Assembly: GCA_021161905.1 (NCBI GenBank)
Contig: JAGGZT010000001.1
Location: forward strand, 1-40,182
Origin: Acidobacteriota bacterium
Lineage (GTDB): Bacteria; Acidobacteriota; B3-B38; Guanabaribacteriales; JAGGZT01
Direction: 5' to 3'
Length of the DNA: 40,182 bases
Shown in pieces: positions 1 through 40,182 of the stretch. Within the stretch, counting starts at the first letter, position 1. Each line of letters opens with the position of its first letter. The notes beneath the pieces were generated by a model. It was not told where the DNA came from, made no database searches, and saw nothing but the letters and a program-made list of their open reading frames with translations. The position numbers and the translations under genes are program-made.

Positions 1-303
1 GAGCTGAACCACTCCTTCTTCGTTGGGGAGACCACCAAGACCAACGCTGGTATCCTCGGGATCGGTCTCTATTGCGTTGGCTCCTTTCTCCACTGCATCG
101 AGGGAATTACCACCCGCAGAAAGAACCTTCCAGGCAGCTTCATTTGCCTTAAGTCCATGGGTGCCGCTTGAGAGAACGATGGGAAATTTGGCCTTGGGAA
201 GAGAAATGGAACTTCCTCTTTTGAAAAGAGCACCTAAAAAGCTATAACCAATACCCAAGCTGGCAGAACCCTTTATGAATTCCCTTCTTGTAAAAAAAGC
301 CAT
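1..303 (-). CDS. N4-(beta-N-acetylglucosaminyl)-L-asparaginase / isoaspartyl peptidase-like Ntn hydrolase, Tat-exported (5' part only)
   Basis: Only the first 101 codons are present; the gene runs off the left edge. The N-terminus has a textbook twin-arginine signal (TRREFIKGSASLGIGYSFLG), so a folded, exported enzyme is likely. After it come FPIVLSSGTHGLKANEAAW and DPEDTSVGLGGLPNEEG, which match the conserved N-terminal half of glycosylasparaginases. These Ntn hydrolases release Asp from GlcNAc-Asn or isoaspartyl substrates. The catalytic Thr lies in the missing part, so autocleavage competence cannot be judged. ATG at 303 is preceded by a GGAGG ribosome site and by a good promoter at 353-381. 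The gene is divergent from the 421 hydrolase. Confidence 0.85.
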   Translation of the reverse strand, partial: MAFFTRREFIKGSASLGIGYSFLGALFKRGSSISLPKAKFPIVLSSGTHGLKANEAAWKVLSAGGNSLDAVEKGANAIETDPEDTSVGLGGLPNEEGVVQL

Positions 304-352
304 TGCTCCACCTCCATCTTTAAAAGCTCTCAGTGAAGTTATTAGCTTTCTA

Positions 353-381
353 ATTATAGCTTACTCTTTCTTATCCCTCAA
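353..381 (-). promoter_or_regulatory. Sigma70-type promoter for the asparaginase gene
   Basis: On the minus strand there is TTGAGG at 381-376, 17 bases, then a perfect TATAAT at 358-353. Predicted transcription starts near 346, giving a leader of about 43 bases before the ATG at 303. Confidence 0.6.
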
Positions 382-406
382 GCAGGAAAAGAAAGAAGAA
401 TAATGT

Positions 407-412
407 TAAAAT
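407..412 (+). promoter_or_regulatory. Possible -10 element giving a leaderless or near-leaderless transcript
   Basis: TAAAAT ends 8 bases before the ATG at 421, and there is no ribosome-binding purine tract just before that ATG. No convincing -35 is visible. This spacing would put transcription start at or next to the start codon. Confidence 0.3.
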
Positions 413-420
413 AAGTTGTA

Positions 421-1245
421 ATGGGCGAACTTTGGTATAAAGTTGAGGGAAAAGGGAACCCCATTTTTCTTATCCATGGGGGACCAGGGTTGGATCACAG
501 CTATTTCTTACCGTATCTTTCCCCATTGGCCAAATGGTTCAGCTTGGTATATCTCGATCTTCCAGGTCAAGGACGTTCTCCTGAGCCAGCTTCACTTCGC
601 GGTTATTCTATCAAGGAGGCAGCAAAAAGTGTAAAAGAGCTTGTGGAAAAATTAAGCTTTGACAAAGTCTCTTTGTTGGGACATTCTTACGGTGGTTTCG
701 TAAGCTTGAGGTTTGCCTTTGATTATCCTGAGCTCTTAACAACACTGATCCTCGTCTCCACGGCGGGAAGCAATCGTTATCGGTACCGAACGATAGAGAG
801 ATTCTACCAAAAGGCACCAGACGAAATGCTTAGAGAGGCAGAGGCACTTAGCGAAATGGAGAGTTTTGGCGAAGAAGAACTCAAGAGATCGTTCCGCACT
901 TTTCTCCCCTTTCTATTTCACCAACCTCCACCACCAAAGGAACTTGACGCTATGACCGAGAGAATCCGGTTCTCTCCTATTGCCAACCGCTTTTTCAACC
1001 TATTTGAGCTTCCTTCGTTCGATTTTGAGAAAGAACTCCCTCTTATAAATACTCCCACCCTGATAATCTCAGGAAAGCACGATAATAACATCCCCTTGGA
1101 GGAAGGGGAGCGTCTTTACCGGCTGATGCCCAACGCTAAGCTGGTTATATTTGAAAAAAGCGCTCACTTTCCCTTTATCGAGGAAAATGAGCGATTTCTT
1201 TCCGAAGTAAGAGGCTTCCTCAGTTCCTACTTTAAGGGATGTTGA
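421..1245 (+). CDS. Alpha/beta hydrolase, proline iminopeptidase-like (S33)
   Basis: This 274-residue protein has a complete alpha/beta-hydrolase core. The oxyanion motif HGGPG is at residues 19-23, the nucleophile elbow GHSYGG has Ser89, Asp221 lies in SGKHD, and His249 lies in KSAHF. HGGPG together with GHSYGG is typical of proline iminopeptidases and related S33 enzymes, which remove N-terminal Pro or other residues from small peptides. No signal peptide is seen, so it is probably cytoplasmic, finishing off imported peptides. The ATG at 421 lacks an upstream Shine-Dalgarno. The last 14 bases overlap the end of the convergent GWxTD gene. The exact substrate is not readable; an esterase or other alpha/beta hydrolase is possible. 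Confidence 0.85.
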   Translation: MGELWYKVEGKGNPIFLIHGGPGLDHSYFLPYLSPLAKWFSLVYLDLPGQGRSPEPASLRGYSIKEAAKSVKELVEKLSFDKVSLLGHSYGGFVSLRFAFDYPELLTTLILVSTAGSNRYRYRTIERFYQKAPDEMLREAEALSEMESFGEEELKRSFRTFLPFLFHQPPPPKELDAMTERIRFSPIANRFFNLFELPSFDFEKELPLINTPTLIISGKHDNNIPLEEGERLYRLMPNAKLVIFEKSAHFPFIEENERFLSEVRGFLSSYFKGC

Positions 1246-2243
1246 TCCTAACTTCCCCTGCGCTTTTTTCCCCGCTCTTTTCATCGATGAGCGATAGTCT
1301 CAGAAGGTAAGAACCCGAGGGCGCGGTGAAGGATAGCTCGAAGTAGATGGATTCATCTCCTTTCTTCAGGAGCTCCTCCCTGGTGAAGAACAAGGACTTG
1401 CTCTCCTCCTTTTTCAAGAAGGGACCCTTTTGAGAAAAAAGGGCACAGCGAACCCGCAAAAGTAGATGAAGCCTTTCCCCCTCTTGATAGTAGGTAAGAG
1501 AGCGGTAGTTTACTTCAATTATTACTTTAACATCACCACTTTCACCGATTTTTACTCGATAGTGGAAAGGAAAGGGAAGTTGGGAGAAACTACCAGTAAT
1601 TTCTCTTTCTAAAAAGGGATAACTTAACCCATTAACTTTAATCTGTTTTTCCTTTAATTTGGTGATCATAGGGTGATACCACTTCGGGATAAGTTCTTCC
1701 CCCTTCCTTATGGTGTTGGCTGGACTTACCAACCCCGTCACCTCCGGAATGTTCCTCAATAGATAGTATCTCCCATTTCCTTTGATATCGGCGAAGATTA
1801 ACGGGTTATAGAAAGGAGGGGGAAGACTTTGATAGTACCAGAAGATAACCGGACGCTTTATACCAGCTATCGCTTCTCTCTTCTCTTCCTCCGGAGGACC
1901 AAAAAGGATGTATATCTGTCCCCGGGCGGTCTCCCAACCTTTGAGCCCTCGCTCAATAAAGTGAAGGTTGGCATATTCCACCCTCTCCTCAAATTCCTTC
2001 TTGAACTCATTCTCCGATGTCTCTGGGTTCGGATCACGACGCTTCCAGAATATCTCGATAAACTTGCGCCTTTCCGCATCCGTTTTCAGCTTCTCAAACA
2101 ACCTCTTCTCGGAGGAAAGAACGATCACCTCAACCGGTCCCTTTATCCAATTTCTTAAGGGCTCTTTCTCCTTTTGGAGGCAAAACCATTTTGGGGAGAG
2201 GAGAAGAAAAAAAAGAAATCAAGAAGAAAACCCCCCTCCTCAT
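1232..2243 (-). CDS. GWxTD domain protein, second of a tandem pair, with a one-base frame disruption after the start
   Basis: The main reading frame covers 1232 to about 2222 and includes the GWxTD core (GWETARGQIYILFGPP), with a beta-rich C-terminal part. Homology to the upstream paralog continues past the GTG at 2128 (NWIKGPVEV against DWINGPVRI). That frame has no usable start before its upstream TGA at about 2223. The natural ATG at 2243-2241 forms an ATGA overlap with the stop of the preceding gene, but it is in another frame. The two frames join in the T8 tract at 2214-2207: with seven Ts the product would begin MRRGVFFLISFFLLLSPKW, a good signal peptide. So this is one gene with a 1-base indel, a sequencing or assembly error, or slippage. 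GWxTD proteins are exported and of unknown function. The 3' end overlaps the convergent hydrolase by 14 bases. Confidence 0.75.
1893..2090. repeat. Near-identical 198-base block, copy 1 (GWxTD core)
   Basis: This block aligns without gaps to 2949-3146 (offset 1056) with only four differences, all synonymous. The encoded 66 residues (LKTDAERRKF through LFGPP) are identical. Sequence on both sides diverges sharply, which suggests recent gene conversion rather than whole-gene duplication. Confidence 0.9.
2207..2214 (-). other. T8 homopolymer where the two frames of the second GWxTD gene meet
   Basis: Read on the minus strand this is CTTTTTTTTC. Dropping one T puts the coupled ATG at 2243 in frame with the main GWxTD coding frame and creates a continuous signal peptide. 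Runs of eight are prone to indels during replication, transcriptional slippage and sequencing errors. Confidence 0.75.
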
Positions 2244-3301
2244 TGGTAGGCCTCCTCTTCAGGGGGGATATCTACGAACTGCTCCTTTACCCCTTTAGCA
2301 CCTGTCCGTTTATCTTCGAGTTTAGCTGTAAGATAGTATCCACCAGGAGGAAGATATATAGTTATTCGTTCCTCATACTTCGATTTGCTTCTTTGCACCA
2401 ATTCGTTCTTCATTAAAGAGAGCTCTACCTCTTTATCCTTTTTCTCTATCAATTTTCCTTTTTCTGTCCGTACCTCGAGCGTCAACTTCAATTTCGCCTT
2501 TAGCAGCCCCTTCTCCTGGTAATAAGTGAAATCGGTATAATTTATCCCTATTGTGACGAGGATCTCTTCTCCCCTTTTGTTTTTTCTCCCGGTTAGATGA
2601 TAGCTTAGATCAAAAGGTATAGCAGAAACGGAAATCCCTTCTCGCTTTCCGGTGAGTTCTGAGTAGTCAATATCGCGTCGCACGATCAACTTTTCCCGAA
2701 CATCTTCCATAGGTCTGAAGTATTCCACCGGGATTAGGTCTATCATAGACCGAGGGGTCTGACGGTAGAAGTAAAGATCGAAGATATCACGGGGAAAGGG
2801 GCGAAGTAGATAATACCTTCTGTTGTTGAAAATATCGGCGAAGACAAGCGCTTCGTCCCATCTTAAGTAAGAAGTTGGAGGATTATCGTAATACCAAAAG
2901 TAGGCAAGTCGAGGGACCCCAACAAGATTCTCTCGCCATTCACGAGAAGGAGGACCAAAAAGGATGTATATCTGTCCCCGGGCAGTCTCCCAACCTTTGA
3001 GCCCTCGCTCAATAAAGTGAAGATTGGCATACTCCACCCTCTCCTCAAATTCCTTCTTGAACTCATTCTCCGATGTCTCTGGGTTCGGATCACGACGCTT
3101 CCAGAATATCTCAATAAACTTGCGCCTTTCCGCATCCGTTTTCAGCCTTTTGAACAGTTTTTTCTCAGAGGAAAGGGCAATTATCCTTACCGGACCGTTG
3201 ATCCAATCCTTCAGGGATTCCCGTGCCTTCCCCGGAGGAAGCCATCCTCCATAAAGAAAGAGGAAACCGATGAGGAATAACCAATATTTCGTTGATTTCA
3301 T
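2240..3301 (-). CDS. GWxTD domain protein, first of a tandem pair
   Basis: This 353-residue protein has a Sec signal peptide (about residues 1-26, hydrophobic run YWLFLIGFLFLYGGWL). The conserved GWxTD region follows: FWKRRDPNPETSENEF at 67-82 and GWETARGQIYILFGPP at 103-118. The second half (about 120-353) is rich in beta strands and ends near PGGYYLTAKLEDKRTGAKG. The family is widespread in Acidobacteriota-type genomes and is probably periplasmic or outer-membrane associated; its biochemical role is not established. GAGGAG overlaps the stop of the preceding M14 gene (11-base gap), and the stop TGA overlaps the ATG of the second GWxTD gene, so translation of all three is probably coupled. 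Residues 53-118 are identical to the paralog. Confidence 0.85.
   Translation of the reverse strand: MKSTKYWLFLIGFLFLYGGWLPPGKARESLKDWINGPVRIIALSSEKKLFKRLKTDAERRKFIEIFWKRRDPNPETSENEFKKEFEERVEYANLHFIERGLKGWETARGQIYILFGPPSREWRENLVGVPRLAYFWYYDNPPTSYLRWDEALVFADIFNNRRYYLLRPFPRDIFDLYFYRQTPRSMIDLIPVEYFRPMEDVREKLIVRRDIDYSELTGKREGISVSAIPFDLSYHLTGRKNKRGEEILVTIGINYTDFTYYQEKGLLKAKLKLTLEVRTEKGKLIEKKDKEVELSLMKNELVQRSKSKYEERITIYLPPGGYYLTAKLEDKRTGAKGVKEQFVDIPPEEEAYQ
2949..3146. repeat. Near-identical 198-base block, copy 2 (GWxTD core)
   Basis: Partner of 1893-2090. The four differing positions are all silent at codon level, while the flanking parts of the two genes are clearly diverged. Confidence 0.9.
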
Positions 3302-3312
3302 TCATAAGCTCC

Positions 3313-5007
3313 TCAATTAAAGAGCCAACTCATATAAGGAATGACTTCCAGTTTAACCGGGTTCACCAACCGGTAAATAGGGAAGATGTCCCCTGCCTTT
3401 GGGACCAACCGATATTTGAAATAGCGGATGAGCCCATAGCTCGATGCTGGTTCGAGGAGTATAGGTACCAGGTTTCCTGCCAACTGGGAGGTATAAACGA
3501 CGAAGCTACCTTTCTTTACAACTATCTTGGAGCGTATTGGCTCTACTTCTATCTTCTTCGGAGGGTTGTAATCGAACCTCGCCGGGATTATCTCCTTCAC
3601 CCGGTAGTACTCAACCTCTATCTCCTTGTCCTCCATCACCTGATTTACCCTCACCCCCAAGCGAAGGAGTGTGGCTACGATGTCGCTTCTATCAGCAGGA
3701 ATTATATAGCCTAAAGGACGAACTACCGAGACTCGAGGGACAACCTTAGGTCTCCAGTTAGGCACCGTATAGGTTACTACCTTCATCTCTCCTCTCTTTA
3801 ACGGGATAATTTCATCCCGGGTTATTTTCTCCCCCTTCTTCTTATCGGTTTTCATAAACCCGAGAAGGCCCGGCTCTGGGGGTACCAACCGCTTCAATAC
3901 AAGTGGAGGAGCTTCCGGATCTGCTACATACTCCATCCTCAGATGGACGAGATCGCGAGGAGAAAATCTCTTTCCCTGCTCTATCAGCTTCCTCCGGCAG
4001 GAGGTGACCAATTTCTTTATCTCGGATTTATTTTCAGCTACGAACTTAAGAAGCGCCACCATCGCCTCGTATTGCCGCAAGGTCCTCTCCTTCAGGGTAG
4101 CCACCCTGTGGTCTGACGCCCCCTCAAGGATGAAGGAGAGGGTATTAAAGATGCCAAAGGAGTTTCTTCCATCGTTTATGTCGGTGGTGGAATAGCGAGT
4201 GATGATAACCGGTTTTTCTGGAGTCTTCATCAACCCGTAATTCGCACCAGAGGCAGCGTTTATTCCCAAGATCTGCCGTACAAGGTACTCATGGAAGGTG
4301 TATCCTTTCTTTTTGAGATATCCCTCTATATAGGGCAAAACCTTTCCTCGAGAGAAATCTTGCAACCTCTGATCTATATTGAGATTACTGACCACCCCTA
4401 CATTCTCCTGGTAATAACTTGGTCCCATCTCGTGAACATCGAGGGTTACCTCAGGAAGCCAGCGAATGAAGACCCGATGTGCTGCCTCCACTTCAGGGCT
4501 CTCAAGCTTTATGTGATCCCGATTCATATCGAGGTTCTGCTCGTTCCTTCGGGTATCATTCTCGTTTCCATAGGGGTTCATCTGGGGAATGATAAGGACA
4601 TTTACCTTGGAAAGGAGCGGTTTTAACTTGCCAAGGGTGAGCTCCCGAATGAGAAGAAGAGCTGCCTCCTTTCCCGATTGTTCGTTTCCATGCTGAGAAC
4701 AGATGTAGAGAATAGTCGGCTTCTCCCTGTCCACTTCATTAGGTGAAGCTATCCCTTTCTCCGTTATTATGGCGAGGTAGATATTTCTCTTCTCGTTGTA
4801 ATCGTTGGGATAATCGGTTTTAGCGATGGTCTTTACCACGAGATTAGGAGAAACGGAGGAAATGGTGCTCAAGAAACCGCTTATCTCAGGGTATTGAGTA
4901 TAGCGGGTGTAATCACATTTTTCTCCTGGGGTTTTAATATCTTGTGCAGAAAGAAGGACCGAGATGCTGATAAGCAACAAACCAATTAATAAGGCTTTCT
5001 TTTTCAT
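3313..5007 (-). CDS. Secreted M14-family zinc carboxypeptidase
   Basis: ATG at 5007 is chosen because it overlaps the previous stop (ATGA) and follows GGGGAGA; the product is 564 residues with signal peptide MKKKALLIGLLLISISVLLS. Zinc ligands are His106 and Glu109 (SQHGNEQ) and His192 (LDVHEMG). NLDMNRDH at 158-165 supplies the M14 substrate-binding segment, and Glu295 (SFILEGASDH) fits the general base. M14 enzymes remove C-terminal residues from peptides. The C-terminal 200 residues form a domain also seen in the second M14 protein of this window (27148-28830), ending in a YTSQLAGNLVPILLEP-type motif. It lies sixth in the eight-gene minus-strand unit, just before the GWxTD pair. Confidence 0.88.
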   Translation of the reverse strand: MKKKALLIGLLLISISVLLSAQDIKTPGEKCDYTRYTQYPEISGFLSTISSVSPNLVVKTIAKTDYPNDYNEKRNIYLAIITEKGIASPNEVDREKPTILYICSQHGNEQSGKEAALLLIRELTLGKLKPLLSKVNVLIIPQMNPYGNENDTRRNEQNLDMNRDHIKLESPEVEAAHRVFIRWLPEVTLDVHEMGPSYYQENVGVVSNLNIDQRLQDFSRGKVLPYIEGYLKKKGYTFHEYLVRQILGINAASGANYGLMKTPEKPVIITRYSTTDINDGRNSFGIFNTLSFILEGASDHRVATLKERTLRQYEAMVALLKFVAENKSEIKKLVTSCRRKLIEQGKRFSPRDLVHLRMEYVADPEAPPLVLKRLVPPEPGLLGFMKTDKKKGEKITRDEIIPLKRGEMKVVTYTVPNWRPKVVPRVSVVRPLGYIIPADRSDIVATLLRLGVRVNQVMEDKEIEVEYYRVKEIIPARFDYNPPKKIEVEPIRSKIVVKKGSFVVYTSQLAGNLVPILLEPASSYGLIRYFKYRLVPKAGDIFPIYRLVNPVKLEVIPYMSWLFN

Positions 5008-5258
5008 AGTTCTCCCCTTTCCCGTTCTAAATACCACTCCAAGGTAGCCTCGTCATAGATTAGGGTAAACTCCCTCCCCTCAGCGGAGACCCTGAAGATT
5101 CTCTTTGGGACCGCCCGAGGATGATGGGTTATCTCATATGCCCGAAAGATGATCATCTCTATCTCAAATCTGTGATTATTATAGAAGAATATTTGAGGGC
5201 GTTCCACCCCTTTTCCTCCGGAATAGGTGATTACCGTTATAGGCTCAAGTTCCCTCAT
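5004..5258 (-). CDS. Small 84-residue protein of unknown function
   Basis: This is a compact soluble protein without signal or membrane segment. It reads as a small beta-rich domain (RPQIFFYNNHRFEIEMIIF, then FRVSAEGREFTLIYDEATLEW). It weakly recalls DUF6504-type small proteins, but I cannot confirm that. The gene is real by context: it overlaps the DUF72 gene by 14 bases upstream, and its stop overlaps the M14 start in ATGA. There is no strong ribosome site of its own (only GAGAT), so translation probably depends on the DUF72 gene. Confidence 0.7.
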   Translation of the reverse strand: MRELEPITVITYSGGKGVERPQIFFYNNHRFEIEMIIFRAYEITHHPRAVPKRIFRVSAEGREFTLIYDEATLEWYLERERGEL

Positions 5259-5964
5259 CGACTATCTCCATAAACCGGATGGCGTCCTCGGCCATATTGG
5301 TGTTATTGAAGAGAACAAGAGTTTCCTTATACTGGCTCGAAATATCCAGAAGCTGAGAGAGTTCCTCGTCGGAATAACGATAACGGTATCCTCCTCTTCC
5401 ATGGAGTCGGAAGTAGGCAATCTCTTGATCTTTGGGGAGAGAGGTAAACGGATCGGTAGCGTGAATGATCCCAAGCTCTCTACAAATTTTGGTTATCTCG
5501 GGAAGCTCCCATTTCCCTCGAGGCTCCCAGGCGATTAGATAATTTCTTTTCCCTATTTTCTTGAAGAATTGAAAAAGGTTCTCCTTATTCTCCTCGGAAG
5601 GGGTAAAGCTTGCCGGCGTCTGGAAGAGTACCAACCTTGCCTCAACTGCTTTGGCGATGGCATCGGTCTCCTCAAATGCCCGGAATAGTTCGGGGGTGTT
5701 CTTGAAGAAGCCGTAAGCCCCCCTCTTATCTGGAGGAATTGGCTTTCTAAGCCGACGGTAGGTAGGGGAACTGGGAAGGTGGGTGATCAGTTGCGATGCC
5801 TTGAGGGTGAAGACGAATGAGGCTGGTGCTTCCTTTCGCCATCTGAGCGCCGTCTCCAAACGAGGAAGCTGATAGAAGGTACTCTGAAGCTCGACGAGGG
5901 AAAATCTCTTGAAGTATTCCTCTTTCCTCATAGGGAAGCCGCAGCAACCGACGATGATGCTCAT
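5245..5964 (-). CDS. DUF72 (YecE-like) TIM-barrel protein
   Basis: The product is 239 residues from the ATG at 5964, chosen because it forms an ATGA overlap with the archaemetzincin stop. The start IIVGCCGF matches the DUF72 opening IxxGTSGW-like strand. Other family hallmarks are VELQSTFYQLP near residue 25, a TLKASQLITH segment, LVLFQTPASF, and the C-terminal AYFRLHGRGG ... YRYSDEEL followed by LVLFNNTNMAEDA. DUF72 proteins are predicted TIM barrels with no settled reaction. No export signal is seen. Its place inside an operon of exported peptidases and radical SAM enzymes is the main clue to function. Confidence 0.87.
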   Translation of the reverse strand: MSIIVGCCGFPMRKEEYFKRFSLVELQSTFYQLPRLETALRWRKEAPASFVFTLKASQLITHLPSSPTYRRLRKPIPPDKRGAYGFFKNTPELFRAFEETDAIAKAVEARLVLFQTPASFTPSEENKENLFQFFKKIGKRNYLIAWEPRGKWELPEITKICRELGIIHATDPFTSLPKDQEIAYFRLHGRGGYRYRYSDEELSQLLDISSQYKETLVLFNNTNMAEDAIRFMEIVDEGT

Positions 5965-6578
5965 CGTTCTTTCTCCCTTTCTATAGCCTCTTCCAATAAT
6001 CGGCGACACCGGGGGCAAAAATGGGCACTTTTTCTATCAGTATCGGCAAGGCTGTTTGAAAAATGCATTACGCAGTTAGGATCAGAACAATGGGGAAGGC
6101 CATAGGTGTGACCCAATTCATGGACCGCCTCCTTTAAAGCGCGCAGGAAGAATAGTTCAGGATCAGGAGGTAAGTGATAGAACTCCTGCCTCAGCCTGAC
6201 AAGGGAGATCACTGCTACCTTCGCCTCCGGATCCGCTTCACCAAAAATGAAATTCAATCCCGGAACCCAAAGGTCGTGATTCACTATCCCAAGCACCCGA
6301 GAGGCATCCTTGGGAAATTTTCTCTTAAGCAATGAGAGGATGGCGGGAGAGTAATATTGTCTTCGAGTAGGTACATATGCGCCGGAAGGAAGGCCAATGA
6401 CGGAACCGATAACAAAGGGTTGGTGAAACTCCTCTTCAAGATTAAGACGCAACTCCCGAACCAACTCCGGATCTACCCCATCACCGATGGGTATAAGATA
6501 GACTTTCTTTCCATCCGGATTTCGCCCCGGAAGTATCATATTGAACAACAAGAGAATAACAGATATGAACTTTAGCAT
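5961..6578 (-). CDS. amzA: Archaemetzincin-family zinc metallopeptidase with an N-terminal signal-like segment
   Basis: The signature is complete in this 205-residue protein: HELGHTYGLPHC has zinc ligands His153, His157 and His163 with base Glu154, and Cys164, Cys169, Met171, Cys188 and Cys191 follow as in archaemetzincins (second structural zinc). The domain begins at about residue 25 (KKVYLIPIGDG), where family members usually start. Ahead of it is MLKFISVILLLFNMILPG, which looks like a Sec signal and is unusual for this family. The start is supported by TGAGG seven bases upstream, overlapping the end of the previous gene (4-base gap). The aminopeptidase-like activity reported for relatives is weak and the natural substrate unclear. 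Confidence 0.9.
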   Translation of the reverse strand: MLKFISVILLLFNMILPGRNPDGKKVYLIPIGDGVDPELVRELRLNLEEEFHQPFVIGSVIGLPSGAYVPTRRQYYSPAILSLLKRKFPKDASRVLGIVNHDLWVPGLNFIFGEADPEAKVAVISLVRLRQEFYHLPPDPELFFLRALKEAVHELGHTYGLPHCSDPNCVMHFSNSLADTDRKSAHFCPRCRRLLEEAIEREKER

Positions 6579-6582
6579 CTCC

Positions 6583-7707
6583 TTACCTCAAAAGATGAAT
6601 ATTTCCTATATGAACCCGCTTAAGACCGGATGAGCAAGCAGCTTCATAACAGAGATAAGCCTCCCTTCGCGATGTAGTAGGGAGATCGTTCATCAGAAAC
6701 TGAGGGTAAAAAGCGAGGAGCGAATAAGGTATATCTGGGTCGATATCCGCTATAAAACGAGCAATCGCCCCTACCTCATCCGGAGTTATATATCCAGGGA
6801 TGAGGAGAGTGCTTGCTACAAGGAGCGGAGGTTTCCTTCTCTTCTCGGCAATCTTAGCAAGGAGGAGGAAGTTTTCCAAGGTTCTTTTATTCGACGCTCC
6901 AGTTAACGTCCGATGGAGCCTATCATCCAAAGCTTTTAGATCAAATTTAACGCAACCACCGGAGATAAGGGCTATTTCTCCTATCTCTTGGGCGAACCTC
7001 TTAGCCATACTACTGTTTGTCTCCCAACAAATGCGAAGGATCCTTCCCTTCGTCCGCGAAAGGGCAATCCTTGCCGCTTTTATGGAATGGGTTATCTGCG
7101 GGGTGGGATCCCCACCGAAATAGCAGACACAAGCGGTCTTATCGTCGACGAGATCGGCAAGTTCAGTGGCGCTTAAGGCCCTACCCCCCTTTCCTGCTTT
7201 AAAATGCCAATTCTGACAAAAGAGGCAATCAAAAGAACAGGCGAGATAAAAGACAGCCAAATTGAAAAAACCATACTCCGCACCGTCAGCATAAGAATAG
7301 TCGGATTCATTGTATCCCGAACCAGCGGGGCAAACAAAGGAGGCGACACAATTGGTAGGTAAAGGATCATAATAGTAGTCGAGCATCCCCATATCTTCAC
7401 TGCCAGTAACGGGAACAATCCGCCCAGAAGCGTTTTCCCGCACTCCACAATATCCCCTTTTCCCCTCAGCTATTGAACAATCGTTCACACATATGCCACA
7501 TTTAACCCCTTCTTTCGTCCTCGGAGGAGATGAGGGAAGGGAAAAGGGCTCCCGAGCCTTCTGATGAACCCCGTCAATATGGTAACGGAACCGGTCGTAA
7601 TCCTCTTTGATGCAGGAAACACACAAAGAAAGGACCCTTGATACTCCTTCAACCTTTCCGCAACCGATACACTTGGTTGTGTCACTTTCAGGATTTGAAG
7701 GGACCAT
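6583..7707 (-). CDS. PflA/AmrS-like radical SAM protein with an extra N-terminal cysteine cluster
   Basis: This 374-residue protein carries the radical SAM cluster Cys157-x3-Cys161-x2-Cys164 (ACSFDCLFCQNW). Ahead of it are two further Cys sets: a zinc-ribbon-like CIGC...CVSC (13, 16, 29, 32), and Cys70, 73, 77 and 87 with GKRGYCGVREN, a motif shared with the AmrS protein upstream. It resembles pyruvate formate-lyase activating enzymes, but no glycyl-radical protein is encoded nearby. ATG at 7707 follows GGGGGAG and lies inside the 3' end of the AmrS gene (20-base overlap). The archaemetzincin gene follows after 4 bases. Substrate unknown. Confidence 0.85.
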   Translation of the reverse strand: MVPSNPESDTTKCIGCGKVEGVSRVLSLCVSCIKEDYDRFRYHIDGVHQKAREPFSLPSSPPRTKEGVKCGICVNDCSIAEGKRGYCGVRENASGRIVPVTGSEDMGMLDYYYDPLPTNCVASFVCPAGSGYNESDYSYADGAEYGFFNLAVFYLACSFDCLFCQNWHFKAGKGGRALSATELADLVDDKTACVCYFGGDPTPQITHSIKAARIALSRTKGRILRICWETNSSMAKRFAQEIGEIALISGGCVKFDLKALDDRLHRTLTGASNKRTLENFLLLAKIAEKRRKPPLLVASTLLIPGYITPDEVGAIARFIADIDPDIPYSLLAFYPQFLMNDLPTTSRREAYLCYEAACSSGLKRVHIGNIHLLR

Positions 7708-8731
7708 TTACTCCCCCGATAATCGGTATCGGGGCTCCGCAAACGGCACACTTCCCCTCTGAAATGGAATGGGAAATCAGCCTATGTCCCCGCCTGGTTA
7801 TCACCTGGGAGCCGCATTTAGGACAATAGGTGTTTTCCAAAGGGTGATTAGGCACATTGCCGATATAGATATAGGAAAGCCCCACCTTCTTCCCAATGTT
7901 ATGGAACCGCTCGAGGGTAGAAACAGGGGTTTCCGGGAGGTGCTCGAGTTTGTAGTGAGGAATGAAACGGGTAATATGCCATGGGGTGTCTTTACCTAAA
8001 CTCTTTACGATCCACTCGGCAATGCCCTCTGCCTCCCTATCGTTATCGTTTAAGGTGGGGATTACATTGGTTACCACCTCGATATGCATCCCCCATTTCT
8101 TTTTTGCCCTGATTACCGTGCGCAACACAGGAAAGAAATTGGGTACATTGGCGATCTTCTGATAGAATTCGTTGGAGAAGCCTTTTATATCCACCCTGAA
8201 GGCGTCAATATAAGGACCGATCAAATCAAGCGCCTCAACGGTTAGGTAACCATTGGTCACTATGCTGGTATGGAGCCCCCTCTCTTTGGCTAACTTTGCA
8301 GTATCGAGAATGTATTCAAGCCAAATGGCCGGTTCATTATAGGTCCAACAGATGCCTTCACAGCCAGAGGATATCGCAAGCTCCACTGCCTTTTCCGGGG
8401 TGATATACTCCGTCTCCCGCGAGGACCTTCCGGGGGCGGTGTGGGCTATTTCCCAATTCTGGCAGTGAATACACCGAAAATTGCACCCTAAGGAACCGAA
8501 AGAAAGCGCTCGACTTCCAGGGTAGAAGTGATAAAGAGGTTTTATCTCCATAGGGGCAGGGAAGAAGGTAGAAACCTCTCCATAGATAAGGGAGTAAAGC
8601 TTTCCTCCTCTATTCTCCCTGGTAAGACAATATCCCCTTTCTCCCTCGGGGATGACGCACTGCCGTTCACAAACGAGACAGCGTACCCTCCCCTCCATCA
8701 GTTTTTGATAAAGAGTGGCTTCTTTGATCAC
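7688..8731 (-). CDS. amrS: AmmeMemoRadiSam-system radical SAM enzyme
   Basis: This 347-residue protein has radical SAM cysteines 83, 87 and 90 (GSLGCNFRCIHCQNWE). An N-terminal Cys set (18, 21, 25, 35; RGYCLTREN) and the segment ICWTYNEPAIWLEY are typical of AmrS. The C-terminus carries a zinc-ribbon-like pair, YCPKCG ... KCAVCG. In many genomes AmrS is found with AMMECR1 and Memo proteins; neither is in this window. The start is GTG at 8731, chosen by family length; its ribosome site is weak, and the frame stays open upstream to a CTG near 8779 behind GAGGAAGG, so the true start may be earlier. It is the first gene of the eight-gene unit, transcribed from the extended -10 at 8820-8812. Confidence 0.9.
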   Translation of the reverse strand: MIKEATLYQKLMEGRVRCLVCERQCVIPEGERGYCLTRENRGGKLYSLIYGEVSTFFPAPMEIKPLYHFYPGSRALSFGSLGCNFRCIHCQNWEIAHTAPGRSSRETEYITPEKAVELAISSGCEGICWTYNEPAIWLEYILDTAKLAKERGLHTSIVTNGYLTVEALDLIGPYIDAFRVDIKGFSNEFYQKIANVPNFFPVLRTVIRAKKKWGMHIEVVTNVIPTLNDNDREAEGIAEWIVKSLGKDTPWHITRFIPHYKLEHLPETPVSTLERFHNIGKKVGLSYIYIGNVPNHPLENTYCPKCGSQVITRRGHRLISHSISEGKCAVCGAPIPIIGGVNGPFKS

Positions 8732-8811
8732 TTCTTTTTCAACGGTTCTTTCACCTATAGCTTTAGATTTTTTCAGAACCCTTCCTCTTCTATCTCTCTC
8801 CTTTCCAACTT

Positions 8812-8820
8812 ATTATATCA
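8812..8820 (-). promoter_or_regulatory. Extended -10 promoter for the eight-gene unit
   Basis: The minus strand reads TGATATAAT, a perfect TGnTATAAT extended -10, about 80 bases before the AmrS GTG. The -35 is poor, which is usual for extended -10 promoters. No terminator is visible between here and 1232. Confidence 0.5.
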
Positions 8821-8870
8821 CGCCAAGATAAATTCTAAGGAGGGAAATTTAGTTAACTCCGAAATAGAAA

Positions 8871-8900
8871 TTGACACCGAGAACCTCAATTTAATAGAAT
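8871..8900 (+). promoter_or_regulatory. Sigma70-type promoter for nhaC
   Basis: Consensus TTGACA at 8871-8876, 18 bases, then TAGAAT at 8895-8900. Predicted start near 8907 leaves a leader of about 49 bases. It is divergent from the amrS promoter. Confidence 0.6.
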
Positions 8901-8955
8901 ATAAGCCTTTAGGTTTAATATCAAAGTATTATATTTCAGAGAAGGAGAGATCAAA

Positions 8956-10362
8956 GTGGCAAAAAGAAAGAGAAAACCCACCCTTCTTGAATCCCTTATT
9001 CCTCTGATTAGTATGGGCTTTTTTTTAGGAGTTGGTTATGGCGTTTACCACTTTAGAGCAGAGATACTTCTTATATGCGCTGCCATCGTCGCTGGAGTCA
9101 TTGGCCAACGGTTGGGATATTCTTATAAGGAAATGGAGGAAGGAATTGTGGAAGCCTTAGCGAAGGCGATGCCAGCGATGCTTATTTTGATCTCGGTGGG
9201 AACCCTTATTGGAAGCTGGCTCGCCTCGGGAACAATCCCTTTGCTCATCTATTACGGGATGAAATTGATCTCTCCAAAGATGTATTTAGTAACCGCTTGT
9301 GTTATCTGCAGTTTGATATCCCTCTGTACCGGTACCTCATGGGGAACCGTGGGAACGGTGGGGGTTGCTTTAATCGGTATCGCTAAGGGGCTGGGGATCC
9401 CAGCCGGGCCAGCGGCTGGCGCTATCGTAGCTGGAGCCTATTTCGGCGATAAGATCTCCCCCTTCTCCGATACCACCAATCTTGCTCCTGCAGTAGCGAG
9501 GAGCAACCTGTTCGACCATATAAAGCATATGCTCTGGACTACTACTCCTGCCTGGGGATTGGGGTTAATAGTATACTATTTTGCCGGTAGAGGCTATGGA
9601 AGCAAAGAGATAACCTCTCCTCAGATGTCCATTATTCTGGAGACCATTAGAAAAAATTTTGATCTAAACCTGATCCTTTTACTTCCGGTAGCGATAATAA
9701 TCTACTTTGCGATTACTAAGAAACCGACCATCCCCGGCATCCTTCTTTCCTCATTTACCGCTTCTTTGTTAGCCATTATCTATCAGAAAAAAAGTCTTAC
9801 TGCAGTGGTAGAGGCGATGACCGTGGGTTATCACTCCCGGACCGGAGTTTCTGTGGTGGATGATCTGCTATCGAGAGGGGGACTTCAGAGTATGATGGGG
9901 GTCACCCTTATCGCCTTTTGTGCCTTCTCCTTTGGGGGAATAATCCAGAAGACTGGGATGCTCGGGGTCATTTTGGAGCACCTTCTAAAGATAGCGAGCA
10001 CGGTGGGAAGATTGGTCACTGCTACCGTATTTTCCTCAATCACCATCGCTATAATGACCGGAAGTTCCTACCTCTCGATCCTTATCCCAGGAGAGTTATT
10101 CGCCCCCGCTTATCGGGAGCGTAAGTTAGCTGCCAAGAACCTCTCTCGAATACTCGAGGATGCAGGGACGGTGGTGGTTCCTCTTATCCCCTGGAGTATG
10201 GCAGGGGTATTTATAGCGGGTACCTTAGGAGTTCCTACCTTGAAATATCTCCCCTGGGCAGTAATGTGCTATACTAGTTTTTTAGTAGCGATCTTCTTTG
10301 GTTATACGGGCATCACTATGTCGCCCAGGATTCGAGAAGATGAGACCATCCCTGGAAGCTAA
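8956..10362 (+). CDS. nhaC: Na+/H+ antiporter, NhaC family
   Basis: This 468-residue inner-membrane protein has many hydrophobic segments and the NhaC core motif: GTSWGTVGTVGVALIGIAKG, then GAIVAGAYFGDKISPFSDTT near residues 155-175. A second conserved half appears at GSSYLSILIPGELFAPAY and EDAGTVVVPLIPW. It exchanges internal Na+ for H+ and would support pH or sodium balance, perhaps with Na+-coupled amino acid uptake. The start is GTG at 8956 behind GGAGAG; its length fits the family. Its stop is 4 bases from the end of the convergent CAP-TPR gene, with no terminator between. Confidence 0.92.
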   Translation: MAKRKRKPTLLESLIPLISMGFFLGVGYGVYHFRAEILLICAAIVAGVIGQRLGYSYKEMEEGIVEALAKAMPAMLILISVGTLIGSWLASGTIPLLIYYGMKLISPKMYLVTACVICSLISLCTGTSWGTVGTVGVALIGIAKGLGIPAGPAAGAIVAGAYFGDKISPFSDTTNLAPAVARSNLFDHIKHMLWTTTPAWGLGLIVYYFAGRGYGSKEITSPQMSIILETIRKNFDLNLILLLPVAIIIYFAITKKPTIPGILLSSFTASLLAIIYQKKSLTAVVEAMTVGYHSRTGVSVVDDLLSRGGLQSMMGVTLIAFCAFSFGGIIQKTGMLGVILEHLLKIASTVGRLVTATVFSSITIAIMTGSSYLSILIPGELFAPAYRERKLAAKNLSRILEDAGTVVVPLIPWSMAGVFIAGTLGVPTLKYLPWAVMCYTSFLVAIFFGYTGITMSPRIREDETIPGS

Positions 10363-10366
10363 GTGA

Positions 10367-11425
10367 TTATTTGCTAAGTTCTTTTATTCTCTTCTCCGCA
10401 TATGCTATTTGGAAGGGAGAGGCGGTGTGACCTTTCTTCACCTCTTCAAGAAACCGACGGTAGTAATAAATCGTCCTTTCTTTTTCCCCAAGTTGGTCGA
10501 GGGAAAGAGCTAAAAAATAGAGGGAGCCGATCTTTAGCTCAGCTCCATTAACATCAGGATGGAGACTATAATCAACCTTGGTGAGGGAGAGGAATTGAGT
10601 AATGGCTCTCCTATATTCTCCCAAATGGTAATAAGTAGCTCCAAGGTAATACCGGGAATAGAGGTCGTCCTCTCTTCTTCGAAGCACTTCTTTGAAAGAG
10701 TGGAGAGCATTTCTGTAATCCGAGAGCTGATAATAGACAAGTCCTAAATCGTAGTAAGCGTAGATATAATTGGGGTTTACGCTTATTGCCCTTTTGAAGC
10801 ACTTTATTGCCTCCGCGTATTTTCCCTGCTGATAGAGATCCATCCCTTCAACCACCAATTTCTCCTCTTCCGGCTGAGTAAAGATAAAAACTTCACTTTC
10901 CGGAGGGGTAAACACCTCAGGATGCTTCCTTGTCGGGGGCAGATCGAAGTAATAACGGGGATTCTTAGCCACCATCCATTTAGGAATGTTTCCGGAGAAT
11001 ATCTCGGTTACATAGATGACAAATCTTCCCCTTTTGGCTATTCCTATCCCTATTCGGCTGAATTTTGGGTTCAGGATATTCCTTCGGTGGCCCAAACTCT
11101 CCATAAATAATCGGTGTATCTCCGGAATACTCCTTCCCGAGGCAACATTTTCTCCCAACGGTTTAACCAAAGGGAAGGTGTATCCTACCCGTTTTTTGAG
11201 ATCGTATCCGTAGACAGGAGAAATATGGCTTACCTTTTCGTATTTAGCCATCTCTTCGCTATGATGTTGAGCGATATTGGAAAGGATCGGGTCCAAAATA
11301 AGTGGAGGAATACCTCTTTTTATCCTTTCTTTATTGGTGAGATTAAGTAGAACCTCCCGAAGGGAGGAAGCAAACTGAAGAGGAAACAAAAGGAGGAGAA
11401 GGATTACCAGCCTCTCTTTTCTCAT
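10367..11425 (-). CDS. Secreted CAP (SCP/PR1-like) domain protein with C-terminal TPR repeats
   Basis: From the ATG at 11425 (GGGGAG upstream) the product is 352 residues with signal peptide MRKERLVILLLLLFPLQFASS. The CAP domain spans about 23-145 and shows the bacterial family pattern: LTNKERIKRGIPPLILDPIL, HSEEMA, GENVASG, the GHRRNILNP motif with its conserved His, and FVIYVTEIF. Residues about 195-330 form at least three TPRs (YQQGKYAEAIKCFKRAISVNP, YYQLSDYRNALHSFKEVLRR, YYHLGEYRRAITQFLSL). Bacterial CAP proteins are extracytoplasmic with mostly unknown ligands; the TPR tail suggests a protein partner. Upstream is the divergent GH99 gene. Confidence 0.88.
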   Translation of the reverse strand: MRKERLVILLLLLFPLQFASSLREVLLNLTNKERIKRGIPPLILDPILSNIAQHHSEEMAKYEKVSHISPVYGYDLKKRVGYTFPLVKPLGENVASGRSIPEIHRLFMESLGHRRNILNPKFSRIGIGIAKRGRFVIYVTEIFSGNIPKWMVAKNPRYYFDLPPTRKHPEVFTPPESEVFIFTQPEEEKLVVEGMDLYQQGKYAEAIKCFKRAISVNPNYIYAYYDLGLVYYQLSDYRNALHSFKEVLRRREDDLYSRYYLGATYYHLGEYRRAITQFLSLTKVDYSLHPDVNGAELKIGSLYFLALSLDQLGEKERTIYYYRRFLEEVKKGHTASPFQIAYAEKRIKELSK

Positions 11426-11495
11426 CTGTTTGATCTCCCCTTCAAAATTAGTGCAAAAAGTGAAAATATTCAATATCACAAAACTAAAATGGAAT

Positions 11496-11501
11496 TATAA
11501 T
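11496..11501 (+). promoter_or_regulatory. -10 element upstream of the GH99 gene
   Basis: A perfect TATAAT sits 22 bases before the ATG at 11524, with AAAGG in between as a weak ribosome site. No good -35 is visible at the expected spacing. Confidence 0.35.
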
Positions 11502-11523
11502 AATATGATCAAAGGTATCTTCA

Positions 11524-12603
11524 ATGTTTCAGAAGATAACGAGAAGGGAATTCTTAAGGGGGTTAACCCTTATGGGGGCTAATTTCATTCTACCTACCTT
11601 AGGAAGAGAGGAGCCACCGAACCCTTATGTCCATGCCTTTTATTATCCTTGGTACGGGAACCCACTAATAGATGGATGTTGGTATCACTGGCAAGAAAGA
11701 GGTCATATCCCGCCGGCAGATATCGCAGCAAATTTCTACCCTCTTCTTGGTCCCTATAGTTCAGCCGACGCTTCGGTACTCGATCACCATATGGAATGGT
11801 TCAGGTACGCTCGGATCGGAACCTTGGTTGCCTCTTACTGGGGAAAGGGATCTATATCTGCCTCCCGTCTCCCATTGCTTATGGAAAAGGCGGCTTCCTA
11901 TGGTCTTAAGGTAGCTTTTCTCTTCGAACCCTATGGGAGACGAAGGGAGCGTTTTGTCTCCGATGTAGCCTATCTTCTAACCACCTATCGGGATCATCCT
12001 GCCCTTTTCAGGGATAATAGAGGAAAGCCTTATATCTACATATTTGCGCCCGTGGTCCCGGAGTGGGATATAGCTTATATGAGCCTTAGCGATTGGCATA
12101 AAGCCCTTGCTGAGCTTAGGTCAAACGAAACAACCAATGCTTCGTTTATAGGGGGAGCTCTCGATCCCAAGATAGTGGAGGAGATAGGGTTTGATGGGAT
12201 GTTCACCTACGATCCAATTGACCGGTGGAATTTATCGGACCAGTGGGGTGATTGGAGTGAGGAGCTCCATCAGCGGGGATTGCTTTGGATTCCCAGTATT
12301 GCCCCGGGATTCAATAACAGTCGGGATGTAGAGTTGATCGGTGGCGAAGCGGTGGTAATAGAAAGGCGAGGAGGAGCACGTTATCTCTTGATGGGGGATA
12401 AGGCGATCGCTTCCTCCCCGGACCTTATCAGTATAACCTCATTCAACGAGTTCCATGAAGGAACCCAGATCGAACCGGTGATGACTTTCCTCGAGTATTC
12501 CACTTATGCAGATTATTTTCCCTATTCTCCTTTCTATTATCTTTATCTTACTCGGCTAATAGTGAGGAAGTGGGAGGAAGCTTCCCTCAAAATAGCCTCT
12601 TAA
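11524..12603 (+). CDS. GH99 family endo-alpha-mannosidase-like glycosidase, Tat signal
   Basis: This 359-residue protein begins with a clear Tat signal (TRREFLRGLTLMGANFILP). The GH99 landmarks are in order: FYYPWYGNP at 39-47, PADIAANFYPLLGPYSSAD at 64-82, a DHHM helix, GKGSISASR, FLFEPYG, IPSIAPGFN, and SITSFNEFHEGTQIEPV at 304-319. Glu309 and Glu312 in NEFHEG match the two carboxylates used by bacterial GH99 enzymes, which cut internal alpha-mannosidic bonds in glycoprotein glycans or yeast mannan. Unlike Bacteroidetes mannan loci, no other mannan enzyme is beside it; it is followed by an M1 aminopeptidase, which suggests glycoprotein breakdown. The mannoside specificity is inferred. Confidence 0.88.
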   Translation: MFQKITRREFLRGLTLMGANFILPTLGREEPPNPYVHAFYYPWYGNPLIDGCWYHWQERGHIPPADIAANFYPLLGPYSSADASVLDHHMEWFRYARIGTLVASYWGKGSISASRLPLLMEKAASYGLKVAFLFEPYGRRRERFVSDVAYLLTTYRDHPALFRDNRGKPYIYIFAPVVPEWDIAYMSLSDWHKALAELRSNETTNASFIGGALDPKIVEEIGFDGMFTYDPIDRWNLSDQWGDWSEELHQRGLLWIPSIAPGFNNSRDVELIGGEAVVIERRGGARYLLMGDKAIASSPDLISITSFNEFHEGTQIEPVMTFLEYSTYADYFPYSPFYYLYLTRLIVRKWEEASLKIAS

Positions 12604-12622
12604 CGAAAGGGGGTGATAGGGG

Positions 12623-12655
12623 AAAGACCGTTTTTAACTCTTGGTCTTTTATAAT
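12623..12655 (+). promoter_or_regulatory. Small hairpin abutting a TATAAT box before the M1 gene
   Basis: AAAGACC at 12623-12629 pairs with GGTCTTT at 12643-12649, and a perfect TATAAT follows at 12650-12655. This may be a weak terminator after GH99 or a promoter for the M1 gene; the expected -35 position is poor. Transcription from it would start about 36 bases before the ATG at 12698. Confidence 0.35.
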
Positions 12656-12697
12656 TTAGGCAAGGGAAATGGCTTGATAGCTCAGGGAGGAAAGGAT

Positions 12698-14722
12698 ATG
12701 AGAAGAAGATGGATAGGAGGATGGATCTTTCTTCTCCTTCTCGTTTTTTCCGCAAGTTCTTTTGCCTCGTCCCTTCAGCGTCCTTTTGCCAAGAGGATCG
12801 CCAATTACCAAATGAATGTTCGTCTCGATGTAGAGAAGAAGATAGTCTCCGGAACCGAGGTTCTTACTTGGCTCAACACCTCTAAGCAAAACATAGGGGA
12901 ACTTCGTTTCCACCTCTATATGAACGCCTTTAAAAACACCGAGTCGACCTTTATTCGGGAAGGATTGCGGGATGTAAGGCGGGGAAGAGCGTGGAGACGG
13001 GCTCTCGGGAAAAAGGAGTATTGGGGTTATATTGATGTAAAAAAGATCGCGCTCGTAGATGAAACGGGAAAGGAAATTGCTGACCTCACCAAAACGATGG
13101 CCTACATTCAACCTGATGATGGAAACCCCTACGATCAAACGGTAATGAAGGTCATCCTACCCAAACCAATAGCTCCGGGGAAGAAGGTAAAACTTAAAAT
13201 AGACTTTGTCACTAAGCTTCCGCGTTGTTTTTCAAGAACAGGGTGGGTCCGCGATTTCTTCTATGTCGCCCAGTGGTTCCCCAAAATAGGGGTTTTTTAT
13301 GAGGGGAAGTGGAACTGCCATCAATTCCACGCAAACTCGGAGTTCTTCGCCGATTTCGGTATCTATGATGTGAGATTGACCGTACCTAAAGGGTACATTG
13401 TGGGGGCAGGAGGTAGGCTTATAGACAAAAAGGAAAACCCCGACGGAACGATAACCTACCATTTCTATGAAGAGGACATCCACGATTTCGCTTGGACTGC
13501 AGGGAAGCATTACCTCGTTTATCACGATCAGTTTGTCTACCCTTCAGGACATAAGGTAAATCTCACCCTCCTCATCCAGAAGGAACACAAATCTCAAAAA
13601 GATCGTTATCTTAAGGCATTCAAAGCAGCGCTCAAATGCTATGGTACCTGGTTTGGGGAATACCCCTACGATCACTTTACCTTGGTCGACCCCGCTTATG
13701 GTAGTGGTGCTGGCGGGATGGAGTATCCTACCATCTTTACTGGGGGAACGAGTCTCTTTCCCGCCAAGGGTTCTCTTTCTCCCGAAGGGGTGACGATCCA
13801 CGAGGCGGGACACAACTGGTGGTATGGGATGGTGGCGAACAATGAGTTTGAGGATGCCTGGCTCGATGAGGGGTTCAATTCCTATTCCGACGAACGGACC
13901 GCTGACGCCGCCTATCCTCCTGGTAAACTCTATCGAAGGTATTTTGGGTTTCCTTATGTATTTAATGAAGTCGAGATAAAGCGGATCGATCGCCAACTTG
14001 CCCGCTATCGCACAGGGGCTAAATACGACATCCTCTCGCGCTTCGCTTGGGAATATATGAACGGCTCAAGCTACGGTATAAACGCCTATTCGAAAGCGGC
14101 ATTGATGCTCTGGACCCTGAGGGGGCTCCTTGGTCCTGAGCTTGAAGGGAAGGTTATGAAGACCTACTTCGAGCGCGCACGATTCACCCATCCAAGGCCC
14201 AAGGATTACTTCAAGGTGGTGAACGATGTTACTGGTGAGGACTGGAGTTGGTTCTTTAATCAGTTGGTCTATGGTTCTGAGATAGTAGATTACTCAGTGG
14301 CAAGCATCTCCTCCTATCCTACTGGGAGAAAGGTGGGTTGGTTCGACGAACAGGGGAAAAGGGTTTTCTACGCCGGGCAGAAAAAGCAAAAGGGGAAAAG
14401 GATATACCGCTCCACGGTCCTTGTTCGAAGGATAGGTGAAGTGAGGTTACCGGTAGAAATACTGATCGTGTTCGAGAATGGAGAGAAGGTTAAAAAAGTT
14501 TGGGATTGGAAGAATCAATACCGCTGGGTGAAGTTTACCTTTGATAAACCGGTAAGGGTGAAGTATGCGGTGGTTGATCCTGAGGGGAAATTAGCCCTTG
14601 ATATCGATTACATCAACAACTCCCTAACCAGAGAGGAAAAGAAACTTCCCGCTTTCAAATGGGCTTACCGCTGGATGATATGGTTCTCTCACTTTCTGGA
14701 AACGATAAGCTTCTTTAGCTGA
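12698..14722 (+). CDS. Secreted M1-family aminopeptidase
   Basis: The start is ATG at 12698 behind GGGAGGAAAGG, giving 674 residues with signal peptide MRRRWIGGWIFLLLLVFSASSFA. The exopeptidase segment appears as GAGGMEYPT at 337-345. The zinc site is HEAGHNWWYG (His368, Glu369, His372) with Glu391 18 residues on, in WLDEGFNSY. M1 enzymes remove N-terminal amino acids from peptides, here likely in the periplasm or outside. The N-terminal domain (about 30-230) is the usual beta saddle. Next comes a membrane protein gene after 14 bases, then a strong terminator, so the two genes form an operon. Confidence 0.9.
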   Translation: MRRRWIGGWIFLLLLVFSASSFASSLQRPFAKRIANYQMNVRLDVEKKIVSGTEVLTWLNTSKQNIGELRFHLYMNAFKNTESTFIREGLRDVRRGRAWRRALGKKEYWGYIDVKKIALVDETGKEIADLTKTMAYIQPDDGNPYDQTVMKVILPKPIAPGKKVKLKIDFVTKLPRCFSRTGWVRDFFYVAQWFPKIGVFYEGKWNCHQFHANSEFFADFGIYDVRLTVPKGYIVGAGGRLIDKKENPDGTITYHFYEEDIHDFAWTAGKHYLVYHDQFVYPSGHKVNLTLLIQKEHKSQKDRYLKAFKAALKCYGTWFGEYPYDHFTLVDPAYGSGAGGMEYPTIFTGGTSLFPAKGSLSPEGVTIHEAGHNWWYGMVANNEFEDAWLDEGFNSYSDERTADAAYPPGKLYRRYFGFPYVFNEVEIKRIDRQLARYRTGAKYDILSRFAWEYMNGSSYGINAYSKAALMLWTLRGLLGPELEGKVMKTYFERARFTHPRPKDYFKVVNDVTGEDWSWFFNQLVYGSEIVDYSVASISSYPTGRKVGWFDEQGKRVFYAGQKKQKGKRIYRSTVLVRRIGEVRLPVEILIVFENGEKVKKVWDWKNQYRWVKFTFDKPVRVKYAVVDPEGKLALDIDYINNSLTREEKKLPAFKWAYRWMIWFSHFLETISFFS

Positions 14723-14736
14723 GAAAGGAGAAAAAA

Positions 14737-15675
14737 ATGGGGGTAATTGCTTCCTTTAAAAAAGGATTTGCGAGGACCCATCGGGCAAAAGGGATGGTTT
14801 TCTTCCTCTTCATCGTGAACATTGTCATCTCACTCCTGCTTTCCGTCCCGATGTACGATTCATTGAAGGGCTCATTTGGCAAGAGGCTCATTGCCGATAG
14901 GATGCTCAAAGGATTTGACTATACCTGGTTTCTCCAATTCTCTCAGAATGCCAAAGGTTTAGCTGCTTCGTTTAAGCCAGAGGTAATAAATGCCGGCGCT
15001 TTTCTCGAAAACATCTCCGCTTTAGTAAGAGCAGGGTTCTTGAAAGAAGAGGCGATCGTGTTTACGATCGGCATCTTCTATCTCTTGCTCTCGATATTCT
15101 TCGCTGGCGGGATACTAAATATCCTCTCATCAACCGAGGGGAAATTCTCTCTCTCCAACTTCTTTGCTGGCTGTGGTGGTTATTTCCTTCGCTTTCTCAG
15201 GTTGTTTTTCCTCTCTCTCATATTCTTCGTTCCTGTCTACCTTCTCTCCTTCTACTTGAGTAGTTTGGTTTATACGAAATATGCCGATTATGGCGCTGAA
15301 ATGCCGGTATTCATCTTCAGAACTATCATCACCGCTCTCACCTTTTTCCTGCTCTTCCTCGTCGATATGATATTCGATTATGCCAAGATAAGGACGGTGG
15401 CAGAAGGATCGAGATCGATGTTCGTCGAGACCTTCCGTTCCATAGGTTTTGTATTTAAGAACTTCGGCAAAACCCTTGGCTTGTATTATCTACTCGGCGT
15501 GGTATCAGTTGCGATTATGGCGATTTACGGCTTTCTGACCGGTTGTTTCCATCAGACAAGCCTCAGCTCGATCATCCTCGGATTGGTCCTCGGCCTCCTC
15601 TTCATCCTCGGTATGATCTGGATGAAAGTAAACTTCTATTCGGCACAGCTCTCTTTCTACGAAGGGAGGCGGTGA
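14737..15675 (+). CDS. Multi-pass membrane protein of unknown function
   Basis: I do not recognise the family in this 312-residue protein. It has about six hydrophobic segments, near residues 20-42, 102-126, 148-176, 188-212, 242-266 and 272-296. A soluble stretch at about 43-100 between the first two probably faces outside. The general pattern recalls glycerophosphodiesterase-associated or YciC-like membrane domains, but no diagnostic motif supports a name. AAAGGAG precedes the ATG. It follows the M1 aminopeptidase by 14 bases and ends 7 bases before a terminator, so it is co-transcribed with that peptidase. Confidence 0.8.
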   Translation: MGVIASFKKGFARTHRAKGMVFFLFIVNIVISLLLSVPMYDSLKGSFGKRLIADRMLKGFDYTWFLQFSQNAKGLAASFKPEVINAGAFLENISALVRAGFLKEEAIVFTIGIFYLLLSIFFAGGILNILSSTEGKFSLSNFFAGCGGYFLRFLRLFFLSLIFFVPVYLLSFYLSSLVYTKYADYGAEMPVFIFRTIITALTFFLLFLVDMIFDYAKIRTVAEGSRSMFVETFRSIGFVFKNFGKTLGLYYLLGVVSVAIMAIYGFLTGCFHQTSLSSIILGLVLGLLFILGMIWMKVNFYSAQLSFYEGRR

Positions 15676-15682
15676 TATATCA

Positions 15683-15718
15683 AGCCCCCTCCAGAACCTC
15701 TGGAGGGGGCTTATTTTT
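15683..15718 (+). terminator. Rho-independent terminator for the M1-membrane protein operon
   Basis: A perfect 13-base-pair stem, AGCCCCCTCCAGA (15683-15695) with its complement at 15699-15711, has a 3-base loop and is followed by TATTTTTG. Confidence 0.92.
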
Positions 15719-15767
15719 GTACTTAGATGCCGGAGGCTCTTAAAGCTCCTTGAAAAATATCCTGACA

Positions 15768-15799
15768 ACAAAAATTGTCCCCCTCAGCTGAGGGGGACA
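15768..15799 (-). terminator. Terminator for the S9 peptidase gene at 15837
   Basis: A perfect 24-base palindrome lies at 15776-15799 (half-site TGTCCCCCTCAG). On the minus strand it is followed by ATTTTTG. It lies about 40 bases after the S9 stop. Confidence 0.8.
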
Positions 15800-15836
15800 C
15801 ACATCCAAAAACTTTTCTTCTACCTTCTACTTTCGG

Positions 15837-17876
15837 TTATTCTTTCTCTTTTTTCTCCTTTTTTTCTTTTTTCTTCTCCCGTGGTGGAGCGGTCCACTTT
15901 ATCCCCCGGATGTACTTCTGCATCCAGGCAATCTCTTCAACCATAAGAATGCGCCGGTGATGTGGTTCCCTTATCCCATGGGGCTCCCGCGGGAAGCGGA
16001 TGAAGCGGACAGGAACGCCGAGCTCCCGTAGAGCATTATGGTAGTTCATCGACTGCTGAATGGTATCGGTGATATCACGCTCTCCGTGAAAGATGATAGA
16101 GGGGGTCTTTACATTTTTGATATAGGTGTAGGAGGAGTGTTTCAGATAGCCATCGGGGTTATCCCAAGGGGTGCCGCCTATATACCACAGTTTCACATCG
16201 TAGTTGAAGCCCTGTCCATACTCCGAGCGCCAATCGCAGACCATCGCCCCGAGGGAGGCTGCTTTGAACCTATTGGTCTTCGTTATCGTCCACCCAGAGA
16301 GGATACCGCCATAGCTCCAGCCTCGGATACCGAGTTTGTCCGGGTTAGCAATCCCTTTCTTGATCACATAATCCACCCCGGTCATCAGATCCCAATAATC
16401 GCCGCCACCGATATCGTGCATATTCCCCCGGAGGAACTTATCGGTATAGCCACTGCTCCCTCTCACATTGGGACAGAGCATTGCGTACCCTAAACCGGTA
16501 TAAACCTGGTATTCTCCGTTAAACCTATTAGTGAATACCCCTGCAGGACCACCGTGAACATTGAGGATAAGAGGAAGCTTTCCCTTCTTGCCAGCTGGGA
16601 GATAGAGCAAACCCTCGATCTTAAGCCCGTCCTTACTCTTCCAGTGAATGATCTTCATATCAGCTAAAGCGATCTCCTTCCTTATCCAAGGATTGGCATC
16701 GGTGATCCTAATCGGCTTAGCACTGGGGAGATCTGCAATCCATATGTCAGGCGGGGTCTTGTAATCAGAATAGGTATAAGCGAACCTCTTTCCGTCAGGC
16801 GTCATCGAGGCGATACGAGCAACGCCGGTGAAATTAGTGAGCTTCCTTATCCTCCCCGAAGCAACATCAAGCTCATAGAGATTGCTCGCAGTGCGCTGAA
16901 GTCCATTGAAGAAGACTTTGGAGCCATCAGGACTAAACCGATACCAAGAAATATTTCCCTCAAATCTTCCAGAGAGCATACGGTATTTTCCGGTATTGAT
17001 GTTGAAGAGCCAGATCTTATCGTTGGCAAGTTTCCAGGTCTTGTCGTCAGGCGCGAGATAGGCGATGTGCTCTCCGTCCGGCGAGAAAGAAACACCCATC
17101 TCCGGGGCTTGGTTATGGGTGAGCTGGGTTATCTTGCCTCCTTTTATATCTACTATACATATCTCCGCTCGGTACATCTCGTTTCGATGGTTCTCGAGCC
17201 GTCTTACGAAGACTATCTTGTCGCCCTTAGGAGAAACATCAAACCCCTGAACCCGCATTTTCTCCTTGGTAATCGGTTTTATCTCTTTGGTCTTGACATC
17301 CACTACCCACAGGTTGGACCAACTGCCTCGATACTGTCCATTGGGTCCTTCGTCGACATAGATGACATCATCTCCCTGCTTCATCTTCTTCTCCACCTCG
17401 GGGTCGACCGGATCAGGAGAGAGGAACACTATCTTCTTGCCATCCTTGGTCCATTTGAAGGAGATAATACTTGCTTTATGCTTGGTCAGCTGGAACGCCT
17501 CACCACCGGTTGTCCTAATGAGCCATATCTGGCTATATTTCTTCTTGTCCTTGCCTCGGCGGAGGAAAGCGATATACTTCCCATCCGGTGACCATTGGGG
17601 TGATCTATCCCCTTCTTCTGCAGTGTACTGGAACGCCTCACCACCAGTTGCCGGGATCATAAAGAGTTTTGAGACCCACTTATTCTTTTCCCAGTTAAGG
17701 GTGGTTTTAGTGAAAAGGATCCATTTCCCATCAGGAGAGAGCTGAGGGTTTCCTACCCGAACCATATTGAGAACATCGTCCACCGTCATTGCCCTCTTCT
17801 TCCCCTCTTGGGCAAAAAGAAGGGAGGAAAGGGCTAAGAAGAAAAGTATAAGGAGAACACCCTTTCTCCTTCGCAT
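15837..17876 (-). CDS. Secreted S9-family (prolyl oligopeptidase-type) peptidase with lysine-rich tail
   Basis: This 679-residue protein has signal peptide MRRRKGVLLILFFLALSSLLFA and an N-terminal beta-propeller with repeated SPDGK blades (from about residue 47 to 390). The C-terminal alpha/beta-hydrolase domain carries the oxyanion segment HGGPAG (441), nucleophile Ser521 in GWSYGG, Asp601 in GERD and His633 in EPHG. S9 enzymes of this shape cut short peptides, often as acylaminoacyl or dipeptidyl peptidases; which applies is unclear. The last 15 residues are almost only Lys and Glu (KKKEKKEKKEKE), an odd low-complexity tail. AAGGAGGTGTG is a strong ribosome site. Its own promoter and terminator make it a single-gene unit. 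Confidence 0.9.
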   Translation of the reverse strand: MRRRKGVLLILFFLALSSLLFAQEGKKRAMTVDDVLNMVRVGNPQLSPDGKWILFTKTTLNWEKNKWVSKLFMIPATGGEAFQYTAEEGDRSPQWSPDGKYIAFLRRGKDKKKYSQIWLIRTTGGEAFQLTKHKASIISFKWTKDGKKIVFLSPDPVDPEVEKKMKQGDDVIYVDEGPNGQYRGSWSNLWVVDVKTKEIKPITKEKMRVQGFDVSPKGDKIVFVRRLENHRNEMYRAEICIVDIKGGKITQLTHNQAPEMGVSFSPDGEHIAYLAPDDKTWKLANDKIWLFNINTGKYRMLSGRFEGNISWYRFSPDGSKVFFNGLQRTASNLYELDVASGRIRKLTNFTGVARIASMTPDGKRFAYTYSDYKTPPDIWIADLPSAKPIRITDANPWIRKEIALADMKIIHWKSKDGLKIEGLLYLPAGKKGKLPLILNVHGGPAGVFTNRFNGEYQVYTGLGYAMLCPNVRGSSGYTDKFLRGNMHDIGGGDYWDLMTGVDYVIKKGIANPDKLGIRGWSYGGILSGWTITKTNRFKAASLGAMVCDWRSEYGQGFNYDVKLWYIGGTPWDNPDGYLKHSSYTYIKNVKTPSIIFHGERDITDTIQQSMNYHNALRELGVPVRFIRFPREPHGIREPHHRRILMVEEIAWMQKYIRGIKWTAPPREKKKEKKEKKEKE

Positions 17877-17908
17877 AACACACCTCCTTTAGAAACCTTA
17901 CTGAGATG

Positions 17909-17938
17909 ATTCTAAAGGGGAAAAGGATAAAATTGCAA
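17909..17938 (-). promoter_or_regulatory. Promoter for the S9 peptidase gene
   Basis: The minus strand shows TTGCAA at 17938-17933, 18 bases, then TAGAAT at 17914-17909, about 33 bases before the ATG at 17876. Confidence 0.5.
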
Positions 17939-17989
17939 TTATTAAATAAGAGAATAACTGATTTTTTAAAGGAAGGGAGTTCGTTCGGC

Positions 17990-18829
17990 TTATTTGAACT
18001 CGAGGGCAACCAGATAATAAACTGCCACCGGCTTCCCCTGTAACATAGCTGGTTTATACTTCCACTTCTTCACCACAGAAAGGGCTGCTCGGTCTATTCT
18101 ACTGTTAATCGATTTGAGAACCCGGGCTTCCTTCACTGATCCATCTTTACCCACCACTATCCAAAGTATCACCTTGCCCCTGGTTCCAATCTGTCGGTCG
18201 ATCTTAGGAGTTACAGGAAGAACCTTCTTAAGTAATACTGGCGGAGTGATATCACTACTCAAGTGATATATCTTATTTTCCGGCTCCTTCGGTTTTTCCA
18301 CCTTGGGCTTTACTTCCGCTGTTTTGGAAGGGGCTGGTTTTATAGCGGCAAGCCGTTCATTAGCCAGATCCTTATATTCCTTCGCCAGATCATAATTGGG
18401 ATCTAAGCGCAGGACATTATTCATAATATCTATGGTCTTCTGGTAGTCCTTTTTGTGATAGCTGGTTTTCCCCTGAGCAAAGAGGGTCTCGATCAACCTC
18501 TTCTTTGCCAACTCAAACTGCTCTATTATCTTGGGGGAAGCCATTGATAAATTAAGGCTATATCCCGGGTCAATGGAAAGAAGCTTGATAAACTCCTCTT
18601 GTGCCTTCTCGTTCTGTCCTAAGGCGACATGGCTAAATGCAAGATATTTGTGACACTCGATCCTCTCTCTACTATCCAAGCTGGCTAAAGGAATGGAAGA
18701 AAGGGTCTCTATCGCCTTTTCGTATTCGCCGTTCCAATAAAGGGAAATCCCCTTCTCAAGCAGTGTTCCCTGTTGGAGAGGAAGCAATAATGTGCTTACA
18801 ATAGCTATCACCATTCCCACTTTGTACAT
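17990..18829 (-). CDS. TPR protein with C-terminal TonB-like domain
   Basis: ATG at 18829 is preferred because GGGGGA lies in front; an in-frame TTG at 18844 has no ribosome site. The product is 279 residues with a signal or anchor (MYKVGMVIAIVSTLLLPLQQG). TPR-like helices at about 25-165 include GISLYWNGEYEKAIETLSSI and KKDYQKTIDIMNNVLRLDPNYD. A Lys/Pro/Glu linker spans about 170-195. The end is a TonB C-terminal domain (VILWIVVGKDGSVKEARVLK, WKYKPAMLQGKPVAVYYLV). Such fusions are common in Acidobacteria-type genomes and probably bind outer-membrane or periplasmic partners. The DUF4388-PEGA gene lies 18 bases upstream in the same operon. Confidence 0.85.
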   Translation of the reverse strand: MYKVGMVIAIVSTLLLPLQQGTLLEKGISLYWNGEYEKAIETLSSIPLASLDSRERIECHKYLAFSHVALGQNEKAQEEFIKLLSIDPGYSLNLSMASPKIIEQFELAKKRLIETLFAQGKTSYHKKDYQKTIDIMNNVLRLDPNYDLAKEYKDLANERLAAIKPAPSKTAEVKPKVEKPKEPENKIYHLSSDITPPVLLKKVLPVTPKIDRQIGTRGKVILWIVVGKDGSVKEARVLKSINSRIDRAALSVVKKWKYKPAMLQGKPVAVYYLVALEFK

Positions 18830-18847
18830 CTCTACGTCCCCCAAATC

Positions 18848-20065
18848 TTACATTGTGATTTTCAGTAAAAAGGTCTGATTAGCTTTTATCTCAACCTCTC
18901 TCCGCTTCTCCCCCAAGGAAGGGTTTCTGAGGATGACGGTATGTCGTCCTACAGGAAGCTTCATCCGTTTCATGGGTGTTTGTCCTATATGCTTTCCATC
19001 TATATAGACCTCTGCCCAGGGAGTAACCACTATCTGAAGGTATCCGAAATTATTGAAGGTATATCTCTTGGTAATACTGCTACCATTTGAAATTCTGATC
19101 TTATCAGTAATTACTCCCACGAAGTTGGGGTTTGAGAGAGTGATAGTGTGTTCTCCTTCAGTTAACTTGATCTTCCCCATAGGGGTTTCCCCTACTTTCT
19201 TTCCATCTATCGTCACCTCTGCCCAAGGATTGACAATTACAAGGAGATATCCGAAACCAGGAGGTTTTGGTTTGGAAACGGGGGGTGTCTTTTTGACCAC
19301 TGCCATCTTAGGAGGAATCTTTTCAGCAGGGGGGGTAGCCTCTATGGTAGTGGTTGTAGGAGAAACCGAAGTGGAAGGTACCTCATTCTTAACGCCTGTT
19401 GGTTTAGATACTCCCATTCCCACAGAGGCTTTGGCAGGTAGTCTTTTCGCCGAGGTCTCAGCCTTTTTCCCGAAGAACTTACTATAGAAGAGTAAGCCCA
19501 AGACAACCGCAAATATGGAGATAACGATCACTGGAATGATGGGCTTCTTCTTTTCCCCACCTCCAACCATTGAGACGAGGCTATCGCTTGCCCCCTCCTC
19601 TCCTTTTGTTTCTTCAACCGTTTCTTTATCTATTTCTTCAATCTTAACCGTTTCCCCAAACCCTGGGGTAAGTCCGATCTCCTTGGTAGCCGCTTCCAAA
19701 TCCAAAGGATGGGTCTTCGCTAAAAATTCTTTTCTTGTTTCGTCCAACTTGGTGAAAGCGCTTAACATCAAAGCTTCGGTATCCTTGCTGATGGTAACCT
19801 TGGGAAGGGTAGCTATCCCCTCTTCAATAACAAAATCTGCATCAACCCACTCCAGAAGATGAAGTACCGCCTCTTCCCCCTCGCTCTCTTCACCAGCAAA
19901 TGCGTGAAGCACCTTTCCATCTTTGAAAAATATCTTTCCTCTCCTCCCTTCGCGTTCGAGAACGAGGGTAGCTGTTCGTTTAGTCATCCCTAAAAGCTGG
20001 ATGATATCTACCAAACTTACATTCCCTAACTTACCGTAAATTCTTCTTTCTTTATCCAAATCCAT
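18848..20065 (-). CDS. DUF4388 (PATAN-like) - transmembrane - double PEGA protein
   Basis: The 405 residues fall into clear parts. A DUF4388 domain lies at about 8-110 (GKLGNVSLVDIIQLLGMTKR, then LVLEREGRRGKIFFKDGKVL). Next are an acidic linker, one membrane helix at about 175-196 (IIPVIVISIFAVVLGLLFY), and a Pro/Thr/Lys linker. Two PEGA repeats follow, at about 272-337 and 341-405, each with PWAEV.IDGK..G.TPM. Topology would place DUF4388 in the cytoplasm and PEGA outside, so it looks like a trans-membrane adaptor linking a cytoplasmic state to the envelope. DUF4388 domains occur in gliding and signalling proteins. ATG at 20065 follows a G-rich GGGGGG tract. It is first in a two-gene operon with the TPR-TonB gene. 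Confidence 0.85.
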   Translation of the reverse strand: MDLDKERRIYGKLGNVSLVDIIQLLGMTKRTATLVLEREGRRGKIFFKDGKVLHAFAGEESEGEEAVLHLLEWVDADFVIEEGIATLPKVTISKDTEALMLSAFTKLDETRKEFLAKTHPLDLEAATKEIGLTPGFGETVKIEEIDKETVEETKGEEGASDSLVSMVGGGEKKKPIIPVIVISIFAVVLGLLFYSKFFGKKAETSAKRLPAKASVGMGVSKPTGVKNEVPSTSVSPTTTTIEATPPAEKIPPKMAVVKKTPPVSKPKPPGFGYLLVIVNPWAEVTIDGKKVGETPMGKIKLTEGEHTITLSNPNFVGVITDKIRISNGSSITKRYTFNNFGYLQIVVTPWAEVYIDGKHIGQTPMKRMKLPVGRHTVILRNPSLGEKRREVEIKANQTFLLKITM

Positions 20066-20231
20066 ACCCCCCGCCCCTGATAATTTCTCTAAAGTAATAT
20101 TTAAATGTTGCTTATTTTTGCCCCCTATGCTTAAATATTTATATAACCATCAGGTGGTTTCTCTTTTCTTTTTTATCTTGGCAAAATATTTAAGGTTTGT
20201 CAAGATTTTAGTCAAGGCAGAAATTTAAAAA

Positions 20232-20246
20232 TATAATTGAGGAGGG
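20232..20246 (+). promoter_or_regulatory. TATAAT box and ribosome site before the aminotransferase gene
   Basis: TATAAT at 20232-20237 is followed directly by GAGGAGGG at 20239-20246 and ATG at 20252. If used as the -10, the leader would be only about 8 bases and cut the ribosome site, so the real promoter may lie further up in this AT-rich 186-base gap. Confidence 0.3.
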
Positions 20247-20251
20247 ATAAG

Positions 20252-21553
20252 ATGAAAGAAGAAAGCGTCTTTCAAGGGGCTGTCTTTGAAAGAAGGAAGT
20301 TTATAAGATCTATTCTTGCCGGGGGGATAACATTGAGTCTCTTTCCGAGGGAGGCTTTTTCCCTCCAATCGGTTCTTAGGCTTGACCGAAAGCATATAAG
20401 GCGAGAGGCACCTGATGGTACTTTCTGGAGCCGATGGAAGAAGGAACTCGCCTTTGAGGACGGGCTGATCCTTATGAACAATGGAACGGTCGGTCCTATA
20501 CCCAAGCCGGTATTCCGTCGCCTCGTCAATTATTGGAGGATGCAGGCGATAGATCCTTTCTGCGACTTTATGCTCGGTGCGGGGGTGGAGGAGGTTAGAG
20601 AGAAAGTAGCGGACTTCATAAACGCCTCGCCCAATGAGGTAGTGCTTACCAGAAACACCACCGAAGGGATAAACTTTGTGGCGAACGGTCTTCCATTGAA
20701 GAAGGGTGATGAAGTCCTTATCTCCAACCTCGAGCATCCGGCAGGAATAGGACCGTGGAAGCTGAAGGAAAAGCGTGAAGGGATAGTAATTAAGGTGGCT
20801 GAGATTGGACCTGAGCCGAAGGGGAAAGAAGAGATTATAAGGGCAATAGAGCGAGCGATAACCCCGAGGACAAAGGTGATAAGCCTGAGCCACACCGTGT
20901 ACATAACGGGGCTCATCACCCCTATGGCTGAGATCTCAAAGCTCGCTCATGATAAGGGCATCCTCGTGCTCGCCGATGGTGCTCATGGGATAGGGATGCT
21001 GGACCTCGATATGAAAAAGCTCGGGGTCGATTTCTACGCTACCAGCCCTTACAAGTGGTTAGGGGCACCGGTAGGCAATGGGATATTGTATATAAGGAAG
21101 GAGGTTCAAGACAGGCTGTTTCCCACCATCACTTCTGGCGACTGGGAGAAAAGAAAAGGAGCGAGAAGATTTGAACCACAAGGGCAAAGGGCGATACCGG
21201 TGAAAATCGCCCTGGGAGACGCAATAGATTTCCAGAAAAAGATAGGCAAAAAGAGGATTGAACGGAGAATAAAAAGTCTTGCCACCTATCTCAGGCTCGA
21301 GCTACTTAAGATAAAGGGGGTGAAACTTTACACCTCGCTTGATCCCGAACTTTCAGCTGGGCTAACCACCTTCTCTGTGGAGGGGGTAGAAAATCAGAAG
21401 ATAGTCGATTACCTTAAGGAGAAGTATTACCTGGTTATAAGAACCATCGGGGGAAACTTGAAGTTGAATGCAGTAAGGGCTTCTACGCATTACTACCATA
21501 CCTATGAGGAGGTAGATCTCCTTCTCCGAGGAATAAGGGAACTGTTGAAGTAA
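20252..21553 (+). CDS. Class V aminotransferase-fold PLP enzyme with Tat-like signal
   Basis: The start is ATG at 20252 behind GAGGAGGG; 433 residues. A twin-arginine signal is visible at 14-37 (ERRKFIRSILAGGITLSLF), so this PLP enzyme is probably exported already folded with its cofactor. The fold-type-I pattern follows: RNTTEGINFVANGL (134-147), Asp242 in LADGAHG, and the PLP lysine Lys268 in TSPYKWLGAPVGNG. It is closest in style to isopenicillin-N-epimerase or cysteine-desulfurase-like members; the reaction (epimerisation, lyase or transamination) cannot be told. It is a single-gene unit ended by a strong terminator. Confidence 0.87.
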   Translation: MKEESVFQGAVFERRKFIRSILAGGITLSLFPREAFSLQSVLRLDRKHIRREAPDGTFWSRWKKELAFEDGLILMNNGTVGPIPKPVFRRLVNYWRMQAIDPFCDFMLGAGVEEVREKVADFINASPNEVVLTRNTTEGINFVANGLPLKKGDEVLISNLEHPAGIGPWKLKEKREGIVIKVAEIGPEPKGKEEIIRAIERAITPRTKVISLSHTVYITGLITPMAEISKLAHDKGILVLADGAHGIGMLDLDMKKLGVDFYATSPYKWLGAPVGNGILYIRKEVQDRLFPTITSGDWEKRKGARRFEPQGQRAIPVKIALGDAIDFQKKIGKKRIERRIKSLATYLRLELLKIKGVKLYTSLDPELSAGLTTFSVEGVENQKIVDYLKEKYYLVIRTIGGNLKLNAVRASTHYYHTYEEVDLLLRGIRELLK

Positions 21554-21560
21554 AAAAATT

Positions 21561-21598
21561 AAAGGGGGAGGCTTTCATCTACTACCTCCCCCTTTTTT
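21561..21598. terminator. Bidirectional terminator between two convergent genes
   Basis: AAAGGGGGAGG (21561-21571) pairs with CCTCCCCCTTT (21585-21595), with T6 on the plus side and TTTAATTTTTTT on the minus side. It can stop both the aminotransferase and the S9 transcript. Confidence 0.9.
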
Positions 21599-21612
21599 CT
21601 TTGATTAAAAGG

Positions 21613-23640
21613 TTACTTGAGATAGGTAGCCAACCACTCGTAGATCGTTTTCCACCAAAGCTCAGCGTTAAGTGGTTTCAACACCCAGTGTCCTTCATCG
21701 GGGAAATAAAGTAGCTTAGAGGGTATCCCCTTCCGCTGAAGGGCAGTAAACACCTGGAGCCCCTGATCCACCGTCACTCGGAAGTCCTGTTCCCCGTGGA
21801 TGATGAGCATTGGAGTCTTGAAATTGGCGACATAATTGTGGGGAGACCATTTCTCATAGAGCTCCTTGTTCGTCCAGGGGGTTCCTCTAAACTCCCATTC
21901 GGGGAACCAGAGCTCCTCAGTGGAGAAATACATACTGACCGTATTGAATACCCCATCGTGATTTACCAGACAGCGGAACCTATCAGTATGCCCTTCTAAC
22001 CAATTTATCATATAGCCACCGTAGGAGGCGCCAGCAGCTGCGATCCTATTCTTATCGATGAACGGATAGTGGGAAAGGACATAATCCACACCATTCATCA
22101 GGTCAATGAATACCTTGCCCCCCCAATCGCCTGATATCTCATCGGTGAACTTCTGCCCATAACCTGTGCTTCCCCTCGGATTGACCATCACCACTACATA
22201 GCCCGGAGCGGCAAACATCTGGGCATTCCAACGATAATGGAAGAAATCGCTCCAAGCGCCTTGCGGTCCTCCGTGGATAAGATAGACCATCGGGTATTTC
22301 CGCTTCGGATCGAAACCTGGAGGCTTCAGGAGGAATCCGTGAACCTTTGTCCCTCCAGCCCCCTTGAACCAGAACTCCTCAGCCGGGTTCATCTCAAGTT
22401 GGGAAAGGAGAGCGTCATTAATATGGGTTAGTTGTCTTACCCCGGTCCCATTGGCTCGAGCGACATAGAGGTCCACTGGATGATTCATACTCTGGCGACA
22501 AAAAAGGAGAGACTTGCCATCAGGACTTACCCTAAGACTGGTATTATAGCTTTTGCCGATAAGTTTAACCACCTTTCGGGAGGAAATGGAAACCATATAG
22601 ATCGAGGAATACCCTTCATCCTGAGCTGTGAAATAAAGCTTCTTTGAATCCGGTGACCAAACAACACCTCCCACCGAACGATCGAGATCTTTTGTAAGAC
22701 TGCTAATAGTACCCTTCTCCCGATCGTAAAGCATTAGCTGATAGCGGTCGGATTCAAATCCAGGTCTCATCTGAGCTCTGAAGGCGATATAACGCCCGTC
22801 CGGGGAGTAGATCGGTTGATTGTCGTTTGCCTTGTTGGTAGTAATCCTCTTCGGTCTCCCGCCGGTTACCGGAACTACGAAGAGATCGTTATTGGTGCTT
22901 ATCGCCACCATAGGATCGGTATTCATCTCGAAGCAGATCTCCTTCCCATCCGGAGAGAAGCTGAAAGCAGGAGAACCTCCAAGGGATATGGGAGGAACAT
23001 CGTGATAGCCTGGGGTGAGATCGCGCGGCTTGCCACCCTCTGCTGGTATTACAAAAAGATGGCTCCATTTTCCATTACGCCAGCTCGCCCAATGCCGATA
23101 GAGAAGGTGATCGATTATCCTCGCCTTCACCTTGCTCTTCGCTTTCTCCAAGTCTCGCTTTTTGTTCTCCTCGTCACTCTTAGCATCAGGATATACCCGG
23201 GAGACGAAAGCAAGGTACTTTCCATCAGGGGACCACTCTACCAAGTTAGCACCGGTCCAAAGATGGGTGATTTGTCTTGCCTCTCCTCTCTCCAAGGGAA
23301 GGACCCACACTTGGGGCTTACCGCTTCTGGTTGAGATGAAAGCAAGCCTCTTCCCATCCGGCGAAAAACGAGGATGGAAATCGGCTCCCTTACTGTTTGT
23401 CAACTTCCTCGGTTCACCACCAGAAAAGGGAACAACCCAGATATCACTGTCACCACGATTCGTCTCCGTGCTGTAATAAGTGATCACAAAAGCCACCAGC
23501 TTTCCGTCTGGAGAGATCTGTGGATCGGATACCCTACCGATGCTGATCAAATCGTTAAAGGTGATAGGGTGCTTTGCCTGGGCGGCGAAAAGGGAAACGC
23601 CTGCCAGTAAAATCAAAATAAAGGTAGCTAATCTCTTCAT
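21613..23640 (-). CDS. Secreted S9-family peptidase (acylaminoacyl/dipeptidyl-peptidase type)
   Basis: This 675-residue protein has signal peptide MKRLATFILILLAGVSLFA. A beta-propeller of SPDGK repeats spans about 40-400. The catalytic domain has HGGPQG (456), Ser539 in GASYGG, Asp619 in GEQDFR and His651 in DEGHW. GASYGGYM with a WSPHNY segment after it resembles the DPP V / acylaminoacyl-peptidase branch rather than the GWSYGG branch seen in the other two S9 genes here. It would release dipeptides or blocked residues from oligopeptides outside the inner membrane. A strong GAGGGAGGAAGAGGG ribosome region precedes the ATG. It is flanked by terminators on both sides. Confidence 0.9.
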   Translation of the reverse strand: MKRLATFILILLAGVSLFAAQAKHPITFNDLISIGRVSDPQISPDGKLVAFVITYYSTETNRGDSDIWVVPFSGGEPRKLTNSKGADFHPRFSPDGKRLAFISTRSGKPQVWVLPLERGEARQITHLWTGANLVEWSPDGKYLAFVSRVYPDAKSDEENKKRDLEKAKSKVKARIIDHLLYRHWASWRNGKWSHLFVIPAEGGKPRDLTPGYHDVPPISLGGSPAFSFSPDGKEICFEMNTDPMVAISTNNDLFVVPVTGGRPKRITTNKANDNQPIYSPDGRYIAFRAQMRPGFESDRYQLMLYDREKGTISSLTKDLDRSVGGVVWSPDSKKLYFTAQDEGYSSIYMVSISSRKVVKLIGKSYNTSLRVSPDGKSLLFCRQSMNHPVDLYVARANGTGVRQLTHINDALLSQLEMNPAEEFWFKGAGGTKVHGFLLKPPGFDPKRKYPMVYLIHGGPQGAWSDFFHYRWNAQMFAAPGYVVVMVNPRGSTGYGQKFTDEISGDWGGKVFIDLMNGVDYVLSHYPFIDKNRIAAAGASYGGYMINWLEGHTDRFRCLVNHDGVFNTVSMYFSTEELWFPEWEFRGTPWTNKELYEKWSPHNYVANFKTPMLIIHGEQDFRVTVDQGLQVFTALQRKGIPSKLLYFPDEGHWVLKPLNAELWWKTIYEWLATYLK

Positions 23641-23724
23641 CCCTCTTCCTCCCTCGAGTTAATTCAATTGCGAACTTTTCTCCATTTTACCATCTCCCAT
23701 TGGGAAATAAAGCCTATTATTTTA

Positions 23725-23756
23725 GAAAAAAACAGCCAGGATTAAACCTGGCTGTT
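23725..23756 (-). terminator. Terminator for the M2 peptidase gene
   Basis: AACAGCCAGG and its perfect complement form a 10-base-pair stem (23731-23740 with 23747-23756) with a 6-base loop, followed on the minus strand by a run of seven or more Ts that begins in the stem. Confidence 0.9.
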
Positions 23757-23779
23757 GATAGAAACGAGCAGAAGCCTTT

Positions 23780-25462
23780 TTATTGCTCGGTAACAAACTC
23801 CTTTATGAAATATTCCGGATTTAGACTCTCTCCGGTTGCTTTCTTCAAAAGCTCATCCCAGCGGAGACTCGCTCCAGGTCTAAAGATCTTGCTCACCAGA
23901 TATCTACCGGCATCCCGCTGATCATAGAAATAAACATCCCAAGTAGAGGGAACCTTCAAGACATTGTCCTTGATATAGCTGACGAGGTGAGAAGCCATTA
24001 AATCGCCAAGCATATAATTGTGGTAGTAAACGGGCGCAGTGGTAAAGTGGATCTTTGCTGCCCAATCAGGGGCATCTCGCCCCTCAGGTCTATGAACGAA
24101 CTGGTATCTCTCCACCATATCCCACCAGAGTTTGTTCAAGTCCTGATCCGGATTCTTATAAAGCTCTCGTTCAAAATTAACCATCACCTGACACCAACGA
24201 GCAAAAACAAGCGCTTTCAACCGAAGGGAGCTCTTTACCGGCTCCTCAAGCTTGGCATACTCCTCGTCAGGAAGGGAAAGGGCTACCTTCAACCAGTTGG
24301 GGTTTCTGGTGAGCCGTTCGAACATCATCGCTATCGCTTCGGTGGTAAAGGCATGCGATGGCTCTCGGAGAAGATAAGGGAGATCTCCATTGATGTACTT
24401 GTCGTAGACCGCATGGCCAAGCTCGTGGAGCATAGTTGCTGTCCATCGCTCGTTGGTCCTTATATTGGCGAGGATGCGGATGTCCTGCTTTCTATCTATG
24501 TTAATGGTAAAAGCATGCTGTTCCTTACCCGGCTTCTCGAAAAGGTCGCTCCGCTTTATGATGTCATTAACAACGAGACCCATACTCTTATAAGTGTTGG
24601 CAGCGAGCATCGCTGGATTCTTGCCCTTAAAGTAAGCATCGAGGTTCACATCGTAGATCCGTGGCGGTTCCTGGAAGAACGGGTCTTCGTAATCCCAAGG
24701 TCTAAGTTCGTCCACCGAAACCATCAACTTGGCGGCGATCTTCTTATCGATCTCTCCCTTCAGCTTCTTGAATGGTTCATCTGAGAGCTCCTTCAGTTTC
24801 GCCATAATGGAAGTAAGCTCTTCCGGCTTTATCTCGGAGAGGGTCAGCTCCATCTCGTAATAATTGTTATAGCCGAGAGCCTTAGCTGCCTTATTTCTCA
24901 ACTTCACCAGCTCAATAAGCTTCGGTGCTACTGCCGCTCCTACCTGCTTGCTCGCCTCCCATGCCTTTTTGCGGAGTTCTCTATTGGTCTCAGTCGCCAG
25001 AATTTCGTAGATCCGATTATCTGTTACCTCTTTCCCATCGATCTTGGCTCTGAAGGTATCGAAGATGTGACGGATCTCCGCTGACTTTGTGATTATCTCC
25101 TTCTGTAACTCTGGGTCGACCTGGTGCTCCGCATAGGCGTTGTAGAGGATGGTCAACTGACGGGCAAGAAGCGGGTCCTTTATCTCCCCCTTCTCCTTTA
25201 GCCTTTTTAAGAACTCGAAATCCCCCTTATCGCTGTAGATATCCGCGATCTCCTGCTCTAACCTGCTTACCTGATCATATGCCTCTTTTTTCCCAGTGGT
25301 AGTCGCCTCCCATTCCGCTAAACTGGCTTGGGTCATAAGCGGCTCTACTTTGGCTACATGCTTTTCGATAAAAGCCTGCAATTTCCCCTCCGGCGTTTTG
25401 GGACCACAAGCAACGAGAAAGGAAAGGACGAGAAAAGAAAATAGGATGAGCCTTAGCTTCAT
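23780..25462 (-). CDS. M2-family (angiotensin-converting-enzyme-like) dipeptidase, lipoprotein
   Basis: This 560-residue protein has a lipoprotein signal (SFLVAC with Cys19 as the lipid site). The zinc site is HELGH (His346, Glu347, His350) with Glu375 in AFTTEAIAM. The stretch NGDLPYLLREPSHAFTTEAI parallels the ACE segment around its third ligand, which favours family M2 over M3. ACE-type enzymes release C-terminal dipeptides. The length fits a single-domain bacterial M2 enzyme. It is probably anchored to the periplasmic side of a membrane and feeds dipeptides to uptake systems. It is divergent from an APC permease gene and has its own terminator. Confidence 0.87.
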   Translation of the reverse strand: MKLRLILFSFLVLSFLVACGPKTPEGKLQAFIEKHVAKVEPLMTQASLAEWEATTTGKKEAYDQVSRLEQEIADIYSDKGDFEFLKRLKEKGEIKDPLLARQLTILYNAYAEHQVDPELQKEIITKSAEIRHIFDTFRAKIDGKEVTDNRIYEILATETNRELRKKAWEASKQVGAAVAPKLIELVKLRNKAAKALGYNNYYEMELTLSEIKPEELTSIMAKLKELSDEPFKKLKGEIDKKIAAKLMVSVDELRPWDYEDPFFQEPPRIYDVNLDAYFKGKNPAMLAANTYKSMGLVVNDIIKRSDLFEKPGKEQHAFTINIDRKQDIRILANIRTNERWTATMLHELGHAVYDKYINGDLPYLLREPSHAFTTEAIAMMFERLTRNPNWLKVALSLPDEEYAKLEEPVKSSLRLKALVFARWCQVMVNFERELYKNPDQDLNKLWWDMVERYQFVHRPEGRDAPDWAAKIHFTTAPVYYHNYMLGDLMASHLVSYIKDNVLKVPSTWDVYFYDQRDAGRYLVSKIFRPGASLRWDELLKKATGESLNPEYFIKEFVTEQ

Positions 25463-25518
25463 CTCTCCCCCCTTTTTAGTTGTTCAATTAACATAGGACC
25501 AAACCCATAAAAGCAAGC

Positions 25519-25547
25519 TATATGATATCACAAAAATGAGGTGTCAA
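25519..25547 (-). promoter_or_regulatory. Probable promoter for the M2 peptidase gene
   Basis: Consensus TTGACA at 25547-25542 on the minus strand, 17 bases, then CATATA at 25524-25519. The -10 is weak; the alternative TATCAT nearby has poor spacing. The leader would be about 50 bases. Confidence 0.42.
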
Positions 25548-25581
25548 AATAAGATTTTTACTCCAGAAATGCTCTCTTTGG

Positions 25582-25611
25582 TTGACAAGAAACCTAAAGG
25601 AAAAATAAAAT
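25582..25611 (+). promoter_or_regulatory. Sigma70-type promoter for the APC permease gene
   Basis: TTGACA at 25582-25587, 18 bases, TAAAAT at 25606-25611. Predicted start near 25618 gives a short leader of about 14 bases including the GGGGGA ribosome site. Confidence 0.65.
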
Positions 25612-25631
25612 CGGCGAAAGGGGGATAAGCG

Positions 25632-27029
25632 ATGAACTTAAAACGAGAACTCACCCTCTTCGATCTGGTAATGTTTAACATCGTGGCTGTTATCGGTCTC
25701 CGTTGGATTGCAATAACCGCTGCTCGAGGTTATTCCTCCCTTACCCTCTGGTTAGTCGCCGTCATCATCTTCTTCATACCCCAAGGGCTTACCGTGGCGG
25801 AACTCTCCTCTCGCTTTCCAAAAGAAGGAGGGCTTTATTATTGGACGAAACTTGCCTTTGGAGATTTCCATGGTTTTTTAAGCGGTTGGTGTTATTGGAC
25901 GAACAACCTTATCTACTACCCCTCCCTCCTTATTTTCATCGCCAGAATATCGGTGTATGTGGGGGGAGAACATCTTATACCCCTCGGAGAAAGCAGGCTT
26001 TATGTGCTCCTTTTCTCTCTTATAGTCCTTTGGATCGCCATCGGACTTAACATAATTGGACTCCGCCAAGGAAAGTGGGTAGAGAATGTAGGGGCGATCG
26101 GCGTTTGGCTTCCCGCTGTTATCCTGGTGGTGTTAGGAATTATTTCCTGGGCCAAGTATGGAATTTCGAACCCCCTCTCGCTCAAATCGCTCCTTCCAGA
26201 TTTCTCCAGCTTCAACACCATATCTTTCTTTGCCGTCATCTGCTTTGCCCTCTCTGGGATTGAGCTTGCTCCCATAATGAGCGAAGAGATAAAAGACCCA
26301 AGAAAAAACATCCCAAGGGCGATAGTAATCGGGGGAATAATTATCGGGACTATCTACCTTGTAGGTACCCTCTCTTTACTACTCGCCCTTCCTATAAAGG
26401 AGATAAACATTATCAGTGGAGTCGTCCAGGTCATCGCCAAGGTGGGTGAGCGAGTAGGCTTCAACCTGATAGGAAATGTTGTCGCCTTTCTGATCGTCCT
26501 TGGGGGACTGGGAGCTGTCGGTGCCTGGCTTATTGGAACAGCAAGGATTCCCTTCGTCGCTGGGTTAAATAAACACCTGCCCCAGGTGTTAGGAAAGGTT
26601 CATCCCCGCTGGCATACACCATATGTCGCTATTCTGGTACAGGGAGGACTTTCCAGTCTCTTCCTCCTAATGAGCTTCGTTGGTGCTACCGTAAAAGAGG
26701 CTTACCTCGTGCTTCTTGATACCCTTATTATGGTCTACTTTGTACCCTATCTTTATATGTTCGCCTCCCTCATCGCTCTCAGAAAAACGCGCGACAAGGA
26801 TAAAGGTGCACTCCTCATTCCCTGGGGAAATCTCGGCGTTTTCCTTATTGGTGGACTTGGTTTCGCCACCACACTACTCGCCATCATCCTGGCAGCGGTT
26901 CCACCCCCAGAGGCAAAAAGCGCTCTTCTTTATGAGGTCAAGGTGATAGGGGGGCTTGCTCTCTTTCTCGCCCTCGGTGGCATCACTTATTACCATTCAA
27001 TTTCCCGAAGGAAGAAAATGCCCAGTTGA
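25632..27029 (+). CDS. APC-superfamily amino acid permease
   Basis: This 465-residue inner-membrane protein has about 12 hydrophobic segments. The N-terminal signature is ELTLFDLVMFNIVAVIGLRW, followed by FPKEGGLYYWTKLAFGDFHG, the APC motif around TM2-TM3. CFALSGIELAPIMSEEIKDP is the conserved TM6 segment plus the acidic loop. IGTARIPFVAGLNKHLP is typical of glutamate/GABA-antiporter-like members (AGT family). The substrate is therefore likely an amino acid or its decarboxylated product, in uptake or exchange. Its place between an M2 dipeptidase and an M14 carboxypeptidase fits uptake of peptidase products. ATG follows GGGGGA. A modest hairpin at 27065-27075 lies after it. Confidence 0.9.
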   Translation: MNLKRELTLFDLVMFNIVAVIGLRWIAITAARGYSSLTLWLVAVIIFFIPQGLTVAELSSRFPKEGGLYYWTKLAFGDFHGFLSGWCYWTNNLIYYPSLLIFIARISVYVGGEHLIPLGESRLYVLLFSLIVLWIAIGLNIIGLRQGKWVENVGAIGVWLPAVILVVLGIISWAKYGISNPLSLKSLLPDFSSFNTISFFAVICFALSGIELAPIMSEEIKDPRKNIPRAIVIGGIIIGTIYLVGTLSLLLALPIKEINIISGVVQVIAKVGERVGFNLIGNVVAFLIVLGGLGAVGAWLIGTARIPFVAGLNKHLPQVLGKVHPRWHTPYVAILVQGGLSSLFLLMSFVGATVKEAYLVLLDTLIMVYFVPYLYMFASLIALRKTRDKDKGALLIPWGNLGVFLIGGLGFATTLLAIILAAVPPPEAKSALLYEVKVIGGLALFLALGGITYYHSISRRKKMPS

Positions 27030-27056
27030 ACCATCGAGTTCGAGTTTGGCTAAGAG

Positions 27057-27075
27057 AAAAAAGAGGGCTTCGCCC
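27057..27075 (-). terminator. Terminator for the second M14 gene, perhaps bidirectional
   Basis: On the minus strand GGGC-GAA-GCCC is followed by TC and six Ts (27062-27057). The plus side is followed by only TTTATTATTAT after a short spacer, so it is weaker for the permease. Confidence 0.6.
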
Positions 27076-27147
27076 CCGCTTTATTATTATGTAGCCATTT
27101 AATATAAACAGTGCTGATCAAACTCTACAAAATCTCTTAGAAGAAAT

Positions 27148-28830
27148 CTATTTCACTTTCTCGATGCATCGCAGGGGAAAATGCTTCTCAACCAGCGAAC
27201 TGGGGAGAAGAATGGGCGAAAGAATCCGGTAAACGGGAAACTCCCCCCTTGGTCTTCCCGAGAACTCGCTTACTAGCTCGGAATCAAAGAAATTCCAGAA
27301 GAGGAAACCATCATCGCTTTCCGGCTCCAAAAGATAGGAAGCCAAGTTCGCCCCTTCCTGTGCCATTGGGATCACATAGGTTCCCTTAGGGAACATCTTT
27401 TTGAGCTTAACCGGCTCTACCTCTACCCTGGTTGGGTGGTGTCCCTGGTAAATCCTGTCCCAGCTTTCAACCTTTTTCACGAGATACCCTTCGACTTCAA
27501 GCTCCATTGGCTTGAGCAGCCTCTCCACCTTTATCCCATGGAGAAGGAGCTTAGCCACAATATCCTTCTCATAAGGGAAGAGAAGATAGGCGTAAGGTCT
27601 TTTTACCTTCTTGCTGGGAACAAATTTTCCATAGAAGGGGATGCGGTAATCCACCGGAATCTTGGTTATAGCATAAGTTTTTTTACCTGTTTTCTCATCT
27701 ATCCGCTCTTCAATCTTCCATCCTTTTATGACGATTGGCTCTTTCAAGGGTGCGATCTTTGCCTTGAGCACTATCTCCGGAGAAGAAGCAGGATTTTTAC
27801 CCCATTTGATCGTCTTTTCAAAAGCCTCTTTCTCAATGTTCTCTACCTCGTTGAGATGGTCGTAGATGAATTTGATAACAGCTTCATCGAACCTCCTCGT
27901 TACTTCTATCCGCCTCCTATAGGGGATATAGGCATAGGTCTCAGCGAGGATTGCCATCAGGTTGTGCATCCCGACATAATTGGTATCAAAATGAGGTACG
28001 GGTGAATAGGTATACCATCCCTTTTCCGGGTGGTACCTGTCTCGAAAATTACCGTACATATAGATCTCGAAGCCGTACTTCCTCTTGAGCTCCTGTTTTA
28101 CATAGGGAAGGAGCTTCTCCATCTCGTAGTCGAAGATCTTGTGATAGGTATTTGGGTTAAGTGGAGGAGCACAACCGAGATCGCCACGATGGGGCGAACC
28201 ATCGGTGGTATGTCCATTCAAGGTAATAAGAGGACGCCATTTGGTTATCACTTGGGAAACGAGCCCCCCTATCTCGTTGGAATCCAACTTGACGAAATCC
28301 CGATTCAAATCGAAATTCAGGGCGTTCGGTCGTACCCCCACCCCTCCTTCTGGACCTTTCTGCCTCGGACGGTTTTTCTTGCTGATCCTATCGTTGCCAT
28401 CGGGGTTCAAGATAGGGACTACCAAAACCACCAGCTTATCAAGAAGATAGGAGAGATCACCCAGAGCGATATCGCGCATCAACATAAGGGAGGCCTCTTT
28501 AGCACAGACCTCTCCCGGATGGATATCCGCCACGATGAGGACAGGTCTTTTACCTAACGATAACGCCTCGATCGGCTCGGTAATCTTCGGGCGGCTGAGG
28601 ATGACAAGCGGTATCCTCTTTCCCTCATGGGAGGTGGCAAAGAAGGTAACTGTTACCAGATCGCTCTTTTCCTTGAGGTTGGTCAAGAAATCAATAACAT
28701 CGGAATAGCGAGAGGTCTCCTTGAAATTGGTTTTCTCGGGAATAGTAAGCAGTTTAACCTTCTCACCAGAAGCGAAAAGCAAACTGGCTATCATAAAAAG
28801 AAGCACCAAGAAGAAAGGAGCTTTTCTCAT
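27148..28830 (-). CDS. Secreted M14-family zinc carboxypeptidase (second in window)
   Basis: This 560-residue protein has signal peptide MRKAPFFLVLLFMIASLLFA. Zinc ligands are His104 and Glu107 (ADIHPGEVCAKE) and His207 (TLNGHTTDG). NFDLNRDF at 172-179 is the conserved substrate-binding stretch, and ILAETYAY supplies the likely catalytic Glu. The C-terminal domain (about 370-560) is shared with the other M14 protein at 3313-5007: both have a LK(R)GEM/PYAYLLFP-like part and a closing LASYLLEPESDDG motif. The two are paralogs of low identity. It is probably a single-gene unit with its own terminator. Confidence 0.88.
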   Translation of the reverse strand: MRKAPFFLVLLFMIASLLFASGEKVKLLTIPEKTNFKETSRYSDVIDFLTNLKEKSDLVTVTFFATSHEGKRIPLVILSRPKITEPIEALSLGKRPVLIVADIHPGEVCAKEASLMLMRDIALGDLSYLLDKLVVLVVPILNPDGNDRISKKNRPRQKGPEGGVGVRPNALNFDLNRDFVKLDSNEIGGLVSQVITKWRPLITLNGHTTDGSPHRGDLGCAPPLNPNTYHKIFDYEMEKLLPYVKQELKRKYGFEIYMYGNFRDRYHPEKGWYTYSPVPHFDTNYVGMHNLMAILAETYAYIPYRRRIEVTRRFDEAVIKFIYDHLNEVENIEKEAFEKTIKWGKNPASSPEIVLKAKIAPLKEPIVIKGWKIEERIDEKTGKKTYAITKIPVDYRIPFYGKFVPSKKVKRPYAYLLFPYEKDIVAKLLLHGIKVERLLKPMELEVEGYLVKKVESWDRIYQGHHPTRVEVEPVKLKKMFPKGTYVIPMAQEGANLASYLLEPESDDGFLFWNFFDSELVSEFSGRPRGEFPVYRILSPILLPSSLVEKHFPLRCIEKVK

Positions 28831-29222
28831 TTGACTATCTCCCTTTAAAATAATTTCATCATAGATTACTACACAATCCTTTTAATTAGCAAGACGGGAT
28901 GAGGATAATCATTAAGAAGAAAAGACAGGTATGGCGAGTTCAGCTATTACTTTTTCTCTTCTTCGCTGCCAGAGTGATTGAAAAAACGAACGATAAGAAA
29001 ACGGGCAGGAAGATTCTCAAAAAATCTCTTATCACCAAGAAAGCTCTAAGAGGATTTTTGCGATCTTTCCTTTTATGCAAAATTTTTCATTATAGATTTC
29101 CCGTTTAATTGTATTACATTTATATAATTACATATTGTAGAAAATCCCATTGACAAGATGCAAATTATAAAAATCGCTTCAAGAGATTACAGAGGCGAGG
29201 TCAAATAAAACTTTCCATCTCC
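28831..29222. other. AT-rich non-coding region with one imperfect stem-loop
   Basis: No credible gene is present; the only open frame (28899-29108, plus) is Lys-rich with no ribosome site. CAAAAAATCTCTTA at 29018-29031 pairs with TAAGAGGATTTTTG at 29047-29060 (12 of 14 pairs, 15-base loop), with no T-tract after it. Several TATAAT-like boxes occur around 29120-29135. It might hold a small RNA or the leader of neighbouring genes, but nothing is recognisable. Confidence 0.4.
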
Positions 29223-29251
29223 TTGACCGATAATCGGTTATTGGTTAAAAT
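29223..29251 (+). promoter_or_regulatory. Promoter for lemA-htpX
   Basis: TTGACC at 29223-29228, 17 bases, TAAAAT at 29246-29251. A second possible -10 (TATAAA, 29274-29279) lies downstream. The lemA ATG is at 29309 behind AAAGGAGGAG. Confidence 0.6.
29226..29238. promoter_or_regulatory. Palindromic operator candidate inside the lemA promoter
   Basis: ACCGAT-A-ATCGGT is a perfect 6+1+6 palindrome sitting in the spacer between the -35 and -10 boxes, where a bound regulator would block RNA polymerase. A degenerate half-copy (TATTGGT) follows at once. The regulator is unknown. Confidence 0.4.
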
Positions 29252-29308
29252 ATAAGGCGTCAATTAAGCGTAGTATAAAGTGAAGAACGAATCTTAAAGG
29301 AGGAGAAG

Positions 29309-29860
29309 ATGGGTACAGTGGTAGCCCTTGTCGTCTTAGGGGCGATAGTCCTCTGGATGGCAGCAAGCTATAACGGCTTGGTACGGCTGAGGAATCAGGT
29401 CAAGAACGCCTGGTATCAGATAGATGTTCAGTTGAAACGGCGTTACGATCTCATCCCCAACCTGGTGGAGACGGTTAAGGATTATATGAGTTACGAGCAG
29501 GAGACTTTGGAGAAGGTGATAAAGGCGAGGAATATGGCGATAAACGCATCTGGGGCGAAGAAGCAAGCAGAAGCGGAAAATATGCTCACTGGAGCTTTGA
29601 AATCTCTGTTTGCGGTGGTTGAGAGGTATCCTGAGCTGAAGTCGAATGAGAATGTGCAGCGGTTGATGGAGGAGCTCACCGCTACTGAAAACAAGATATC
29701 CTTCGCTCGTCAGTTCTATAATGATAGCGTCTACCGCTACAACACGAGGATTCAGGTGGTGCCGACCAACATCATCGCCTCTATGTTCAACTTTAAGCCT
29801 CAAGAGTTCTTCGAGGCTCCTGGCGAGGAGCGGGAAGCAGTAAGGGTAGATCTGAGGTAA
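29309..29860 (+). CDS. lemA: LemA family protein
   Basis: This 183-residue protein has an N-terminal membrane segment (TVVALVVLGAIVLWMAASY) and the LemA hallmark YNGLVRLRNQVKNAWYQIDV followed by QLKRRYDLIPNLVETVKDY. Long helices make up the middle, with FARQFYNDSVYRYNTRIQ and a FFEAPGEE-like end. The LemA role is poorly defined, but it is repeatedly encoded with the membrane protease HtpX, as here (27-base gap), and it is thought to act at the inner membrane with its bulk outside. AAAGGAGGAG gives strong translation. Confidence 0.93.
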   Translation: MGTVVALVVLGAIVLWMAASYNGLVRLRNQVKNAWYQIDVQLKRRYDLIPNLVETVKDYMSYEQETLEKVIKARNMAINASGAKKQAEAENMLTGALKSLFAVVERYPELKSNENVQRLMEELTATENKISFARQFYNDSVYRYNTRIQVVPTNIIASMFNFKPQEFFEAPGEEREAVRVDLR

Positions 29861-29887
29861 GCCTCAACCTAACTGAAAAATGTGAAG

Positions 29888-30916
29888 ATGGGTAAACTGG
29901 TTTGTCCTCGTTGCGGTTATGAGAACAAAGAAAATGCCCTATACTGTAACCTTTGCGGCCATATCTTCCGCTACGAAGGGAAAAGAAGAAAGCTCCAAAG
30001 ACTGCAAACAAGGAGGAGTTTCTACGATGAGATAGAGAGGAACAAGCGGAAAAGCTACTTCCTGATGATGCTTTTCGGCTTCCTCGTGGTTGTCCTCGGC
30101 TATCTCATCGGTCAGGTCTGGGGGCTCGGCTATTATGGGGTGGTAATTGCGGGTGTTATCGCGTTGATAATGCTTCTCGTCTCCTATTATAGGGGAGATG
30201 AGGTGGTGCTTGCTCTTTCCCGGGCAAAACGGGTCTATTATGAGGATGATCCGCGACTGTTCAATGTGGTTGAGGAGATGAAGATAGCTGCTGGCCTCCC
30301 TACCCTTCCCAAGATATACATAATCGAGGATACTGCACCGAACGCCTTCGCTACCGGTCGTGATCCGTGGCATGCCTCCATTGCGGTAACCCGGGGTCTT
30401 CTCAACAAACTCAACCGGGAGGAGCTTCAAGGGGTGATCGCCCATGAAATCAGCCATATTCGGAACTACGACATCCGTTTCGCGATGATCGCCGGCATCC
30501 TCCTTGGGGTAGTGGCGATGATAAGCGATGCCTTTCTCCGCTCGATGTTTTATGGAAGGAGGAAAAGGAAGGTCAGTGTAAAGGGGCAAGGGGGGGTGGT
30601 GATTCTCGTCATCGCCATTTTGGCTGCCATCTTGGCTCCCATCTTCGCCAAGTTGCTTCAGATGGCGATCTCGCGTAAGAGGGAGTTTTTGGCTGACGCC
30701 TCAGCGGTGGAGCTTACCAGGAACCCGAGGGGTCTTGCCAATGCTTTAAGGAAGATCGCCTCCGATCCCGAACCGCTTGAGGTAGCCAATCGTGCTACCC
30801 AGCATCTTTATATCGTTAACCCGGTGAAGAAGATAGGGATGAAGGCGAAGTCGCTTTTCTCTACCCATCCTCCGACCGAGGCGCGGATAAGGATCCTCGA
30901 GTCGATGGTGGTATAG
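29888..30916 (+). CDS. htpX: M48-family (HtpX-like) membrane metallopeptidase with N-terminal zinc ribbon
   Basis: From the ATG at 29888 the product is 342 residues; a GTG at 29882 would add two residues, and neither has a good ribosome site, so coupling to lemA is likely. An N-terminal zinc ribbon (Cys6, 9, 20, 23: CPRCGYENKENALYCNLCG) precedes membrane segments at about 56-76 and 80-100. The catalytic motif HEISH is at 186-190, with Glu266 in KREFLADASAVEL as third ligand and the closing FSTHPPTEARI typical of HtpX. HtpX degrades damaged membrane proteins. The zinc ribbon is not in the E. coli protein and may sense metal or bind substrate or nucleic acid. Confidence 0.92.
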   Translation: MGKLVCPRCGYENKENALYCNLCGHIFRYEGKRRKLQRLQTRRSFYDEIERNKRKSYFLMMLFGFLVVVLGYLIGQVWGLGYYGVVIAGVIALIMLLVSYYRGDEVVLALSRAKRVYYEDDPRLFNVVEEMKIAAGLPTLPKIYIIEDTAPNAFATGRDPWHASIAVTRGLLNKLNREELQGVIAHEISHIRNYDIRFAMIAGILLGVVAMISDAFLRSMFYGRRKRKVSVKGQGGVVILVIAILAAILAPIFAKLLQMAISRKREFLADASAVELTRNPRGLANALRKIASDPEPLEVANRATQHLYIVNPVKKIGMKAKSLFSTHPPTEARIRILESMVV

Positions 30917-30928
30917 TTTTTCTAAGAC

Positions 30929-30963
30929 AAAAGGGGGGCGGGAGTGCATCCCGCCCCCCTTTT
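30929..30963. terminator. Strong bidirectional terminator between htpX and the DPP4-like gene
   Basis: A perfect 15-base-pair stem, AAAAGGGGGGCGGGA (30929-30943) with its complement at 30949-30963, has loop GTGCA and A/T tracts on both sides. Confidence 0.92.
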
Positions 30964-30971
30964 AATCCCCC

Positions 30972-33203
30972 TTATTTCAGGTATCGCTCGAAGTGGCGGA
31001 TGATTTTCCTGAAAAGGCTTATCCTGCTTTCATCCCTCCTTATCCCGTGTTTTCCCCTTGGATAGATCATCACATCGAAATCCACCTTTCCCGCGGACAA
31101 AAGGGCATCGATGAGCTTAACCGTATCCTCGAAATGGACATTATCATCCGCCATTCCGTGGATCATAAGGAGGTGCCCTTTGAGGTTCTTGGCGTAGGTG
31201 ATGGGCGAACTATCGCGGTACGCCTCAGGGTGATCTTCAGGAAGCCCTAACCGCTCTTCAGTGTACTGGGTATCGTAGTTTCGCCAGTTATTGACCGGGG
31301 CAACCGCTACACCTGCTTTGAACCACCCAGCAGCTTTGAGCATCGCCATATTGGTCATAAATCCGCCGTAACTCCATCCCCAAATGCCGATGTTTTTCTT
31401 ATCGACATAGGGAAGTCCCTTTAAATAAATAACGCCACTTATTACATCTTCGAGGTCCGGTCCTCCCAAGTTGAGGTAGACATCCGTCCGCCACTTCCTC
31501 CCATAACCGGAGCTCCCTCGATAATCGACATCGAGAATGACGAACCCTCTCTCGGCAAGGAGGAGGTGAAAGAGATTGGTGGAGCTGAAGGCGTTTTTGA
31601 CCGCTTGGGAGTACCCCCCGCCATGAACCCGGATTATAGCGGGGTATTTCTTCCCCTTCCTTATCCTTTCTGGCCTAAAGAGCATAGCGGGAACCAGCGC
31701 TCCATCCAATCGGCTCCTATAATGAATGAACTCTGGTGCTCTTATCCGGTAGTCCTTGAAATCAGGAGCTGGGGAGTAGGTAATTCTCCTAACGAGCCTT
31801 TTACTGCTGAGGGGAGCGAGGTAGAGCTCCGTTGGGGTTGTGATATCGCTGAATAGATCGGCGATCTTAGTAGCATCAGGGGAGATGACAGCGGTATGCC
31901 AGCCCGATTTGAAGGTAAGCCTCTCCATCTTCCCCCCTTTTACCGGGATGCGAAAGAGATGCCGTTCCGCCGGGCTAACCTCGGTGGAGGTGAAATAGAT
32001 GTAGCTATCATCTATCCTCGTAATCCCCGTCACCTCCCAATTGCCCGAGGTAAGCTCCTTAAGGCTTCCCCTCCCTATATCAAGGGCATAGAGGTGATTA
32101 TAACCGCTCCGTTCCGAGGTAAGAAGAATCTCCCGGTCTGAGAGCCAATGGATATACTGGTTCTGGATGTTAACCCAGCAGGGATCCTTATCCTGATATA
32201 CCTTCTTAATCTCCCCTTTTTCAGGAAAGAAAAGGATAAGGTCGAGGCTTTTGAGGTCTCTCGGCTCCTTGGTGAAGGCGAGGCATCTTCCATCAGGGGA
32301 CCAAGCAAGCTTTACAATATAGTAATCGGTATCACTGCCAAGATCAGCCCAAACCGTCCTTCCAGAATCGAGCCAGATCACCCCTACCCGCTCTATAGCG
32401 TTTGGGCTCCCTGCTTTAGGTCTTCTTTGGTGGATAACGGTTACATCGGGCGTCAGGTAATTGGGGATGAGGAGAACCGGCACCGGAGAGATATCGGCGG
32501 ATACATAGGCTATCTTCTTGCTATCCGGAGACCAAAAATAGCTCGAGTAACGACCGAGCTCCTCTAGGGCAATGAAATCACCAATACCGTTCAGGATGGT
32601 ATCGCTTCCCGTGGTGGTTAGCTGGATTTCCTTACCTGTTCTAAGATCTATCGCCCAGATATCGTTATTACGGATGAAGGATACATACCTCCCGTCCGGA
32701 GAGAATTTGGGGTTGACCTCCCAGGCTTTGGTCTGAAAGAGCCTTTTGAGCTTCCTATTTTCTATCTCAAAAAGGTAGACATCACCTTGATAGGGAATGA
32801 GAATGAGTCTCCCATCCGGTGAAAGGGAGAAAGAGGTGATACCGAAACCAGTAAGTCTCATCCGCTCTCTTAGTTCCGCTTCCACAGGAGCATATTTTCT
32901 TCTGGGGTAGGATATATCCATAGCGGATAGGAGCCGTTCTTTTTGCCCTGAAGCGATGTCATAATACCAGAGATCGTACTCCCTTATCCCTTTGTCGTTC
33001 CAGAGAAAGTACACCTTTTTCCCATCAGGGGAGAAGACCACATTCCTCGGTGAGGCTCCAGGCAGTCTCGGATCGGAATGAAGCCTTTCCACGGTAAGCC
33101 TTCTTACCGTCTTCTTAGGAGAAGAGACAGCCATCAAAGAGGAGAAAAGCAGGGAGAGGAAGATGAACATCAAAACTGGCTTAAACCTTATTCTACTTAA
33201 CAT
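30972..33203 (-). CDS. Secreted S9B (dipeptidyl peptidase IV-like) peptidase
   Basis: ATG at 33203 is chosen because GGGAGG precedes it and a signal peptide follows directly (FKPVLMFIFLSLLFSSLMA); 743 residues. The N-terminal beta-propeller contains ALEELGRYSSYFWSPDS near 212-228, whose paired Glu matches the DPP4 residues that hold the free N-terminus of substrates. The catalytic domain has Ser611 in GWSYGG, Asp686/687 in GMADD and His719 in GKHG. It would clip dipeptides (X-Pro or X-Ala type) from peptide N-termini. It lies 16 bases after the SAM hydrolase gene, so it is likely co-transcribed from the promoter at 34075-34046. Confidence 0.9.
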   Translation of the reverse strand: MLSRIRFKPVLMFIFLSLLFSSLMAVSSPKKTVRRLTVERLHSDPRLPGASPRNVVFSPDGKKVYFLWNDKGIREYDLWYYDIASGQKERLLSAMDISYPRRKYAPVEAELRERMRLTGFGITSFSLSPDGRLILIPYQGDVYLFEIENRKLKRLFQTKAWEVNPKFSPDGRYVSFIRNNDIWAIDLRTGKEIQLTTTGSDTILNGIGDFIALEELGRYSSYFWSPDSKKIAYVSADISPVPVLLIPNYLTPDVTVIHQRRPKAGSPNAIERVGVIWLDSGRTVWADLGSDTDYYIVKLAWSPDGRCLAFTKEPRDLKSLDLILFFPEKGEIKKVYQDKDPCWVNIQNQYIHWLSDREILLTSERSGYNHLYALDIGRGSLKELTSGNWEVTGITRIDDSYIYFTSTEVSPAERHLFRIPVKGGKMERLTFKSGWHTAVISPDATKIADLFSDITTPTELYLAPLSSKRLVRRITYSPAPDFKDYRIRAPEFIHYRSRLDGALVPAMLFRPERIRKGKKYPAIIRVHGGGYSQAVKNAFSSTNLFHLLLAERGFVILDVDYRGSSGYGRKWRTDVYLNLGGPDLEDVISGVIYLKGLPYVDKKNIGIWGWSYGGFMTNMAMLKAAGWFKAGVAVAPVNNWRNYDTQYTEERLGLPEDHPEAYRDSSPITYAKNLKGHLLMIHGMADDNVHFEDTVKLIDALLSAGKVDFDVMIYPRGKHGIRRDESRISLFRKIIRHFERYLK

Positions 33204-33219
33204 CCACAACCTCCCATTA

Positions 33220-34020
33220 TCATTGATTTTTATTAAAATAAACCAAAATTTTATCTCCTCGGCGAACAGAGAGGAGCTCATCTGCTCTCCCCTGATAGAC
33301 GCTCAGTTCCAGGTAATCACTGCTCCCGAAGATAGCGAAGGGTCCTCCTTCCTTCCCTTCCTCGTAGCTCTTTTTGATTTCGGTAATTTTCCTTTTATTA
33401 ACTTCAATTGCGATAAATTTCTTTACATATCGCTTGAAGAAGGAAAGGTCGATATTGGTAACAACATTGCCGAAGCGATCTATGTGGATCACCTCCCCGA
33501 TCAAAACATCACCCATTACTTCAACTTTGGGCAGGGAAAACTCGACAAAATCAGAGATTTTTGGACCGAAAAGACGAGGGGAAACACCCGAAGCAAGATG
33601 AGCTGCTGCCGGGGCAAAGACATCCCTTCCCTGAAAAGTCGTCCCCCGCGGAGTAATAAGATATTTCTCCTTTCTTATCTCAAAGGCTCGAACCTTCTCT
33701 CTCGCCGAGATGAAGGATAAAAGTCCATTGTCCGGAAGTACGAAATAATAGCTCCCGGTTACCGCAATGATGGGCTTTCGCTTCCCCCCTACCCCCGGAT
33801 CAACCACCACCAAATGAACCGTGCCCGGTGGAAAATACCGATAATAACAGGAGAGAAGGTAGGAAGCCTGATATATATCATGTGGGGGTATGTTATGGGT
33901 GATATCCACCAATCTGAGCGAGGGGTTGATCCCGAGGATTACCCCTTTCATCGTACCTACATAATGATCCTCCTCACCAAAATCAGTAAGAAGGGAGATG
34001 ATACCGGAAACTTTATTCAC
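33220..34020 (-). CDS. S-adenosylmethionine hydrolase (SAM hydroxide adenosyltransferase, DUF62)
   Basis: The start is the GTG at 34020 behind GGAGGAG; an in-frame GTG further up at 34068 lies before the promoter's -10. The product is 266 residues. Family motifs are LLTDFGEEDHYVGTMKGV at the N-terminus, VDITHNIPP, VHLVVVDPGVG, and FVLPDNGLLS. C-terminal signs include FGNVVTNID and GSSDYLELS. Enzymes of this family split SAM with water into adenosine and methionine, and are relatives of the fluorinase and chlorinase; no halogenase-specific context is present. Its pairing with a secreted DPP4-like peptidase is unexplained. Confidence 0.9.
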   Translation of the reverse strand: MNKVSGIISLLTDFGEEDHYVGTMKGVILGINPSLRLVDITHNIPPHDIYQASYLLSCYYRYFPPGTVHLVVVDPGVGGKRKPIIAVTGSYYFVLPDNGLLSFISAREKVRAFEIRKEKYLITPRGTTFQGRDVFAPAAAHLASGVSPRLFGPKISDFVEFSLPKVEVMGDVLIGEVIHIDRFGNVVTNIDLSFFKRYVKKFIAIEVNKRKITEIKKSYEEGKEGGPFAIFGSSDYLELSVYQGRADELLSVRRGDKILVYFNKNQ

Positions 34021-34045
34021 TCGCTCCTCCTTAATACTTGATAAG

Positions 34046-34075
34046 ATGATAAAAAACTCCCTCCCCACCTGTCAA
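34046..34075 (-). promoter_or_regulatory. Promoter for the SAM hydrolase - DPP4-like operon
   Basis: TTGACA at 34075-34070 on the minus strand, 18 bases, TATCAT at 34051-34046; the leader would be about 20 bases before the GTG at 34020. Confidence 0.62.
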
Positions 34076-34139
34076 CGGCGATTGACTTGACCGCTCAGCT
34101 ATGCTAAGTTCTTCCTGAAAATCAAGGGGGAATAAAGGG

Positions 34140-35156
34140 ATGATGTTAGCGAAAAAAGCGGTTGCTCTTCTTTCAGGAGGGCTTGATTCTGCCCTTTCGG
34201 CGAAGCTTATCCTCGACCAGGGGATAGAGGTGATCGGTCTTTATTTCAAAAACCCCTTCAACACCCCTCTCCCCCCCATTCCTGACGAAAACCTCCCCGC
34301 TTCCAGAATAGCAAAGGAACTGGGGATCAAATTGATCATCGTGCCCCTCAAGGAGAAATTCCTCAGAATGGTGGAAGCACCTATCTACGGCTACGGGAAG
34401 AATATGAACCCCTGCATCGACTGCCGTATCCTCCAGCTAACCATCGCCAAGGATTATATGGAGAAAGTAGGGGCTTCGTTCATCATAACCGGCGAAGTCT
34501 TAGGACAGCGTCCGATGTCCCAACGCCGGGACACCCTGAACCTGGTCGCCAAAAAGAGCGAAACCAAGGATATCCTCTTAAGACCCCTTTCGGCGAAGCT
34601 CCTCCCACCTACCCTCCCGGAACAGGAAGGGATCGTGGATCGAGAAAAGCTACTCGATATCCAGGGAAGATCGAGGAAAAGGCAACTCGAGCTCGCCAAA
34701 GAATATGGTATTACAGGGTTTTCCTCACCAGCTGGAGGATGCCTCCTCACCGATCCCAAGTTCTCAGCGAGATTGAGGGATCTCCTTCGCTATCAGGATA
34801 GACTTACCTTAAATGATGTCGAGCTCCTCAAGGTGGGACGGCACTTCCGCCTAAGCCCCGATCTCAAGGTGATAATAGGAAGAAAACATCAGGAGAATCT
34901 TATCATAAGCAACCTGGCGCGGGAAGGGGATATCATCTACCGTCCACCAAAAGGGGTAAGTGGACCTACTGCACTTTCCCGGGGGAAAGAAGAAGAGAAG
35001 GATCGAGCGATAATCGCCGCTCTCATCGCCCGCTATACCAATCCCGATAAGCCCATCACTGCGGTCCGTCGCTTTCCCTATGGGAAGGAGATATTCACCC
35101 CAGTCTCCCCCACCCCTCTGTCCGAAGATGATATCGAGAGGATGAAAATCCAGTAA
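34140..35156 (+). CDS. PP-loop ATPase, ThiI/MnmA-like tRNA thiolation-type protein
   Basis: This 338-residue protein has the PP-loop SGGLDS at 12-17. Cys92 and Cys95 in NPCIDC and Cys201 in PAGGCLL give a CxxC...C trio, the arrangement used for a [4Fe-4S] cluster in several tRNA thiolases. ITGEVLGQRPMSQRRDTL and LRPLSAKLLPPT are characteristic of THUMP-less ThiI-like proteins in diverse anaerobes. It probably adenylates a tRNA uridine and replaces O with S; the target position is not known. A C-terminal domain (about 215-338) follows. Two ATGs lie in tandem at 34140 and 34143 behind GGGGGA. Its TAA overlaps the mnmA ATG by one base. Confidence 0.82.
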   Translation: MMLAKKAVALLSGGLDSALSAKLILDQGIEVIGLYFKNPFNTPLPPIPDENLPASRIAKELGIKLIIVPLKEKFLRMVEAPIYGYGKNMNPCIDCRILQLTIAKDYMEKVGASFIITGEVLGQRPMSQRRDTLNLVAKKSETKDILLRPLSAKLLPPTLPEQEGIVDREKLLDIQGRSRKRQLELAKEYGITGFSSPAGGCLLTDPKFSARLRDLLRYQDRLTLNDVELLKVGRHFRLSPDLKVIIGRKHQENLIISNLAREGDIIYRPPKGVSGPTALSRGKEEEKDRAIIAALIARYTNPDKPITAVRRFPYGKEIFTPVSPTPLSEDDIERMKIQ

Positions 35157-36235
35157 TGAAGAGAAAGATAGCCTCGGCTATGAGCGGTGGTGTCGATAGC
35201 TCGGTTGCCACCTTTATCCTCGTTTCTCAGGGATACCAAGTAATGGGGGTTTCTATGCTTCTTTCCAAGATCGAGGAGATAGGCTACGGAGAGAGAAGAT
35301 GTTGCTCCCTCGATGACCTCATCGATGCCCGAAGGGTAGCGAGGAAACTGGGTATCCCCTATACCGCTATCGATCTCTCCACTGAGTTTACCAATACGGT
35401 AATAAAACCCTTTGTCGAAGCTTATCTCGCCGGACTCACCCCCAATCCTTGTGTCCGCTGTAATCGACTTATGAAGTTCGGCTACCTCTTCGATAGGATG
35501 AGGAAGCTCGGTTATTCCCTTATCGCCAGCGGCCATTACGCTAAGGTGGAATACGATGGGGAAGGGAAACGTTATCTCCTTAGACAAGGGAAGGATAAGG
35601 AACAGGATCAATCATATTTCCTCTTCGAGCTCTCTCAGGAACAACTCGCCCATCTCATCCTTCCTTTAGGAGAGCTCACCAAGAACGAGGTTAGAAAAAT
35701 CGCGGAAAAGGAAGGCCTCCCGGTATCGGATAAAAGGGATAGCCAGGAGATATGCTTTGTCCCAGGAAATAGATATACCGAAGTGGTGGAAAAACACAGT
35801 GAGAGGAAGGATCTTAAAGGAGAGATAGTCGATACATCGGGCAGGGTCCTTGGTTATCACCGGGGCATATATCACTACACCATAGGGCAACGCCGAGGGT
35901 TGGGAGTAGCTTTAGGAGAACCGCTTTATGTAATCGAGATCGATCCGGTTAACAATCGGATCGTCGTAGGTTCTGAAGAACATCTGCTGAAAAAGAGGCT
36001 CATTGCAAGAGATATTAACCTCATCGCCCTTCCCAAAATCCCCAAAGGGTATCCAGTTATTGCCAAGATCCGCTATAAACATAGAGGGGAAGAGGCAATC
36101 CTCAATCCTTTACCCGAAGGGAGAATGATGGTAGAATTTAAAAATCCGGTAAGGGCGATAACGCCGGGACAGGCGGTGGTCTTCTATGAGGAGGACATCG
36201 TAATTGGAGGCGGATGGATAGAAAAGGCTTTTTAA
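35156..36235 (+). CDS. mnmA: tRNA-specific 2-thiouridylase MnmA
   Basis: This 359-residue protein has PP-loop SGGVDS at 10-15, the catalytic Cys99 in NPCVRCNRLMKFG and Cys200 in SQEICFVPG. GHYAKVEY and the YTIGQRRGLGVALGEPLYV segment complete the family set. MnmA makes 2-thiouridine at the wobble base of Lys, Glu and Gln tRNAs. Cys102 gives an additional CxxC as in iron-sulfur-dependent MnmA forms. Length and order are normal. Translation is coupled to the PP-loop gene upstream through TAATG. Confidence 0.95.
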   Translation: MKRKIASAMSGGVDSSVATFILVSQGYQVMGVSMLLSKIEEIGYGERRCCSLDDLIDARRVARKLGIPYTAIDLSTEFTNTVIKPFVEAYLAGLTPNPCVRCNRLMKFGYLFDRMRKLGYSLIASGHYAKVEYDGEGKRYLLRQGKDKEQDQSYFLFELSQEQLAHLILPLGELTKNEVRKIAEKEGLPVSDKRDSQEICFVPGNRYTEVVEKHSERKDLKGEIVDTSGRVLGYHRGIYHYTIGQRRGLGVALGEPLYVIEIDPVNNRIVVGSEEHLLKKRLIARDINLIALPKIPKGYPVIAKIRYKHRGEEAILNPLPEGRMMVEFKNPVRAITPGQAVVFYEEDIVIGGGWIEKAF

Positions 36236-36256
36236 GATCAACTCGAGGAGTGAGAA

Positions 36257-38710
36257 ATGAAAAAGAGTGGGAATCATCGTGAGCTTTCTCCTAAAGAACT
36301 TCGTTGGGAGTGTGATCCGAAGCTTTTGAAATTTAAGACAACTGAGGAGGTAAAGGTCTTCCATAACATCATAGGACAGGAGCGGGCAATAAAAGCGATC
36401 CGCCTCGGACTCGAGCTCGATGCTCCGGGCTATAACATCTTCGTCACCGGACTTGCGGGAACGGGAAGGAGAACCACCATAAAATCACTTCTCGAGGAGA
36501 TAGACAAATCGAAAAAGAGACCGCAGGATAAGATCTGTGTAAATAACTTCAAGAACCCCGATATGCCGCGGATCATCAAGCTCCCGGCAGGGGACGGGAG
36601 AAGGTTCAAGAAGGATATGGAGAAGCTCATCTCGGAGCTCAAGAAGGAGATCCCCCGACTCTTCGAAAGCGAGAACTATCAGAAGAGGCGCACCGAGATC
36701 GTGGAGAAGTTGAGGGAAAAAGAGAAGAAGATGGCGCGGAAGCTCAAGGAGAAGGTGAGAGCTGAAGGGTTTGCCTTAGTAGAGATCCAGATGGGACCAT
36801 TCGTCCGCCACGATGTCGCTCCCATTATAAAGGGGAAACCGATAAATATAGAACAATTGGAGCAGATGGTTATAAAAGGGGAAGCCCCTCGTGAAGAGTA
36901 CGATAAGGCGAAGGAAAAGAGAAAAAAGCTCCTCGCCGAGCTTGAAGAGCTATATAAAACAACGAAGAAAATAGAAAAGGAGATAAAAGAGCGATTAGCT
37001 AAGCTCGATCAGGAGCTGGCTGAGCCCTATATCGACGAGCCTCTCTCGGAACTGAAGGAACGATATGAAAACGAAAAGCTCCATCAATATCTCGATGAGG
37101 CAAAGGAGAGTCTTTTAGAAAATTTAAAGCTCTTCTTAGTAGAAAAGAAAGCCCCTTCTTCTCCCTTCCCCGGTTTGGAGAAATCGCCTGCCGCCGCAAT
37201 GGACCTCTTTCTTGACTACCGGGTTAACCTTCTGGTTGATAATTACGAAGCCAAAGGGGCTCCGGTAGTTATAGAGAATAACCCCTCATACAAGAACCTT
37301 TTCGGTACTATAGAGCGGGTTCCAGATCAGCGGGGTGCCTGGCACACCGACTTCACCAAGATAAAGGCAGGTTCTCTCCTCAAAGCTGATGGCGGTTATC
37401 TAATCCTCAACGCCATCGATGTCCTTATTGAGCCTGGGGTGTGGGTGGCGCTTAAACGCACCTTGAAATCGGGTGTTCTCGAGATACAGAGCTACGACCC
37501 CCTCTTTCTTCTGGGACATAGTGCTCTAAAACCGGAACCGGTCGAGATCGATGTAAAGGTGGTAATGATAGGCGACGACCGACTCTACCGTATCCTCTAC
37601 ATATTCGAGGACGACTTTAAAAAGATATTCAAGGTAAAAGCTGATTTCGACACAGTGATGGAGAATACCGAGGAGAACATCATCGCCACTTGTTCCTTCA
37701 TTAAAAAGACCTGTGAAGAGGAAAAGCTCCTTCATTTTGATCGCTCAGCGGTAGCAAAGGTGATCGAATACGGGGTGCGATTGGCGGGGAGGAAAAACAA
37801 GATATCCACCGAGTTCAGTAAATTGGTCGATCTACTTCGCGAAGCCTCCTATTGGGCAAAGAAAGAGGGAGCAAAGTATGTAACCACCTCCCATATTGAA
37901 AAGGCGCTTGAGGAGAAGATCCACCGGGTGAATATGATCGAGGACAAGATAAAAGAGCTCATCCGCGAAGGGACGATAATGATCGATATCGAAGGAGAAA
38001 AGGTGGGCCAGGTTAACGGACTTTCGGTCATCCAGCTTGGAGACCACACCTTCGGAAAGCCCTCAAAGATCACCGCCGAGGTCTCCTTGGGAAAGCTCGG
38101 GGTAATAAATATCGAAAGGGAAGCTGCTCTAAGCGGGAAAACGCACGATAAAGGGGTGCTCATATTAAGTGGTTATTTAAGAGGGAAATACGCCCAAGAC
38201 AAACCCCTTTCAATGAGCGCCAGTCTCTGCTTCGAGCAATCATATAGCGGTATTGATGGCGATTCCGCCTCCTCAACCGAGCTTTACGCCATCCTTTCCA
38301 GTCTTGCCAACCTTCCCCTCCGGCAGGATATTGCGGTAACCGGTTCGGTGAACCAGAAGGGGGAAATCCAACCGATAGGTGGGGTTAATGAAAAGATAGA
38401 GGGCTTCTTCGATATCTGCAAGGCTAAAGGGCTAACCGGCACCCAAGGGGTGATCATCCCGGAGCTGAATGTCCCTGACCTTATGCTGAGAGATGATATA
38501 GTAAAGGCGGTGGCTGAAGGAAAATTCCACATCTACCCGGTGAAGACGGTTGATGAGGGGATCGAGATCCTCACCGGAGTAAAAGCGGGAAAGAAAAAGA
38601 AAGACGGAACCTACGAGGAAGAAACCGTCCATTATTTGGTGAACAAGAGGCTGGAGGAGCTTGCCTCAAAACTTACCGAATTCGAGGTGGGGGAAGAGGA
38701 AAAGCCTTAA
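36257..38710 (+). CDS. Lon-like ATP-dependent protease (AAA_32/LonB-type)
   Basis: This 817-residue protein has a Walker A-like GLAGTGRRTT at 65-74, with Arg where Lys is usual, as I recall for this branch. A long charged coiled coil lies at about 110-285. An AAA core follows with ILNAIDVLIEPGVWVALKR, and the Lon protease domain sits near 590-780. The catalytic dyad is Ser670 in GDSAS and Lys713 in GGVNEKIEGF. Unlike classic LonA there is no N-terminal LAN domain. It should degrade misfolded or regulatory proteins in the cytoplasm. GAGGAG precedes the ATG, 21 bases after mnmA. It ends by overlapping the convergent radical SAM gene by 4 bases. Confidence 0.92.
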   Translation: MKKSGNHRELSPKELRWECDPKLLKFKTTEEVKVFHNIIGQERAIKAIRLGLELDAPGYNIFVTGLAGTGRRTTIKSLLEEIDKSKKRPQDKICVNNFKNPDMPRIIKLPAGDGRRFKKDMEKLISELKKEIPRLFESENYQKRRTEIVEKLREKEKKMARKLKEKVRAEGFALVEIQMGPFVRHDVAPIIKGKPINIEQLEQMVIKGEAPREEYDKAKEKRKKLLAELEELYKTTKKIEKEIKERLAKLDQELAEPYIDEPLSELKERYENEKLHQYLDEAKESLLENLKLFLVEKKAPSSPFPGLEKSPAAAMDLFLDYRVNLLVDNYEAKGAPVVIENNPSYKNLFGTIERVPDQRGAWHTDFTKIKAGSLLKADGGYLILNAIDVLIEPGVWVALKRTLKSGVLEIQSYDPLFLLGHSALKPEPVEIDVKVVMIGDDRLYRILYIFEDDFKKIFKVKADFDTVMENTEENIIATCSFIKKTCEEEKLLHFDRSAVAKVIEYGVRLAGRKNKISTEFSKLVDLLREASYWAKKEGAKYVTTSHIEKALEEKIHRVNMIEDKIKELIREGTIMIDIEGEKVGQVNGLSVIQLGDHTFGKPSKITAEVSLGKLGVINIEREAALSGKTHDKGVLILSGYLRGKYAQDKPLSMSASLCFEQSYSGIDGDSASSTELYAILSSLANLPLRQDIAVTGSVNQKGEIQPIGGVNEKIEGFFDICKAKGLTGTQGVIIPELNVPDLMLRDDIVKAVAEGKFHIYPVKTVDEGIEILTGVKAGKKKKDGTYEEETVHYLVNKRLEELASKLTEFEVGEEEKP

Positions 38711-39786
38711 CCATTGTGAAAATAAGAAATTACATCGCTCATCGCCACCGAGATCTCTCTCCTTTCACTTATAAGCTTCAGCTTATTTCGAGGAAGGAGA
38801 GAACTACCTTCTATTTTGAACCTCAGCTTCGGAAACTCCTTCTTGAGACTGGCGATATTCTTTCCTTTCAACCCCTTGAGAGAGGATACCATCGCTGGGG
38901 AAAGGACGATAATCACCTCACCACAATCAAGGGAAAGAAGGCTAACCCCCTTCCTTATCATCTCCTGTAGTATTCTTCCCTCAACCAAAACCCTGAAGGA
39001 GGGATGATAAGGACCGGCAACTATCGCCCCCTCTTCTTCCAGAGAGGGAGAAGGCTGAAGCCCGATGCGAATAATCGGTATTGCCCGCTCCTCAAAGAGG
39101 ATGAGCATTAAGGAAACCCTCCTTATCGCCTCATCGAGGGAGAGAGGTTGATACTCTCCCCGAAGATACATCGAAGAAAGCTCGGTATCCTTTAGCACCA
39201 AAGTGGGGTGAATGCGTGCGAAATCGGGGGCAAGCTCGATCACCCGCCTTATAGTAAGCATCAGGCTTTCCTCATCCTCACCGGGAAGCCCGATCATAAG
39301 CTGAACGCCGACCTTAAGCCCTGCCTTCTTTACCAGCTTCACCCCCTGTTCCACATCGGAAGCGGAATGCCCCCTCCTGGCAAGGCGAAGAACCTTATCA
39401 TCCAGGGATTGAACTCCGAGCTCGATTACCCTTACCCCCTTCTCCTTTAGGAGCAACAGATGGGAAAGATCAAAAGAATCAGGACGGGTGGAAATCCTTA
39501 TCCCAACGATCCTCTCCTCCTTAAGGAATGGGGAGAGGGAAGAAAGGTATTCAAGCTCTAACTCCTCGGGAAGCTCGGTGAAACTGCCTCCATAGAAGGC
39601 AACCTCTATCGGACGCGAACCACCCTTCATCCTCTTTAAAGCAGTCTCAACTATCCGCGGTACTTCAACTGGAGGTGGTGGTTCCTCATCACCAACCGTT
39701 ATTCGCTGATTGCAGAAAATACAACGATGGAGACAACCCCGTTGGAAGAAAAAGATGGGGATGATCTTTGGCTTCACCTGATTCAT
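38707..39786 (-). CDS. Elp3-like radical SAM protein
   Basis: This 359-residue protein has radical SAM cysteines 18, 22 and 25 (QRGCLHRCIFCNQ). The Elp3-type features IEVAFYGGSFTELP, ISTRPDSF, VIELGVQSLDD and KVGVQLMIGLPGEDEE follow. It lacks the GNAT acetyltransferase domain of true Elp3. A C-terminal stretch after residue 260 is unassigned. The ATG overlaps the rnc stop (ATGA), so it is translationally coupled to RNase III; this suggests an RNA-linked role, but that is inference. The stop overlaps the end of the convergent Lon-like gene by 4 bases. Confidence 0.87.
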   Translation of the reverse strand: MNQVKPKIIPIFFFQRGCLHRCIFCNQRITVGDEEPPPPVEVPRIVETALKRMKGGSRPIEVAFYGGSFTELPEELELEYLSSLSPFLKEERIVGIRISTRPDSFDLSHLLLLKEKGVRVIELGVQSLDDKVLRLARRGHSASDVEQGVKLVKKAGLKVGVQLMIGLPGEDEESLMLTIRRVIELAPDFARIHPTLVLKDTELSSMYLRGEYQPLSLDEAIRRVSLMLILFEERAIPIIRIGLQPSPSLEEEGAIVAGPYHPSFRVLVEGRILQEMIRKGVSLLSLDCGEVIIVLSPAMVSSLKGLKGKNIASLKKEFPKLRFKIEGSSLLPRNKLKLISERREISVAMSDVISYFHNG

Positions 39787-40182
39787 CTGAGCTCATCCAA
39801 CAGGAGCTTCTCCTCCTTGATCAGATGAAGAGCCTCCTTAGCTGCTAACTGCTCCCCTTCCTTCTTGGTTCTCCCTTTAGCCCGGGCTATCTCCCTCCCG
39901 TTGACAAGGAGTCCGATCTCGAAGATCGGCTGATGAGGAGGACCGATCTCGGAGAGAACGACATATTCGGGAAGGGGAAGGGAATGATCCTGAAGAAGCT
40001 CTTGAAGTGCCGATTTATAGTCGAATGGGGTGAGGGCAGAAAGATCTATTGAGGATAGATCGGGAGTGAACTCCCGCTCGATAAAGGAACGCGCAGAATC
40101 GAGTCCCCCATCGAGATAAATGGCAGCGATGAGTGCTTCGTAGGTGTTGGCGAGAAGGGAAAGTTTCTTCCTCCCCCTCCCC
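39783..40182 (-). CDS. rnc: Ribonuclease III (3' part only)
   Basis: About 133 C-terminal codons are present; the gene continues past the right edge. It starts inside the second conserved catalytic helix region, SLLANTYEALIAAIYLDGG, where the Glu and Asp bind metal. A double-stranded-RNA-binding domain follows: DYKSALQELLQDH, then FEIGLLVNGREIARAKGRTK and KKEGEQLAAKEAL. RNase III processes rRNA precursors and other duplex RNA. TGA at 39785-39783 overlaps the ATG of the radical SAM gene. Confidence 0.95.
   Translation of the reverse strand, partial: GRGRKKLSLLANTYEALIAAIYLDGGLDSARSFIEREFTPDLSSIDLSALTPFDYKSALQELLQDHSLPLPEYVVLSEIGPPHQPIFEIGLLVNGREIARAKGRTKKEGEQLAAKEALHLIKEEKLLLDELR

Follow-up and report, generated by a model that had tools for sequence, protein, structure and literature searches.

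The window analysed here (the whole stretch of DNA, 40,182 nucleotides long) encodes two overlapping radical SAM proteins, A and B, which are likely to be functionally linked. We propose, at a rough probability of 40%, that the clade of A (A') and B are two enzymes with the fold of the pyruvate formate-lyase (PFL) activase that do not serve a glycyl-radical enzyme (GRE), and that they work in one pathway with a protein substrate, possibly in the control of protein damage. A is a member of TIGR04337 (the AmmeMemoRadiSam radical SAM family) that lies outside any complete AmmeMemoRadiSam locus, and B, also a radical SAM protein, does not fall within TIGR04337 in the limits set by NCBI.

Two overlapping radical SAM genes with a PFL-activase-type fold

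Both genes lie on the minus strand. Gene A (7688..8731) starts with GTG and encodes 347 amino acids, gene B (6583..7707) starts with ATG and encodes 374, and the sequence confirms the overlap of 20 bases (7688..7707) reported in a first-pass annotation of this DNA. The heptamer GGGGGAG stands 3 bases before the ATG of gene B, within the 3' end of gene A, and the two genes may be translationally coupled at this overlap.

The product of gene A scores 305.9 bits against TIGR04337, over the curated cut-off of 220, and has the N-terminal four cysteines, the triad and the C-terminal CxxC...CxxC that are features of this family; its clade A' within TIGR04337 has a support of 100/98. The three-part AmmeMemoRadiSam system does not surround it, as neither Memo nor AMMECR1 lies alongside and their nearest copies are on other contigs. 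No NCBIfam profile reaches its cut-off on B, a separate cysteine-rich family by profile scores, conservation and predicted structure; the best is TIGR04337 itself (69.6 bits versus the cut-off of 220), which at E 1e-5 matches 60/60 of the aligned B relatives. Both proteins carry CX3CX2C and exceed the gathering score of PF04055 (Radical_SAM, 29.5), A with 79.4 and B with 52.5 bits, and on both all NCBIfam activase models remain far under cut-off. The window encodes a further radical SAM protein, carrying Radical_SAM_C, at 38707-39786 (minus).

When solved structures were searched by sequence, two PFL-activase entries were the best matches of B. An AlphaFold2 model of B (60-row alignment; pLDDT 92.6, pTM 0.92) agrees with this: among the Foldseek matches listed the best is PFL-activase (Z 22), covering residues 104-367 and leaving residues 1-103 outside, and the next is NifB (Z 17). 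The model of A, built from 8 rows (pLDDT 82.7) and less sure than that of B, also has PFL-activase as its best match. Of the solved folds, that of the E. coli pyruvate formate-lyase activating enzyme (PDB 3c8f, 8fo0) comes nearest to both models, but A and B differ from this enzyme in lacking a spare glycyl-radical partner and in having additional cysteine sites, and residues 1-103 of B have no counterpart in the match. The shared PFL-activase-type barrel and the shared N-terminal cysteine motif support the view, held already in the first-pass annotation, that A and B are paralogues.

Conserved cysteine sites in A and B

In both proteins a Cx2Cx3Cx9C motif ends in RGYC-xx-REN ahead of the CX3CX2C triad, an arrangement that had been noticed before and that is conserved in relatives. 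In A (all sites on the minus strand) the N-terminal motif consists of C18, C21, C25 and C35 (8627..8680) and is shared with other A rows; in the A' alignment the first three are present in 30/31 rows and C35 in 31/31. The radical SAM triad C83, C87 and C90 (8462..8485) occurs in 31/31 A' rows, and the C-terminal zinc-ribbon-like site, also found in other A rows, comprises C303 and C306 (31/31) and C328 and C331 (30/31; 7739..7825 for the whole site). Each of the eleven motif cysteines of A is present in 30 or 31 of the 31 A' rows, and the additional cysteines of A are ordinary TIGR04337 family features.

Among the 81 full-length rows of the B alignment, 17 cysteines are kept in at least 77 rows and C353 in 71. 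In B, likewise on the minus strand, these include an N-terminal zinc-ribbon-like site (C13, C16, C29 and C32; 7612..7671; 80/81 rows), the Cx2Cx3Cx9C site (C70, C73, C77 and C87; 7447..7500; 81/81), an insert DPLPTNC-VA-x-(W/F)-V-C with C120 and C126 (7330..7350; 81/81) that is a gap in all A groups, and the triad C157, C161 and C164 (7216..7239; 81/81). Further into the barrel, according to the model, C193 and C195 (7123..7131; 81/81) lie on strand 191-199, which runs into the GGDP motif, C227 (7027..7029; 81/81) lies on the next strand (225-230), and C252 (6952..6954; 77/81) stands directly before the DLK-bearing strand 253-256. The zinc-ribbon-like four-cysteine sites that the first-pass annotation had placed at the end of A and the start of B are both real and not chance, and its auxiliary cysteines are conserved in the A' as well as the B alignment; in B it had missed C120, C126, C193, C195, C227, C252 and C353.

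A cross-family alignment of 10 A' rows, 14 Memo/AMMECR1-neighboured A rows, 40 other A rows and 25 B rows separates what is common from what is particular to B. The N-terminal Cx2Cx3Cx9C motif is common to every A and B group and the C-terminal ribbon to all A groups, while the N-terminal ribbon, the C120/C126 insert, C193, C195, C227 and C252 occur in B only. B terminates at a GN motif, after which the C-terminal ribbon starts in A. TIGR04337 thus resembles A in its N-terminal four cysteines, triad and C-terminal ribbon, and B in its N-terminal motif and the barrel as far as the final GN, but B differs in having no C-terminal ribbon and in its N-terminal ribbon, NC...C insert and barrel cysteines, and A' in forming a separate clade that Memo and AMMECR1 do not adjoin.

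From these motifs, the CX3CX2C triad of each protein would hold the SAM-cleaving [4Fe-4S] cluster and the Cx2Cx3Cx9C of each would form one further metal site, in addition to the zinc-ribbon-like site at one end of each protein. The side chains of C193, C195, C227 and C252 in B are predicted to point toward the barrel interior, judging from how they alternate with the presumed SAM-contacting residues, and these invariant or nearly invariant cysteines, on or directly before three successive strands, may bind a second cluster. In biotin synthase (BioB) a second cluster lies deep in the barrel, held by strand cysteines, and the cluster proposed for B would be similar, a likeness that is a lead only. 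BioB was not among the top 1000 Foldseek matches of the B model, a listing that excludes nothing.

Memo, AMMECR1 and the glycyl-radical enzyme of the genome

The genome, of which the window is one contig (C1), comprises 72 contigs and 2.09 Mb. It has three Memo matches (C16, C34 and C42), two AMMECR1 matches (C18, and C34, where AMMECR1 is fused to Memo) and TIGR04337 is represented three times, on C4, on C34 and in the window; the copy on C34 lies about two genes from the Memo-AMMECR1 fusion. The earlier statement that the window encodes neither a PFL-like protein nor Memo or AMMECR1 was correct, the matches of the genome being on other contigs. A single protein of this genome matches the glycyl-radical domain, a trans-4-hydroxy-L-proline dehydratase (1315 bits versus a cut-off of 1100), and its gene is overlapped by its own GRE-activase-family gene (TIGR02494, 371 bits, cut-off 174); we therefore rejected this enzyme as the substrate of A or B. 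Since Memo, AMMECR1 and the GRE each have their own A copy or activase nearby, the pair is not orphaned by their absence from the window but is a separate branch.

A' and B are associated without forming a fixed operon

A scan of species genomes yielded 125 B relatives. The 80 loci that were retained come from many bacterial phyla, and archaea such as Methanothrix and Sifarchaeum are also represented. No relative of B was confirmed on viral contigs and none was found on plasmids searched at E 1e-20, and a viral or plasmid home for B was rejected accordingly. The B alignment behind the model contained the window and 59 of the 80 loci (L100 was left out for a stop in range, L118 as adjacent, and the rest for redundancy).

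The first-pass annotation had proposed a conserved gene pair as a test, and here the genes proved to be apart in most relatives: only 7/80 have A at 3 kb or less from B (L040, L041, L044, L048, L051, L056 and L067), with more than 3 kb available upstream of B in 61 of the 75 loci in which its gene was picked again, and we rejected a fixed A-B operon on this count. Where A is nearby, it is always upstream of B on the same strand, from overlapping to about 1.5 kb away. Linkage of A' and B within about 3 kb was also seen in G376, G494 and the window.

A tree was made of 64 A rows together with 5 B rows. Its clade A' (support 100/98) unites the A of the window with seven further rows linked to B, two of which share a taxonomic order, and with two rows that are unlinked but whose genomes carry B. 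The Memo/AMMECR1-neighboured A rows all fall in another clade (14/14; support 93/90), apart from A', and the stretches fetched around the 10 A' rows contain neither Memo nor AMMECR1. Beside A in L121, L122, L124 and L133 there are AMMECR1-containing ORFs of about 465 amino acids, in genomes without a Memo (PF01875) match.

Genome tests on B covered 50 of the 80 loci and used an A' profile of 8 rows that are all B-linked, a composition that favours recovery of linked copies. This profile scored at least 504 bits in 12 of the 50 genomes and at most 416 in the rest, so that 38/50 B genomes show no A'; seven of the 12 had supplied rows to the profile. In the organism's own phylum (297 genomes) A' occurs in 5 genomes, all 5 with B, and B in 11/297, with G119, where A' and B are on different contigs, as the only case independent of the A' profile. 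A TIGR04337 match of some strength is present in 11/11 B genomes of this phylum, and matches over the cut-off in 177/297 of its genomes overall. The deltaproteobacterial phylum of G315 (395 genomes) offers a larger sample, with A' (at least 470 bits) in 20 genomes and B in 86: B is present in 12/20 A' genomes versus 74/375 others (p = 1.6e-4, uncorrected for kinship), and if A' matches down to 419 bits are admitted, in 13/25 versus 73/370 (p = 5.7e-4, likewise uncorrected). Eight of the 20 A' genomes in this sample have no B at E 1e-60. On a FastTree tree of B (71 rows) the 9 linked rows require 7 state changes. The association of A' and B is moderately supported by these data. The earlier suggestion that the two probably act in one pathway is upheld in part, by the enrichment of A' in B genomes and by its adjoining B in scattered lineages of several phyla, but the two do not form a conserved pair.

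An archaemetzincin gene recurs beside either enzyme

Directly downstream of B, on the same strand, lies a gene for an archaemetzincin, an M54 zinc protease (5961..6578, minus; NF033823, 179.8 bits, cut-off 145; Peptidase_M54). Its product resembles known members of M54 in carrying HEXXH-xx-G-xx-HC-x4-C-x-M and a later CxxC, the motif given for archaemetzincin in PMC3427221. None of the papers searched joins archaemetzincin with radical SAM enzymes. The next gene encodes a DUF72 protein (5245..6018, minus; PF01904, 5.3e-35; start codon uncertain).

The alignments of neighbours comprise 52/65 A' neighbours, without those of the window, of L040 and of L041 and without one of L234, and 113/184 B neighbours, from which chiefly short ORFs, next-but-one genes and ones counted before had been removed; neighbour counts omit the B of 5/80 loci and the A' of L236 and L251. 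In five lineages an archaemetzincin gene is found 1-3 genes away from A' or B in the same orientation, namely in the taxonomic order of the window (window, L040 and L041), G402, G622, G715 and one planctomycete. In G402 and G622 the gene adjoins A' with B elsewhere in the genome, and in G715 and the planctomycete it adjoins B, with A' not found in the genome. The proteins of the window, G622 and G715 are over the NF033823 cut-off, while two matches (loci L075 and L239) are under it, with 104 bits in G402 and 101 bits in the planctomycete. Compared with other A copies, archaemetzincin is found at 5/30 A' loci versus 0/54 (p = 0.005, for stretches that differ in length), and with the taxonomic order of the window counted once the p-value is 0.037.

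Other neighbours are sparser. DUF72 adjoins A' or B in the taxonomic order of the window, G376, G315 and G100 and also occurs at 4/54 other-A loci; PCMT adjoins A' in L238, L243 and L249 and lies two genes from B in L265, with 2/54 among other-A loci. Neither is significant against the other A copies (p = 0.27 and 0.34, respectively), and both were rejected as A'-specific partners. MsrAB sits between A' and B in L056, Hsp33 as well as PCMT adjoins A' in L243, where Thg1 is also near A', and GidB and CLP1_P are each found in one A' neighbour. A formamidopyrimidine-DNA glycosylase is encoded near A' in L229 and L231, which are close relatives by their B genes. DUF763 is found near B in two related genomes (L229, 8647-9732, between A' and B; L254, 4554-5654), and in one deltaproteobacterial genome the gene immediately after B encodes a weak Memo-like protein (L061, 9243-10484).

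The commonest neighbour of B is a THEP1-like NTPase (NTPase_1, PF03266; 10/113), mostly in deltaproteobacteria and itself a possible partner of B. It is the next gene after B on the same strand in L064, L077, L081, L084, L085, L088, L093, L095 and L098, and the second gene after B in L058. An S4 pseudouridine synthase accounts for 6/113 B neighbours, in Aminicenantes only. Neither of these is a repair gene, and both speak against a role in protein repair.

Around the pair the window is unusually rich in peptidase genes (M14, M1, S9, M2/M3, M48 and Lon-like; 3313-5037, 12641-14722, 15837-17876, 21613-23640, 23780-25462, 27148-28830, 29882-30916, 30972-33281 and 36257-38710), with an amino acid permease among them (25632-27029), which suggests a protein-fermenting host. 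Two tandem GWxTD-domain proteins are encoded at 1232-2128 and 2240-3301 (both minus).

Discussion

Archaemetzincin flanks A' where B is elsewhere in the genome and flanks B where A' is not found, and for this reason we infer that the substrate of the pathway would be a protein or peptide. A' and B would act on a target other than a GRE, the pathway may handle modified or damaged protein in anaerobes, and archaemetzincin would possibly act before or after A' and B. A shared protein substrate is favoured because archaemetzincin flanks either enzyme alone and MsrAB, Hsp33 and PCMT are recurrent neighbours. The repair theme was noticed post hoc rather than predicted, and some of its elements did not stand up in the comparison with other A copies; for this reason we give the proposal somewhat less than even odds. 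A bolder form of this proposal, which we regard as distinctly doubtful, is that B represents a new radical SAM family whose members hold as many as three metal sites in addition to the SAM cluster, with one site (C193/C195, C227 and C252) buried inside the barrel as a source of sulfur or electrons, and that B would form with A' and archaemetzincin an undescribed protein-repair or protein-sulfur-insertion pathway of strict anaerobes.

The main rival reading is a nucleotide or RNA substrate: B, and A' as well, would alter a base or nucleotide, with the N-terminal zinc ribbon of B binding RNA. The THEP1-like NTPase and the pseudouridine synthase next to B, Thg1, GidB and CLP1_P near A', and the RNA-modifying RlmN and TYW1 among the fold matches of B would all suit it, and in 2019 Burroughs and colleagues reportedly tied Memo to the modification of nucleotide bases. 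We nevertheless consider this unlikely, as the restriction of the NTPase mostly to deltaproteobacteria and of the synthase to Aminicenantes may reflect local synteny, and archaemetzincin, MsrAB, Hsp33 and PCMT do not fit. It is also rather improbable that the two enzymes are separate and adjoin each other here by coincidence or as a mere regulatory convenience; the low rate of linkage, the 38/50 B genomes without A' and the 8/20 A' genomes without B would be expected on such a reading, but the enrichment in the deltaproteobacterial sample, the scatter of linkage over the B tree and the presence of archaemetzincin beside either enzyme speak against it.

That A' and B belong to the AmmeMemoRadiSam system, serving Memo or AMMECR1 from a distance, would agree with the TIGR04337 score of A, with the occurrence of TIGR04337 over its cut-off in 47 and of Memo in 40 of the 50 B genomes, with the Memo-like gene directly after B in L061 and with the three Memo and two AMMECR1 genes of the organism itself. 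In this genome, however, another copy of A stands two genes away from the Memo-AMMECR1 fusion, and A' stands outside the Memo/AMMECR1 clade, with Memo or AMMECR1 in 0/10 of the fetched A' stretches, which makes such a role very doubtful. Activation of a GRE, the task of the enzyme whose solved fold is nearest to both proteins, is highly improbable, as the only glycyl-radical enzyme matched has an activase of its own and both A and B fall far under every activase cut-off.

Literature searches on AmmeMemoRadiSam, and on radical SAM enzymes with AMMECR1 and Memo, turned up no function, and searches by COG number (COG2108; COG1180/COG2078/COG1355) found nothing useful. Parts of the AmmeMemoRadiSam system have human homologues, Memo and AMMECR1, and to our knowledge its chemistry is not settled. 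The A' branch, which comes without Memo and AMMECR1, beside the cysteine-rich B and often near a protease, offers a smaller and testable setting, and B itself is a protein that passes no NCBIfam cut-off and is widespread over many anaerobic phyla.
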